Shown: in pieces, positions 1 through 42,224 of the stretch
Numbering within the stretch: the first letter of the stretch is position 1
Layout of the letters: each line of letters starts with the position of its first letter
Translations under genes and position numbers: made by a program
From: a virus
Reading direction: 5' to 3' (one strand)
IMG/VR virus record: IMGVR_UViG_3300000956_000004
Span: 1-42,224 of that record
Length of the DNA stretch: 42,224 nucleotides
Notes under the pieces: model-generated
Seen by the model: the letters and a program-made list of their open reading frames with translations, nothing else
Databases searched by the model: none
Told to the model about the DNA's origin: nothing

Positions 1-50
1 CCTGTAAAACCGAGGTGTTACGGGAGTCAGAGTCAAAAATTCCCCCATTA
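1..50. repeat. Terminal direct repeat, copy 1
   Basis: The first 50 bases are identical to the last 50 bases of the window. An exact repeat of this length at contig ends is most simply an assembly overlap from a circular or circularly permuted molecule, giving a 42,174-bp unit. A true short terminal repeat of a linear genome is the alternative. Confidence 0.95.
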
Positions 51-82
51 AAATCTTCCTATCCGGAAGGCTCCGCCAATCA

Positions 83-204
83 GATCCTCCCCAGATCGAT
101 CCATTCGAATTCGGCAATAGGAAGATCTGCCATTCAGATCAACATTTTCGAATTCCGCATTTAGAAGATCATCTATTCAGATCGGCATGTCGGATCTACG
201 GATC
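83..204. repeat. GATC-dense block with imperfect tandem repeat
   Basis: Nine GATC tetramers start at 83, 94, 98, 124, 137, 167, 180, 193 and 201, against about 0.5 expected by chance in this length. Within it, 103-140 and 145-183 are an imperfect tandem repeat with a period of about 42 bp, sharing TTCGAATTC, GAAGATC and ATTCAGATC. The meaning is unknown. A Dam-sensitive origin or operator is one possibility. Confidence 0.75.
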
Positions 205-228
205 AGATATAAAGAATATCAGATAAGA

Positions 229-253
229 TATACGGTATACGCTATACCGTATA
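229..253. repeat. Inverted repeat with GTATAC palindromes
   Basis: TATACGGTATA and TATACCGTATA form an 11-bp stem with a 3-nt spacer. More GTATAC-type palindromes follow at about 275 and, on the far side of the gene at 422, at about 836-882. The symmetric flanking suggests binding sites for a dimeric regulator. Confidence 0.6.
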
Positions 254-421
254 CTAAGTACCATCTGGTATGTGGTATACCAAAGGGCGTAGCACATTTT
301 ACATAATGATGTAAAGCCCGGTACGTACATCGGGCAATAAAAAAAGCTTGCAAATCCGCTAGGCGTGCGTAGTATAGCAATTACCTTACATGTGTAAGGC
401 AGCTACTTAAAGGCAAGTACC

Positions 422-778
422 ATGGTTACCAAGCACAAGCACAACGCGCCCACCAATGCAACCCCGCCCGCACCGGCGGCCCAGCAGCCCGCACCAGCGG
501 CCCAGCCGGTGGCCAATGCCGCGCCCACCAATGCCGCAATGCAGGTAGTGTACAAGGCGGGTAAAGCGTACAACGTGCGCACAGGCACCGCGCAGGACAA
601 CGCACGCAGCTGGCAGGCCATACAGGCTGTGCTGCAGGCCAACGGCGGGCAGGCTACGGCAGCGGCGCTTACAGCGGCCGTTACGCAGTACAACCACGCG
701 CCGTTCGTGCGGTACGCTATACGCCGGGGTTGGCTTACGCCGGTAGTGCCGGCCGCCACCAGCACGCAGGCAGCGTAG
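422..778 (+). CDS. Pro/Ala-rich protein with C-terminal winged-helix-like domain
   Basis: A 118-residue protein. Residues 1-45 are Ala/Pro/Gln-rich and probably disordered. The C-terminal half has a GKAYNVRT motif, then an N-x-x-S-W-x-x-I helix and a helical domain ending in RRGWLTP. The same pattern (GKKYN, SETWGKI, GGHIVP) ends the protein at 38777-39289, so the two are probably paralogues with a small winged-helix domain. It stands alone on the plus strand between two GTATAC-rich blocks, with a strong 11-bp hairpin just after its stop. A DNA-binding regulatory or structural role is inferred; the specific function is unknown. Confidence 0.75.
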   Translation: MVTKHKHNAPTNATPPAPAAQQPAPAAQPVANAAPTNAAMQVVYKAGKAYNVRTGTAQDNARSWQAIQAVLQANGGQATAAALTAAVTQYNHAPFVRYAIRRGWLTPVVPAATSTQAA

Positions 779-789
779 GCGCAATACGT

Positions 790-822
790 ATAAAGGGCAC
801 TTGCTAACGCGGTGCCCTTTAT
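790..822 (+). terminator. Hairpin terminator after the 422-778 gene
   Basis: ATAAAGGGCAC (790-800) and GTGCCCTTTAT (812-822) form a perfect 11-bp stem with an 11-nt loop, starting 12 nt after the stop codon. The right arm ends in TTTAT rather than a long U tract, so termination may be partial. The symmetry allows activity in both directions. Confidence 0.7.
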
Positions 823-1002
823 GCTAGCCACAACGGTATACGATGTACGATATAAAGTATACGATTTCATGTATACAGTATACGAAAAAGGCCCCCGGGG
901 GTGGTCTGAATCTTGCATCAGAAGATCGCTGCTCCACCCAAGGGAGAATTTTTTCGAGTATCTTGATCTCTTGAATGAGTATCTTGATCTCTTGAATGAG
1001 TA
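823..1002. repeat. Non-coding stretch with palindromes and 21-bp tandem repeat
   Basis: No gene is seen. GTATAC-type palindromes lie at about 836-882. A GC hairpin arm pair GGGTGG/CCACCC precedes a T6 run at 949-954. A perfect 21-bp repeat (956-976 and 977-997, beginning GAGTATCTTGATC) is followed by a third partial copy. TCTCTTGA (988-995) pairs with TCAAGAGA (1003-1010), a hairpin spanning the stop codon of the minus-strand ORF at 1003-1131. Confidence 0.7.
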
Positions 1003-1131
1003 TCAAGAGACCAGCCCTACGACTATAGACACTAGTCCACAAGTCAGCCACCCCCACGCACCTCTAGTCTTCGGGGGAGTGGCCGCCAGGGTCAGGGCCA
1101 CTCCCATCAGCACAAGTCCCACGAATATCAT
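1003..1131 (-). CDS. 42-aa membrane protein
   Basis: A 42-residue ORF, nearly all hydrophobic, with two predicted membrane segments (about 2-16 and 31-42) around a short TPPKTRGAWGW turn. It starts 4 nt after the stop of the HTH gene upstream and would be the last gene of the minus operon. The SD is weak. A perfect 10-bp GC stem (1075-1084 with 1096-1105) lies inside the ORF and could shape its translation or act as an attenuator. Function unknown. Small membrane proteins like this are common in phage accessory regions, which supports it being real. Confidence 0.55.
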   Translation of the reverse strand: MIFVGLVLMGVALTLAATPPKTRGAWGWLTCGLVSIVVGLVS

Positions 1132-1134
1132 CAG

Positions 1135-1356
1135 CTAGTTCCCGTTATTCGCCCACGTTAGCATCCGGCGCACAGTGGAGCCAGATACCCCTAGCAGTTT
1201 TCCAGCTTCCACAGTCGAGAGCGTGTGCATACCGCCCTCACGATACCGTGCTAGCAGCCCTCCGTATCGCCGTTCCAGCATACCTCTGCGTGTGGCCACC
1301 ATCTTCCGTGTGTTTTCTGCCCGCATTTCCGCAGTCATCACAAATTTAATTGGCAC
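1135..1356 (-). CDS. Small helix-turn-helix protein
   Basis: A 73-residue protein with a clear C-terminal HTH: LSTVEAGKLLGVSGSTVRRM fits the helix-turn-helix pattern of MerR/Xre-like or resolvase-type domains. I place the start at the GTG at 1356 because a perfect AAGGAGG lies 8 nt upstream. The longer reading from 1377 would put that Shine-Dalgarno inside the gene. It overlaps the preceding gene by 11 nt. A Lys/Arg-rich middle (about residues 14-35) may add DNA contacts. Probable DNA-binding regulator; target unknown. Confidence 0.8.
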   Translation of the reverse strand: MPIKFVMTAEMRAENTRKMVATRRGMLERRYGGLLARYREGGMHTLSTVEAGKLLGVSGSTVRRMLTWANNGN

Positions 1357-1648
1357 GATCTTTACCTCCTTCACCACATGCCCGCTCTAGGCGTTCTATT
1401 GAACGTTCTGCAACCAGTGCAGCCATGCCGGCGAACTCCGCATCGTCCAGAAGCCCATCCAAGAAGTTAAGAATGTGAGGCGCTGCGACATCTTCCCCAG
1501 CGTTGGTGAACATTTTGTAACGTGATTTCGCGCCTTCCAGATATTCCCGCGAGATAACCACGTACACCTTCCGTTCGCCGCCCAGCAGCTTTTCGAGCTG
1601 ATCGAAAAGCTTTTCGTCTTCCGGGGTTTTAGAGAACTGTTTTATCAT
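1346..1648 (-). CDS. Hypothetical protein
   Basis: A 100-residue, mostly helical, acidic protein of unrecognised family. It begins MIKQFSKTPEDEKLFDQLE, has one probable beta strand (KVYVVISREYL) and a helical C-terminus. Its ATG overlaps the upstream stop (ATGA), so it is probably translationally coupled. Its last codons carry the Shine-Dalgarno of the next gene. Confidence 0.75.
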   Translation of the reverse strand: MIKQFSKTPEDEKLFDQLEKLLGGERKVYVVISREYLEGAKSRYKMFTNAGEDVAAPHILNFLDGLLDDAEFAGMAALVAERSIERLERACGEGGKDRAN

Positions 1649-1983
1649 CCTTCCTTCCCCAATTCGGCTTCGGTCTTACGGTACTCTTCCTGGTTGTATA
1701 GTTCCACGAACTTACGAGCACTCTCTAGGCACCCGGGACAGTCCGGACCGGCTTGGGCTCCTGTGTGAGTAGACAGACTTTCCATACTCCACGCCCGGTA
1801 ACCAGCGTGATTGAGGAAAGCTAGACCGAGCCACCCCAGGTAACTGATAAGTGGGGAGTTAATTACTTTTTCGACGTTTTCCGTGGTTACTTCGACTGAT
1901 TCGCCGAAGAGTTCCTCGAAGTCCTGCATTCCAATAGGACAAGCTCTGCATTTGCGCAGCATATCCATAGTTATTGTCGCCAC
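1645..1983 (-). CDS. Hypothetical protein with two CxxC motifs
   Basis: A 112-residue protein with an N-terminal CRACPIG and an internal DCPGCLE, two CxxC pairs that could bind one zinc or form disulphides. The middle is hydrophobic (SYLGWLGLAFLNHAGY). The start is GTG at 1983, overlapping the previous stop, with GGAG 9 nt upstream; in-frame ATGs at residues 6 and 8 are alternatives. Family not recognised. Confidence 0.75.
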   Translation of the reverse strand: MATITMDMLRKCRACPIGMQDFEELFGESVEVTTENVEKVINSPLISYLGWLGLAFLNHAGYRAWSMESLSTHTGAQAGPDCPGCLESARKFVELYNQEEYRKTEAELGKEG

Positions 1984-2222
1984 TATTCTACACTCCGTAC
2001 CAATGAATTTAAGAATTCCATCAAGGAAGCCTCAGTGGACTCAGTATCTTCTTGATACTTGTACCTCCACGGCCCCCTACCACAATTTCTACACCGGTGC
2101 ACCCGTTCGTACTCTTCCGAGGGCAGCAGGGCACACAAATCATCGTGCTGCCACTCGAATCCGCACCCATCGCGCGGGTCAAAGCCGTGCTTCCCGAAGC
2201 CGCATTTGTGTCCGTGTTTCAT
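1983..2222 (-). CDS. Small putative zinc-binding protein
   Basis: A 79-residue protein rich in Cys and His in the first 50 residues (HGHKCGF, DGCGFEW, HDDLC, HRCRNCGRG), a pattern that suggests a small zinc ribbon. The last 25 residues form an acidic helix. It is coupled to its neighbours by overlapping start and stop codons. Unknown function; a nucleic-acid or protein-binding role is a guess. Confidence 0.75.
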   Translation of the reverse strand: MKHGHKCGFGKHGFDPRDGCGFEWQHDDLCALLPSEEYERVHRCRNCGRGPWRYKYQEDTESTEASLMEFLNSLVRSVE

Positions 2223-2506
2223 GGGTCTGGCATCCTGTGCACGGCAGCGTAGATGTGTTTGCCAGAAAAAGGCTCAAAGCGGACCAGCTTTGTATCGCCT
2301 ATCTTCATGGACCGGATATATACAGCGGAATCATAGCCTTGTACGAGCAATATTCGTGGCACACGAACTATAATCCCATCAAACTCAGCTGGGTCCTCGC
2401 CACGGCGCCGGGCCAGCAATTCCTCGGCCACGCTTTTCACTTCGTGTCGGTATCCGTGACCGTTGCGGACCATTTCCTCCAAAACTTCCCTTCTAATTAT
2501 GTCCAT
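2219..2506 (-). CDS. Hypothetical protein
   Basis: A 95-residue protein. The ATG at 2506 is chosen because AAGGAG lies 7 nt upstream; a longer reading from 2530 is possible. The first 40 residues are helical and charged; the rest is beta-rich (IIVRVPRILLVQGYDSAVYIR). No family recognised. It overlaps the 2493-2690 gene slightly. Confidence 0.75.
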   Translation of the reverse strand: MDIIRREVLEEMVRNGHGYRHEVKSVAEELLARRRGEDPAEFDGIIVRVPRILLVQGYDSAVYIRSMKIGDTKLVRFEPFSGKHIYAAVHRMPDP

Positions 2507-2690
2507 TGGCACACTCCTTGGCCCGTGCACGCGCGTCGACTACTGTCATGTCGACGTTGGTAACTACCACACGCTGCCTCACACCGCTATCCGGGTCGGT
2601 TACGCGCCCTTGAACCACCAGGAAAAAGTCGTTACCGCCGCTATCTAGGCGTTTTGCAACTTCTTCTGCCATTTCCCTCAAAGTGCTCAT
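2493..2690 (-). CDS. Hypothetical protein
   Basis: A 65-residue protein with an N-terminal amphipathic helix (MSTLREMAEEVAKRL) and a beta-rich core (FFLVVQGRVTDP, RVVVTNVDMTVV). It overlaps the upstream stop by ATGA. The 3' end carries the Shine-Dalgarno for the next gene. Function unknown. Confidence 0.75.
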   Translation of the reverse strand: MSTLREMAEEVAKRLDSGGNDFFLVVQGRVTDPDSGVRQRVVVTNVDMTVVDARARAKECANGHN

Positions 2691-3025
2691 TTCGCCTCCG
2701 CTTTAAATCGCTCCAATACACTGGGCACTAACTTCAATTCAAATGCCAGAACAGCCAGTTCGGCGTTGGATTCAAGCTGTAATTTTTCCAGCACCCGTGC
2801 CCGGTAGGTGCCGAAGGACTTGACCGCTATCCCTAGGCGCTTTGCCGCCTGAATGGGCTGAATACCAGACCCAATGGCTATTAAGACCTGTAATTCCCTT
2901 GCCGATAATCCACCAAGAGGACTCTTTACCACTTCAGGTCCAAGAGATTCGGCGGCGAGCTTTACGCTCGCCGCCTGCGCACTTCCAACAAGATTTTGCA
3001 ACGCTGCATGGTTGATTTTGTTCAT
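2687..3025 (-). CDS. LuxR-type HTH transcription regulator
   Basis: A 112-residue protein. Residues about 40-100 match the LuxR/GerE helix-turn-helix: GLSARELQVLIAIGSG, then AAKRLGIAVKSFGTYRARVL and LEKLQL, equivalent to the L-T-x-R-E-x-x-V-L, A-x-x-L-x-I and R-x-x-I-L-x-K-L signatures. There is no room for a receiver or autoinducer domain; the first 40 residues are only a short helical extension. It therefore probably acts as a free-standing DNA-binding domain on phage or host promoters. It is coupled to its neighbours by overlapping codons. Confidence 0.85.
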   Translation of the reverse strand: MNKINHAALQNLVGSAQAASVKLAAESLGPEVVKSPLGGLSARELQVLIAIGSGIQPIQAAKRLGIAVKSFGTYRARVLEKLQLESNAELAVLAFELKLVPSVLERFKAEAK

Positions 3026-3252
3026 GGCAGCGCGCTGATGATATCCTTCGCCGTGTTGTGGTAATCCAGCACAGGCTGGGGAACCATGCCGAGGCCATCT
3101 TCTCCCTTCACGGCGAACATTTCCACAGAGGCGAAGTACCCCAAAAGTAAACGAGCCATCTGGCCCACAGGCATGCTCTCTATCAGCACATCCTCCAATT
3201 CACCCATGCCCGCAATGAGCGCATCAACGCTTCTCTTGTCTTCGTCGTCCAT
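3022..3252 (-). CDS. Hypothetical protein
   Basis: A 76-residue acidic helical protein with a GGAGG about 5 nt before the ATG. No motif or family recognised. It sits between the large HicA-like/winged-helix gene and the LuxR-type gene, so a regulatory partner role is possible but unproven. Confidence 0.7.
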   Translation of the reverse strand: MDDEDKRSVDALIAGMGELEDVLIESMPVGQMARLLLGYFASVEMFAVKGEDGLGMVPQPVLDYHNTAKDIISALP

Positions 3253-3299
3253 ATTGCCTCCAACTACCGCCGCTTAAAGCAGTAGCATTGTACTTACGT

Positions 3300-4046
3300 T
3301 CACTTATTCGTGCCTAGCTTCTGCAACACTCCCGCCAGCGCTTTCTGTAATTCTATGTGGCGCTTGATAATGTTAGCCACCTTATCAAGCCCCACTAGGA
3401 ACTCAATAAGAACCTTTTCGTCGTCTTCCTCTGCGATAGGTGCGGCCGCAGTGGGCTGCGTTGTTATCATTGAGGTAAGGCGATAATGAGCATGCCCCAC
3501 CCTGGTGAAAATGTTGCCGTTATTCGTGTAGTATATGACGCTCTGCCCGACTGTATGTCCAGTCAGCTGGGTGTGCATTTTTTCATTCACCCAGCCGGTT
3601 ATCGTGGGCGCATCCCAGCCCTCCGGGCGGTCATGTTCACGCAACACTTCAACTATTGCATTACGCAGGCGTCCTCCACGCACGCCCGGGGTAGCTTTAC
3701 GCTCCTTCTTACCCACGGCAACAACAGCTGCCAAAGGTGTAGAATGAATTGACACAGACTTTTCCTCCACAACTGCACTCCTATCCACTACAAGTTTAGG
3801 TTCCGTTAACGTTGGTTTGATACGGCTAAGCTTTCCTGGCTTCAAGCCGAAGCGCTTAAGACGCGCGCGTAAGTCCAGCACAGCATTCGTGTCACTCGGG
3901 GTGCCGCTGGCGATGGCCACTTTCCCTTGCTTATTGACGAGCCTCCAGTGCCCATTGGCGGTTTTGGATACATTCCAATCCTGCTGACGACAGAGCTCAA
4001 TGAGCTCATCCTGGTCCTTGGGAAGTCTCACACCATACTGTTTCAC
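3300..4046 (-). CDS. HicA-like / winged-helix two-domain protein
   Basis: A 248-residue protein, first of the leftward operon. Residues 1-70 resemble the small HicA-like fold: a helix with LPKDQDELIELCRQQ, then NGHWRLVNKQGKVAIASGTP and SDTNAVLDLRARLKRFGL. The G-H and S-G-T-P-S-D positions are typical of phage HicA-like proteins. After a linker, residues about 118-190 look like a winged helix (LRNAIVEVLREHDRPEGWDA to GHAHYRLTS). The tail is a coiled-coil helix. The start is GTG at 4046 with AGGAG 7 nt upstream. Likely nucleic-acid binding; whether the HicA-like part is a nuclease is unknown. Confidence 0.75.
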   Translation of the reverse strand: MKQYGVRLPKDQDELIELCRQQDWNVSKTANGHWRLVNKQGKVAIASGTPSDTNAVLDLRARLKRFGLKPGKLSRIKPTLTEPKLVVDRSAVVEEKSVSIHSTPLAAVVAVGKKERKATPGVRGGRLRNAIVEVLREHDRPEGWDAPTITGWVNEKMHTQLTGHTVGQSVIYYTNNGNIFTRVGHAHYRLTSMITTQPTAAAPIAEEDDEKVLIEFLVGLDKVANIIKRHIELQKALAGVLQKLGTNK

Positions 4047-4134
4047 ATTGTATCTCCTCAGCTACCAACAAACCCGCTGTAGGTATAATGCCATATGGTT
4101 GCAAGAAACACAAAACTAGAATTATACTGCAGCA
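4047..4134. promoter_or_regulatory. Divergent promoter region
   Basis: This lies between the left minus operon and the terminase operon. On the plus strand TTGCAA (4099-4104) and TATACT (4123-4128) are 18 nt apart, which would start transcription at about the terminase ATG; a second TATAAT is at 4084-4089. On the minus strand a TTGTGT/CATTAT pair with 17-nt spacing faces the 4046 gene. These are sigma70-like guesses. Confidence 0.45.
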
Positions 4135-4545
4135 ATGAGCGAAAACAGCATCCTTCCCTTCATGACTCAGGAAGAGTTTGAGGCAATGAATCAAACTCTG
4201 ACTCAACTTGCCGAAGGAAATTCCAAAGTAACGAGGATCACAAAGCGTGAATTCGCGAAACAGAAGGTCATGGATGCATTCCACGATGCTTTTGACCTTA
4301 TTGGAGGTGTCCCCAGGCTCGCATACTGGGCGCACCAGAACCCGACTGAGTTCTACAAGTTATATGGAAAAATGCTCCCGGCTGGCGCGTCGATCGATCT
4401 CAACGCGTCTGGGGAAATTATTTTCCGACACGTTTTACCTCCCTCAAAACTAGACGGTGACCAAGATGGCGGATATAACGGGCAAAGTGAAAGCGCTGAT
4501 CGAGTCAGTGCGCGGCAAATTGACGACCAGCGACAAGACCCCTAG
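4135..4545 (+). CDS. Terminase small subunit (probable)
   Basis: A 136-residue protein at the head of the packaging operon, two genes upstream of the large terminase. Residues about 42-85 (MDAFHDAFDLIGGVPRLAYW, then HQNPTEFYKLYGKML) fit the helical DNA-recognition domain of phage small terminases, which bind the packaging site and stimulate the large subunit. The C-terminal tail is Gln/Asp-rich and overlaps the next gene. There is no Shine-Dalgarno before the ATG, and a promoter-like pair ends 7 nt upstream, so a leaderless start is possible. Confidence 0.75.
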   Translation: MSENSILPFMTQEEFEAMNQTLTQLAEGNSKVTRITKREFAKQKVMDAFHDAFDLIGGVPRLAYWAHQNPTEFYKLYGKMLPAGASIDLNASGEIIFRHVLPPSKLDGDQDGGYNGQSESADRVSARQIDDQRQDP

Positions 4546-4660
4546 CGGGCGTCCACTGGACCAGCGTAGAGACGGTTACCGATTGTATCAGCGGGAACAA
4601 CAATCTATGGGCGAGCCGGCAACGTCTTACGAGGAATGGATTAAGACGCAGTCGCCGTAA
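4466..4660 (+). CDS. Hypothetical protein in packaging operon
   Basis: A 64-residue charged protein; residues 20-64 are hydrophilic, ending YEEWIKTQSP. It lies between the two terminase genes, overlapping the small subunit by 80 nt and the large subunit by one base. A GTG 9 nt earlier is an alternative start. Function unknown. Confidence 0.7.
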   Translation: MADITGKVKALIESVRGKLTTSDKTPSGRPLDQRRDGYRLYQREQQSMGEPATSYEEWIKTQSP

Positions 4661-6051
4661 TGCCTGAAGTAAAAATTAGGTATCAGCCACGACCGCATTT
4701 CGTACCCTTCCATAACCGGTCGCACCGTTTTGCCTGCATGGTGGCTCATCGCCGTGCAGGTAAGACCGTGGCTTGTGTCAACGAGGCAGTGACCAGAGCG
4801 CTGTATTCTCGCAAGCACCGGCCACGCTATGCTTATATAGGGCCGCTGTTAAAGCAGGCCAAGAAAATAGCATGGGAATACCTGAAGGAGTACACTCTTG
4901 GTTTCCAAGGTAAAAAGCCGAGTGAAAGCGAACTTACGGTTAAGCTCGCCCACAATAATGCTGAGATCAGTATTTACGGAGCGGACAATCCAGACGCTTT
5001 CCGTGGGCAGTACTTTGATGGGGTCATTCTTGACGAGTATGGGGATATGGCTCCGTCTGTATGGAGTAAAGTCCTACTCCCTACTCTTGCGGACCGACAA
5101 GGGTGGGCGGTATTTATTGGAACACCGAAAGGGAAGAATCACTTCTATAAAATCTTTAGGCGCTCGCAAGGACTTGATCTCCCAGAAAACTCGCATGAAT
5201 ACCTGACTAAGCTTAGTTGGTACAATTTCATCCTGCGGGCCAGCGAGTCTGGCATTCTGTCCGCCGATGAATTAATGTTGCAGAGGTCTGAACAGACCGA
5301 AGACGAGTATCTGCAGGAATACGAGTGTTCATTTGACGCCGCCGTACTGGGAACCTATTATGCATCTATTGTCACCCTTATTGAATCTCGTAACCAGATT
5401 AGAGAAGATGTTGTATACGATCCTGAGTTTCCGGTCAGCGTTGTCTTTGATCTTGGCTACTCAGACTCAACCGCAGCGTGGTTTTGGCAGGAACGCCCTG
5501 ATGGTCTTGCTATTATTGACTACGAAGAAGCTTCGGGAAAAGCTCTTTCGTATTACTTTGATACCCTGCGGCATAAGGGGTATCGCTACAGTAAAATTTG
5601 GCTCCCGCACGATGCTCGTGCTAAGTCGTTGCAGACTGGCAGATCTACCGTCGAACAATTTCTGGCTCAACCGTTTCCAACGTTTGATGAGGGGCAATCT
5701 CGTGTAGTAGATATAGTACCCAATCTCGCATTACAGCACGGAATCGATGCGGCGCGACTAATTTTACCATCTTGTCACTTCAATTCAGTTAAATGCTTCC
5801 CGGGCGTTGAGGCTCTGAGAGCTTACCGTAGATCCTGGGATGAAGAAAAGAGAGTCTTTTCAGAAGCTCCATTCCATGATTGGGCGTCACATGCGAGCGA
5901 CGCTTTTAGGTACTTGGCATTAGTAAGCCGGGAGCGTATAGTACCGTCCAAATCTGCTCCTAAGATTGATCTCAACAAGCCGGTTCAGTATACGCTGGAT
6001 CAGCTGTGGGATATGAACAAAACCTCCCAACGCGCTAAGCTGAGAGTCTAA
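4660..6051 (+). CDS. Terminase large subunit
   Basis: A 463-residue packaging motor ATPase-nuclease. The Walker A variant AHRRAGKT is at residues 29-36, and the Walker B strand GVILDE ends at D125-E126. The C-terminal RNase H-like nuclease shows its first acidic strand VFDLGYSDSTAAWFW at about 262-276 and a late HDWASHASDAFRYLA motif near 407, where the Asp is the usual last metal ligand. The length is normal for the family. It drives DNA into the prohead through the portal encoded just downstream. Very confident. Confidence 0.95.
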   Translation: MPEVKIRYQPRPHFVPFHNRSHRFACMVAHRRAGKTVACVNEAVTRALYSRKHRPRYAYIGPLLKQAKKIAWEYLKEYTLGFQGKKPSESELTVKLAHNNAEISIYGADNPDAFRGQYFDGVILDEYGDMAPSVWSKVLLPTLADRQGWAVFIGTPKGKNHFYKIFRRSQGLDLPENSHEYLTKLSWYNFILRASESGILSADELMLQRSEQTEDEYLQEYECSFDAAVLGTYYASIVTLIESRNQIREDVVYDPEFPVSVVFDLGYSDSTAAWFWQERPDGLAIIDYEEASGKALSYYFDTLRHKGYRYSKIWLPHDARAKSLQTGRSTVEQFLAQPFPTFDEGQSRVVDIVPNLALQHGIDAARLILPSCHFNSVKCFPGVEALRAYRRSWDEEKRVFSEAPFHDWASHASDAFRYLALVSRERIVPSKSAPKIDLNKPVQYTLDQLWDMNKTSQRAKLRV

Positions 6052-6052
6052 C

Positions 6053-6226
6053 ATGCCTAAGAGTCAAGTGCCGCGCGGCGTTAACCCAATGACAGATCTC
6101 GGCAGCTATGCACGAGGAGCTAATGACCCTACCAAGGGATTTGTACCCACTAAGAAAGGAGAAGAGCTCGACACGTCGCGCTGGCAGCGACAACGGGCGC
6201 TTGCGAATACCTTGAGGAAGAAGTAA
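6053..6226 (+). CDS. 57-aa hypothetical protein
   Basis: A small basic protein (57 residues) starting 2 nt after the terminase stop, with GAGAG 6 nt before the ATG; its TAA overlaps the portal ATG. The sequence is Gly/Pro/Lys-rich, with a basic helical end (SRWQRQRALANTLRKK). Position and coupling indicate a real gene. Function unknown; a head-assembly or packaging accessory role is a guess. Confidence 0.7.
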   Translation: MPKSQVPRGVNPMTDLGSYARGANDPTKGFVPTKKGEELDTSRWQRQRALANTLRKK

Positions 6227-8301
6227 TGGGTATCGAACGAGCTTCTGAGTTTGAGGAAACTCCCGCCGGCTGGGCCACGCGGTGGGAGATGGAAATTTCA
6301 GCTTCTAAGAAGTGGCTGAAGAAGTGGCACAAGCAGAGCGATAAAGTCGTTGAGCGGTTCTTGGACAACCGTGAAAAGGACGTGGACGATGTCTCGACGA
6401 AACTCAATCTCTTCAACGCGAACATCACAACGCTCCAAGCGATGTTGTACGGTCGCATGCCAAAAGTTGAAGTGGATCGACGTTTTGCGGACCAGGATGA
6501 TGATATTGCGCGAGTCGCAGGCCAGATTCTACAAAGAATCCTCAATACCGACATTGAGTCAGCTGGCGAGGATTATTCTCACGTTCTCAGGACTGCTTTG
6601 GGAGATAGACTCCTTGTTGGGCTTGGTACTGCAAGACTCAAATATGATTTTGAGGAAAGACAGACTGAAGTCCCACCGCAGCTTGATCCGATCTCTGGGG
6701 AAGAGCTCGCTCCCGGTTATACGGATACCAAAGTCGAAGATGAGTGGACCGACACAGTCTACACCCACTGGAAAGACCTCCTCTGGTCCCCGTGCCGCAC
6801 ATTCGCAGAAATGCGGTGGCGGTCGTACCGTTCCTACCTCACGCGAGATGAACTCATTGCGCGTTTTGGAGAGGAACTTGGACAAGCTATACCGCTCAAC
6901 TCCAAAGGTCCAGCGTACGAAAAGAACCGAGATTCAGTCCGAGAAAAAGACATCTGGGACCAAGCGGAAGTCTGGGAAATCTGGGACAAGACGAACAAGA
7001 AAGTCTTCTGGTTCGTAGAGGGATTTGACCGTATTCTGGATATAAAGGAAGACCCGCTGGGGCTGGAATCCTTTTTTCCAGAACCGCCAGCCATGATGGC
7101 GAACATTACGTCTTCCAAGTACATTCCAAAGGCCGACTATGTCATTGCCCAAGATCTCTACACTCAGATTGACATTCTGGAAACTCGCATCTCACTGCTC
7201 ACGTCAGCTTGTAAGGCTGTCGGTGTTTATGACAAGAATAACGACGGCATTCAGCGAGTTTTCATGGAGGGTGTGGAAAATCAGCTCATCCCAGTTGACA
7301 ACTGGGCAGCCTTTGCCGAAAAAGGAGGCCTCAAAGGAGTCGTCGACTGGGTCCCAATCGAGCAAGTAGCGAACGTCATTACGCTTCTCACGCAGAAGCA
7401 AAATGATATGATTAATCAGCTATACCAGGTCACTGGTATGGCTGACATTCTCCGCGGCGCGGCGTCCACTGTAGGGGTGTCTGCAACTGAACAAGCGATT
7501 AAGGCGAAGTTTGCATCCATTCGTGTGCAGGCGTTGCAAGATGAGTTTGCTCGCTTTGCCAGTGACCTTCAGCGCATTAAGGCTGAAATTATTGCAAAGC
7601 ACTATCAGCCATACTGTATACTGGAACAGAGTAACATCCTGTCAACGCCCGATGCGGCGATGGCAGAACAGGCAGTTGGACTAATCAAGAACCCTGACGT
7701 TGCGCGTTGGAAGATTCAGGTTAAGCCTGAAACACTCGCAATGGTGGACTACGCACAGCTGAAACAGGATAGGGTTGAATACATCAATGCGCTGGCTACT
7801 TTCTTACAGTCTGCCGCACCGCTGATTGAAATGAGTGGGCAGGCTGTGCCTTTCTTGATGCAGCTTATGAAATGGGGCTTGGCCGGATTCAAGGGCTCCA
7901 ACGAAATTGAAGGAGTCGTTGACCAAGCCATTGCCACTTTTGAGAAGCAGATGCAGCAGGGCGGCGGAGAGAAGCCGGATCCTGAACAGATTAAGGCGCA
8001 AGCTGAGATTCAAAAGGCGCAGATGGGCATACAGAAAGCCCAGATGGACTTCCAAATGGATCAGCAACGCTTTCAATTTGAAATGCAACAGGCGCAGCAA
8101 GAGCATCAATTTAAGATGATCGAGCTGCAAACGAAGCATCAAATGGAAATGGAGAAGCTCCGTGCCGGTGTATTGGCCGAAGAGCGTAAGCAAGAAGTAC
8201 AGACAGAAGCAAATTCTACGGAGGCTGTGATCGATGCCGCTGCGAAGAAAGTGGAGATGGAATCCAGACCTAAACCAGCTGGTGGAAGTGGATCTAAGTG
8301 A
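6226..8301 (+). CDS. Portal protein
   Basis: A 691-residue portal (head-tail connector), the size of P22-type podoviral portals rather than T7 connectors. Typical features include the early WEMEISASKKWLKKWHKQ helix, a wing region with VYTHWKDLLWSPCRTF, and VTGMADILRGA followed by TEQAIKAKFASIRVQ, a common portal stem/crown pattern. Residues about 585-670 are a long Gln/Lys/Glu-rich coiled coil, a barrel-like C-terminal extension. It forms the dodecameric DNA channel at the capsid vertex, next to the terminase genes. Confidence 0.93.
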   Translation: MGIERASEFEETPAGWATRWEMEISASKKWLKKWHKQSDKVVERFLDNREKDVDDVSTKLNLFNANITTLQAMLYGRMPKVEVDRRFADQDDDIARVAGQILQRILNTDIESAGEDYSHVLRTALGDRLLVGLGTARLKYDFEERQTEVPPQLDPISGEELAPGYTDTKVEDEWTDTVYTHWKDLLWSPCRTFAEMRWRSYRSYLTRDELIARFGEELGQAIPLNSKGPAYEKNRDSVREKDIWDQAEVWEIWDKTNKKVFWFVEGFDRILDIKEDPLGLESFFPEPPAMMANITSSKYIPKADYVIAQDLYTQIDILETRISLLTSACKAVGVYDKNNDGIQRVFMEGVENQLIPVDNWAAFAEKGGLKGVVDWVPIEQVANVITLLTQKQNDMINQLYQVTGMADILRGAASTVGVSATEQAIKAKFASIRVQALQDEFARFASDLQRIKAEIIAKHYQPYCILEQSNILSTPDAAMAEQAVGLIKNPDVARWKIQVKPETLAMVDYAQLKQDRVEYINALATFLQSAAPLIEMSGQAVPFLMQLMKWGLAGFKGSNEIEGVVDQAIATFEKQMQQGGGEKPDPEQIKAQAEIQKAQMGIQKAQMDFQMDQQRFQFEMQQAQQEHQFKMIELQTKHQMEMEKLRAGVLAEERKQEVQTEANSTEAVIDAAAKKVEMESRPKPAGGSGSK

Positions 8302-8563
8302 TATTCAAACACGAGAGCGGAATGGACCAGACGTCCTTCCAGATATCGAACCCTTCGTTTCACCTGTCGACGGAACAATCGTGTCAGGGCGTGCAGCATT
8401 ACGAGAGCACAATCTCCGTAACGGTGTCACCAATGCAGCTGACTATAAAAACGAGTGGGCCGACGCAGCTAAGCGACGGGCTGATTTTTTCACTGGTCAA
8501 GCTCGCGACTCAAATCGGGCGCGAGAAATAGCCCAGGCTTGGGAAAAACATAGGAGAAGGTAA
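8234..8563 (+). CDS. Conserved head-region hypothetical protein
   Basis: A 109-residue basic protein beginning MPLRRKWRWNPDLNQLVEVD, overlapping the portal 3' end by 68 nt with GGAGG 9 nt upstream. The phrases PFVSPVDGTIVSGRAALREH and GVTNAADYKNEW recur in small proteins between portal and scaffold in many podo- and siphoviruses. Role unknown, probably in head assembly. Its stop overlaps the scaffold start. Confidence 0.8.
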   Translation: MPLRRKWRWNPDLNQLVEVDLSDIQTRERNGPDVLPDIEPFVSPVDGTIVSGRAALREHNLRNGVTNAADYKNEWADAAKRRADFFTGQARDSNRAREIAQAWEKHRRR

Positions 8564-9711
8564 TGAGCGTTGAAGAGAATGATCTGAGAAAAGACCTGGA
8601 GGCTGCCTTTGAGCAACACGCCGAAGAACCCGAACACCAAGAAGCGGGGCGATCCTCAGCGGACACCCCGGAGCCCATGGGGAGTCCCCCGGCCGCCGAA
8701 GGAGCGGAAGCCGTTGCCACCGAGGGAGCCGCCGAGGCTAGCGCTGATAGCGGACGAGACGAAAAAGGTCGTTTCAAGGGTAAAGAACCCGGCCCTGGAA
8801 CCGAACCAGCTGCTGCTAAACCTGAGGGCGCTACAAAGACCGACCCTGCAGCTGAAAAGCCGCCGGAAGGCCAGCAACCAGAAGTAATTCCGCCGCCGGC
8901 TGGATTGAAGGCTGCTGCGCGCGAACATTGGGCGAAGGTGCCTCGGCCGGTGCAGGAGGAGATTGTACGCCGCGAGAAGGAAACTGCACAGACACTGCGA
9001 CAGTCTGCACAGGCTCGTCAAATGGCGCAGGAGTTTCAAAGCGTAGTCAACCCATTTCTGCCCATGATTCAGTCTCAGGGCAGCAACCCGATGCAGGCGG
9101 TGAAGAATCTTATGACTACTGCTGCAGGCCTCACGGTCGGCACGCAGGTTCAAAAGGCTCAAATCGTACGTGAAATCATCCAAAACTACGGAATTGATGT
9201 TGCCACGTTGGATCAGGTTCTGTCTGGACAACCTCTTCAACAGCAACAGGGAGCTCCACAGCAGCAGAGTCAGTTAGCTCCGCCGCCTTGGGCGAGCCCT
9301 ATCTTCCAATTCATGAATAGCGTACAGCAGCAGCGACAGCAGCGCGAGCAGCAGATTCTATCTGAGGCAGAAGCTGAAACTGAGGCGTTCGCAGAAAAGA
9401 ATGAATTCTTTGAAGATGTGCGTGAAACGATGGCTGACATTATGGAACTTGGCGCAAAGAGAGGAAAAATCATTTCCATGGAAGATGCTTACAAGCAGGC
9501 AATCGGGTTTGATCCTGAATTAAGCAAGATTGTTAGCCAGCGAGAAGCTGCGAAGAAGTCACAGACACAGCAACAGAACATGCAGCGTACTCGTAACGCA
9601 GCTTCCAGCATCGCTGGCGGGCCCAAGGGAGGCCCAGCTGGTAATTCTGGTGGCGACGACAGCCGCCGCTCCGCCTTGTCTGAGGCATGGGATGCGCAGA
9701 TGGGCAGGTAG
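8563..9711 (+). CDS. Scaffolding-like protein
   Basis: A 382-residue hydrophilic protein directly before the capsid gene. Residues 1-110 are acidic, Ala/Pro/Glu-rich and disordered; 110-330 are helical and Gln-rich (QQQQGAPQQQSQLAPP, QQQRQQREQQ); the C-terminus is basic (RRSALSEAWDAQMGR). This acidic-disordered plus helical layout and gene order fit a scaffolding protein that organises coat subunits and leaves before packaging. It has a strong AGGAGAAGG ribosome site. Sequence identity to a specific family is not claimed. Confidence 0.8.
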   Translation: MSVEENDLRKDLEAAFEQHAEEPEHQEAGRSSADTPEPMGSPPAAEGAEAVATEGAAEASADSGRDEKGRFKGKEPGPGTEPAAAKPEGATKTDPAAEKPPEGQQPEVIPPPAGLKAAAREHWAKVPRPVQEEIVRREKETAQTLRQSAQARQMAQEFQSVVNPFLPMIQSQGSNPMQAVKNLMTTAAGLTVGTQVQKAQIVREIIQNYGIDVATLDQVLSGQPLQQQQGAPQQQSQLAPPPWASPIFQFMNSVQQQRQQREQQILSEAEAETEAFAEKNEFFEDVRETMADIMELGAKRGKIISMEDAYKQAIGFDPELSKIVSQREAAKKSQTQQQNMQRTRNAASSIAGGPKGGPAGNSGGDDSRRSALSEAWDAQMGR

Positions 9712-9734
9712 GGGCTTGCACTGGTAAAAAAGTC

Positions 9735-9805
9735 GTGGTACGGTACGCGCAACCTAGAACGAGTAGGACTTCCACTCTCTTAGGGAGCGCTGTACCGGCC
9801 CCCAC
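9735..9805 (+). ncRNA. Structured RNA element between scaffold and capsid
   Basis: A long nested hairpin can be drawn by eye: GTGG/CCAC, CGGTAC/GTACCG, GCGC/GCGC, CCTA/TAGG and GAGT/ACTC, in order from outside (9735) to a 9-nt apical loop (9765-9773). That is about 22 pairs broken by small internal loops. It is non-coding, has no U tract, and lies 42 nt before a tRNA-like gene. It could be an mRNA-processing or stability element that sets capsid expression, or a packaging RNA. The function is inference. Confidence 0.6.
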
Positions 9806-9846
9806 CCGATGAGAGAACGATCCCAAAGGCAAAGGTTAAGCGATAC

Positions 9847-9919
9847 GCCCTCTTAGTTTAACGGCTAGAACACCGACACCTTGCGTGTGGAGGTTTGGGT
9901 TCAAATCCCATTGAGGGCC
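9847..9919 (+). tRNA. Degenerate tRNA-like gene
   Basis: Seventy-three nt with canonical spacing. The acceptor is GCCCTCT/TGAGGGC (6 of 7 pairs), the D-arm GTTT/GAAC with AACGGCTA loop, and the T-arm TTGGG/CCCAT with TTCAAAT loop (4 of 5 pairs). The anticodon arm is damaged: with standard numbering only 3 of 5 pairs form, position 33 is C instead of U, and the triplet reads CTT. An alternative ACAC/GTGT pairing leaves a 5-nt loop CTTGC. There is no encoded CCA. Decoding identity is uncertain; it may be inactive or a tRNA mimic. It sits 24 nt before the capsid ATG. Confidence 0.6.
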
Positions 9920-9943
9920 CTCTTAATATCTTTGGAGATCTAC

Positions 9944-10915
9944 ATGACTTTCGCAAATCCAAACTATAGCGATATCCTCGCTACGACTATTCAGAGTCGC
10001 ACCCGCAAAATTGCGGACAATGTGACGAAGAACAACGCGCTTCTGGCCCGACTGGAACAGCGCGGCAACATCAAGACTTTTTCTGGCGGTAACGTCATCC
10101 TGCAGGAACTGTCGTTCGCTGAGAACGGCAATGCTTCCTGGTACAGTGGCTATGATCTGCTCCCGGTCGCGGCGCAGGACGTGATCAGCTCTGCAGAATT
10201 CTCCATTAAGCAGGCAGCCGTCCCAGTTGTAATCAGCGGTCTGGAAATGCTCCAGAACGCAGGCAAGGAGCAGATGATAGATCTCATGGACGGACGTCTG
10301 GCTGTTGCAGAGTCTACCATGGCCAATCTCGTGGCGGGTGCACTGTACTCTGACGGTACTGGTTACGGCGGCAAGCAGCTGGTCGGCCTGAACGCAGCGG
10401 TGCCAGTGACCAACACGAACACTTATGGCGGCATCGACGCCAATACGTGGACGTTCTGGCGCAACTACGTGGACAACAATGCGGCTGCGGATTTGACTCC
10501 GGCACTGATTCAGGGTCACCTGAATCTGGCTTGGGCGAATCTGGTCCGCGGCATGGATCGCCCGGATTTGATTGTTATGGACTCTACGACTTGGCAGAAC
10601 TACATGGCCTCGTTGCAAGCGCAACAGCGCTTCACGGATCCCAGCTCTGCAAAGCTTGGCTTCCCCACGATTAAGTTCATGGACGCGGACGTCGTTCTGG
10701 ACGGCGGTATTGGTGGTTTCTGCCCTGCAGGTACCATCTTCCTGCTGAACACGAAGTACGTTCACTACCGTCCACACTCGGCCCGCAACATGGTTCCGCT
10801 GTCGCCTAACAAGCGTTACAGCATCAACCAGGATGCGGAAGTGCAGATTCTGGCCTTCGCTGGTAACCTGACTATGTCTGGTCGCCAGTTCCAGGGCCGT
10901 ATCGACTACAATTAA
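9944..10915 (+). CDS. Major capsid protein
   Basis: A 323-residue HK97-fold-type coat protein. The ATG at 9944 is preceded by GGAG with good spacing; the in-frame extension upstream would run through the tRNA-like gene and is rejected. Recognisable are an N-terminal helix-rich arm, GGNVILQELSF, and a region (LYSDGTGYGGKQLVGLNA) typical of phage capsid proteins. DLIVMDSTTWQNY and NTKYVHYRP mark the axial domain, and the C-terminus has LAFAGNLTMSGRQFQGR. Codon choice is strongly biased to GC-ending, common codons, as expected for the most abundant protein. Confidence 0.92.
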   Translation: MTFANPNYSDILATTIQSRTRKIADNVTKNNALLARLEQRGNIKTFSGGNVILQELSFAENGNASWYSGYDLLPVAAQDVISSAEFSIKQAAVPVVISGLEMLQNAGKEQMIDLMDGRLAVAESTMANLVAGALYSDGTGYGGKQLVGLNAAVPVTNTNTYGGIDANTWTFWRNYVDNNAAADLTPALIQGHLNLAWANLVRGMDRPDLIVMDSTTWQNYMASLQAQQRFTDPSSAKLGFPTIKFMDADVVLDGGIGGFCPAGTIFLLNTKYVHYRPHSARNMVPLSPNKRYSINQDAEVQILAFAGNLTMSGRQFQGRIDYN

Positions 10916-10927
10916 TCGGAGGAAGTT

Positions 10928-11467
10928 ATGTCTAAGGCTCTCGTTGGTGCACCCATTGGTGCTGATGTCGATGGCATTTATGATGGCACGACTACGGTCG
11001 GCGAAAATGCCCCGATGCAATTGGGTACGGTCGTCAATGGTATTGACGGCACGACTTACATCCTCGTTCAGGCGGGTGCTAGCCTCATGGCTAGCACTGA
11101 CGCTCCGAACGCCCTGGCTATTGACGAAAACTACGAAGCGCAGTTGATGACGTCTACGTTGGCCGCTGCCGGCCATGGTCTGGGTTTCGCCCCGCAGGCG
11201 ATTATCGCAGACAACGACTTCTTCTGGGCACGTGTCAATGGCTCAAACTTCAATGCTCGGGTGGCTGCGTCTACGGCTGCTGATGCATTCTTGCGAACGA
11301 CACTGGTTGCTGGTCGTCTGAGTGTCACGTCTACTGCGTCTGCTGTGGCCTTCCCAGCAGTACTGGTAACGGCGGCCTCTGCTTCCACGTCTGCTGGTAA
11401 CTCGGTTCGTGAAGTGCTGGCGGGACGACTGGCTGCAGTTCGACTCGGGTTAGCGTCACTGCCGTAA
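10928..11467 (+). CDS. Head decoration-like protein
   Basis: A 179-residue Ala/Thr/Ser-rich protein with an excellent CGGAGGAAG ribosome site, 12 nt after the capsid stop. The N-terminal half (MQLGTVVNGIDGTTYILVQA) has the compact beta pattern often found in small proteins following capsid genes; the C-terminal half is low-complexity Ala/Ser/Thr. Probably a capsid cement or decoration protein. The family is not certain. Confidence 0.65.
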   Translation: MSKALVGAPIGADVDGIYDGTTTVGENAPMQLGTVVNGIDGTTYILVQAGASLMASTDAPNALAIDENYEAQLMTSTLAAAGHGLGFAPQAIIADNDFFWARVNGSNFNARVAASTAADAFLRTTLVAGRLSVTSTASAVAFPAVLVTAASASTSAGNSVREVLAGRLAAVRLGLASLP

Positions 11468-11472
11468 TCGTT

Positions 11473-12819
11473 ATGGAAAAAGCAATACTCAAAGTAGAAC
11501 TTACTTGCAATACTCCAGACAAAAAATTGGTAGAAAATCTCCGGGCATGTAAGGCCCGGAGTCTGCCGCTCGTTGGATTGACCACTGTCCCCAACGAGCG
11601 GCTTCTGCTGATTTGTGGATCTGGGCCATCGTTATTACAGTATTATAGAGCGGTGGCCGAAATGTGGCCGGCGCATGACACCATGGCCTTGAACGGGGCT
11701 TATAAAGCCCTACAGAGCATAGGAGTCATCCCCAAGTACTATGCTCAGCTAGATGCTCGTCCAGTGAATGTCAATTTTGTCACCGAGCCTGACGAGAACA
11801 CCACATTTCTACTAGCTTCACAGTGCGACCCGCTGATGTACGAAGCTCTACGTGGACAAGACATACAAGTCTTTCATCTCAATACCCCAACCACACACGC
11901 AGTCTTCAAGGGCGCAGACATCTATTTTGGCGGAGGATCCACCATTGGAACCACGGCCATAGGGGTCGCTGCTGCACTCGGGTACAGATCTATTGGAATT
12001 TTGGGATACGACTCTTCTTTCCGAGATGGAAAGTCGCACATTCTACCTCAGGAGCAGAACGCTACAGTGGCAACGCTGCCAGTCTGGGTAGATGATAAGG
12101 AGTATCTCACTACACCTGCGATGGCAAAGCAGGTAGAGGAATTTCGTCCATGGATCAAGGGGTTGGAAGCTGTATTTCCAGATATAGATGTTCGCCTATT
12201 TGGGGAAGGACTTCTGTATGACTACATCATACGTGGTCAAACTATTCAAGCTACCCGTGAAAGTGAAGCTGCCAAGTACACGGAAATGTACAAAGATCCT
12301 AGCTACCGGATGCCGAAGCACAGGGCAGACAAGATTGCAGAAATCCTCTGCGAACGTCCTCGCGGTACTTTACTTGATGTTGGTACTGGGAGAGGAGAAA
12401 CGCTCGACATCGCACGTCTACTGGGCTACAGTGCACGCGGCACAGAAACAGTGGACTATTTGGTTGAAGCCAGAGAGAATGTGGACCGAGGAGTTCTACC
12501 TCAACTTCATTACGCTGACAAGTCCTTTGACACAGTCACCTGTTTTGAGGTTATTGAGCATCTTCTACCTGCAGACGTTATGCCGGCTCTACGAGAGCTT
12601 AGGCGAATCGCCAAAGACCGAGTCATTATCTCAGCCGCTACATGCTCTGATATGCGGGGTGGAGTAGAGTTGCACCCCAGCTACAGACGCGAATGGGAGT
12701 GGGAAGAAACCTTCAAAGCCGCTTGGGGCTGGGAAGCTCAAATAACCAAGCTCGGCAACTTGTCCATCAACGACTATTCACCAGTTTATGAATATTGTCT
12801 GCGTACTACGGGCGAGTAA
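11473..12819 (+). CDS. DUF115-like / methyltransferase fusion
   Basis: A 448-residue, two-domain enzyme. Residues about 45-240 resemble DUF115/MAF-type (6-hydroxymethylpterin diphosphokinase MptE-like) proteins: LLICGSGPSLLQ, LNGAYKALQSIGVIPKYYA, GGGSTIGTTAIGVAAALGY, IGILGYDSSF. Such domains occur in proteins linked to glycan or nonulosonate transfer. Residues about 285-430 are a class I SAM methyltransferase with TLLDVGTGRGET and FDTVTCFEVIEHL. There is little Shine-Dalgarno before the ATG. It overlaps the next glycosyltransferase gene by 32 nt. Probably modifies sugars on virion proteins or host surface. Confidence 0.8.
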   Translation: MEKAILKVELTCNTPDKKLVENLRACKARSLPLVGLTTVPNERLLLICGSGPSLLQYYRAVAEMWPAHDTMALNGAYKALQSIGVIPKYYAQLDARPVNVNFVTEPDENTTFLLASQCDPLMYEALRGQDIQVFHLNTPTTHAVFKGADIYFGGGSTIGTTAIGVAAALGYRSIGILGYDSSFRDGKSHILPQEQNATVATLPVWVDDKEYLTTPAMAKQVEEFRPWIKGLEAVFPDIDVRLFGEGLLYDYIIRGQTIQATRESEAAKYTEMYKDPSYRMPKHRADKIAEILCERPRGTLLDVGTGRGETLDIARLLGYSARGTETVDYLVEARENVDRGVLPQLHYADKSFDTVTCFEVIEHLLPADVMPALRELRRIAKDRVIISAATCSDMRGGVELHPSYRREWEWEETFKAAWGWEAQITKLGNLSINDYSPVYEYCLRTTGE

Positions 12820-13468
12820 GGACTTTCAGCCGGAGCATGTGCGCTGGCTGAAGGCTCAATGTGATAAATTCGTCAAATACGACAAGTTCTATGTCTATCG
12901 TGACGTACCTGTTTCTGGACCAAACATCTACAACGTTCCCTTGAAAACAGATTGGCCGAAATGGTGGGGTAAATTTGAAGCTTACGGCGATAGGAATCTC
13001 AAGGGACCTTGTTTAATATTGGATCTCGATACCGTTATCGTAGCACCATTTGCCCCGACTGCCGAACAGCTTCGGCAAAATTGGATTTGCCGCCATCCAG
13101 TTAGGGATGGATTTAAGGCACCAGAGGAATTCAATTGCGGGGCAATGCTGGTAACGGAGAGTTTCCGCAAGAAGGTGTATGAGCACTTCAGTGTGTGCCC
13201 AAACGCACACATGGAAGACAATCATTGGGATGATCAACGGTATTTCAAACGATTTTTTGATGAAGATCTTTACAGATTCCAAGACGAGTTTTGGGACCAG
13301 TTTGTGAGCTTTAAGCTACACGTGGTACAGCATGGCTTGCGTGACGACAATACTTTTGTTATGTTTCACGGTAAGCCCCGACCGTGGGAAATTGAGCGTC
13401 CGTGGATTCCAAAGTTAGGAGATTTTGATGGTCACTTATACCGCTCTGGCGTCTGCGCTGAACGCTAA
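12788..13468 (+). CDS. Glycosyltransferase, GT-A type
   Basis: A 226-residue protein starting MNIVCVLRASKDFQPEHVRW. CLILDLDTVIVAPF (about residues 76-89) contains the metal/nucleotide-sugar binding DxD within the LDLDT pattern of GT8-like glycosyltransferases. EFNCGAMLV and a late MFHGKPRPWE fit the acceptor side of that family. It overlaps the DUF115-methyltransferase gene by 32 nt, so the pair likely works together on virion or surface glycans. Sugar and target unknown. Confidence 0.82.
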   Translation: MNIVCVLRASKDFQPEHVRWLKAQCDKFVKYDKFYVYRDVPVSGPNIYNVPLKTDWPKWWGKFEAYGDRNLKGPCLILDLDTVIVAPFAPTAEQLRQNWICRHPVRDGFKAPEEFNCGAMLVTESFRKKVYEHFSVCPNAHMEDNHWDDQRYFKRFFDEDLYRFQDEFWDQFVSFKLHVVQHGLRDDNTFVMFHGKPRPWEIERPWIPKLGDFDGHLYRSGVCAER

Positions 13469-13628
13469 CGCTGCTTCTGTCGCCTCTACTCTAGGTGGTG
13501 GTGCCATTGTCACTGGTACCATTCAAGGGCTGGCGCAGCTACTGCAAATTCTGGCCAGCAACAAGGGGCTAGGTACGCCGCCACTGCTCAAGAGCACCAC
13601 GGCTAAAGAGCAGCTTAACCCGGAGTGA
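13428..13628 (+). CDS. Small Ala-rich structural-region protein
   Basis: A 66-residue protein with AGGAG 6 nt before the ATG at 13428, nested against the glycosyltransferase end by 41 nt. Its middle is hydrophobic and Gly/Ala-rich (GGGAIVTGTIQGLAQLLQIL), compatible with one membrane-active segment. Unknown function. Confidence 0.6.
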   Translation: MVTYTALASALNANAASVASTLGGGAIVTGTIQGLAQLLQILASNKGLGTPPLLKSTTAKEQLNPE

Positions 13629-13631
13629 GCG

Positions 13632-13970
13632 ATGCTTGCCCCAGGCATGACAATAAACTCCAATGGACGTATTACAGCGACCATTGGAGCTGCCACAGAC
13701 CCTGACTTCTTCAACGAAGGTGTGGGGTACATGTCTAATGGAGAGCTCGCAATTGATACTGACGCCCCTGCCGGATCGAACTACACCTCCGGAATCCGTC
13801 AAAGTGCTCTTGGAGCATTTTATGGAACAACATCCACAGCTGCTACAGATGTATGGATCGGCGGCATCAGAGTCTCTGCAGCGGGGCAGCTCGTATATGA
13901 GCTTGCGAATGGAACACAGTACGTTAACGGGAACCCACTTACCGCTAACGGACGTCTTGCACTTATTTGA
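13632..13970 (+). CDS. Virion-region hypothetical protein
   Basis: A 112-residue Gly/Thr/Asn-rich protein. It has repeat-like phrases (INSNGRITAT, YMSNGELAIDT, VSAAGQLVYEL, LTANGRLALI), spaced about 20-40 residues apart, of the form x-NG-x-(L/I)-x. This suggests a small beta-repeat structural protein. It lies between glycosylation genes and tail adaptor genes. No family assigned. Confidence 0.7.
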   Translation: MLAPGMTINSNGRITATIGAATDPDFFNEGVGYMSNGELAIDTDAPAGSNYTSGIRQSALGAFYGTTSTAATDVWIGGIRVSAAGQLVYELANGTQYVNGNPLTANGRLALI

Positions 13971-13982
13971 AGGAGAATGACT

Positions 13983-14594
13983 ATGTTTAATGAAGCAGAT
14001 ATTGGTATGACGCAGATGGCTCTAGAAGAGTCTAATCGAAATGGATTTGACCGGGACAAGAATCTTCTGGTGTTTTTCTCGCATCGCCCACATCCAGACA
14101 AGACAGCCTCCGCCAAGGAAGGTCGGCCAATCTTCGTTTCCCGTGAGTATGTCACCATCATGGTACCCGGTGACAAAACCAATGTCGTCAATCGTCCAGT
14201 CAGTGATTTGGACCGCCGTCGCTTTGCTGACAAGTATGCTGCATTTAGGTCTGGTACACAGGACCAGCAGTCTGGTACGCCCCTTGATACAGTGCCTTGG
14301 ATTACGCGCGAACAGGTAGAAGAGTTGAAGTTCTTCAATGTGCGTACACTTGAGCATCTGGCCAACATGCCAGACAGCAACGCACAACGATTCATGGGAA
14401 TCAATCAACTTCGTCAAAAGGCGCGGGATCAAATTGCACTTGCTAAGGAGCAGGCACCTGCGCTACGCTTGCAAAACGAGTTGCGTGAAAGGGATGAACG
14501 CCTCGCCGTACTCGAAAAGCGACTGGCTGAAATGGCAACGAAGGTGGACACGTACGAAGCCATGAAAGAGGCTCAAGTACCTGCTAAGAAATGA
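13983..14594 (+). CDS. Conserved phage structural-region protein
   Basis: A 203-residue protein. The ATG at 13983 has AGGAG 7 nt upstream; an ATG 6 nt earlier is too close to that site. The N-terminal half carries FFSHRPHPDKT and PIFVSREYVTIMVPGDKTN, phrases I associate with hypothetical proteins in podoviral head-tail regions. Residues about 95-140 form a helical domain (LDTVPWITREQVEELKFFN), and the end is a coiled coil (LRERDERLAVLEKRLAEM). Function unknown. Confidence 0.78.
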   Translation: MFNEADIGMTQMALEESNRNGFDRDKNLLVFFSHRPHPDKTASAKEGRPIFVSREYVTIMVPGDKTNVVNRPVSDLDRRRFADKYAAFRSGTQDQQSGTPLDTVPWITREQVEELKFFNVRTLEHLANMPDSNAQRFMGINQLRQKARDQIALAKEQAPALRLQNELRERDERLAVLEKRLAEMATKVDTYEAMKEAQVPAKK

Positions 14595-14836
14595 AGTTAG
14601 TATGTACGGACTACGCTGGTTGGGATGAGGTAGTCACACAACTGGGAGCTCCTGCCGAGGTATTCTACCGCGGAGATGCTTCCAGCACTGTGAGTAACTA
14701 CATCGTCGCCTATTACAGTGCAGCTCCGTACAACGTCATCGTTTACGAAAATCCTGGGGGCGTCTTAATCTCTACTGTGACAGGAGATTACGCCTCCGCT
14801 ACTCGTATCCCCGGGTTGTTAAATGTGGAGGTCTAA
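14591..14836 (+). CDS. Small structural-region protein
   Basis: An 81-residue beta-rich protein whose ATG overlaps the previous stop. Strands such as APYNVIVYENPGG and VLISTVTGDY suggest a compact all-beta fold. It directly precedes the tail adaptor gene, so a head completion role is plausible but not shown. Confidence 0.7.
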   Translation: MKLVCTDYAGWDEVVTQLGAPAEVFYRGDASSTVSNYIVAYYSAAPYNVIVYENPGGVLISTVTGDYASATRIPGLLNVEV

Positions 14837-15565
14837 ATGGCTCGCTGGGAAACTGCGGGGAATATCGTAAACGATGCAGCCGTCGAGGTAGGGCTCGTAG
14901 CGGCATCCAACCCCTTTACATCTACCGACGCAGCTTTCGTACAGATGTGCCGAATGCTGACTGGCTGTGGGCGCGAATTGATCGGTGTCAAACAGTGGCA
15001 GAAATTCGTTTCCACCCACAGCTTCAATACAGATGATGAGGCTGACGGCGTCTATCCGTTGCCTAGCGATTATCTGTACATGATAGACCAAACGGGGTGG
15101 ACGCCAACCAATCGTCTCCCCATGGGCGGCCCTTTATCTGAGCAAGACTGGGCGTTCATAATTGGGAGTGAGTGGAACCAATACACCATCTATGTTTCCT
15201 TTAAGGAAGCAGATGGTGAATTGTGGATTACACCCAACGATCCTCCTCCTACGAATATAGACATCACGTTCCAGTACGTGTCTAATAACTGGGCTGAAAC
15301 TTCCGCGGCCGTGGCCATCAATCGTGTCACGGCTACTGATGATACTGTCTACTTTCCCCCAGTATTGATTACAAAGCTGCTCAAGTTGCGGTTCTTGGAA
15401 GCTAAGGGATTTGATACAACTGCTGCACTCGGGCAGTACAATACCGCACTGGCGACGTGGTTGCCTAAAGATAAGTCGGCTCCAGTCCTTAGCATGAGCA
15501 ATCGTCGACTGTTCCCGTATCTCGACTGGCGTAACATTCCAGAAACTAACTTCGGTCCGCCGTAG
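14837..15565 (+). CDS. Tail adaptor (tubular A-like) protein
   Basis: A 242-residue protein resembling the podoviral adaptor that docks on the portal (T7 gp11/P22 gp4 type). It has an N-terminal helix set (NIVNDAAVEVGL, VQMCRMLTGCGRELIGVKQW), then YPLPSDYLYMIDQTGW and FQYVSNNWAE, which are typical adaptor phrases. It ends with the helix ALGQYNTALATW. It has a strong GGAGGTCTAA site. Its position immediately before the nozzle gene supports the assignment. Confidence 0.8.
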   Translation: MARWETAGNIVNDAAVEVGLVAASNPFTSTDAAFVQMCRMLTGCGRELIGVKQWQKFVSTHSFNTDDEADGVYPLPSDYLYMIDQTGWTPTNRLPMGGPLSEQDWAFIIGSEWNQYTIYVSFKEADGELWITPNDPPPTNIDITFQYVSNNWAETSAAVAINRVTATDDTVYFPPVLITKLLKLRFLEAKGFDTTAALGQYNTALATWLPKDKSAPVLSMSNRRLFPYLDWRNIPETNFGPP

Positions 15566-17190
15566 TGAAATACCCTGTTAACCCATCCGGGTTGCGACCT
15601 GTACAGGTCCAATCCGTCCAAAGTCAGCCATACCCCGCTCCTGTCGGCGGGGTTAATGCTATTGATGGTCTGGCTGCGCCCATGTTCCAGGATGCCATTT
15701 ATGCGTTCAACATGGTACCGTCTCAATACGGCGTTACCGTACGCGATGGATATCAGGAATGGTGTACCAATGTAGGTACGAATGGCGTACGCACGATTAT
15801 CCCATACGTCAGCACTCTTTCTTCTGAAGATAAGCTGTTTGCAGCCGCCGAAGATGGTATTTATGATGTCACGGCCAGTGATACGAGCCCACCATCAGTA
15901 CTTACTTTTGGCACCGCTAACTCTACGTCCGGTTATGGTCAGTACGTAAATTTTATTAATCTTGGCGGCAACAAGTTCATCCTATATTGTGATGAAACCA
16001 ACGGCTATCATCTCTATACTCAGGCGACTGACACTTGGTCCGTCGTTGCCGCTGGTACAGGTGCCGGACAAATTGATGGAACTGACCCCGGCGATTTCTG
16101 CTTCTGCATGATTTGGAAATCTCGTGTCTGGTTTGTTCAGAAGGATACAGGAGATGCATGGTACTTGCCCGTCGGGCAGGTCACTGGTAAGGTAACTAGG
16201 TTTAACTTTTCAAACAAATTCAAGCAAGGTGGTTATCTTGTTGGATTATGGAATTGGACCGTCGACGGCGGCGAAGGTGTCGACGACTACCTCGTCGCAA
16301 TTTCTTCCGCCGGGGACGTTGTTGTTTATAAGGGGACCGACCCTGATACCGCATCTACCTTCGACCAACGGGGTGTCTACTACATCGGGCCAACACCTGC
16401 TGGACGACGGTGTGCCGGCTCTTTCGGTGGCGAGCTATATCTACTTTCCAGCTATGGGTTAGTCCCCATTTCCAAGTTAATGTCTGGACAGGTGGTTATC
16501 GATACGAGTATTCTCGTTAGTCGGAAGATCACCAAGCTCATCAACATAGAGATGGCGAGTTCCCGTATGGATTTGGGCTGGGAAGTAAAGCTACTACCCA
16601 ACCAGAATCTGTTGATGATTTCTACTCCCAAACAGGACAATTTTGATTACATACAGTTCGTTCAGTCAATCGATACGCGTGGGTGGGCGCTCTATAGAGA
16701 TTTCCCTTACGAAACTGGAGATTCGTGGAATGATGTTTTCTATGTAGGTACAAGTGACAATCGCGTATTGATTCACACAGGTACACTGGACAACGTCACT
16801 TTAGCCGACCCCAATGCTGGCGATGAAGTTGAATTTTCTATTTTGACGTGGTACAATGATTTAAGTACACCAGCGCAGAATAAGATTACTCAACTCATAC
16901 GCCCAACGTTCATTGCTGAACGTGTACCTGACTACGCCATATTGGCGCGGTATGACTATGACCTCCAAGAAGCCCTTGCTATCGCAATCCCCTCTACTCC
17001 TACAGGTGACGTCTGGGACGTTGCTATATGGGATACCGCAGTATGGGGAGTTGGATTGGCAACCTCCAATGTTCTCTCTGGAGGAAGTGGAATGGGACGA
17101 TCCATTGCTATTGCCCTTAGAGGAACATCTGCAGCAAGAACAACCCTTGTTCGATTCGATCTTGCCTTCACATACGGTAACATCCTATGA
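15565..17190 (+). CDS. Tail nozzle (tubular B-like / stabilisation) protein
   Basis: A 541-residue beta-rich protein starting with GTG overlapping the adaptor stop. It shows the nozzle pattern: an N-terminal PVGGVNAIDGLA with mid-20s glycine turns, VTVRDGYQEW, repeated beta-propeller-like strands (KLFAAAEDGIYDV, SRVWFVQKDTGDAWYL, YLLSSYGLVPISK) and a C-terminal TLVRFDLAF. These match P22 gp10-type and T7 gp12-type nozzle proteins. It extends the tail tube below the adaptor. Confidence 0.82.
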   Translation: MKYPVNPSGLRPVQVQSVQSQPYPAPVGGVNAIDGLAAPMFQDAIYAFNMVPSQYGVTVRDGYQEWCTNVGTNGVRTIIPYVSTLSSEDKLFAAAEDGIYDVTASDTSPPSVLTFGTANSTSGYGQYVNFINLGGNKFILYCDETNGYHLYTQATDTWSVVAAGTGAGQIDGTDPGDFCFCMIWKSRVWFVQKDTGDAWYLPVGQVTGKVTRFNFSNKFKQGGYLVGLWNWTVDGGEGVDDYLVAISSAGDVVVYKGTDPDTASTFDQRGVYYIGPTPAGRRCAGSFGGELYLLSSYGLVPISKLMSGQVVIDTSILVSRKITKLINIEMASSRMDLGWEVKLLPNQNLLMISTPKQDNFDYIQFVQSIDTRGWALYRDFPYETGDSWNDVFYVGTSDNRVLIHTGTLDNVTLADPNAGDEVEFSILTWYNDLSTPAQNKITQLIRPTFIAERVPDYAILARYDYDLQEALAIAIPSTPTGDVWDVAIWDTAVWGVGLATSNVLSGGSGMGRSIAIALRGTSAARTTLVRFDLAFTYGNIL

Positions 17191-17750
17191 GAATCGAGAG
17201 GATGGATGTGAATCAGGGATTGAAATTTCTCCAGGCTATTTCCTACTCACCGACTGGACATTTTAAGGGAATCGTACAGCTGAATGATTATTTGGAGATA
17301 GTGGCGGCCGTCGGGTATGATAATTGGACTCCGAATTCTGTACAGATGCACATATGGATTCCCAAGCCCGCAGAGATGACTAGAAAGTTCATACAAGAAG
17401 GTTTTCGCTATCCATTTGAGAATGGGAAGGGGCTTGTCATAGGGCTAACTCCGGGCAATAATGCAGCAGCTCTGCGCTTCAATAAGCGAGTTGGCTTCAA
17501 GGAAGTCTACCGTATGCGGGATGCCTGGGACAAAGGCATCGATGTTGTAGTGCAGGAAATGCGACGGGAAGAATGTAGGTGGTTGAGGAGGTCAAATGAG
17601 CTGGTTCAGCAAGAAGTTAAAGAAGGTCACCAAAGTGCTGGATCCTGTGGGCGCCAAACTGCGCAAGTCCACCGGAGGCAGCTACGGCGACCCGATGAAT
17701 TGGTATCAGTCCAAGCCGAACCAGACGATTCCCTATCAACAGCGGACTAG
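17187..17750 (+). CDS. GNAT-like acetyltransferase
   Basis: A 187-residue reading. Residues 1-140 look like a GNAT domain of a kind found in phage tail regions: AAVGYDNWTPNSVQMHIW, PFENGKGLVIGLTPGNN with AALRFNKRVGFKEVYRM, where the NxxALRFNKRVGF helix matches the CoA-binding end of GNATs. After about residue 138 the reading runs 155 nt through the next gene in another frame and looks like random Arg/Gln-rich sequence. The ancestral stop was probably lost. Substrate unknown. Confidence 0.75.
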   Translation: MRIERMDVNQGLKFLQAISYSPTGHFKGIVQLNDYLEIVAAVGYDNWTPNSVQMHIWIPKPAEMTRKFIQEGFRYPFENGKGLVIGLTPGNNAAALRFNKRVGFKEVYRMRDAWDKGIDVVVQEMRREECRWLRRSNELVQQEVKEGHQSAGSCGRQTAQVHRRQLRRPDELVSVQAEPDDSLSTAD

Positions 17751-18006
17751 TCCAGGGCTGACAGCACAACCTTCCGGCCCCGCGCCCCCAGGCATGTCTT
17801 TTGGACAGAATACGGGTGGATACAATTATCTACCCAATCGTTTCGCCGGTGGAAATATGGCTCCGCCGATGGCTGGCGGTATGAGTTTCGGCGGACCTAG
17901 AGACGCCATGGCCCAGACCATGCCTCAGCAGCCACAGCCGACAATGAATCCGCAAATGCAGAACCAGATGGCGCGAATTGGTGCGATTCGAGGTAGTACT
18001 GTATGA
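17596..18006 (+). CDS. Pro/Gly/Gln-rich virion-region protein
   Basis: A 136-residue protein with a strong GAGGAGGTCAA ribosome site. It has a basic amphipathic N-terminus (MSWFSKKLKKVTKVLDPVG) and a long low-complexity Pro/Gly/Met/Gln tail. Small proteins with this layout precede podoviral internal proteins. The amphipathic start might contact membrane during ejection. Function unproven. Confidence 0.7.
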   Translation: MSWFSKKLKKVTKVLDPVGAKLRKSTGGSYGDPMNWYQSKPNQTIPYQQRTSPGLTAQPSGPAPPGMSFGQNTGGYNYLPNRFAGGNMAPPMAGGMSFGGPRDAMAQTMPQQPQPTMNPQMQNQMARIGAIRGSTV

Positions 18007-19226
18007 GTAAAAACACTCCGGCGCCTCCGGATTACGCCGGAGCTGCCAATGCTCAAGCACAGTCCAGCCGTGAAGTTACGGAGCAGCAGACGTGGGCGAA
18101 TCGTCCAACGATCAATACACCATTCGGCCAGCAAACTTGGGCTGTACAGCCCACCTGGGACCCATCCACCGGCCAGTATATCAACCAGTGGACGCAGAAT
18201 ACCAACCTGACCCCGGAGAGTCAGGCTGCTTTGGATTCACAGCAGCGGCTGCAGCAGGGCCGTTCGAACATGGCGGAGGGACTGCTTGGTCGGGCTCAGC
18301 AGGAGTACGGCCAGCCGATGAATTGGGATCAATTCACCCAGCTCTCTGGTGGATTGAACGTACCTGAATATCAGAGTGAACAGATCCAGCGCGGTATTGG
18401 AAATACAGGCGATTACTCCAAACGCGCTGAAGATGCGATTTACAATCAGTGGGCTTCTCGCCAGGACCCGCGCATGGCGCAGGACCGCGAAGCTCAGCGT
18501 ACTCAGCTCTACAACATGGGGCTGAAAGAGGGAGATGCTGCTTATGATCGTGAAATGCAACGGCTCGACCAGGATCAGAGCGATGCCCGTCTTCAGGCTC
18601 AGTATCAAGCAACGATTGGCTCTGGCGCGGAAGCGCAGCGCATGCAGGGTATGGATGTCCAGAGCGGCAATTTCGCCAATTCAGCTGCCCAGCAGGCTCT
18701 ACAACAACAGCTGGCTCTGGGCACGCAGCGATTTGGACAGCAGCAGACGGCCGCAGGATTCCAAAACACTCTGAGGCAGCAGCAGATTTCTGAGGAAATG
18801 CAGCGACGAGGTTTCAGTCTGAATGAAATCAACGCCATTCTCACCGGGCAGCAGGTCGGTATGCCGTCCATGCCGGGATTCAATGCAGCTAATCGCAGCG
18901 AAGGCGTACAGGCGCTCCAGGGTGCGGGCATGCAGAGTCAAGATGCGTGGAACGCGTACAATGCTCAACAGCAAGCGACGCAGGGAACGTTGTCGGGCTT
19001 AGCCGGCGGTGCTATGATGTTTAGTGACCGCCGGTTGAAGAAGAATGTACGTCAAGTCGATGTACGTGATGATGGACTTCCCCTTTACCAGTTCCACTAT
19101 GTGTGGGAGGATACTGATAAGACTCCACACATGGGGTGTATGGCTGATGAAGTGAAGAAGATTTATCCCAATGCGGTAATCCGCATCCACGGTTATGACA
19201 TGGTGGACTATGGACGACTTCCTTAG
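18003..19226 (+). CDS. Internal virion-type protein with C-terminal S74-like chaperone domain
   Basis: A 407-residue protein. Residues 1-335 are Gln/Ala/Met-rich and helical, as in podoviral ejection proteins. The last roughly 68 residues switch to a peptidase S74-like intramolecular chaperone module: FSDRRLKKNVRQV at 340-352, with the Ser341/Lys pattern of the autocleavage dyad, then GLPLYQFHYVWED, HMGCMADEVKKIYP and YDMVDYGRL. S74 modules normally end tail spikes and fibres, so one here is unusual. The next gene overlaps its end by 17 nt. Confidence 0.75.
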   Translation: MSKNTPAPPDYAGAANAQAQSSREVTEQQTWANRPTINTPFGQQTWAVQPTWDPSTGQYINQWTQNTNLTPESQAALDSQQRLQQGRSNMAEGLLGRAQQEYGQPMNWDQFTQLSGGLNVPEYQSEQIQRGIGNTGDYSKRAEDAIYNQWASRQDPRMAQDREAQRTQLYNMGLKEGDAAYDREMQRLDQDQSDARLQAQYQATIGSGAEAQRMQGMDVQSGNFANSAAQQALQQQLALGTQRFGQQQTAAGFQNTLRQQQISEEMQRRGFSLNEINAILTGQQVGMPSMPGFNAANRSEGVQALQGAGMQSQDAWNAYNAQQQATQGTLSGLAGGAMMFSDRRLKKNVRQVDVRDDGLPLYQFHYVWEDTDKTPHMGCMADEVKKIYPNAVIRIHGYDMVDYGRLP

Positions 19227-19590
19227 TGTTGAAGATCTGACCGAGGAAGACATCAATGCCATCCTCGGGCTCGGTACGGCGGAAGACGAAGCCGCACAGC
19301 TGGAAAATCAGCTGGCCATGGCCAATAAATTGCGTTACCAATCCGGACCGGAAGGACGCGGCTATGGCGGAATCTATACTGCAGCTAGTCCGCTCGAACA
19401 TGCTGCCTACGCATGGCAGGGAATCGAAGCGAAGAAGGACGCAGAAAAGTTAGGTGCAGAACAGGATGCGCTCATGCAGCGGCAGACGGATGCACGGCAG
19501 AAATTTTTTGATGCCATGATGCGTCGCCAAGCTCCGCAGGCCCAGGCAGGCTATGGTCCGCAGCCGTTTGACCCTAGCGAGATCTACTAA
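19210..19590 (+). CDS. Putative internal virion protein, small
   Basis: A 127-residue acidic, helical protein, started at the ATG at 19210 with GGTGG close upstream; an ATG at 19195 is possible. It has an Asp/Glu-rich N-terminus (VEDLTEEDINAIL), Ala-rich helices and a Pro/Gln tail. It sits between larger candidate ejection proteins and is translationally coupled to both neighbours. No family recognised. Confidence 0.7.
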   Translation: MDDFLSVEDLTEEDINAILGLGTAEDEAAQLENQLAMANKLRYQSGPEGRGYGGIYTAASPLEHAAYAWQGIEAKKDAEKLGAEQDALMQRQTDARQKFFDAMMRRQAPQAQAGYGPQPFDPSEIY

Positions 19591-20546
19591 TGGACAACAT
19601 CTACGATGTTCTAATTGGAGAATCTCCCAAGGATGCCGATAAGGCAGCCGCGACTGCGGCTGCCCTTCGCAGACGTCGTAGTTTTGGTGAACTCGGCATG
19701 CTGTCGGGGGATAAAGTCCTCAGTAAATACGGTCAAAACGCTGTGGGGCAGGCTGATGAATACGCTTCACGGATACAGCAGACTCGTCAAAGGGACATTG
19801 ATAACGATCAAACGCAACGTTATCAAGAAGGACAGCTTGGACACATGGGAAGCGTCCTTAGTGAAACTATGCGTTCCAATAAGGAACGAGAGCGTCTCAC
19901 AGCTCGTGGACAAGATCTTGCCCTATTGGCCGCGCAAGCTCGTGCGCGTGCAGCCAATAAACCACCGAAACTGACTGTTGCCGATCGACGAGATCTTACA
20001 GAGGGTGCAGGCTTGGTCGGTAATCTACAGGACCTGCTCACGTCATTCAAAGATGACTATGCAGCGCCTCAGGTCATGGGTAAATCTGTCCCCATGGCCC
20101 GGCCCCTTATGAATACGATGTCGGCTATGGGGCTCGGTAATAAGGAAATGGATCAAGCGCAGGATTGGTGGGCGGCCAGTGATCGTCTATATACTCTGTT
20201 CCAACGGAATAAACTCTTCGGCGCCACTTTGACCGGTAACGAAATGAAGGCTTGGTCGCAGGCCAACGCGAACAAGAACATGAAACCAGATCAAATCAAG
20301 CGCATGCTGAACAGTATCCTCGGCACGGCCATGAAGGATCTGCGGTCAAACGTTGACGGCTTTGTCGAAGGTGGGTACGACACCGATCAACTGGCAGCCT
20401 TAACACAACGAGCGGGTGCTTGGGGACCTGAAGAGGCTGTTGCGGAACCTGAAACCAATATGGAAGAAGAGGACTTCGGTGATCTTTCGCCAGAAGAAAT
20501 TGAGGAGCTGAAACAGCTTCGGGAGGCCACCGGTGCCGGGCGCTAG
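19590..20546 (+). CDS. Putative internal virion (ejection) protein
   Basis: A 318-residue, mostly helical protein: an Ala/Arg-rich N-terminal coil (residues 15-130), a globular helical centre (QDWWAASDRLYTLFQRNKLF), and an acidic tail (MEEEDFGDLSPEEIEELKQL). There are no transmembrane segments. Its position between nozzle and fibre genes, the high Ala/Gln content and the neighbours fit an ejection protein that leaves the capsid with DNA. Assignment by context. Confidence 0.7.
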   Translation: MDNIYDVLIGESPKDADKAAATAAALRRRRSFGELGMLSGDKVLSKYGQNAVGQADEYASRIQQTRQRDIDNDQTQRYQEGQLGHMGSVLSETMRSNKERERLTARGQDLALLAAQARARAANKPPKLTVADRRDLTEGAGLVGNLQDLLTSFKDDYAAPQVMGKSVPMARPLMNTMSAMGLGNKEMDQAQDWWAASDRLYTLFQRNKLFGATLTGNEMKAWSQANANKNMKPDQIKRMLNSILGTAMKDLRSNVDGFVEGGYDTDQLAALTQRAGAWGPEEAVAEPETNMEEEDFGDLSPEEIEELKQLREATGAGR

Positions 20547-22272
20547 GGAAGAGTTGGAACACCTGCGGAAGCAGAAGCGTCTACAGGAGTTAGAGGCGAG
20601 GGTCGTTGGTGCCAAGAAACCTTCGGAGAATCCGGCACAGGAGACTTCCTCTTTCCGCCGCTTCGGTCAAGGCATGGCTGACCGCCTTACTACGAATGTT
20701 AACAAGATTGCCAACTTGGAAGACACGGTTGGACGTAAAATTCTTGGCGCAGCTGGCGTGGAGTTACCAGAAACTCCTGCGAAGTATCCTTGGTCTAAGG
20801 AGTCTATCGCGCAGCAAGAAGCTGCTGCTGCACCTGTAGCGGACACTACGGCTGGTACAGTTGGTAGCATTGCGGCCGATGCTATTATGACTGCCCCTCT
20901 AGGTGCCATAGGGCGCGGCATGCAGGCCGGCGAACGGCTGCCAGTGGTGGGCCGCCTGTTAGGCAATCGCACCGCACAGGCTGCCGTAGAGGGCGGAGCA
21001 GCTGGTGCCATGACTGCCGACCCTGGTAGCCGTGGAGAAGATATGACCCGTGGTGCTCTTACGGGCGGAGCGCTGGAACGTGGCGGGCGCCTGCTTGGTC
21101 GAACGATGGAAGGTTTGGTTAGACGCTCTCCGGAAGCTCAGGCCCTGGACAATTTGGCCGATCTTCACGGTACCCAGGTTCGTCTGCCTCTCGCTACAGC
21201 TGCGAGTGAAGAAGGAATCATTTCACCCTTTGCCAAGTTTCTTTATGGCAGGGTGCTCCCCGCATTGCCCGGCACCAGTGGTACACTAGGGCGGCAATCG
21301 CAGCGCGCAGCAGCCCAACTAAGGGAGATAGCTATGCGGGAAGCAGCCCCGGGGGGTATGGGGAGTGTCGGCCCTGGCTACGCAGGCGGTCTACCTATGA
21401 CTACTGCGAAACAATCAGGGGCTGGTAGCAACGTGCGGGTGTCTATGAAAGATATCCAGGACGCCTTTGCCAGGGAATATGACGATACTATTGGCTCTTA
21501 CGCGTTTAATAAGCCTGATCCACAGGAGTTTATGACGCGGTTGAAACAGTTGCCCGGCATGGACGATTCGACAGCAGCTCGGGTGGCACAGGACTTAGAT
21601 TCTCTGGCAACCAAGTACACCAAGAATGGCACCCTGGAAGGTAGTAATGTTGGGCGCATGAAGAGTGAACTCGCACGTCTTGGCGAACAATCGCAGGATG
21701 AATTGGTAGGCGAAGCTTACAATCAGTCGCAGGAATTTATAGACGACTTTGTACGACGTGAATTGTCGCAAGGCAATAAGTTCCAAAACATGGTTGATCT
21801 GCAACGGTATATGGATCTCGCTGCCCCGTGGAAGAATTTCCAACGCGTTCAACGAGCGGCAGCACGTAGTGCTGATCCTGAGGGGCAGTTTACGCCGGAA
21901 GAGCTAATGCGCTCTGTCAAGTCTATGGCCAATGATAAGCAGCTTGCAAGAGGTAGCGCACCTATGCAAGAATTAGCGTCCATTGGACAGAAGACTGTTG
22001 GAGCTTCCCCCGGGCAACCGTCGTTTCTTGAACGAGGCATGGCTTGGGGCGCTTTGTCCGGTATGGGGCTTGTCGGCAGCCCGATGGGGGCAGCGGCGAC
22101 GTGGGCTGGTGGACGTACCCTCGCTAGCCCCGCTGTACAGGATATTCTAATGGGAACCAATGCAACTCAGCAGGCATTGGCGAAGGCGTTGCGGAAGCGA
22201 CCAATGACGAAGAGAATGATGGGTGCTGAAGTTCGTAACCTCGGAGCTATAGAGGCCGCTGACGATGAGTAG
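20533..22272 (+). CDS. Large putative internal virion protein
   Basis: A 579-residue protein starting with GTG, overlapping the upstream gene by 14 nt. It has a coiled N-terminus (REELEHLRKQKRLQELEARV). Gly/Ala-rich segments (about residues 95-190 and 490-545) look membrane-active (AADAIMTAPLGAIGRGM, AWGALSGMGLVGSPMGAA). A helical centre (about 290-470) includes MKDIQDAFAREYDDTIGSY. Such glycine-zipper-like helices are usual in ejection proteins that form the trans-envelope channel. It resembles podoviral transglycosylase-less internal proteins; no catalytic motif is seen. Confidence 0.72.
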   Translation: MPGAREELEHLRKQKRLQELEARVVGAKKPSENPAQETSSFRRFGQGMADRLTTNVNKIANLEDTVGRKILGAAGVELPETPAKYPWSKESIAQQEAAAAPVADTTAGTVGSIAADAIMTAPLGAIGRGMQAGERLPVVGRLLGNRTAQAAVEGGAAGAMTADPGSRGEDMTRGALTGGALERGGRLLGRTMEGLVRRSPEAQALDNLADLHGTQVRLPLATAASEEGIISPFAKFLYGRVLPALPGTSGTLGRQSQRAAAQLREIAMREAAPGGMGSVGPGYAGGLPMTTAKQSGAGSNVRVSMKDIQDAFAREYDDTIGSYAFNKPDPQEFMTRLKQLPGMDDSTAARVAQDLDSLATKYTKNGTLEGSNVGRMKSELARLGEQSQDELVGEAYNQSQEFIDDFVRRELSQGNKFQNMVDLQRYMDLAAPWKNFQRVQRAAARSADPEGQFTPEELMRSVKSMANDKQLARGSAPMQELASIGQKTVGASPGQPSFLERGMAWGALSGMGLVGSPMGAAATWAGGRTLASPAVQDILMGTNATQQALAKALRKRPMTKRMMGAEVRNLGAIEAADDE

Positions 22273-23359
22273 AAATAGCAGCGGAACATACAGTCTACCG
22301 GCAGGCAATCCTGTCGTCACGGGCACGACTATTACCTCCGCGTGGGGTAATACGACTATGTCCGATATTGCGAGTGCACTCACTGACAGTTTGAGTCGCA
22401 CGGGCCTAGGCGGCATGCAAGCCGGACTTGGCCTGTTCGACGGCACCGCATCTCTCCCCGGCTTGGCATGGACGACTGAATTAACTTCCGGATTCTATCG
22501 CGCCGGGGCGGCGGATTACCGCTGGGTCGTAACTACGACCGAACTGCTGCAGCTGACCAGCAATTTGCTCAGATTGTCTGGTACAGCCCCTATATTCCGT
22601 ATCAATGAAAGCGACGCTGCGGCGAATAATCGCCTATGGGACATCATAGCGTCTGGTGAAGATCTAAATTTTCGCGTACTCACCGATGCCCTGGTAGCCA
22701 CCAATTGGTTGACGATTACGCGTACGGCTGGCGTCGTCGATCTCATAACTCTATCGGGGGCTACTACAGTCACTGGCGTGTTGACGCTGAATGCCGCCAA
22801 CCCATCAGCAATTATATCTTCCGCCACGCCGATGGTGCGGTTAGATGAATCGGATGCAAGCGCAAACAATCGCATTTGGGATGTGATGGCGTCCGGAGAA
22901 CAGTTTGTCTGTCGTATTGTTAACGATGCCGTGGCTGTTGCGACCAACTGGCTGGTTGTAGATAGAACTACGACCACGGTCGACACTGTAAATTTCCCCA
23001 ATGGTATTCTACAATACGGTGGTGTTGAGGTTGGCTATCGTAATCTGGTTGACAACACACAGGCAGGTAACTACACAGTCGTAAATGCTGATCGCGGTAA
23101 GGCAGTCGTTTATTCTGGTACCGGCGGACATACATTTACATTTGATACCGCGACTGAAGCCAATAGCTTACTCATTGTTATGAACAGTGGCTCTGGAAAT
23201 CTTACCCTAGCCGGTTCCGGGGTTACACTATTCTGGTTCAATGGTTCAGGCACTATTTCTAGCGGTAGCAGGACTCTAGCTGTGGGTGGAGTTGCCAGTG
23301 TTCAAAAACCCAACGGGTCAACCTCCAATGCTCGTGTCTGGGGTGTGGGACTGTCATGA
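22265..23359 (+). CDS. Tail fibre protein
   Basis: A 364-residue fibre. Residues 1-70 (NSSGTYSLPAGNPVVTGTTI) are the head/tail-binding region typical of phage fibres. A roughly 75-residue unit is duplicated: IFRINESDAAANNRLWDIIA with DALVATNWLTITR, and VRLDESDASANNRIWDVMAS with DAVAVATNWLVVDR. The C-terminal domain is Gly/Ser/Thr-rich beta (TGGHTFTFDTAT). It probably binds the host receptor. The gene overlaps the preceding stop. Confidence 0.82.
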   Translation: MSRNSSGTYSLPAGNPVVTGTTITSAWGNTTMSDIASALTDSLSRTGLGGMQAGLGLFDGTASLPGLAWTTELTSGFYRAGAADYRWVVTTTELLQLTSNLLRLSGTAPIFRINESDAAANNRLWDIIASGEDLNFRVLTDALVATNWLTITRTAGVVDLITLSGATTVTGVLTLNAANPSAIISSATPMVRLDESDASANNRIWDVMASGEQFVCRIVNDAVAVATNWLVVDRTTTTVDTVNFPNGILQYGGVEVGYRNLVDNTQAGNYTVVNADRGKAVVYSGTGGHTFTFDTATEANSLLIVMNSGSGNLTLAGSGVTLFWFNGSGTISSGSRTLAVGGVASVQKPNGSTSNARVWGVGLS

Positions 23360-23778
23360 CTGCCGTTCACAGTGCAACTGTTCTTACAGCTGCAGCATCA
23401 TTCGCCTATACGGTGGGACTTGGTAATCTTAACAATAGCCCCACCATATTCGGCTATGCCAACCCGATTACCGGAGACTCTAACCCTGGTACAATTAGTC
23501 CCGCGACCACACTTAAAGGAGCACTAATCCTACGTTTACGGTCTGCTCCTTCGCTTGGCCAGGATTTTTATATTCAAATAAACGGTACAGTTGCTCAGTC
23601 ATTTTGGCGACAGATTTTAATTCAAGATAGCGGTGGAGTTTGGACTCCACTAAATTCATCTGGGGCGAATTCCTTTGATACGACCGGAGGAACCAGCCAG
23701 TGGCGATATGGGGCTGGGTCGTTCCCATACTGGACTGGCGTTTCGCCCAGCCCACGTTCGGTGATTTTTTTCGTCTAA
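23356..23778 (+). CDS. Fibre-associated hypothetical protein
   Basis: A 140-residue beta-rich protein (KGALILRLRSAPSLGQDFYI, WRQILIQDSGGVWTPL) following the fibre with an overlapping ATGA. It lacks a signal peptide or catalytic motif. Probably a fibre tip, chaperone or minor tail protein. No family recognised. Confidence 0.68.
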   Translation: MTAVHSATVLTAAASFAYTVGLGNLNNSPTIFGYANPITGDSNPGTISPATTLKGALILRLRSAPSLGQDFYIQINGTVAQSFWRQILIQDSGGVWTPLNSSGANSFDTTGGTSQWRYGAGSFPYWTGVSPSPRSVIFFV

Positions 23779-23787
23779 GGAGAACGT

Positions 23788-24030
23788 ATGGAATATATTA
23801 CCCTCAAAATTTCGGCCACGACTTTGAATACTATAGGTGCAGGATTGCAGGAACTGCCCTATAAGCTCGCTAACCCAGCTATTGCAGAGATTGATAGTCA
23901 GGTGAAACAATATCTTGCCTATAAGGAAGACACCAGTGTCCGAGCCGAGAGTAGTCAAGCTGGAAACACAGATGGAGACGGTAGTGGACCAGATAGAAAC
24001 TATATTGACCAAGATAGACAAGCTGGATGA
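23788..24030 (+). CDS. Small hypothetical protein before holin
   Basis: An 80-residue hydrophilic protein with a strong AAGGAG site 6 nt before the ATG. The first 50 residues are helical; the tail is Gly/Asp/Ser-rich and out of frame with the overlapping holin-like gene. It opens the lysis cassette. Function unknown. Confidence 0.62.
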   Translation: MEYITLKISATTLNTIGAGLQELPYKLANPAIAEIDSQVKQYLAYKEDTSVRAESSQAGNTDGDGSGPDRNYIDQDRQAG

Positions 24031-24139
24031 CAGAGTCCGGAGTCTTGAGCGATATATCTACATTGCGTTTGGTCTGTTGGGTGCGCTACAGTTTATCGCT
24101 CCATACATCAGTAAACTTATAGGAGAATTGAAGCCATGA
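23936..24139 (+). CDS. Holin-like protein (XhlA type)
   Basis: A 67-residue protein. A coiled coil (VVDQIETILTKIDKLDDRVR) is followed by one membrane helix (YIYIAFGLLGALQFIAPYI) and a short Lys-containing tail. This is the layout of haemolysin XhlA-type holins. I choose the GTG at 23936 because AAGGA lies 8 nt upstream. It overlaps the previous gene by 95 nt and is two genes before the endolysin. It probably makes membrane lesions that start lysis. Confidence 0.72.
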   Translation: MSEPRVVKLETQMETVVDQIETILTKIDKLDDRVRSLERYIYIAFGLLGALQFIAPYISKLIGELKP

Positions 24140-24513
24140 AGTCGTTATTGTTTGTTCTGCTCTTCGCCTTTGCGGAGGTGGCCAGTGCGGGGAATGTTAC
24201 TCTGACCTGGGTGTTTGATACGAGTGCCACTGCCACATGTGCAGACGGTTCCCCTGCGACTGGTTGTCCTGTAGATTCCTTCCAGGTACAGGAGCGCATT
24301 AACTCAATCTGGACAGCCAAGACTCCCAATATTTCCGGCGCCTCACGAAATACTACGTACACGAACGTATCTGCCGGACAGCACTGCTATCGGATCTTGG
24401 CAAGTAGCAGTGGTACTCTGTCCGTGCCTAGCAACGAGGCGTGTATCACAGTTGCCCCCAGCGCCCCCAAGGCCCCGGTGATCACCGTAACGGTGGCGAT
24501 TGGAAGCCCATGA
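24136..24513 (+). CDS. Secreted FN3-like protein in lysis cassette
   Basis: A 125-residue protein with a clear signal peptide (MKSLLFVLLFAFAEVASA, cleaved near residue 18). An Ig/fibronectin III-like domain follows: VTLTWVFDTS, a Cys pair CADGSPATGC, YTNVSAGQHCYRILASSS, SNEACITV. Four cysteines probably form disulphides in the periplasm. It lies between holin and endolysin and shares ATGA with the endolysin. It might act as a spanin-like or wall-binding factor, or as a surface adhesin. Function unknown. Confidence 0.72.
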   Translation: MKSLLFVLLFAFAEVASAGNVTLTWVFDTSATATCADGSPATGCPVDSFQVQERINSIWTAKTPNISGASRNTTYTNVSAGQHCYRILASSSGTLSVPSNEACITVAPSAPKAPVITVTVAIGSP

Positions 24514-24860
24514 CTCTTAGGGAACAAAGGAGCCTCTTTGCGAGGCTCCTACCCAGGCTTTTGGACTATATCCACAGTCAGGGTTATGAGTGTACTATCG
24601 GCGAGGTCATTAGAAGCCCCGTACAGGCAAAGCTGAATGCCAGTGCGGGAGTTGGAATTGATAACAGCCTTCATCTGGTTGGACTTGCCGTTGACATCAA
24701 CCTCTTTGATGCTGGCGGAAAGTATTTGAGCGATACTAGGGATCACCAGTTCTCCGGGACCTATTGGAAAACTCTGCACCACCTCGCCCGTTGGGGTGGT
24801 GATTTCCGTCCTAAGCCTGACGGTAATCATTATTCCCTCGAGTGGCAGGGTAGGAAATAA
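24510..24860 (+). CDS. Endolysin, M15 L-Ala-D-Glu-type peptidase
   Basis: A 116-residue M15-family peptidase. SLHLVGLAVDINLF holds the S-x-H-x-x-G-x-A-x-D zinc motif, and GDFRPKPDGNHYSLEW supplies the last His and catalytic acid region, as in T5 Lys-type enzymes that cut the L-alanyl-D-glutamate bond of peptidoglycan. The ATG overlaps the upstream stop. A perfect 9-bp hairpin lies within codons 7-14, and the 3' end overlaps the convergent minus gene by 50 nt. Confidence 0.9.
   Translation: MTLREQRSLFARLLPRLLDYIHSQGYECTIGEVIRSPVQAKLNASAGVGIDNSLHLVGLAVDINLFDAGGKYLSDTRDHQFSGTYWKTLHHLARWGGDFRPKPDGNHYSLEWQGRK
24528..24550 (+). promoter_or_regulatory. Hairpin at the start of the endolysin gene
   Basis: AGGAGCCTC (24528-24536) pairs perfectly with GAGGCTCCT (24542-24550) around a TTTGC loop, followed 8 nt later by TTTT. 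It lies inside the endolysin coding sequence, 18 nt after its ATG. It may weaken translation or cause partial termination, delaying lysis. This is inference from sequence only. Confidence 0.55.
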
Positions 24861-25047
24861 CCTGCTCTTCAAAAATTATGTCGTTATTCAATCGGTTGCC
24901 CCGTTGTAGCGTGTCACGCAGGTCTTCGAACTCCTCGTTAGTCATAGCTAACTTTCCCGCTAATGCCAATGAGCCAAGTGTTCTACCGACCCACATCCGG
25001 AAATGCGTGTGATTTCCGGCCCGCTTGTAGACAAATTTTAAAACCAA
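24811..25047 (-). CDS. Hypothetical protein, last gene of leftward operon
   Basis: A 78-residue protein. Residues 1-50 (YKRAGNHTHFRMWVGRTLGS, then a short MTNEEFEDLRDTL helix) look like a folded small domain found in phage early regions; the tail is variable. It is convergent with, and overlaps, the endolysin end. It lies after a strong hairpin at 25073-25096, so it may be expressed at reduced level. Function unknown. Confidence 0.68.
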   Translation of the reverse strand: MVLKFVYKRAGNHTHFRMWVGRTLGSLALAGKLAMTNEEFEDLRDTLQRGNRLNNDIIFEEQVISYPATRGNNDYRQA

Positions 25048-25072
25048 CAGTCATGCTCCTTGTTGTAAAGAC

Positions 25073-25096
25073 ACCGGGGGTCTTCCAACCCCCGGT
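25073..25096 (-). terminator. GC hairpin, probable terminator
   Basis: ACCGGGGGT (25073-25081) and ACCCCCGGT (25088-25096) form a perfect 9-bp stem with a 6-nt loop. On the minus strand it is followed by GTCTTTAC, a weak U tract. It lies in a 213-bp gap (25048-25260) in which no other gene is visible, before the last minus gene. Probably partial termination or mRNA end stabilisation. Confidence 0.6.
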
Positions 25097-25260
25097 CCCT
25101 TCGGCTGCCCATTTTTTGAACCTGCGCCGCACAGGTAGCGGGAAGTCCACTCCTTTCGAGGAAACAGCGCAGAACGCGCTATAGAACCACACAGCCCGGA
25201 GTGGAACCCAGGTAGGCTTACTGGGGAGGAAGAAGGCCGTGTGATTGGTTGATTCATTCG

Positions 25261-25533
25261 CTATTTGCCCTTCGCAGGCTTTCCCTTGCCTTGATGCTGT
25301 TCGAGAAGGTTAACTCCGTACCTTGTTTCCGCATGTTTTTGAAGAAAGTGCAAAGCTTTTTCCAAATCTTCGACACCATTCTTCTCCCGCGTTACGTACT
25401 TTGTTATCTGTCCAACCAGATAAGGGCTATTCGCATAGAGATCCCAATGCTGTATATGGCCGCCGCAATGAGGGCAAGTCCCAACAGCTTCCTGGTAATG
25501 CTTCCCACCTACCTGCCTATCGTTCGCAGCCAT
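25261..25533 (-). CDS. DUF3310 protein
   Basis: A 90-residue protein with the DUF3310 signature. It begins NDRQVGGKHYQEA (expected near the N-terminus), carries a small CPHCGGHIQHWD insert, then LVGQITKYVTREKNGVEDLEKALHFLQKH. DUF3310 proteins are common in phage nucleotide-metabolism regions; their biochemical role is not settled. It is encoded beside the thymidylate synthase-like gene. The CxxC insert could bind zinc. Confidence 0.85.
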   Translation of the reverse strand: MAANDRQVGGKHYQEAVGTCPHCGGHIQHWDLYANSPYLVGQITKYVTREKNGVEDLEKALHFLQKHAETRYGVNLLEQHQGKGKPAKGK

Positions 25534-25537
25534 AGTG

Positions 25538-25810
25538 CTACCCCTTTATGGTACCCGGTTCGTTAACCGATTGCCACTTAAAGTGGTTCCGTAGATACAG
25601 CCCCGTCAGTACCAGATTCAGGGGTAGTAGTCCCCACGTCTGGCTGAGAAGAATCCACGCCAGCCAGAGGATCTGGTTGCAAAGAGCTAATATCCACGCC
25701 TTCGGCCATTTGTTGCCTGCTAAGTACACCTGCGTAATAGTCACGCCGCTTATCACCCACGGTAGCATTTCTGCGACTAATCCACTCTTCACAGGCAATT
25801 CTCCAGTCAT
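25538..25810 (-). CDS. Small membrane protein overlapping the TS-like gene
   Basis: A 90-residue protein with three hydrophobic segments (about 14-32, 36-54 and 57-74), and the pattern KAWILALCNQILWLAWILLS then GLLPLNLVLTGLYLRN. Similar short proteins with an N-Q-x-L-W motif are frequent in phages near nucleotide genes. Its first 233 nt lie inside the 3' end of the TS-like gene in another frame, so both frames are coding. The ribosome site is weak. Possibly a small transporter-like or membrane-anchoring protein. Confidence 0.72.
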   Translation of the reverse strand: MTGELPVKSGLVAEMLPWVISGVTITQVYLAGNKWPKAWILALCNQILWLAWILLSQTWGLLPLNLVLTGLYLRNHFKWQSVNEPGTIKG

Positions 25811-26735
25811 CCGCTAAGATTTCGTTCGTGTCGTAAGGCAGACCAGCCTTTCGTCCCCACCAGACTTTGTGCATCGGCGCTGCTACGTTACGCATCCACT
25901 GCGTCCGTATTGGACCAGATGGCTGCTTGGGCAGCCCCACCATATTTAAACAGTCCTCCACAAAGTCTGCATACGTTTCGTTACCGCTCAGTAACGGATA
26001 TGGGCGCACGGTATAGTTCTGTCGTGCGTACACATTTTCTCCCGAATAGGCTCCCCCCATGTAATAGTCGAAATTGGGAACAGATTCGTAAATGTGGAGA
26101 TTCTGAGTAAATACATAGTATTCACCCATAGGCAGACCAGCCGACCGTGCAATCAATTCTTGTAACATTGTCATATGGCAGATATTCGCCCCCAAGGCAC
26201 CCCAGATGAGATCATTACTACGGTTAATGACCGACATCTGCAGTTCACCATCCACCACTCGGAAGAGTAGCTGTGTATTGCAGGGAACATCTACCCCGCT
26301 ATGCCCCAAGTCAGCCTCTGGGTCCCACGTGTTGATTACCAGTCTGCGGTCCAGTGGATTTTCCTTTAGCAGTTTAATCACTCCTTTTATCTGGTCGAAC
26401 CAGAAGTGGTTCCTCCAACGAGCTCCATAGGCAGCGTGTTGGGTGACTCCGTTGTCACTGAAATTCAACATGTTTTTGTTGAAGTGTGCAATCCATTGAA
26501 TATCGTTACTGCCTGCCATCATCCATACGAACTCCATTACGTGGAAGAATGGATTGGCGTCACGTGTGGGATCCGTAATCACCCGTTCGTCAGGCTGCAT
26601 TAGCCTCAGAACTACTGGGCTGAGAATACTGCGAACTGGACCATTGCGCGAGTTTTCCTCCAGCGCAAATGTTCTCATCTTGTATAGTGCTTCACGAAAC
26701 AGGGCTGGGGCATTTCTACCGGTAATAGTGATCAT
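25578..26735 (-). CDS. Thymidylate synthase / dUMP hydroxymethylase-like enzyme
   Basis: A 385-residue TS-family protein. The catalytic Cys is C152 in VPCNTQL; phosphate-binding R172-S173 and D175 lie in NRSNDLIWGALGANI; H214 and Y216 of QNLHIYE match the E. coli H207/Y209 ligand region. The conserved Asn (N184) that reads the uracil base is kept, after a one-residue gap, which argues for dUMP rather than dCMP. The NRSND-x-x-WGA motif is characteristic of phage TS relatives that often hydroxymethylate. The C-terminal roughly 75 residues are disordered and overlap a membrane-protein gene. It starts by ATGA overlap with the HMUdK-like gene. Confidence 0.85.
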   Translation of the reverse strand: MITITGRNAPALFREALYKMRTFALEENSRNGPVRSILSPVVLRLMQPDERVITDPTRDANPFFHVMEFVWMMAGSNDIQWIAHFNKNMLNFSDNGVTQHAAYGARWRNHFWFDQIKGVIKLLKENPLDRRLVINTWDPEADLGHSGVDVPCNTQLLFRVVDGELQMSVINRSNDLIWGALGANICHMTMLQELIARSAGLPMGEYYVFTQNLHIYESVPNFDYYMGGAYSGENVYARQNYTVRPYPLLSGNETYADFVEDCLNMVGLPKQPSGPIRTQWMRNVAAPMHKVWWGRKAGLPYDTNEILADDWRIACEEWISRRNATVGDKRRDYYAGVLSRQQMAEGVDISSLQPDPLAGVDSSQPDVGTTTPESGTDGAVSTEPL

Positions 26736-27604
26736 TTTCCTGGATAACCTCGTTTTGAACGACCAGTGCCACTTCTAACTCGACAGTATTTGTCAAACTC
26801 ACATAGACAATTCTGCAAATCCTGCATGTTGAATTTTCCATCAGTTACGAGCAGAGTTGCTGCCTTCCCGGGAAGCTGGTCACGGACTTCCAAAATTGCA
26901 GTTTCGTACTCGCTTAATTTTATCTTCCTTCCATAATACCATGCCAATCCTCGCAAGCTACCCGGCCCTGGTGCAGACCACATACTCCAATCTTCTGCCG
27001 TGTACAGCGGATGTCCAGGAGTGTTCTTTAAGTCGGCCAGCACTTGGGCGGCCATGAAACTGCCCATACCCTCCAACGTAATATAGTCGTCGTAGCGGCA
27101 CGCAAGCGTACGGGTGCTACCTGTATATGCCCCGCGCCAGCGCGCAGCGCCTAGCAAATCGTACGCAGCCGGGAGCACATTCCTACATAGGTACTGTGCC
27201 TTGCCCATAGGTAGGCCATGCGTAGTTACGACGTATGCATTGCCCCAGACTTTGTGACCCGCCGCTGCGATGTCTTCTATGATGGAAAGAATTTTCTGAG
27301 GATCAGTAACGATTCCCTTGTTGTCCGGGTAAGTGAGTCTCTCCAGTGTTTCAGGCCAGTTTAGGAAACGAGCCACGACCATAGCATACTCATAATCATC
27401 CCAACCGATCTTATCAGGATTCCAATTCCCACGAATCCAGCGTGTAACCCTGTCATCTTCCCTCCGCACATTGCAGAAGTACGTTTCTTGGAATACCCAG
27501 TCGGGGGACCAGGGTTTGGGAAGTCCAGCCTCTTTAGCTTGTCGTATTTTCTCCCTTTCCTGAATCCAGTACGCTAGTAATTCTTTTGGATTTTCCGTAT
27601 TCAT
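26732..27604 (-). CDS. HMUdK helical domain / aGPT-pyrophosphorylase-like protein
   Basis: A 290-residue protein. FCNVRREDDRVTRWIRGNW (about residues 48-66), ARFLNWPETLERL, a GAYTGS segment, YITLEGMGSFMAAQVLADL and the late SAPGPGSLRGLAWYYG fit the helical family described with 5-hmdU DNA kinases and alpha-glutamyl/putrescinyl-thymine pyrophosphorylases (HhH DNA-glycosylase-like fold). No P-loop kinase domain is attached. In hypermodifying phages such proteins act on phosphorylated 5-hmdU in DNA. Here it lies between the TS-like enzyme and a glycosyltransferase, so a role in thymine hypermodification is inferred; exact chemistry unknown. Confidence 0.8.
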   Translation of the reverse strand: MNTENPKELLAYWIQEREKIRQAKEAGLPKPWSPDWVFQETYFCNVRREDDRVTRWIRGNWNPDKIGWDDYEYAMVVARFLNWPETLERLTYPDNKGIVTDPQKILSIIEDIAAAGHKVWGNAYVVTTHGLPMGKAQYLCRNVLPAAYDLLGAARWRGAYTGSTRTLACRYDDYITLEGMGSFMAAQVLADLKNTPGHPLYTAEDWSMWSAPGPGSLRGLAWYYGRKIKLSEYETAILEVRDQLPGKAATLLVTDGKFNMQDLQNCLCEFDKYCRVRSGTGRSKRGYPGK

Positions 27605-28346
27605 ACGCCTTCTTCCACGCTATGTTAACGTCTAATCGTGTTCCACCCCAATTTCCTGATTCCTTCATAACTACACGAACGAACTTTGGATGGAGTTGTT
27701 TAAGATCCTGGGCTGCTTCGTTGTGCTTTTCCAGTGTACGTGATTCGCTACACCCACCCGGCGCGTTACTACCACCTCTCTGATTGTGGACCCAGTTGTT
27801 TAGCACCCGGTTAGCATACCCTAGTTCAAGCAGCTGTAGTGTAGCGTCAAAGTCCTCCATAAACGGTAGTCGGTCAAAGCGAACACCGAACATACGAAAC
27901 TTCATGGGGTCGATGCCATGCACCCGTAGTTGTCGCGATGCCAATTTGAATTCATTGGTATCGTAATTGGCACCTTCACGGGCAGATACCCCCACCATGG
28001 GATGTCCACTTCGAAGTGAAACTAAGATCTCATCCAGCATGTTGTGAACATCTTCATCCGTAGCGGGCCTGAACTTGGTAGGCTCGTCTTTACGACGGAC
28101 AGCGAAATCCAAGTCGTCGTCCAGCATTATCATGTAATCATTCGTATGATCTATCAGCCACTGACGTGTCTTGCCAATGTCCTGTATTTCAGGCGGGAGT
28201 TCAATAAGCGGATAATATGCACGATCGTACTTGTGCTCTTCACGAGCTTGCACTACGAGATGAGTGACAAATTTAGCAGTATGGGGAAGATTGTCCCACG
28301 TTATCTGTCGGTCTGAGCGACCGTACGTAGGAATAAAGATACGCAT
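27534..28346 (-). CDS. TET-associated-type (TAGT) glycosyltransferase
   Basis: A 270-residue GT-A-like protein. MRIFIPTYGRSDRQITWDNL and the strand YMIMLDDDLDFAVRRK (residues 71-86, acidic DDD at 76-78) match the TET/JBP-associated glycosyltransferases of phages, which transfer sugars to hydroxymethylated bases in DNA. MVGVSAREGAN, FRMFGVRFDRLPFMEDFDAT and NWVHNQRGGSNAPGG are further family-like blocks. There is no TET/JBP hydroxylase in the genome, so the acceptor is more likely made at nucleotide level by the TS-like enzyme. The 3' end overlaps the HMUdK-like gene by 71 nt. Confidence 0.82.
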   Translation of the reverse strand: MRIFIPTYGRSDRQITWDNLPHTAKFVTHLVVQAREEHKYDRAYYPLIELPPEIQDIGKTRQWLIDHTNDYMIMLDDDLDFAVRRKDEPTKFRPATDEDVHNMLDEILVSLRSGHPMVGVSAREGANYDTNEFKLASRQLRVHGIDPMKFRMFGVRFDRLPFMEDFDATLQLLELGYANRVLNNWVHNQRGGSNAPGGCSESRTLEKHNEAAQDLKQLHPKFVRVVMKESGNWGGTRLDVNIAWKKAYEYGKSKRITSVLDSGKGENTTS

Positions 28347-28371
28347 TATTCTACTCCGGTACGTGAGGCTC

Positions 28372-28431
28372 GGCCGGGGGCGGGTACGTTGGTGGGAGCC
28401 CGTACGACGGGATCAACGTGTGCCCCCGGCC
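28372..28431 (-). promoter_or_regulatory. Three-helix intergenic hairpin upstream of the modification genes
   Basis: GGCCGGGGGC (28372-28381) pairs with GCCCCCGGCC (28422-28431); inside it ACGTT (28386-28390) pairs with AACGT (28415-28419), and CCCGT (28399-28403) with ACGGG (28407-28411). There is no U tract on the minus strand, so it is not a classical terminator. It sits 26 nt before the glycosyltransferase ATG and may be a processing or stability element separating mRNA segments. Confidence 0.6.
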
Positions 28432-28442
28432 TCGCCGGTCAA

Positions 28443-28694
28443 TTAGGCGCCGGTTTCCGCAGCGATGACTTCGCTGACGTCACCAGTCTGCTCCAACTCC
28501 TTGGCCTTCTGTTCGGCCAGAACCGGATCCGCCTCAATCTTAATGCGGAAGTCTTCCATCTTGTGCACGGAAGCTGCCAATTCTTCGTCGCTGAGTGCTC
28601 CCAGCGCAACGAGCATCTGGCCCATATCCTCTTCATCGTTGATGTAGTCTTCCAGGGCCTGCAGGGAAATCGTCCTCACGTTCTCGCTCATCAT
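28443..28694 (-). CDS. Small acidic hypothetical protein
   Basis: An 83-residue acidic, helical protein (LQALEDYINDEEDMGQMLVA, ASVHKMEDFRIKIEADP). AGGAG lies 5 nt before the first ATG and 8 nt before the second (28691). It is flanked by strong hairpins on both sides, so it may be a separately processed message. No family recognised. Confidence 0.75.
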   Translation of the reverse strand: MMSENVRTISLQALEDYINDEEDMGQMLVALGALSDEELAASVHKMEDFRIKIEADPVLAEQKAKELEQTGDVSEVIAAETGA

Positions 28695-28710
28695 TCATTC
28701 TCCTAGTAGT

Positions 28711-28746
28711 TAAAAATAACGCGGCCGGAGCATTTCGGCTCCGGCC
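28711..28746 (-). terminator. Intrinsic terminator
   Basis: GGCCGGAGC (28723-28731) and GCTCCGGCC (28738-28746) form a 9-bp stem with a 6-nt loop. On the minus strand it is followed after 5 nt by a T-rich TTATTTTTA run. It lies downstream of the 28798-29220 gene. This is the best intrinsic terminator of the leftward operon. Confidence 0.8.
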
Positions 28747-28797
28747 ACTTTTGCAGACTACTTTTATAGACGCGAATGTCTGCCAGCGCGCCCTTGT

Positions 28798-29220
28798 TCA
28801 GCCCACCTTGATGTAGCCGTGGCCAACATCGTAGGTAATATCCGCATACGTACCAGGACGCTTTTTGTCCTTGAACGTAAATTCCGCCGTGGCGGCGAAG
28901 AAATCGCCAACCGTCTGGCCGCTCTTGTAGAACTCAAAAATAGCCGCAGCGGCGCTGCCAGCCTTCTTCGGGTTCTTCTCAGCCAGCACGGTAATCACCG
29001 CGTCTTCCGGGTACATCTTCGACAGGTTGGTGCGGCTGGAAGCTGCTTTGGCGACCGGGGCTTCCCCCGCAGCCTCTTCACTGGCACCTTCGACCTTCTC
29101 CTTTTTCGGTTTGCGTTGACGCTTCGGCTTCTCCGTCGGGGGAGTCAGGTCAGCGCTTTCAACCGCGCCACCTTCCACAACCGGGGGCGCCAATTCGTCA
29201 ACAGCTGCATGGTCAGTCAT
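28798..29220 (-). CDS. Conserved phage protein with disordered N-terminus
   Basis: A 140-residue protein; the ATG at 29220 follows GGAGAA, so the longer reading from 29334 is dropped. Residues 1-65 are acidic then Lys/Pro-rich and disordered. Residues 68-140 (MYPEDAVITVLAEKNPKKAG, GQTVGDFFAA, ITYDVGHGYIKV) are a small domain I recognise from many phage hypothetical proteins, possibly DNA-binding. The disordered acidic/basic layout recalls phage nucleoid-like proteins. Function not established. Confidence 0.8.
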   Translation of the reverse strand: MTDHAAVDELAPPVVEGGAVESADLTPPTEKPKRQRKPKKEKVEGASEEAAGEAPVAKAASSRTNLSKMYPEDAVITVLAEKNPKKAGSAAAAIFEFYKSGQTVGDFFAATAEFTFKDKKRPGTYADITYDVGHGYIKVG

Positions 29221-29287
29221 CGTCTTCTCCGTTAGTAGGTGTTTAAATAGGATTTCTAATCCCAAGTTAATCCTACTACTCCTCATA

Positions 29288-29497
29288 TTAGTTGGCAATA
29301 GGCGGAATACGTACAGCCTGTCTGGTTTCGTCATTCATTATGCACAGGCTGCGATCTCGTGGAAAGCCCTGTATGAAGGCTGCCACGGAACCAACTCTGT
29401 ACACAGTATTTTCGCTAATAACCAGACAGTAGTACTCATTCCCCTCACGCCACAAAAAAGCATCGCATCCCGCTAACTCTACGTTTGGTACGTTCAT
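29288..29497 (-). CDS. Hypothetical protein
   Basis: A 69-residue beta-rich protein (EYYCLVISENTVYRVGSVAA) with three Cys residues, placed between the helicase and the 28798-29220 gene. No family recognised. Gene order and strand match the operon. Confidence 0.68.
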   Translation of the reverse strand: MNVPNVELAGCDAFLWREGNEYYCLVISENTVYRVGSVAAFIQGFPRDRSLCIMNDETRQAVRIPPIAN

Positions 29498-29505
29498 TGC
29501 TTGCC

Positions 29506-30942
29506 TTACGTAGTGGCACCATAGTAGGTGGTATCACTAGCCTCCGCAACAATTCTGGCCGTCTTGAGTGCTGCTAAGACGGACTGTTGAGTTCTATCTT
29601 TCATGTTCAAAGCCTTTGCTACGTCTTCATCCTTTGTGTCTTCTGCTACGATGTGATACACAAATACTTTTTCGGCTGATTGTCCTTGTCTATAGACTCG
29701 GGCAATGGCTTGATCGTAATGTTCAAGGTTCCACGGTATTCCAAACCAGACGATATGATGGCAATTTCCCTGCAGGTTGAGCCCATGGCCGGCGGAAGCA
29801 GGGTGAGCAAGCAAATGGGGGATGTCTCCGCGATTAAACCCATCACAAAGCTCATCAAACTTTCCACCCACAACCCCACTAAGATTAGGAACGTTGCCGA
29901 TACGATTAGAAATACGCTCGGCATCATGCCTATATTCGTAGAATATAAGGACGGAATGTCCATTAAGTTCTTCCAGAAGGCTTTCTAGAGCTTCTAGCTT
30001 CTCCTCGTGTAATTCTTTCCAAGTGTCCGTTCCTGTGTATAGCGCTCCATTTGCAATCTGGCGCAATTTTGTCCCAGCGGCCGCCGCATTGAGGGCAATA
30101 ACTTCCTCCCCTGACTCCATTTGAACCAGGAAGTCTTTTTCCAGTTCGTCGTATAACTTTCTGCTGGTCGGGGGTAAGGAAACTGTCAAGTTTTGCGACA
30201 CTAACTCCGGCATTTCCAAGTATTCTTCGGCGCTGAGCTGTAAAATTAGCGGCGAGATCGTTGTAGTTATCCTCTCGAATGCGTCCGGCTGGGGCTTCCA
30301 CTCGTACCCCCCGTAACCGCTCGGCACGAAGAACTCTTGTCTGTAGTGCGTTATGAAGCGCCCCAAGGATCTTCCCAGGTCTAGGATATAAATTTGCCCG
30401 AAGAGGTCTAACAACCCGTTCGGCACGGGGGTACCCGTTAGGATCCAACGCCTTGAAAAAGAAGCTAAGTGCGGCTTCAGCACTTTGAACCTCTGGGTTG
30501 ATGAATTTTTGAACTTCGTCGACTCGTCTACTATTAGGACGTCGAACTCTGGCCTTTTTCGCTTTGCGTCGAATAGCCACGGTATACCCTCTGGATTGAT
30601 TATATAGACATCTACGTCTTTGGCGAGAGCAGCTTCTTTGCTGCTGCCATGCACTATAGTGTACGTAATGTCAGCAAATTCCGCCCATTTCTTTATTTCA
30701 TCAGGCCATACCTTGCGCATGGGCCGCAGCGGGGCAATGATCAGTGCTTTGCCGACAAGACCCTTCTGCTTTAGGATCTTAAATGCCATCAAACAAGTGG
30801 ATGTCTTTCCCAGTCCAGGGTCTAGGAATAGTCCAACGGAGCCCTGCTGCATCATAAGTTGCAGCGCCCTCAATTGGTACGGCTGCGGGGTCCAGGTGAT
30901 TGTGGAGGATCGCTTTGGCGTGTTCGTAGTTATCGCATCCAT
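29506..30942 (-). CDS. SNF2-type DEAD/DEAH helicase
   Basis: A 478-residue superfamily 2 helicase with SNF2-like features: Q-motif region TPQPYQLRALQLMMQQG, Walker A LDPGLGKTS, DEST motif II in VLIVDEST, LTGTPVPNG (III), and the C-terminal lobe with PASAGHGLNLQG and ARVYRQGQ (VI). I start it at the ATG at 30942, which has AGAGG 8 nt upstream; a longer reading from 31026 adds a non-conserved 28 residues inside the nuclease gene. Probably helps replication or recombination. It overlaps the VRR-NUC gene by 164 nt. Confidence 0.9.
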   Translation of the reverse strand: MDAITTNTPKRSSTITWTPQPYQLRALQLMMQQGSVGLFLDPGLGKTSTCLMAFKILKQKGLVGKALIIAPLRPMRKVWPDEIKKWAEFADITYTIVHGSSKEAALAKDVDVYIINPEGIPWLFDAKRKRPEFDVLIVDESTKFKNSSTQRFKVLKPHLASFSRRWILTGTPVPNGLLDLFGQIYILDLGRSLGRFITHYRQEFFVPSGYGGYEWKPQPDAFERITTTISPLILQLSAEEYLEMPELVSQNLTVSLPPTSRKLYDELEKDFLVQMESGEEVIALNAAAAGTKLRQIANGALYTGTDTWKELHEEKLEALESLLEELNGHSVLIFYEYRHDAERISNRIGNVPNLSGVVGGKFDELCDGFNRGDIPHLLAHPASAGHGLNLQGNCHHIVWFGIPWNLEHYDQAIARVYRQGQSAEKVFVYHIVAEDTKDEDVAKALNMKDRTQQSVLAALKTARIVAEASDTTYYGATT

Positions 30943-31177
30943 AAACCAAGCCTCTACGTTGTACGATTTGTGTTGCCCAGTACCGCTGTAGCAGCGTGGG
31001 GTCTTTACCCGCGCGCTTAAATTCAATCCAAAGGTATCCGCCCCAGGGAGCTTGGAAAAGCTGATCCGGCTTACCCTTATTCCCCAGGGCGTTCATTTTC
31101 CAATGTAGGTAGTTCAAGCCCACAGCGTAAGTGACAGCCTTATCCTCAAGAAGTTTCTCAAGAGGTGTGTTCACCAT
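30779..31177 (-). CDS. VRR-NUC nuclease
   Basis: A 132-residue PD-(D/E)xK nuclease of the VRR-NUC type: NKGKPDQLFQAPWGGYLWIE (G-x-P-D then a W-x-E-F-K strand at about 34-55), and DPTLLQRYWATQIVQRRGL. Such stand-alone phage enzymes are thought to cut branched DNA. The last roughly 40 residues overlap the helicase start in another frame. It lies between a Cas4-like nuclease and the helicase, giving a recombination/repair cluster. Confidence 0.85.
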   Translation of the reverse strand: MVNTPLEKLLEDKAVTYAVGLNYLHWKMNALGNKGKPDQLFQAPWGGYLWIEFKRAGKDPTLLQRYWATQIVQRRGLVYGCDNYEHAKAILHNHLDPAAVPIEGAATYDAAGLRWTIPRPWTGKDIHLFDGI

Positions 31178-31236
31178 GGCTACTGTCCAATATATCTAGA
31201 TAATATCCCAATTTAACATCGAGCAAATGCCCCTCT

Positions 31237-31887
31237 TTAAAATACGCATGGACCTCCTTTGGATTTAGAGAATGGACAGAAGCGGCAACCATAGCCCGGC
31301 GTAGGGACACATTGACTGTCTCGCTCCATCCTCTCAATTCGAGCAGTCCAACGTGCCCTGAGTCCGTCCAACTGGTCACGGTGATAGGTTGTATTTCGCT
31401 CCTGTCGCAAGTCTGTATATATAAAGGTTGCCTTAACCTCCCTTGCCTCCGGCACGTAACTGAAAAGACTGGTAGCATAGAACTCACCTTGTTTACCGTG
31501 AGAATCATAGATTTTTCCGGTCTTCCAATCCTGGACGTGTGCTAGTAGTTGTCCCTCCCCGTTTGGGATCCAGATGTCTGCGACCCCGATAATCCAGGCG
31601 TTTTCATCGTCCCACGTGGTAGGCTCCCACGATCTAGTGACTGCGAATTTATATTCAGCCTTCGCACCGATAGCTCGAAGTCGCGAAAGATAACCGTCAT
31701 AGAATGTAAACTGTTCTGTTGGGACAACAGGTTCAGGGCTGACAATAAGCTGTTCAAGCTGTTTGTGATAATCAATTCCTCGCTGAGCGGCGGGGCTTGC
31801 GAGGATCTCTCGTCGTTCGTCATACTTATACCTCTTCTTGGCTGGACACTCCATGTACATGGAGATCTTGGTGTATGAATGTCTCAC
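31237..31887 (-). CDS. Cas4-like PD-(D/E)xK exonuclease
   Basis: A 216-residue RecB/Cas4-family nuclease. An early Cys in YMECPAKKRY and a C-terminal cluster GYGCRFCPFSKSKGGPC give four Cys for a 4Fe-4S cluster. The nuclease core has RGIDYHKQLEQLI (motif I His), IGVADIWIP (motif II Asp), VQDWKTGK (D-x-K), and QGEFYATSLFSY (Q-x-x-x-Y motif). It probably processes DNA ends in recombination or replication. There is no CRISPR array here; the phage uses it alone. Confidence 0.88.
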   Translation of the reverse strand: MRHSYTKISMYMECPAKKRYKYDERREILASPAAQRGIDYHKQLEQLIVSPEPVVPTEQFTFYDGYLSRLRAIGAKAEYKFAVTRSWEPTTWDDENAWIIGVADIWIPNGEGQLLAHVQDWKTGKIYDSHGKQGEFYATSLFSYVPEAREVKATFIYTDLRQERNTTYHRDQLDGLRARWTARIERMERDSQCVPTPGYGCRFCPFSKSKGGPCVF

Positions 31888-32102
31888 GGCAGTTTCTCAA
31901 TCAGGGCTTCCATTTGCTTGATTCGCATATGTTCAACCCACGATAGTCTGAGATGATCTGCATTTAGAACATCCGCTGCTGCTTTGAGATCATCAAAGAT
32001 CTTAAGCAACTCATCCGGGGATGTTCTCATCACAATCTGTAGTCGTCGATTCCAGGACTCTGCCTGTTCCGCCTCGTAAGCAGCCTTTTTACCGTCGCTC
32101 AT
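31884..32102 (-). CDS. Small helical hypothetical protein
   Basis: A 72-residue charged helical protein. Its start overlaps the polymerase stop (TAATG), and its stop overlaps the Cas4-like start. Likely a small partner of replication or recombination enzymes, by position only. Confidence 0.72.
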   Translation of the reverse strand: MSDGKKAAYEAEQAESWNRRLQIVMRTSPDELLKIFDDLKAAADVLNADHLRLSWVEHMRIKQMEALIEKLP

Positions 32103-33925
32103 TAGTCACACTCCTCTATCTCTTCCCAGTTGGGGCCCATGAAACCTTCGCTCTTAAACGGAACATCGAAACGATCCTTGTCCATGGCTTCCTTCAGAAC
32201 TACCATATGCTTAGGAGCTTCTTCCTTGGGCGCGCTGATGTTTATTTCGTCGTGGACAGTGGCAAGGAAAGTTGAATCCCAGGTTCGGTTGTCGTCCCAA
32301 TCAATGATGGACTGCTTGGTTTGGTCGGCTGCACTTCCCTGGACGAGATAATTGAGCAGCTTATATTCAAAGGATCTAAGACGTCCTTCAATAATTTTTG
32401 AAGACTCCACAAAGTATTCACGGCCTCCCCATGTACGTATAGCTTCACCTCTACGACCTGCATTTTGCACATCCTTAATCAGTTGTTTAACATCGGGCAT
32501 TGCATTCAGCACGGCGTTACGTAATGCCTGCGCTACTTCATATTCTTCAATCCCTGTTTGACGCATAACGCCAGGGACACCAGCTCCGTATATGAGGGAA
32601 AATCCGGTGATTTTGATGTACTTTCTGGCGTAATCGACTCCGGTAATTTCAAGCGCCCGCTCACGATTTGCTTGGTGGGGATCGAAATTTGGATCAAGAA
32701 TGTATGATCGGAGAAGTTGTCCATCTTCAAAATGAGCGAGGATACGTACCTCCTGGCTTGAGAAGTCTCTCTTGAGCCAGACGTGTCCCATTTCGGGGAG
32801 GAGATATACCCGCATAAGTGGGAGGGCCAGAAATCCTTCCGGAATAACCAGATCGAATTCGGTGGGTACATTCTGGAAATTTGGGTGACTACTCGATAGC
32901 CTTCCCGTTTTAGTCCCTGCGCTATCCCGCTCAATAGTACGGACTTGGTTCCAAGAAGTGTGTAGTCTACCGTCTTCATAGCTTAACTCCAGCCACGGCC
33001 CAATGAACGTAGAGAGACAGGTGTTCAGGGCTCCACGATACTTAACAAGTCCTTCAACTCGCAGATCGTTGATCTTAAGCGATTTCTTACTTGTGGATCT
33101 ACGACCGGTTTTAGTAAGTGCCCACTCGGTGACATACCCGTTTCGGTCAAGTGCTTCCGCAAGATCTCCGCGCTTGCCGAAATCGAGTCCAGGTGTCTTG
33201 AGCAGGCTTCGCAGCTCGTCATCGGCGCGGTCCAGTTGCCCTGTATACACATGTTTATCTTCCTCCAATTTCCCCCGATTTACCCGAATTCCCTTCCTGC
33301 TACTTTCATAGAGGATGGGCATGAGGCGACGTTCTCTATCGTAGGCAGGTTGCATTCCACGCGAAACCACCTTCGGGTAAAGATGCTCGAACAGCTTGAA
33401 AGTGCGAACGACGTCACCAATAGCATACTTACCAACGAGATCGCCAGGAGCCTCAGAGATATACGCCCCCCATTCGGCTTCATTCGCGTACGGTACGTTC
33501 TGAAGAATCCAGTGTTTGAGTTCGGTTTGCTCATCTGGGGGCATCCCTAGATATCTTTCAGCAGAAGGCTTGAGAGACAGAGTGTCAGCGTAAGGGTCAT
33601 CAAGAAATACAAGATACTGAGTATCATGCATCCTCGCCCAATCTTTGTATAGCCAAGTCGTGCCGAGTGCACCATCAGTAACAGAGAGATCAAAAGGTGC
33701 ATTGTGAAATAGCAGAGGGCGATTAGAGCAAATAACCTTCCTGGCATACTTCAGTCCCTCCTCTCTGGTGATATTATTGCCCCAGGGGTGACCCCAGGCC
33801 AGATATCTGGGTTCGCTTCCCTGAACCCATACCGCCAGCCCAACCGGGTCCGGCGGCCGAGATATGACGTTGCCGTCAATCTTCTTCGTTTCGTAATCCA
33901 GCGTTATGATGGACTGTAGGTCCAT
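32102..33925 (-). CDS. polA: Family A DNA polymerase with 3'-5' exonuclease
   Basis: A 607-residue T7/Pol I-type polymerase. Exonuclease acids are D10 and E12 (TLDYETKK) with later FHNAPFDLSV and YAIGDVVRTFK. Polymerase motif A is KRDFSSQEVRILAHF (catalytic D387), motif B RKYIKITGFSLIYGAG, motif C VHDE (D559). FQNVP and QGSAADQTKQSIIDW are also present. No 5' nuclease domain is present. Length is short but complete for phage Pol A. It lies in the operon with SSB-like and nuclease genes and is the replicative polymerase. Confidence 0.95.
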   Translation of the reverse strand: MDLQSIITLDYETKKIDGNVISRPPDPVGLAVWVQGSEPRYLAWGHPWGNNITREEGLKYARKVICSNRPLLFHNAPFDLSVTDGALGTTWLYKDWARMHDTQYLVFLDDPYADTLSLKPSAERYLGMPPDEQTELKHWILQNVPYANEAEWGAYISEAPGDLVGKYAIGDVVRTFKLFEHLYPKVVSRGMQPAYDRERRLMPILYESSRKGIRVNRGKLEEDKHVYTGQLDRADDELRSLLKTPGLDFGKRGDLAEALDRNGYVTEWALTKTGRRSTSKKSLKINDLRVEGLVKYRGALNTCLSTFIGPWLELSYEDGRLHTSWNQVRTIERDSAGTKTGRLSSSHPNFQNVPTEFDLVIPEGFLALPLMRVYLLPEMGHVWLKRDFSSQEVRILAHFEDGQLLRSYILDPNFDPHQANRERALEITGVDYARKYIKITGFSLIYGAGVPGVMRQTGIEEYEVAQALRNAVLNAMPDVKQLIKDVQNAGRRGEAIRTWGGREYFVESSKIIEGRLRSFEYKLLNYLVQGSAADQTKQSIIDWDDNRTWDSTFLATVHDEINISAPKEEAPKHMVVLKEAMDKDRFDVPFKSEGFMGPNWEEIEECD

Positions 33926-33934
33926 AGATTCTCC

Positions 33935-33991
33935 TTATTAAAAAGCGGGGCGTCGAGGGGACCGAATACGGACTTTTCACCCAGCGCCCCG
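33935..33991 (-). terminator. Hairpin before DNA polymerase gene
   Basis: CGGGGCG (33946-33952) pairs with CGCCCCG (33985-33991) around a 32-nt loop that holds its own CCG/CGG stem. On the minus strand the stem is followed by CTTTTTAATAA, a U-rich tail. It lies between the 33-aa membrane gene and the polymerase and could partly end transcription or lower polymerase expression. Confidence 0.55.
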
Positions 33992-34002
33992 AAAGCGAGA
34001 AC

Positions 34003-34104
34003 TCAGTCTTTGTCAAAGGCTCCAAATATCCACAGAGCGAAACCAATGACCACCAACCACCAAAATATGTGGTCAACAATTTCTATCCAGTCCTTGACGG
34101 ACAT
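34003..34104 (-). CDS. 33-aa membrane protein
   Basis: A 33-residue ORF with one strong membrane helix (HIFWWLVVIGFALWIFGAF) and charged ends (MSVKDWIE, DKD). AGAGGAA lies 6 nt before the ATG, which overlaps the preceding stop (TAATG). Tiny but well supported by coupling and ribosome site. Function unknown; membrane placement beside replication genes is unusual. Confidence 0.6.
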   Translation of the reverse strand: MSVKDWIEIVDHIFWWLVVIGFALWIFGAFDKD

Positions 34105-34856
34105 TAGAATTTCCTCTTTCCTCGTGGAGTTTCTTCCTCAGGCTTGTCAGTATTTTCTTCGTACTTCTGCATCAGCACGTCGAATCCTCCACCAATCCGA
34201 GGATAAATGTTCGCCAAACTGTGTTCCGGGATGGGTTCAATGGGGGCGAATTTCATTTCAAACTGATTCCGCATGTGTGGTGACAGTGAAATTTCTGTGA
34301 TCATGCCCCACGTTGGGCGGCGAAATACAGACGCAGCTTCATTAACGTAAAGCTCGAAATTCTTACGCGAGGTAACCGGGACCCGTAAGATCGCAATTTC
34401 CGTCTTCGAAACATCTGTGTCTGCCGTGACCGCTGGCACCAGCGCGAGCTTATATATTTCCTTGCAGCGCTTGCCTTTCCCCGAAGGGCTATCGGGGTCG
34501 GAGGCCCACTTACTCCACGGGCAAGCAGTACAATCCGCCGCCTTACGATGGGGTTCGGTGACATAATCAGGAGGGGACATGAACGGAACGGAACCATCAG
34601 TTTGTACCCTTCCAAATGCGTAACAGACAGGATTGCGTGGATTCTTCGGGTCGTATTTTCCCTCGAAGTAGTTGTTTTCGAACACCGCGGCCAGTACGAT
34701 ACACTTCAGCTTGTTACCAGGAATCGGCTGATCCATGTAAGCCATGATGCCAGACTTGGTGCTGATCTGCCCAACCGTCGGGCGGAACGCCTTGGCGACG
34801 GCTGCCGCCTCCTTCGCCATTTCTTCTTGCCAGTTTACCGGTAGATTGGTTGACAC
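34104..34856 (-). CDS. Single-stranded DNA-binding-like protein (putative)
   Basis: A 250-residue protein. The N-terminal region is beta-rich (KLKCIVLAAVFENNYFEG); a Cys motif (ADCTACPWSKWASD to GKRCKE) looks like a small zinc-binding insert. The core (LALVPAV, EIAILRVPVTSRKNFELY, WGMITEISLS) is OB-like, and the tail is charged (ENTDKPEEETPRGKRKF). The start is GTG, with GGAG 7 nt upstream. Size and operon place suit a phage SSB. Homology is suggested by pattern only. Confidence 0.65.
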   Translation of the reverse strand: MSTNLPVNWQEEMAKEAAAVAKAFRPTVGQISTKSGIMAYMDQPIPGNKLKCIVLAAVFENNYFEGKYDPKNPRNPVCYAFGRVQTDGSVPFMSPPDYVTEPHRKAADCTACPWSKWASDPDSPSGKGKRCKEIYKLALVPAVTADTDVSKTEIAILRVPVTSRKNFELYVNEAASVFRRPTWGMITEISLSPHMRNQFEMKFAPIEPIPEHSLANIYPRIGGGFDVLMQKYEENTDKPEEETPRGKRKF

Positions 34857-34873
34857 TTTGACACTCCACTATT

Positions 34874-35119
34874 TCACTTGGTAATGTGTTTCACAGCCCA
34901 CATAACAGCTTCTTCAATCTTCGTCTTGGCCAGGGACAACTCACGTGACTGTCCGATAGCTTCCAGCATATTGTGGAATTCCAATCCTGCGTCCTTGATA
35001 TGCTTCATGTACATCTTCTCATTATCTGAGAGAACTTTGTATTCATGTCGCATGACATTGTTAACAGTACGCGCATCGCCTGCACTGTCCACATACTGCT
35101 CAAGCTGCTTCTCATTCAT
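34874..35119 (-). CDS. Small helical hypothetical protein
   Basis: An 81-residue helical protein (NEKQLEQYVDSAGDARTVNN, then a long coil through about residue 70). GGAG is 7 nt before the ATG. It lies upstream of the SSB-like gene. The shape suggests a dimerising accessory protein. No family recognised. Confidence 0.72.
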   Translation of the reverse strand: MNEKQLEQYVDSAGDARTVNNVMRHEYKVLSDNEKMYMKHIKDAGLEFHNMLEAIGQSRELSLAKTKIEEAVMWAVKHITK

Positions 35120-35173
35120 TCTGCTGCTCCGAAGAAGTTGTTAAAGTCCGCCAGCCAGCGCGGACCGTATATA

Positions 35174-35437
35174 CTACCCCTGTTCAAATTCGTCCGCAAC
35201 GGGCGCAGCCTGCTCCAATTGCTCAGTCCAAACCCACTTTTCAGTCTCTTTATCGTAATTCAGAGACCCGGCTAACGGCATGCGACGCCTCTTGCGCCCA
35301 CTGTCGTCGTATACTGCCATCACAATGATGCCGCCGAAAAATCCAGGATCTATCTTCTGCGGTGGTTGTACGTTATTTTCATTCAACGCTTCAACCACCT
35401 TTGTTCCAAACTTGTGCAGCACCAACATGATGTCCAC
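35174..35437 (-). CDS. Hypothetical protein
   Basis: An 87-residue protein starting with GTG. Its GAGGAGG ribosome site is encoded in the Glu codons of the upstream 28-aa acidic ORF. The core contains two beta strands (GGIIVMAVYDDSGRKRRR) and an acidic C-terminus. No family recognised. It is coupled to its neighbour by overlapping TAGTG. Confidence 0.72.
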   Translation of the reverse strand: MDIMLVLHKFGTKVVEALNENNVQPPQKIDPGFFGGIIVMAVYDDSGRKRRRMPLAGSLNYDKETEKWVWTEQLEQAAPVADEFEQG

Positions 35438-35523
35438 TAATCTTCCTCCTCATCTTCTTCGTCTATATCAGGCTCTTCATTCCAGGGCCAGGGAAACCTA
35501 GAAATTTTCGCTGTCGATTTCAT
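35437..35523 (-). CDS. 28-aa very acidic micro-protein
   Basis: A 28-residue ORF (MKSTAKISRFPWPWNEE, then PDIDEEDEEED) with AGGAG 6 nt before the ATG. The C-terminal half is almost all Asp/Glu; PWPW is unusual. It overlaps the neighbours' ends on both sides by one to 26 nt, typical of this genome. The charge pattern resembles a detached SSB acidic tail or a DNA-mimic peptide. It may be a partner-binding decoy in replication. Hypothetical; function unproven. Confidence 0.55.
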   Translation of the reverse strand: MKSTAKISRFPWPWNEEPDIDEEDEEED

Positions 35524-35674
35524 CAACGGCTCCTACCCACGATCGTTTTACCCGAAGGAGCTGTGTACTCAATTCCTTAAGCTTGGGCCGGATGTGTGCA
35601 GGTGCCGCATCAAGTAACTTGCCCATGCTTTCTTGAATCGCTAAGTACTCCCGCTGGATTTCGTACGCTCGCAT
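35498..35674 (-). CDS. Helical paralogue B
   Basis: A 58-residue helical protein started at ATG 35674 (GTG at 35686 is possible). YLAIQESMGKLLDAAPAHIR with QLLRVKRSW resembles the neighbouring gene's YNAAQKHLEYLIAVSP with QLMRARREW, so the two are tandem paralogues. Function unknown. Confidence 0.62.
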   Translation of the reverse strand: MRAYEIQREYLAIQESMGKLLDAAPAHIRPKLKELSTQLLRVKRSWVGAVDEIDSENF

Positions 35675-35829
35675 GTTTGTTCCCACTCCCTTCTGGCGCG
35701 CATTAGTTGAATATTGGCTTCCGTGAGCAACTCACGCTGTTTGCCTGTGGGCGAGACAGCAATAAGATATTCCAAATGTTTCTGGGCTGCGTTATATCCA
35801 GCCAGTAATGCCCATCTGGATTCTTTCAT
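35641..35829 (-). CDS. Helical paralogue A, first gene of replication operon
   Basis: A 62-residue helical protein with AGGAG 6 nt before the ATG, the first gene after the structured leader. It is a tandem paralogue of the next gene. The sequence has a hydrophobic N-terminal helix and a basic end (QLMRARREWEQTC). As the first gene of the operon, its translation may be controlled by the leader RNA. Function unknown. Confidence 0.68.
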   Translation of the reverse strand: MKESRWALLAGYNAAQKHLEYLIAVSPTGKQRELLTEANIQLMRARREWEQTCERTKSSGST

Positions 35830-35846
35830 CCTACTCTCCTACCTTT

Positions 35847-35971
35847 GCCCGCTACGGCACCGGTGTACTGTGGCAGCAGTCGCTGTAGGACGCAATGGGG
35901 AGGCACGGGGACCACTTGCGTACGGTAGGCGCAGGCGTACTATGGCCCACCCTGGCGCGGCCGTAGCGGGC
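35847..35971 (-). ncRNA. Structured 5' leader RNA of the replication/modification operon
   Basis: GCCCGCTACGGC (minus, 35971-35960) pairs perfectly with GCCGTAGCGGGC (35858-35847). Inside, on the minus strand, CC/GGTG pair with CACCGG (35955-35948 with 35865-35860, AG bulge). Branches are GTACG/CGTAC (35940-35936 and 35924-35920), CGCAA/TTGCG (35920-35916 and 35895-35891, sharing one base) and CAGC/GCTG. A TTATAA box at 35972-35977 could start transcription at the first stem base. The stem ends a few nt before AGGTAGGAG and the first ATG. It looks like a riboswitch or protein-sensing leader. Hypothesis. Confidence 0.6.
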
Positions 35972-36006
35972 TTATAAGCAGCCAGGATTAACCTGTGAGG
36001 ATTGAT

Positions 36007-37956
36007 ATGTTAGACGACCAGTTGTTTATTGATGCATGGTCGCAAGCGGGTGTGGTTGATATTCCGTCGTTTTCCTCTCGTTTTCTAGGCGATAATACTC
36101 CGATTTACAGATCCTTCATGGAGCAGGACTTGGGCAAGTCTGGCCTCAAGCCGCTGCACATGAATGGATACGTCACGCCTATAATTCCAAAAGATTGCGA
36201 CGCCGCTTATCACATTCCGTATTGCGATATCTCTGGCAAGCTTGTCTACATGCACCGTACAAGGGTGCGAAGACCTGAATACAGCAAACTGGGAAAGTAT
36301 ACACAACCCAACTATGAAGAGCTAGGCCGCCATGGTCTACCTTCACACATTCCCTACATTAACCCTGTCTTACTAAAATTAGATTCGGAGGTGATGATCT
36401 GTGCAGAAGGAGAAAAGAAAACTACAGCCATCCTCAAATATCTTGGAATACCCGCCTTTGGCATCGGTGGGTGTCAGATGTGGCGAAATCCGGATGGTAG
36501 TGGTAGCCTCCATCCATGGATTAAACGGCTTCTCGAAGCCCGAAGCTGCAAAAAAGTCCTTATCGTTCCAGATGGGGATCTACTTAGATATGATATCTGC
36601 AATGCTTATGGCACGTTTGCACACGCGCTCAGGGAAACGGGCTTCGCGGTTGAAATGCTCAACCCTCCCGACAAAATTGATGATCTACTCGTCAATTGGG
36701 AATCCCCAAGTGACAGCTTCGGAAATCTGCCGCGAATTGCTCTCGATGACCTCGTCCAGAGTCATTCTTTCCTTGCCCGACGGTACAATCTTGCTTTCCG
36801 GCAAAGTGATAAAGGGGCAATCACAGTCCACCAAACCAGTAGTAACGTCATGAAACTGTTGGAAGAGCATAATGCCTTCCCTAAGATATGGAGGAATCTC
36901 GATACGAATAGAGTCCACGTTGGCGATGAGCAAGCTACTCCAGACCTTACTGAAATGCAAATCGCTAATTACTTTCAACATAATCTTGGCTTCGAAAAGA
37001 TATCACACAGGCATGTCTACCCATGTATTCAAGCACTGGCGAAGCAGAATCAGAAGAGTCCTTTTCTGGAGTATATCAAAGGATTGAAATGGGATTCCGT
37101 GCCGCGGATCAACAACTGGCTGACGACATACTGGGGTGTGAAGGATTCGGAGTTTGCGAGAGAAGTGGCGAGCCGGTGGTTGATCTCAGCGTGTGCCCGG
37201 CTGGACAAACCGGGCACGAAGGTAGATTGGATGATGATAGTTGTTGGTCCTCAGGGTACTGGGAAAACGTCTATGCCCTCGGTGATCTTCAATGGCAACT
37301 CGCTAACGCTGTACGGAGAATCCAACGACAAGGACCTTCACATGAAGATTCACAGCGCCTTAGTGATTGGCTTCGACGAGTTAGACTCCTTCGGCAAGAA
37401 GGAGAGCAGCTTCTTAAAGGCAATGATCACTACTAGCCAGGATCATTTCCGTCCTCCCTACGGATCGTCAGTCGAAGTGTTTGATCGTCGATGCACTCTA
37501 TATGGATGTGGTAATCGTCATGAATTCCTACAAAGCGATCCGTCCGGCTATCGCCGATATGCAATTGTTGAGGTAGATAGGATATTAGATTTCGCAGGGC
37601 TGCAAACAATTCGGGATCAACTATGGGCTGAGGCATGGGCAAGATACTCCATCGGTGAAGAATTCGTACAGGTACGGTCGGCTAGTACGGAAGCTGAAAA
37701 GTACGTGGTTCCTTCTGAGTTGGAAGGCAAGGTACATCAGTTCCTGGATGCACTTCGAAATTCCACTGCGTATCATAAGAATGGGCTGATGTACACACAG
37801 TACTCATCGATTGTGGATTCAATCGGCCATCGTCCTAATCCAAGGGAGCTGGCCGCCACGTTGCGTCAGCTGGGTGGTGAACAGCGCAAGCGGGACAGGG
37901 GACCCCAAGGAGGGTCCCCCCGAGATTGGTGGGTATTCCCTATTTCTCCAGAGTAG
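36007..37956 (+). CDS. TOPRIM-like/VirE-type primase-helicase
   Basis: A 649-residue replication enzyme. The N-terminal part (about 90-250) has a DUF3854/TOPRIM-like core: VMICAEGEKKTTAILKYLGI (E), GGCQMW, VLIVPDGDLL (DxD). The C-terminal part is a virulence-associated-E/D5-type ATPase: GPQGTGKTS at about 414-422, VIGFDELDSFGKKESSFLKA at about 454-473, and PPYGSSVEVFDRRCTLYGCG (sensor 1). The ATG at 36007 has GAGG 6 nt upstream; the GTG at 35995 is an alternative. It primes and unwinds for the Pol A replisome. The divergent leader lies just upstream. Confidence 0.9.
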   Translation: MLDDQLFIDAWSQAGVVDIPSFSSRFLGDNTPIYRSFMEQDLGKSGLKPLHMNGYVTPIIPKDCDAAYHIPYCDISGKLVYMHRTRVRRPEYSKLGKYTQPNYEELGRHGLPSHIPYINPVLLKLDSEVMICAEGEKKTTAILKYLGIPAFGIGGCQMWRNPDGSGSLHPWIKRLLEARSCKKVLIVPDGDLLRYDICNAYGTFAHALRETGFAVEMLNPPDKIDDLLVNWESPSDSFGNLPRIALDDLVQSHSFLARRYNLAFRQSDKGAITVHQTSSNVMKLLEEHNAFPKIWRNLDTNRVHVGDEQATPDLTEMQIANYFQHNLGFEKISHRHVYPCIQALAKQNQKSPFLEYIKGLKWDSVPRINNWLTTYWGVKDSEFAREVASRWLISACARLDKPGTKVDWMMIVVGPQGTGKTSMPSVIFNGNSLTLYGESNDKDLHMKIHSALVIGFDELDSFGKKESSFLKAMITTSQDHFRPPYGSSVEVFDRRCTLYGCGNRHEFLQSDPSGYRRYAIVEVDRILDFAGLQTIRDQLWAEAWARYSIGEEFVQVRSASTEAEKYVVPSELEGKVHQFLDALRNSTAYHKNGLMYTQYSSIVDSIGHRPNPRELAATLRQLGGEQRKRDRGPQGGSPRDWWVFPISPE

Positions 37957-38146
37957 GGGTCTTTTGACGACATCGGGCAGCGCCGAAGCCCTGCCCGAGT
38001 CGTTCTGTAGGCGGGCCGAACGTTGCTTGATTGTGCAATGTGACAATGCACTCGTTTCGAGTTTTGAATTCGAATATGTCAATCCACTTGCAGCCATCGT
38101 AGCCACGAGTATCTGCGAAACATAAGAATACTGATAAGATCCACAT
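37940..38146 (-). CDS. 68-aa secreted Cys-rich protein
   Basis: A 68-residue protein with a short signal-like start (MWILSVFLCFADTRG) and spaced cysteines (GYDGCKWID, RNECIVTL, ARCRQ). This suggests a small disulphide-bonded periplasmic protein. AAGGA lies 5 nt before the ATG. It is convergent with the primase gene (17-nt overlap) and the last of five minus-strand small genes. Function unknown. Confidence 0.6.
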   Translation of the reverse strand: MWILSVFLCFADTRGYDGCKWIDIFEFKTRNECIVTLHNQATFGPPTERLGQGFGAARCRQKTPTLEK

Positions 38147-38147
38147 A

Positions 38148-38324
38148 TTAGTCCTTCCAAATCCAAAAGAGTGAAGACAAGAAACCAGCCAAAGGAGATA
38201 AGTGAATCCACTCCGGCATGGCGTATTGCAGAATGTAATGAGCTGCCACAGATAAGCCTACGATAAACGTCACCAACAAATGATGACGTGCTCGGTGACT
38301 TAGTCCTCTAAGTGTAGCGCCCAT
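38148..38324 (-). CDS. 58-aa membrane protein
   Basis: A 58-residue protein with two hydrophobic stretches (HLLVTFIVGLSVAAHYILQY, LAGFLSSLFWIWKD) and a basic N-terminus. The start at 38324 overlaps the upstream gene; a longer frame would be out of keeping. The ribosome site is weak. Unknown function; probably an accessory membrane protein. Confidence 0.52.
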   Translation of the reverse strand: MGATLRGLSHRARHHLLVTFIVGLSVAAHYILQYAMPEWIHLSPLAGFLSSLFWIWKD

Positions 38325-38494
38325 CCGAGCAATACTAGAACGAATAGTCCGCCAGCGGCCAGACTGTATGGTCCGTGAGTCGCTACCAGTCCCAGATAAC
38401 ATAGATGCATCCCGTGATGTGTTCTGTGATATGCCTTGTGATGAGTGTGAGCATGATCTTGCAGCCAACGCCACCAGCCTACTAGTCGTTCCAT
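38300..38494 (-). CDS. 64-aa His-rich membrane protein
   Basis: A 64-residue protein with WRWLQDHAHTHHKAYHRTHH, then GMHLCYLGLVATHGPYSLAA and a membrane helix (FVLVLLGWALHL). The His-rich, amphipathic start and the single helix are a pattern I have met in small phage proteins. GAGGAA is 6 nt before the ATG. His clusters might bind metal. Function unknown. Confidence 0.65.
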   Translation of the reverse strand: MERLVGWWRWLQDHAHTHHKAYHRTHHGMHLCYLGLVATHGPYSLAAGGLFVLVLLGWALHLED

Positions 38495-38577
38495 ATGAAT
38501 TTCCTCAGTTTCTCACGCTCAGACACCGACGCATTCGAAAATGCGACTAGGAAATAGTAGTGTTCCAATCTACTCAT
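38482..38577 (-). CDS. 31-aa micro-protein
   Basis: A 31-residue ORF (MSRLEHYYFLVAFSNASV, then EREKLRKFIWND) whose ATG overlaps the stop region of the upstream membrane gene and whose end overlaps the next ATG. GGGAG lies 9 nt upstream. It is supported mainly by this tight chain of overlaps. Function unknown. Confidence 0.45.
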   Translation of the reverse strand: MSRLEHYYFLVAFSNASVSEREKLRKFIWND

Positions 38578-38710
38578 ATAATAGGACTCCCGTTATCACA
38601 TACGCTGCGGCACAGAAGCACGACACAATGAATATATCACATTCAGAGGAATCCCTCATAAAGTGTCCGAGGGACAGTCCCAATAACAATCCGCCTATGG
38701 CAAATAACAT
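38570..38710 (-). CDS. 46-aa membrane protein
   Basis: A 46-residue protein with two membrane segments (MLFAIGGLLLGLSLGHF and FIVSCFCAAAYVITGVLL) around a short polar turn (RDSSECD). It is the first of the small membrane genes after the hairpin at 38722-38768. Little ribosome site is visible, so expression may rely on re-initiation. Function unknown. Confidence 0.52.
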   Translation of the reverse strand: MLFAIGGLLLGLSLGHFMRDSSECDIFIVSCFCAAAYVITGVLLYE

Positions 38711-38721
38711 GATGGTTAAAT

Positions 38722-38768
38722 GGCCGACGGGCAACCCCTAATTGGGGAACTCTGGGTGCCCGTCGGCC
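38722..38768 (-). terminator. Long stem after the 38777-39289 gene
   Basis: GGCCGACGGGCA (38722-38733) pairs perfectly with TGCCCGTCGGCC (38757-38768), with an inner CCCC/GGGG hairpin. It starts 8 nt after the stop codon of the minus gene. The minus-strand tail is ATTTAAC, a weak U tract, so this is either a partial terminator or a stabiliser. Confidence 0.62.
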
Positions 38769-38776
38769 TGTCGGGC

Positions 38777-39289
38777 TTAGCCCGAAACCGCTGCAGTGGG
38801 TACGTGTGGGACGATGTGGCCGCCCCGCGTCATGTACCCCAGGAAATCGCCGTGGCCCTTGACCACCTCAGTGAGCTCCTTCATAGTCTTTGGTCCTTCC
38901 GCCAATGCCTTGCAAATCTTGCCCCAGGTTTCGCTGTTGCGGTCCGTCTTGGGGTTGTATTTCTTGCCCAGTGTGTACTGACCAGCGCTGTCGGTGCCCT
39001 TGGGCACACGGGGCGCTGTCTGCGTAATCACTGGCGACGCAGCAGCGGGGGCGGTTTCCACCGGGGGCTCGTCCAGCTTTGTTGCACTGCCCGCTGCTAC
39101 GTCATTAGTCTTAGCCGGGGGCAAGTCGGCTTCTTCTGGGCTCGTGGCGCCCACCCCTACTGGGGCGTTTTCCGGGCCTTCCTCAGGAGTGCGTTCTTCG
39201 TCTGCCTTCACCTGCACCTTCGCCGCTGTCACCAAAGCCGTTTTAGTCGGGCGTGGGGCAAATTGTGGTCTAAACTTCTGCTTATTCAT
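38777..39289 (-). CDS. Pro/Ala/Glu-rich protein with winged-helix-like domain
   Basis: A 170-residue protein (an alternative ATG lies one codon earlier). Residues 1-105 are disordered, Pro/Ala/Glu/Thr-rich. Residues about 107-165 (YTLGKKYNPKTDRNSETWGK, ICKALAEGPKTMKELTEVVK, GDFLGYMTRGGHIVP) match the C-terminal domain of the 422-778 protein, with the same G-K-x-Y-N and W-x-x-I spacing. Probably a paralogous winged-helix protein that binds DNA. GAGG lies 7 nt before the ATG. It is first in its minus cluster. Confidence 0.78.
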   Translation of the reverse strand: MNKQKFRPQFAPRPTKTALVTAAKVQVKADEERTPEEGPENAPVGVGATSPEEADLPPAKTNDVAAGSATKLDEPPVETAPAAASPVITQTAPRVPKGTDSAGQYTLGKKYNPKTDRNSETWGKICKALAEGPKTMKELTEVVKGHGDFLGYMTRGGHIVPHVPTAAVSG

Positions 39290-39509
39290 CATCCTACCTC
39301 ACTGTTAGTTGTTATCGTCGCTGGCGCCGCTAGCACCAGCCCGGGCAGCATAGGCGCTGTCAAGTAGGACGGCTAATAGTGACTAGTTATGGACGGCATG
39401 GTGGTCCATAACTTTCAGTGTAGGGCCGGTGTAGGTGCCTTACTTATATAATGTGCTTGGTAGGGGGCGCCGTTATGGCCCTGGGAATAGCGCGGTAGGA
39501 GGGTGATTT
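39290..39509. promoter_or_regulatory. Divergent regulatory region
   Basis: This has no gene. It holds a near-perfect TATAAT at 39447-39452 (plus strand) about 58 nt before the ATG at 39510, with no clear -35. It also has a perfect inverted repeat AGTTATGGAC/GTCCATAACT (39385-39394 with 39404-39413, 9-nt spacer), a good operator candidate for one of the HTH proteins here. The gene at 39510 has an AGGAGGG ribosome site. Confidence 0.55.
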
Positions 39510-39686
39510 ATGGAAATACTTGAAGAGCAGACTATTGGCGAACAAGGTCGACGAGTGTTGTGGGATGGAAAGAACCTTAAATTCTACATGGGGCAGGAGT
39601 ATAGATTCTCTCTAAATCCAGCGGAACAAGTCGCCCTGGTGCAGTTCATAGAGTATCTGGCTGAAAAGTACATGCAAAAGACTTGA
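39510..39686 (+). CDS. 58-aa hypothetical protein
   Basis: A 58-residue protein with a strong AGGAGGG ribosome site. It combines beta strands (RRVLWDGKNLKFYMGQEYRF) and an acidic amphipathic helix (EQVALVQFIEYLAEKYM). It is the first gene of the right-hand plus-strand early-type cluster. Function unknown. Confidence 0.68.
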   Translation: MEILEEQTIGEQGRRVLWDGKNLKFYMGQEYRFSLNPAEQVALVQFIEYLAEKYMQKT

Positions 39687-39767
39687 GAGATCAGTTGTAA
39701 TCATTGCGTAGGTGGGTACACTACTTATACCGCCCAAGCGGGGCGGGGAAGCAAAGGAAGTAAGAAG

Positions 39768-40052
39768 ATGAAATACCAATTTGTGAGTTTGACTAACCCC
39801 AGCTGGAACGCCAATAGCAGCGACATGATGAAGAAGTTTGGCATACCTGGGACCAAGTGGCCTGACGAGGGCATGCCCCCACGCATGGTGGACGGCATCA
39901 AGGTGTGGGTGGATCCCGTGCGTCGGGCAGGGTTGGGTGAGAAGAAGAGCTCCACACACCGCGTGATGTGTCAATGCCCAGGCTGTGCGGAAATCCTTTC
40001 CGTCGGCCGCATGCACCAGCACAAATGCGACGCCAAGCGCAGGGGGAAGTGA
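39768..40052 (+). CDS. 94-aa putative zinc-binding protein
   Basis: A 94-residue protein with a C-terminal Cys/His cluster (MCQCPGCAEI, then GRMHQHKCD) that could bind zinc. The N-terminal half is polar and aromatic (YQFVSLTNPSWNANSS, PGTKWPDEGMPP). AAGGAAG is upstream. Possibly a small regulator of host functions; no family recognised. Confidence 0.72.
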   Translation: MKYQFVSLTNPSWNANSSDMMKKFGIPGTKWPDEGMPPRMVDGIKVWVDPVRRAGLGEKKSSTHRVMCQCPGCAEILSVGRMHQHKCDAKRRGK

Positions 40053-40053
40053 C

Positions 40054-40236
40054 ATGGCTACCGAAGAAAGCAAAGCCCAGGATGTAGAGCTCATGGACAA
40101 CATCGGCGTATTCCTTGACGAGTTGGAAAAAACCTACAACCTGAAATGGACGCGCGTGCATGACCGCAGCATCCAGGTAGCGTTTAAGGATGGGCGCGTG
40201 GTGTCGCTGGTGCTGTACGGACCGAGGGGGAAGTGA
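40054..40236 (+). CDS. 60-aa hypothetical protein
   Basis: A 60-residue acidic helix (ESKAQDVELMDNIGVFLDEL) followed by a beta hairpin (SIQVAFKDGRVVSLVLYG). The start is placed at 40054 after GGGGGAAG. It is coupled to the next gene by ATGA. Function unknown. Confidence 0.68.
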   Translation: MATEESKAQDVELMDNIGVFLDELEKTYNLKWTRVHDRSIQVAFKDGRVVSLVLYGPRGK

Positions 40237-40385
40237 TGAACACTGTCATTGGCGTGATGGGTGGACAGTTCTGGTATGCCATGATGTGGCGCTGGTACGC
40301 GGGGCGCTGGATTTACTATGGTATGTGCTTCGGCGACTCGCGCGAAGAACTGATCGAGGCTCTGGAGAATAACACATGGAAGTGA
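40236..40385 (+). CDS. 49-aa aromatic protein
   Basis: A 49-residue ORF rich in Trp, Tyr and Met (QFWYAMMWRWYAGRWIYYG) then an acidic helix (SREELIEALENN). It overlaps both neighbours by a few nt. The aromatic stretch is unusual; it may be membrane-peripheral. Function unknown. Confidence 0.58.
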   Translation: MNTVIGVMGGQFWYAMMWRWYAGRWIYYGMCFGDSREELIEALENNTWK

Positions 40386-40483
40386 CGGAAGCATTGGACG
40401 ATATGGACCGCCAGGAGTTCTGGTATGAATACCACTGGTGGACTGTTAAGCTGAATCCGGATGCGCTCCGGCAGGCAGGGTGA
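40376..40483 (+). CDS. 35-aa micro-protein
   Basis: A 35-residue ORF (MEVTEALDDMDRQEFWYEY, then HWWTVKLNPD) in the chain of overlapping small genes. No clear ribosome site of its own except through coupling. Function unknown. Confidence 0.45.
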   Translation: MEVTEALDDMDRQEFWYEYHWWTVKLNPDALRQAG

Positions 40484-40484
40484 C

Positions 40485-40775
40485 ATGAACAAGGTACATG
40501 ACTATCCGTTTATGACTGAGTTCCTTAACGGTGCGTTCAGTGCTAATTCCGGCGGCAAGGTTCGCCCAGACGATGAAATTGTGGGAACGCCGGAAGAATG
40601 GGAAGCGGCGGAAGACTGGTGGGCTGACACAGGCTTGGCCCCAGTCGCGCGCGTGATGGGTCAGCTGGCCGACGAGGCCTTCACGATGCACGAACAAAGT
40701 GACGGCGGTGATGGAAGGGACCCGGACGAATACTTCAAGTCTCTGCCCTGGGCGCTGCTGGACAGGTATTACTGA
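40485..40775 (+). CDS. 96-aa acidic hypothetical protein
   Basis: A 96-residue acidic protein. PDDEIVGTPEEWEAAEDWW and DPDEYFKSLPWALL are notable. It follows the previous stop by one nt (TGACATG). Function unknown; its acidity and early position would suit an inhibitor of a host DNA-binding protein, but nothing proves it. Confidence 0.68.
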   Translation: MNKVHDYPFMTEFLNGAFSANSGGKVRPDDEIVGTPEEWEAAEDWWADTGLAPVARVMGQLADEAFTMHEQSDGGDGRDPDEYFKSLPWALLDRYY

Positions 40776-40776
40776 C

Positions 40777-40935
40777 ATGGCAGCCGAAGCGGATTACGTG
40801 TTCTTGGCCAAGGTGCACTTGACCTTGGCTGGAATATACGAACGTCTCGGGGTGCCTGAATTGCGTCGGCACCACGCCGCCATGTGCAGACAGATGATGC
40901 AAATGGCGAACAAGGTGAGGAGAAACGAACAATGA
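40777..40935 (+). CDS. 52-aa hypothetical protein
   Basis: A 52-residue helical protein (YVFLAKVHLTLAGIYERLGV, then HHAAMCRQMMQMANKVRR). The start at 40777 follows the preceding stop by one nt. It overlaps the next ATG. Function unknown. Confidence 0.6.
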   Translation: MAAEADYVFLAKVHLTLAGIYERLGVPELRRHHAAMCRQMMQMANKVRRNEQ

Positions 40936-41093
40936 CTCTCGGACAATACATGGCGGCCTTGGACGAAGCTGTGCGCGAGTTCAAGGAAAGGCTGGTTGAC
41001 CATCTGTGGGAAGATGGTCTGCCCCTGGAGGAAATCAACGATGAGTTGATGCTGGAAATTTACGAACGAACACAGGATTCAAGGAGAGCGTGA
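40932..41093 (+). CDS. 53-aa helical protein
   Basis: A 53-residue amphipathic helical protein (LGQYMAALDEAVREFKERLV, EEINDELMLEIYERT). ATG overlaps the previous stop, with GGAG and GAGGAG sites upstream. Function unknown. Confidence 0.62.
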   Translation: MTLGQYMAALDEAVREFKERLVDHLWEDGLPLEEINDELMLEIYERTQDSRRA

Positions 41094-41401
41094 TGAAACG
41101 GATATTGGCGGCGGCGGTGGTGGTTGTCCTTAGTGGCTGTTCAGTGGCGGGGAGATATTGCGATGATGCACACGTGGCGGCAGCGACTTCTCATGCGTCC
41201 CATCTTACGGCAGGTTGGCCGATTGGCCAGAGTAGAGAAGAAGACTCTCTGGACACGACTGGCTTGGTGGGCCGTTGCTCACGTGGTCCTGTTTATGTTG
41301 AAACAGGACTTGGCTACAAGTTTCGTGAGGGCGGCTTTTACGGCCCGGACGAAGTCTTCCAAGTGAACATTGGGGTGATCCTGTGGCGTACAAACAAGTA
41401 A
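41093..41401 (+). CDS. Small lipoprotein
   Basis: A 102-residue protein with a lipoprotein signal: basic MKR, hydrophobic ILAAAVVVVL and lipobox LSGC (Cys near residue 16). The mature part has about four Cys and beta strands (GPVYVETGLGYKF, FQVNIGVILWR). The ATG at 41093 overlaps the previous stop, with GGAG 6 nt upstream. In phages such envelope lipoproteins can mediate superinfection exclusion; that role is a guess. Confidence 0.7.
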   Translation: MKRILAAAVVVVLSGCSVAGRYCDDAHVAAATSHASHLTAGWPIGQSREEDSLDTTGLVGRCSRGPVYVETGLGYKFREGGFYGPDEVFQVNIGVILWRTNK

Positions 41402-41553
41402 GACCTCGCACGGTGTACCTGAATTTATCTCAGAAACCCCATATCACAAAGGATGACAAGGGGTGGGTAGTCCAATATCTACCACGAACGCCCTGGCCGC
41501 TGTGCGTGGTAGCGATTGAGTGGACTGATAAGGTGTTGCGGGGTCGACCTTAA
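41383..41553 (+). CDS. 56-aa hypothetical protein
   Basis: A 56-residue protein starting GTG (41383), overlapping the lipoprotein end by 19 nt. It reads AYKQVRPRTVYLNLSQKP then KGWVVQYLPRTPWPLCVVAI, a compact beta protein. A 9-bp hairpin overlaps its stop codon. Function unknown. Confidence 0.5.
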   Translation: MAYKQVRPRTVYLNLSQKPHITKDDKGWVVQYLPRTPWPLCVVAIEWTDKVLRGRP

Positions 41554-41563
41554 CGTCGACCCC
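41540..41563 (+). terminator. GC hairpin at the end of the right plus cluster
   Basis: GGGGTCGAC (41540-41548) and GTCGACCCC (41555-41563) form a perfect 9-bp stem with a 6-nt loop. There is no U tract, so this may be an mRNA 3' end stabiliser rather than a terminator. The next small gene has its own ribosome site. Confidence 0.5.
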
Positions 41564-41577
41564 TCTGGAGGCGGGTA

Positions 41578-41685
41578 ATGGTGGAATATGCGATCGAATT
41601 GCTACGGTGGGTCGTAGCGATGGAAGTCTGGGTGGTTATTCATCTTTTGCGATGGCGTCCTTCAGCCATGAATAGTCTCTGTTGA
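41578..41685 (+). CDS. 35-aa micro-protein
   Basis: A 35-residue ORF with a good GGAGG 6 nt before the ATG. It has one hydrophobic helix (WVVAMEVWVVIHLLRW). It overlaps the convergent gene at 41636-41905 by 50 nt. Possibly a small membrane protein; function unknown. Confidence 0.48.
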   Translation: MVEYAIELLRWVVAMEVWVVIHLLRWRPSAMNSLC

Positions 41686-41905
41686 TCAGTCGACGTTCTT
41701 GTTCCCCTGGCTTGGCCTTGACCCAAGCCAACATGACATTGCCGTCCTTGCGCACATTCCTACGTATGTGACCTTGAGATTCTAAATACTGTGTTGCGAG
41801 TTTCCGAGGCTCTGCCCTGTAGCAGTCGCTTGGGTCTTGACCATTGGCAATAAAGAATTCCATGTAGGTAAATGGCTCATCTGGTATGATAATCTTATTA
41901 CTCAT
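41636..41905 (-). CDS. 89-aa winged-helix-like protein
   Basis: An 89-residue protein; the start at 41905 has AGGAG 6 nt upstream, so the longer reading from 42001 is dropped. FTYMEFFIANGQDPSDCYRA, RKLATQYLESQGHIRRNVRK and VMLAWVKA look like a small winged helix (helix, helix, beta wing). It lies beside the TGTAGGG repeat region and is a candidate for its binder. Family not identified. Confidence 0.68.
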   Translation of the reverse strand: MSNKIIIPDEPFTYMEFFIANGQDPSDCYRAEPRKLATQYLESQGHIRRNVRKDGNVMLAWVKAKPGEQERRLINRDYSWLKDAIAKDE

Positions 41906-42174
41906 CGTATGCTCCTTTGTAGGGCTGGTGGGGGAAATGTAGGGTAACCAGTGTATGCATGTTCGGTATGTTTGACAAGGGGGAATTGCTTTAGCAAACA
42001 ACGGGTTCCGAGTCTGTTTGTAGGGCTGTAGGTGATTGTAGGGGGTAAAATTCCATATATTATGTGGGAAGTTAGGATGTCATATAGGTATATAGTATAT
42101 TAGGGGTGGTAAAGCGGTGGGGCCTACAGCCCTGCACCCCCTGCAAAGGTAGCATACGAAAAGCGGACGCCAAG
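41906..42174. repeat. Non-coding region with TGTAGGG repeats
   Basis: No gene is seen. TGTAGGG occurs at 41918-41924, 41938-41944, 42019-42025 and 42037-42043. AGGGCTGTAGG (42022-42032) has an inverted copy CCTACAGCCCT (42123-42133). A TTGACA box lies at about 41969, and AT-rich TATA-like stretches at 42050-42105. Joined to 1-421 through the terminal repeat it forms one roughly 690-bp hub; it may hold the origin or key promoters. Confidence 0.65.
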
Positions 42175-42224
42175 CCTGTAAAACCGAGGTGTTACGGGAG
42201 TCAGAGTCAAAAATTCCCCCATTA
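42175..42224. repeat. Terminal direct repeat, copy 2
   Basis: Exact copy of bases 1-50; see copy 1. Supports a circular or permuted unit genome of 42,174 bp. Confidence 0.95.

Follow-up and report, generated by a model that had tools for sequence, protein, structure and literature searches.

The window analysed here is a virus record of 42,224 bases, and the region under study lies in its head operon, between an open reading frame in the scaffold position and the gene of the major capsid protein. The features on which the following account is based are these:

8563-9711, + strand: open reading frame of 382 aa in the scaffold position, the upstream neighbour, placed by position
9716-9744, + strand: predicted promoter of the sigma70 type (TTGCAC-17-TACGGT, the -10 element preceded by TG), from an ad hoc score; kept in the close relative L002
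9735-9805, + strand: hairpin of the original prediction, with a significant fold alone and with its flanks; kept in L002
9751-9815, + strand: upstream strands possibly competing with the SD helix, from complementarity and folding energies
9819-9840, + strand: central (anti-SD) strand GAUCCCAAAGGCAAAGGUUAAG, able to pair with the SD strand; identical in L002
9847-9920, + strand: tRNA gene or tRNA-like element, called Gln-TTG by ARAGORN and matched by Rfam RF00005
9922-9940, + strand: SD strand with the SD GGAG at 9934-9937, pairing with 9819-9828 and 9835-9840
9944-10915, + strand: major capsid protein gene (phrog_9953, E 1.8e-112)

Both homology and the SD point to the ATG at 9944 as the capsid start. 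The upstream gene is called scaffold by position only, because it has no PHROG match. The gap between its stop at 9711 and the capsid ATG (232 nt) is the largest of three among the chosen head ORFs. It had been described as the only substantial gap of the head operon, which does not hold, since gaps of 174 nt (6052-6225) and 163 nt (13469-13631) also occur in the head region. How phages produce capsid protein in large excess over scaffold protein from adjacent genes is an old question, and the content of this gap may bear on it.

The original prediction had placed here a nested hairpin of about 22 pairs with GTGG, CGGTAC, GCGC, CCTA and GAGT arms. The minimum-energy fold of 9735-9805 contains these arms among its 26 pairs, with an energy of -33.2 kcal/mol and a z score of -3.93, and none of 200 dinucleotide shuffles was as stable; refolded with its flanks, the hairpin had a z score of -2.8. 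Its counterpart in L002 (69 nt) folds at -31.3 kcal/mol, and there the pairing of GUACGCGC with GCGCGUAC is uninterrupted because a 2-nt deletion takes out the bulge. The remark that the hairpin carries no U tract was also borne out, as no intrinsic terminator (a stem followed by a U tract) was predicted on the + strand in 9712-9943. A coding function was considered for the frame running from GTG 9735 to a TGA in the window and was rejected, the 2-nt indel shifting L002 into another frame.

L002 is the sole close relative found, with a capsid protein 93% identical to that of the window. The two leaders show no difference in the 59 positions of 9731-9789 and one in the 42 positions of 9799-9840, while fourfold sites differ at 71 of 150 positions in the capsid gene and at 70 of 116 in its upstream neighbour (47-60%). 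Between the tRNA and the capsid start, 52 of 97 aligned positions differ. The near-invariance of the leader core beside such divergence at fourfold sites indicates that the leader is under strong selection, and the 2-nt indel within it indicates that the selection does not act on a protein. Of the original prediction, the part that is supported is a structured RNA which could bear on capsid versus scaffold expression, and this RNA is strongly conserved. When viral contigs were scanned with a DNA pattern for window-like leaders, only the L002 contig was returned; a first scan of genome contigs gave no relative, and a phage collection searched with 9600-9960 gave no match. This leader type is represented by two sequences only.

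The promoter-like site lies directly after the stop of the scaffold-position gene. Its score, an ad hoc weighting of this analysis that was used for the window and the relatives alike, was reached by none of 100 shuffles; the site was not called in a stricter promoter scan. The predicted -10 element (9739-9744) overlaps the outer 5' arm of the hairpin (9735-9750), and the predicted RNA start is near 9751. RNA starting there would be devoid of 9735-9750. If the promoter is real, the hairpin could thus be complete only in transcripts that read through from upstream. The stability of RNA from 9751 on is unremarkable (z -1.1), the mean of 37 promoter-bearing leaders being -2.6.

The SD of the capsid gene lies outside the hairpin, and its partner is found at 9819-9828. 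This strand, GAUCCCAAAG, is complementary to CUUUGG-A-GAUC (9930-9940, the A bulged), so that the GGAG at 9934-9937 is buried. The SD helix of 10 pairs and an inner helix of 6 pairs (9835-9840 with 9922-9927) flank the tRNA, which occupies the apex of the long structure. The predicted probability of pairing between the SD and upstream sequence was 0.83 in the window against 0.39 in shuffles (p 0.02). Upstream strands of the leader offer pairings that may compete with the SD helix, namely AACCU 9751-9755 with 9833-9837, GGA 9766-9768 with 9821-9823, and CUCUC 9775-9779 with 9811-9815. In single-sequence energy calculations for a growing RNA that begins at 9751, AACCU (9751-9755) was paired with AGGUU (9833-9837) when the end was at 9840, and the SD helix was closed when the RNA reached 9940. 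In the full leader of the window, the closed state was favoured over the open one by 5.1 kcal/mol. From these models, the capsid SD appears to be hidden by leader pairing, and the hairpin appears to be one part of a folded RNA leader that precedes the major capsid gene.

The hairpin had been judged not to fit a tRNA, which is correct for the hairpin itself; the tRNA call, overlooked in the original prediction, sits separately and starts 41 bases past it. The covariance model RF00005 scored 36.8 bits at 9847-9920 against a gathering score of 29, and ARAGORN drew a cloverleaf. A tRNA as a rule carries U at position 33 and has well-paired stems. The element of the window departs from both rules, with C before the called anticodon (position 33) and one mismatch each in the acceptor and anticodon stems, and no CCA is encoded. 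The L002 tRNA is called as Met(CAT), against Gln(TTG) in the window, and its CCA is encoded; the tRNA has thus been swapped while both arms of the SD helix persist. A search for tRNAs covered 60 loci and, in a wider scan, the sequence before 374 capsid starts over a distance of at most 700 bases; in the wider scan only the window and one contig, listed as L002, L142 and L312, carry one. The presence of a tRNA in both the window and L002 would fit a functional unit of a tRNA and its structured precursor, in which the leader aids tRNA maturation and the nearby capsid gene is incidental. We consider such a unit improbable, as the tRNA was replaced and the leader kept, and as the other capsid starts still have folded leaders.

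The burial of the capsid SD was followed across related phages. The sample comprised 220 capsid loci from viral and genome collections and four phage records; 209 had enough upstream sequence, and these were dereplicated to 107 leaders, 78 belonging to capsids of at least 60% identity and 29 to capsids below 60%. Start codons were chosen by script; that of L011 was wrong and was corrected by hand only in the permutation tests of SD pairing. In the 78 leaders the mean SD-upstream pairing was 0.645, which exceeds both the 0.353 of shuffles (Wilcoxon 5.9e-11) and the 0.335 of 336 other genes from the same loci (Mann-Whitney 6.5e-14). Pairing of at least 0.6 was found in 54 of the 78, and a p value of 0.02 or less in 20 of them. 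The 29 leaders below 60% capsid identity showed no excess of SD burial (0.200 against 0.291). Moreover, when own and swapped upstream strands were compared, the own strands paired better in the 78 leaders (0/20000 permutations), the corresponding value for the 29 being 3838/20000. The same SD-burying arrangement is seen in single folds of the leaders of three annotated phages, Stenotrophomonas phage BUCT555 and Myxococcus phages Mx8 and Mx9. The sequences of the relatives' leaders are unrelated to that of the window, and it is the burial of the SD that they have in common.

Several families can be distinguished among these leaders. After two further scans, 16 leaders were found to share a motif of 49 modelled positions just 3' of the promoter-like site. 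The motif is made up of CUAG, of a stem that covaries, and of a strand, for example UCCCCAAG, which is also able to pair with the SD region. The CUAG pattern was present in 17 leaders, of which L019 was dropped as a chance match; the similar-looking L155 is absent from the alignments. The covariation score of the 16 was 0.311 against 0.176 in shuffles (0/500), it exceeded all slid controls, and a model-fitted alignment agreed with it. Their SD helix is pair-specific (0/20000 permutations); their competing 5' pairing is not (4640/20000). A covariance model of the motif, R1, gave 18 matches in the 100 loci searched, each of them immediately before a capsid gene. Sixteen of the matches are sequences from which the model was made, one (L327) duplicates L326, and L230 is the sole new match (25.1 bits, E 0.0028). 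Membership of the window in this family was rejected, its best match with filters off reaching 3 bits (E 1.7). The second family comprises 11 leaders, including that of BUCT555, with a GACACC hairpin and a small hairpin holding the anti-SD; its covariation score was above 500 of 500 shuffles, and the number of pair types was within chance (426/500). In both covarying families, strands are common to the folded domain and the SD pairing. Covariation is seen in two families of relatives; the window's own leader type, known from two sequences, does not contribute to it. Because the window is not a member of a modelled leader family, its own mechanism is inferred, and the support for it is mostly borrowed from relatives with unrelated leader sequences.

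A third set of 27 leaders, about 140 nt long, carries invariant CAGCCACCG, CCCAC and CGGACUG; the alignment used, A6 (L041 and 26 others), contains 27 of the 31 leaders assigned to this set. RNAalifold returned a partial pairing of 14 pairs, 6 of them with two-sided changes, which was not counted as covariation. The A6 leaders look like a compact structured RNA, in which an internal loop could be flanked by pairing of CCG with CGG and of CAG with CUG. At the gathering score, Rfam gave no match in the leaders of 20 relatives; lax searches gave none for L041 and L021, and for L224 only a sub-threshold microRNA match on the other strand. When all Rfam 15 families were run against the window, at the gathering score or with E up to 5, the tRNA and a sub-threshold match opposite it were returned, so that among all leaders searched the matches were limited to the tRNA and chance-level ones. 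A match of 9735-9805 to any Rfam family, looked for as a sign of a phi29-type pRNA, was not obtained. These searches bear on the suggestion that the hairpin is a packaging RNA comparable to pRNA. The suggestion draws on the proximity of the head genes only, and it is very improbable in view of a leader with no Rfam match of its own, of a terminase and a portal that fall in ordinary phage families (phrog_2 and phrog_12082), and of relatives whose leaders differ in sequence yet have SD burial in common.

Promoter-like sites at p 0.05 or less were present in 28 of the 78 related leaders, and the complementarity of promoter to leader was slightly above chance (33/20000 permutations). Pairs crossing the predicted RNA start were unusual in 2 of 37 promoter-bearing leaders, and a group-wide rule of hairpins across the start was rejected as weak on this count. 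L228, L346 and L212 have long, near-perfect inverted repeats (about 15 pairs) with the predicted -10 element at their centre and a sequence that differs from phage to phage. The conserved block of the window likewise spans the -10 element and might be conserved mainly as DNA, as a promoter with an inverted-repeat operator for a phage or host regulator. This is doubtful, because conservation extends through 9840, well past the promoter, and the covariation in relatives lies within the transcribed leader. Somewhat less unlikely is the processing role of the original prediction, a cleavage site for RNase III or another nuclease that would cut the read-through scaffold-capsid mRNA and so set the ratio of the two proteins. 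A long stable stem, kept in L002 and placed between genes whose products are needed in unequal amounts, speaks for such a site, but internal loops break the stem, and the relatives retain the SD burial and not this hairpin, with start-crossing pairs unusual in only 2 of 37 as noted above.

The reading that we prefer, with a probability of roughly 0.6, is that the hairpin belongs to a cis-acting leader RNA that controls the translation start of the major capsid gene. At the level of sequence it is based on the conservation of the leader, the conserved promoter-like site, the complementarity that buries the SD and the covariation of the SD helix in relatives. A separate promoter would serve the capsid gene. 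The central strand 9819-9840 would pair either with the SD, in the closed state favoured in folding, or with upstream strands of the leader, in the open state. Capsid translation would remain low until the balance shifts from closed to open. The shift could be brought about by the order in which the RNA folds as it is transcribed, by binding of a protein or ligand, or by removal of the tRNA, the last through its processing enzymes and in the window and L002 alone. In read-through RNA the hairpin may form and lock up the competing strands, which would favour the closed state in a way reminiscent of phage T4 gene e; this step is weakly held because crossing pairs are unusual in so few leaders. 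A bolder extension, which we regard as unlikely, would make RNA switches of the leaders of major capsid genes throughout a large phage group. In these switches the SD and an SD-like decoy within the leader would compete for one anti-SD strand, and folded domains of several unrelated kinds would do this work for the same gene; in the phage of the window, whose tRNA occupies the apex of the SD helix, tRNA processing would then cut that helix and so release capsid translation.

Known systems share parts of this arrangement. In translational riboswitches and in lambda cIII, which is governed by alternative RNA structures, a strand likewise has two alternative partners, the SD and a strand upstream; here, unlike there, several unrelated folded domains serve one gene, the competing pairing of the window is predicted, and no ligand is known. 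In phage T4, the translation starts of genes e, soc, 49 and I-TevI are buried, and the inhibitory structure of gene e is formed by longer early transcripts (PMC3014915). The arrangement predicted for the window resembles theirs in placing the SD or start codon in a helix of a phage mRNA and in an inhibitory structure that longer transcripts would form. It differs from T4 in that the arm overlapping the predicted promoter belongs to a hairpin without the SD. A second helix, on the downstream side of the predicted RNA start, contains the SD and carries a tRNA in its apex, and the gene is that of the major capsid protein. In phage RNA thermometers, a helix of the 5'-UTR buries the SD as in the window leader (PMC11182007); compared with such thermometers, the leaders of the relatives hold conserved folded domains beyond a melting helix. 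No paper devoted to structured RNA leaders in front of the major capsid gene turned up in a literature search, which does not establish their absence from print. If the preferred reading is true, a covarying, SD-burying leader, of common design and unlike sequences in many capsid genes, would constitute a widespread and unrecognised layer of control over the most abundant phage protein.

Further variation was noted upstream of related capsid genes. A further leader type, in which the elements GAACAC and GUGCCAUC recur in opposite arms, is present in L012, L013, L016, L021, L047, L071 and L088. In L034, L038, L075 and L077 the gap upstream of the capsid gene is about 605 nt and apparently encodes a small protein, the end of which, judged by eye, we take to resemble an HNH homing endonuclease. 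The capsid leader may be a hot spot of insertion.

What the first reader, a model, noticed from the sequence alone, without database searches (positions are those of the whole stretch)
25578..28346. Candidate thymine hypermodification pathway without TET/JBP
Three overlapping minus-strand genes encode a TS-family enzyme with all catalytic landmarks (C152, R172, D175, N184, H214, Y216), a protein of the HMUdK-helical/aGPT-pyrophosphorylase type, and a TAGT-type glycosyltransferase. TAGTs were described beside TET/JBP hydroxylases, yet none is seen here; the retained uracil-reading Asn points to dUMP. A route of dUMP to 5-hydroxymethyl-dUMP, incorporation, then glycosylation or pyrophosphorylase-type substitution is therefore plausible. 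No separate 5-hmdU DNA kinase is recognised. The combination may be a variant or new branch of base hypermodification.
Basis: partly seen in the sequence, partly recalled or inferred. Interest (0 to 1): 0.88.

Follow-up and report, generated by a model that had tools for sequence, protein, structure and literature searches.

The report
Phage cassette for sugar-coated thymine
This phage carries a conserved gene set (uracil-nucleotide hydroxymethylase, a DNA-glycosylase-fold helper and a sugar transferase), shared with many other phages, that probably replaces some thymine in its DNA with a sugar-decorated base without the usual kinase or TET oxidase; it would be a DNA-protection route that, as far as I could find, nobody has yet assayed.

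Summary
Three overlapping minus-strand genes (25578-28346) encode a TAGT-family GT-A glycosyltransferase (PF20691), a PF18723 'HMUDK_hel' protein (HEL) and a thymidylate-synthase-family enzyme closest to that of the 5-hmdU phage M6. All 114 distinct homologues of the last keep the dUMP-reading Asn and lack the two tryptophans of true thymidylate synthases. The record has a 50-bp terminal repeat, so it is probably complete; it has no recognisable 5-hmdU DNA kinase, amino acid:DNA transferase, TET/JBP or T4-type glucosyltransferase. The gene order GT>HEL>TS recurs in dozens of divergent phages (47 of 48 distinct cassettes in one scan). In relatives a kinase or another enzyme occupies the GT slot; the HEL tree needs at least 9 GT/kinase switches. 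HEL's predicted fold resembles amino acid:DNA transferases and, remotely, HhH DNA glycosylases; HEL is fused to the kinase in a Bacillus phage. I conclude that HEL plus dUMP hydroxymethylase is a constant 5-hmdU core with exchangeable tailoring enzymes. Here the predicted product is glycosylated 5-hydroxymethyluracil, base-J-like but TET-independent. Pyrophosphorylase-type substitution is not supported. Activity is untested; the cultured Brevibacterium phage LuckyBarnes has a related set, so LC-MS is possible now.

The parts
27534..28346 (-). TAGT-family GT-A glycosyltransferase (270 aa), predicted to put a sugar on 5-hmdU in DNA
   Evidence: PF20691 6.3e-21; phrog_842; AF2 pLDDT 95.9; Foldseek best hits TarP/TarS-type GT-A, E 8.5e-6, prob 1.00; D76-D77-D78 and D165 invariant in 75 sequences
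26732..27604 (-). HEL: PF18723 'HMUDK_hel' protein (290 aa), predicted base-flipping DNA protein of the ADDT / DNA-glycosylase-like fold that serves the tailoring enzyme
   Evidence: PF18723 1.5e-35; AF2 pLDDT 91.9; Foldseek viral: HEL family, SP10 kinase fusion, then amino acid:DNA transferases; Foldseek PDB: 22 of the top 50 are HhH DNA glycosylases, all with E >= 0.5
25578..26735 (-). TS-family enzyme, predicted dUMP 5-hydroxymethylase (385 aa)
   Evidence: PF00303 8e-25; phrog_5131 2.8e-97; 39% identical to M6 gp58; N184 and C152 invariant 114/114, no Trp at the positions aligned with TS W80/W83
25261..25533 (-). DUF3310-like small protein, recurrent fourth gene downstream of TS; possible nucleotide-kinase-related role
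   Evidence: PF11753 20.5 bits (below the 24-bit cut-off) and phrog_236 'nucleotide kinase' 4.8e-10; T7 gp1.7 carries the same domain; found in 92 distinct loci, in 90 downstream of TS within 1.5 kb
1..50 (.). Left copy of the 50-bp direct terminal repeat (record closes into a circle)
42175..42224 (.). Right copy of the 50-bp direct terminal repeat
29506..31026 (-). Context: SNF2/DEAD-type helicase of the same early-gene block
   Evidence: PF00176 5.3e-25
32102..33925 (-). Context: family A DNA polymerase
   Evidence: PF00476 1.5e-47

Best explanation
The cassette makes glycosylated 5-hydroxymethyluracil in the phage's own DNA. (1) The TS-family enzyme turns dUMP into 5-hydroxymethyl-dUMP (inferred from its residues and its closeness to the M6 enzyme). 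(2) The nucleotide is raised to the triphosphate by host or phage kinases, possibly helped by the DUF3310 protein next door (weak inference), and polymerised in place of part of the thymidine. (3) After replication the TAGT-family enzyme moves a sugar from a nucleotide-sugar donor onto the 5-CH2OH (inferred from its GT-A fold and metal-binding DDD motif; the sugar is unknown). (4) HEL, a protein of DNA-glycosylase-like fold related to amino acid:DNA transferases, binds and presents the modified base to whichever tailoring enzyme the phage carries (inferred; about even odds on its own). Shown: families, residues, gene order, recurrence, missing kinase and transferase matches, repeated exchange of the enzyme in the GT slot, and one natural kinase-HEL fusion. 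The modification would protect the DNA from restriction and similar host attack (inferred).
For: Family assignments. TS closest to the M6 enzyme; Asn at the base-reading position 114/114, where Asn means dUMP and Asp means dCMP (PMC8670742). GT>HEL>TS adjacent on one strand in 47 of 48 dereplicated HEL-scan loci that have all three. In a scan that selected on the GT alone, 76 of 80 loci also carry HEL. Of 41 GT-bearing whole records searched, none matches the kinase family. Tailoring slot: kinase in 9 of 68 dereplicated HEL loci, a GT4-like protein in L014 and an unnamed family in L055/L065/L074; the HEL tree needs at least 9 GT/kinase changes, e.g. L044 (kinase) sister to L058 (GT) at SH-aLRT 98. 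Kinase-HEL fusion in Bacillus phage SBSphiC. GT-A fold and DDD motif. HEL fold.
Against: No chemistry of any such phage DNA is known to me, so sugar, linkage and even glycosylation are untested. HEL's residues are as strongly conserved as an enzyme's, so 'helper' may understate it; its function is not established in the papers I could read. Manatee Spring phage MW202897 has GT and an Asn-type TS but no HEL, so HEL is not strictly required. PF20691 enzymes studied so far act on glucosyl-hydroxymethylcytosine (PMC13216743). Family searches can miss divergent kinases: the PF18748 search missed the L076 kinase-like gene that my session profile found.
Confidence: 0.7

Rival explanations
1. Kinase/transferase-type hypermodification: 5-hmdU is phosphorylated and the phosphate replaced by an amino acid or amine as in phages M6 and ViI, with the HEL protein as the 'pyrophosphorylase' and unrecognised partners elsewhere.
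For: HEL is the PF18723 family found beside the kinase in M6 and fused to it in SBSphiC; HEL's fold resembles amino acid:DNA transferases; annotators call it aGPT-Pplase1.
Against: No PF18748 or PF18724 match in this record at E<=10, no small P-loop protein, no kinase match in 41 GT-bearing records. In M6 the transferase PF18724 is a separate gene.
Confidence: 0.1
2. The GT acts on hydroxymethylcytosine, as T6 TAGT does, and the TS-like enzyme is a dCMP hydroxymethylase.
For: phrog_842 is named after beta-glucosyl-HMC-alpha-glucosyltransferase; T-even phages carry TAGT beside a dCMP hydroxymethylase. MilA (CMP hydroxymethylase) is the best PDB hit of the TS-like protein.
Against: Asn, not Asp, at the base-reading position in 114/114 (rule from PMC8670742). 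Nearest characterised-phage enzyme is that of the 5-hmdU phage M6. No first-step AGT/BGT.
Confidence: 0.08
3. Ordinary dTMP synthesis plus a glycosyltransferase for phage structural proteins or host surface, placed together by chance.
For: Foldseek hits of the GT are wall teichoic acid GTs; phages do carry surface GTs.
Against: 47 of 48 adjacent in order; lost TS tryptophans; the GT slot is swapped for the 5-hmdU DNA kinase in sister lineages.
Confidence: 0.07
4. HEL is itself a catalytically active DNA glycosylase or base-exchange enzyme rather than a helper, e.g. for quality control or for attacking other DNA.
For: HhH-GPD-like motif (GMGS-F...D) and fold hits to DNA glycosylases; clean PF18723 homologues sit alone beside a ThsB-TIR/SLATT operon (Haloferax, checked; the same genes seen by eye in two more haloarchaea) and beside GmrSD in a Myxococcota genome, with no TS or GT nearby.
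Against: PDB fold hits to DNA glycosylases are not significant (E >= 0.5) and profile comparison with Nth, MutY and AlkA found nothing. The position of the lyase Lys is Phe; a glycosylase acting on its own genome would be harmful.
Confidence: 0.12

Closest known systems
Pseudomonas phage M6 / YuA-type thymidine hypermodification (5-NedU)
   Same: Same TS-family dUMP hydroxymethylase (39%), same HEL family (29%), both with a family A DNA polymerase nearby
   Different: M6 has the PF18748 kinase, PF18724 amino acid:DNA transferase, radical SAM, PLP and Nmad5 genes; this phage has a TAGT in the slot instead, and no kinase or ADDT is recognised
T2/T6 TAGT (beta-glucosyl-HMC-alpha-glucosyltransferase, PF20691)
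   Same: Same GT family and predicted GT-A fold (PMC13216743)
   Different: The T-even enzyme adds a second glucose to glucosyl-hydroxymethylcytosine (PMC13216743); here there is no first GT and the base is predicted to be uracil-derived
Base J of kinetoplastids (beta-D-glucosyl-hydroxymethyluracil)
   Same: Predicted product would be of the same type: a sugar on 5-hydroxymethyluracil
   Different: Base J is made on DNA thymine by JBP (TET family) oxidation (own knowledge); here hmU would be made as a nucleotide by a TS-family enzyme
Phage 5-methylcytosine/TET-dependent glycosyltransferase clusters (Pyle et al. 2024, cited in PMC13216743; details from memory)
   Same: Phage GTs repurposed to decorate a hydroxymethyl pyrimidine in DNA, with varied GTs
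   Different: Those act on cytosine made by methyltransferase + TET; this is TS-based, predicted thymine-type, and carries HEL
Brevibacterium phage LuckyBarnes gene set (cultured phage, uncharacterised)
   Same: TS-TAGT-TAGT-HEL, Asn-type TS, no PF18748 kinase match
   Different: Two TAGTs, gene order TS first, distant sequences (30% identity in GT)

Membership tests
dUMP hydroxymethylase (TS superfamily) | Thymidylate-synthase fold family with catalytic Cys, Arg, Asp | tested here: met
   PF00303 8e-25; C152, R172, D175 invariant 114/114
dUMP hydroxymethylase (TS superfamily) | Asn at E. coli TS position 177 (dUMP, not dCMP) | tested here: met
   N184 114/114; rule from PMC8670742
dUMP hydroxymethylase (TS superfamily) | Not a dTMP synthase: hydride-transfer tryptophans (E. 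coli W80/W83) lost | tested here: met
   No Trp at these columns in 114 sequences; meaning of the Trp residues from own knowledge
dUMP hydroxymethylase (TS superfamily) | Makes 5-hydroxymethyl-dUMP | not testable with these tools
   Needs an enzyme assay
HMUDK_hel (PF18723) | Match above curated cut-off over the full domain | tested here: met
   123.4 bits against a 25-bit cut-off, model positions 6-276 of 281
Amino acid:DNA transferase ADDT (PF18724) | Sequence match to PF18724 | tested here: not met
   No match at E<=10 in the record; only a fold resemblance of HEL to ADDT
5-hmdU DNA kinase | P-loop kinase domain PF18748 | tested here: not met
TAGT glycosyltransferase (PF20691) | Match above curated cut-off | tested here: met
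   75.7 bits against 27.5
TAGT glycosyltransferase (PF20691) | GT-A fold with DXD-type metal motif | tested here: met
   Model pLDDT 95.9; Foldseek GT-A hits; DDD76-78 invariant
TAGT glycosyltransferase (PF20691) | Association with TET/JBP dioxygenase (origin of the name) | tested here: inconclusive
   No PF12851 in 50 records, but the control did not ring; none in the scanned window ORFs
M6/ViI amino-acid thymidine hypermodification pathway | Kinase plus amino acid:DNA transferase present | tested here: not met
   positive control M6
Glycosylated 5-hmdU DNA | Modified nucleoside in virion DNA | not testable with these tools
   Needs LC-MS

The most novel reading that the evidence does not exclude
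PF18723 (HEL) is a general 5-hmdU-presenting module, of the same fold as amino acid:DNA transferases, that serves interchangeable tailoring enzymes (kinase, GT-A, perhaps GT-B). The GT version is a widespread, so far uncharacterised TET-independent phage route to base-J-like DNA, and lone HEL homologues in archaea and bacteria read or attack such bases in defence.
Probability: 0.35. Interest if true: 0.87.

Novelty: new variant of a known kind. Interest (0 to 1): 0.74.

Why it matters
If true, phages in dozens of lineages make sugar-decorated thymine by a short route (hydroxymethylase, HEL, glycosyltransferase) that the known kinase/amino-acid and TET/JBP routes do not cover. It would explain some of the solitary TAGT genes left open in the literature (288 of 753 phage genomes, PMC13216743), point to a function for the misleadingly named 'kinase helical domain', and supply new enzymes for writing glycosylated bases. 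It can be tested now in a cultured phage.

Tried and rejected
Megablast of 12 kb against phages: no match. PDB sequence searches with HEL and GT (single sequence and profile): nothing meaningful. PDB profile search for the unnamed family that replaces the GT in L055/L065/L074 and also occurs in L082: nothing, and no PHROG for the two members scanned, so calling it GT-B-like rests only on a motif seen by eye. HEL versus E. coli Nth, MutY, AlkA by hhalign: no similarity. Vi01_062c beside the ViI kinase was expected to be HEL but is not PF18723. HEL fused to GT or TS: none in 159 loci. HD 5'-deoxynucleotidase companion: in 45 of 116 dereplicated loci but not in the window, so not part of the core. 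Lee 2018, Lee 2021/22, Wen 2024 and Hutinet 2021 are not held in the library, so statements about M6/ViI biochemistry beyond gene content rest on memory. Text search for glycosylated hydroxymethyluracil in phages: none. Rejected: aGPT-type pyrophosphorylase substitution, plain dTMP synthase, hmC route (see rivals).
Full report
WHAT IS THERE. The three genes are real and at the stated coordinates. TS (25578-26735), HEL (26732-27604) and GT (27534-28346) overlap, TS and HEL by ATGA. Pfam gives PF00303, PF18723 (HMUDK_hel) and PF20691 (TAGT), all above the curated cut-offs; PHROGs agree. The record is a 42,224-bp IMG/VR virus with a 50-bp direct terminal repeat, so absences carry weight.

POSITIVE CONTROL. 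In phage M6, whose DNA has 5-NedU (PMC6449724), the same Pfam scan finds each pathway part: gp51 PF18724 amino acid:DNA transferase, gp54 PF18748 kinase, gp55 PF18723, gp58 TS family. In this window PF18748 and PF18724 have no match even at E<=10, and no small P-loop protein was found. The T4 beta- and alpha-glucosyltransferase families give no match either. TET/JBP gave no match, but the control of that search did not ring; Pfam scans of the main window ORFs show none.

THE HYDROXYMETHYLASE. The enzyme is 39% identical to M6 gp58 over 330 residues. In 114 dereplicated sequences (window and M6 included) the catalytic Cys152 and the base-reading Asn184 never vary. Asn at this position means dUMP and Asp means dCMP (PMC8670742). 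The columns aligned with TS W80/W83 never hold Trp, which from general knowledge of TS fits water rather than hydride capture, i.e. hydroxymethylation.

THE CASSETTE IS CONSERVED AND WIDESPREAD. Scans of IMG/VR by HEL profile (80 best of at least 588) and by GT profile gave loci in which GT, HEL and TS recur together. Of 68 HEL loci distinct at 95%, 48 carry GT+TS, 47 of them in the order GT>HEL>TS on one strand; 9 carry the kinase, 7 have TS only and 4 have none. These are the nearest relatives, so the proportions do not describe the whole family. In the GT scan, which did not select on HEL, 76 of 80 loci carry HEL. Across 41 GT-bearing whole records none matches the kinase family. Only one locus, L146, has both GT and kinase. 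A DUF3310 protein follows TS within 1.5 kb in 90 loci; T7 gp1.7, annotated as a nucleotide kinase, carries the same domain. DUF3310 is common in phages, so this link may not be specific.

THE TAILORING SLOT IS SWAPPED. In loci without TAGT the gene before HEL is the kinase (e.g. L030, L044), a GT4-like protein with weak, below-cut-off matches (L014), or a member of an unnamed family (L055, L065, L074). On a HEL tree of 110 rows, GT and kinase labels need at least 9 changes; L044 (kinase) and L058 (GT) are sisters at SH-aLRT 98 (quick tree, no bootstrap). So related HEL and TS genes have repeatedly been paired with different tailoring enzymes. In Bacillus phage SBSphiC one polypeptide carries PF18748 (51-209) and PF18723 (328-613), a Rosetta-stone link between HEL and a tailoring enzyme.

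WHAT HEL MAY BE. The AF2 model is confident (pLDDT 91.9). Among viral models it matches its own family, the SP10 kinase fusion and then amino acid:DNA transferases (E 3.8e-3, prob 1.00), followed by non-significant hits to DNA-3-methyladenine glycosylase and endonuclease III. In the PDB, 22 of the top 50 hits are HhH DNA glycosylases from several organisms, but none is significant (best E 0.5; best TM 0.54 by target, MjOgg), and sequence profiles do not confirm it. The hairpin GMGS lies between two helices (167-174, 182-193) and is followed by Asp205, as in HhH-GPD enzymes, with Phe where lyases have Lys (own reading). HEL's most conserved residues (R17, N45, R48, D51, F183, D191, G213, G215, C268, E269, K272) are the same in GT-linked, kinase-linked and solitary cellular homologues. 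A base-flipping DNA protein with one shared job is the simplest reading, but catalysis is not excluded. Solitary homologues lie beside a ThsB-like TIR and SLATT operon in Haloferax (the same genes seen by eye in two more haloarchaea) and beside GmrSD in a Myxococcota genome, which suggests a link to modified DNA or defence.

THE GLYCOSYLTRANSFERASE. Model pLDDT 95.9; Foldseek finds TarP/TarS GT-A enzymes at E 8.5e-6, in line with the GT-A/GT2 placement of T6 TAGT (PMC13216743). D76-D78 and D165 never vary in 75 sequences.

MECHANISM AND NOVELTY. The best reading is dUMP to hmdUMP, incorporation, then glycosylation of 5-hmdU, with HEL presenting the base. Gene content, residues, order and swapping are shown; every catalytic step and the sugar are inferred. 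TAGT, HEL and TS are each known families; TAGTs without AGT/BGT are noted as unexplained (288 of 753 phage genomes, PMC13216743). I found no description of this three-gene route in the library, but key papers (Lee 2018, 2021/22; Pyle 2024) could not be read, so novelty is not certain. Hence 'new variant of a known kind'. A cultured phage, LuckyBarnes, has TS-TAGT-TAGT-HEL with an Asn-type TS and no PF18748 kinase match, so the claim is directly testable.

Noticed in passing
L185 (Haloferax), L197, L202: HEL at 7884-8957, 7965-8975, 3793-4797: HEL homologues without TS or GT lie divergently beside a ThsB-like TIR protein, a DUF4231/SLATT protein and two unknown genes; Pfam checked in L185 only. 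A possible archaeal defence module.
   Followed up: partly
L194 (Myxococcota) 7998-8879 and 9190-10887: HEL homologue next to a GmrSD type IV restriction enzyme (a family that cuts modified DNA).
   Followed up: partly
L055 4594-5499, L065 8838-9974, L074 104-1054, L082 11603-12532: Unnamed protein family (28-33% identity to L065) in HEL/TS loci without TAGT (in L082 downstream of HEL), with an 'ANRFYExLSAG' motif that looks GT-B-like; no Pfam family above cut-off, no PDB relative, and no PHROG for the two members scanned.
   Followed up: partly
L055 8525-9394; L082 10819-11598; L065 7548-8543: Sugar-kinase-like (PfkB, by eye HldE-like), weak sulfotransferase-like and radical SAM/SPASM genes near HEL, hinting at other decorations of the base.
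   Followed up: no
L216:4954-6909 (Bacillus phage SBSphiC): Single 652-aa ORF fusing the 5-hmdU DNA kinase domain to HEL.
   Followed up: yes
window 11473-12819 +: MptE-like (DUF115) domain fused to a methyltransferase inside the structural-gene region; possibly linked to glycosylation of virion proteins.
   Followed up: no
L001 (MW202897, Manatee Spring): Related 40-kb phage with TAGT + Asn-type TS + HD-domain gene but no HEL, an exception to the cassette.
   Followed up: partly
L129, L150, L156, L157 and L162: Two neighbouring TAGT-family genes near HEL, suggesting a disaccharide or two different sugars.
   Followed up: no
window 35995-37956 +: VapE-like domain P-loop protein in the replication region.
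   Followed up: no
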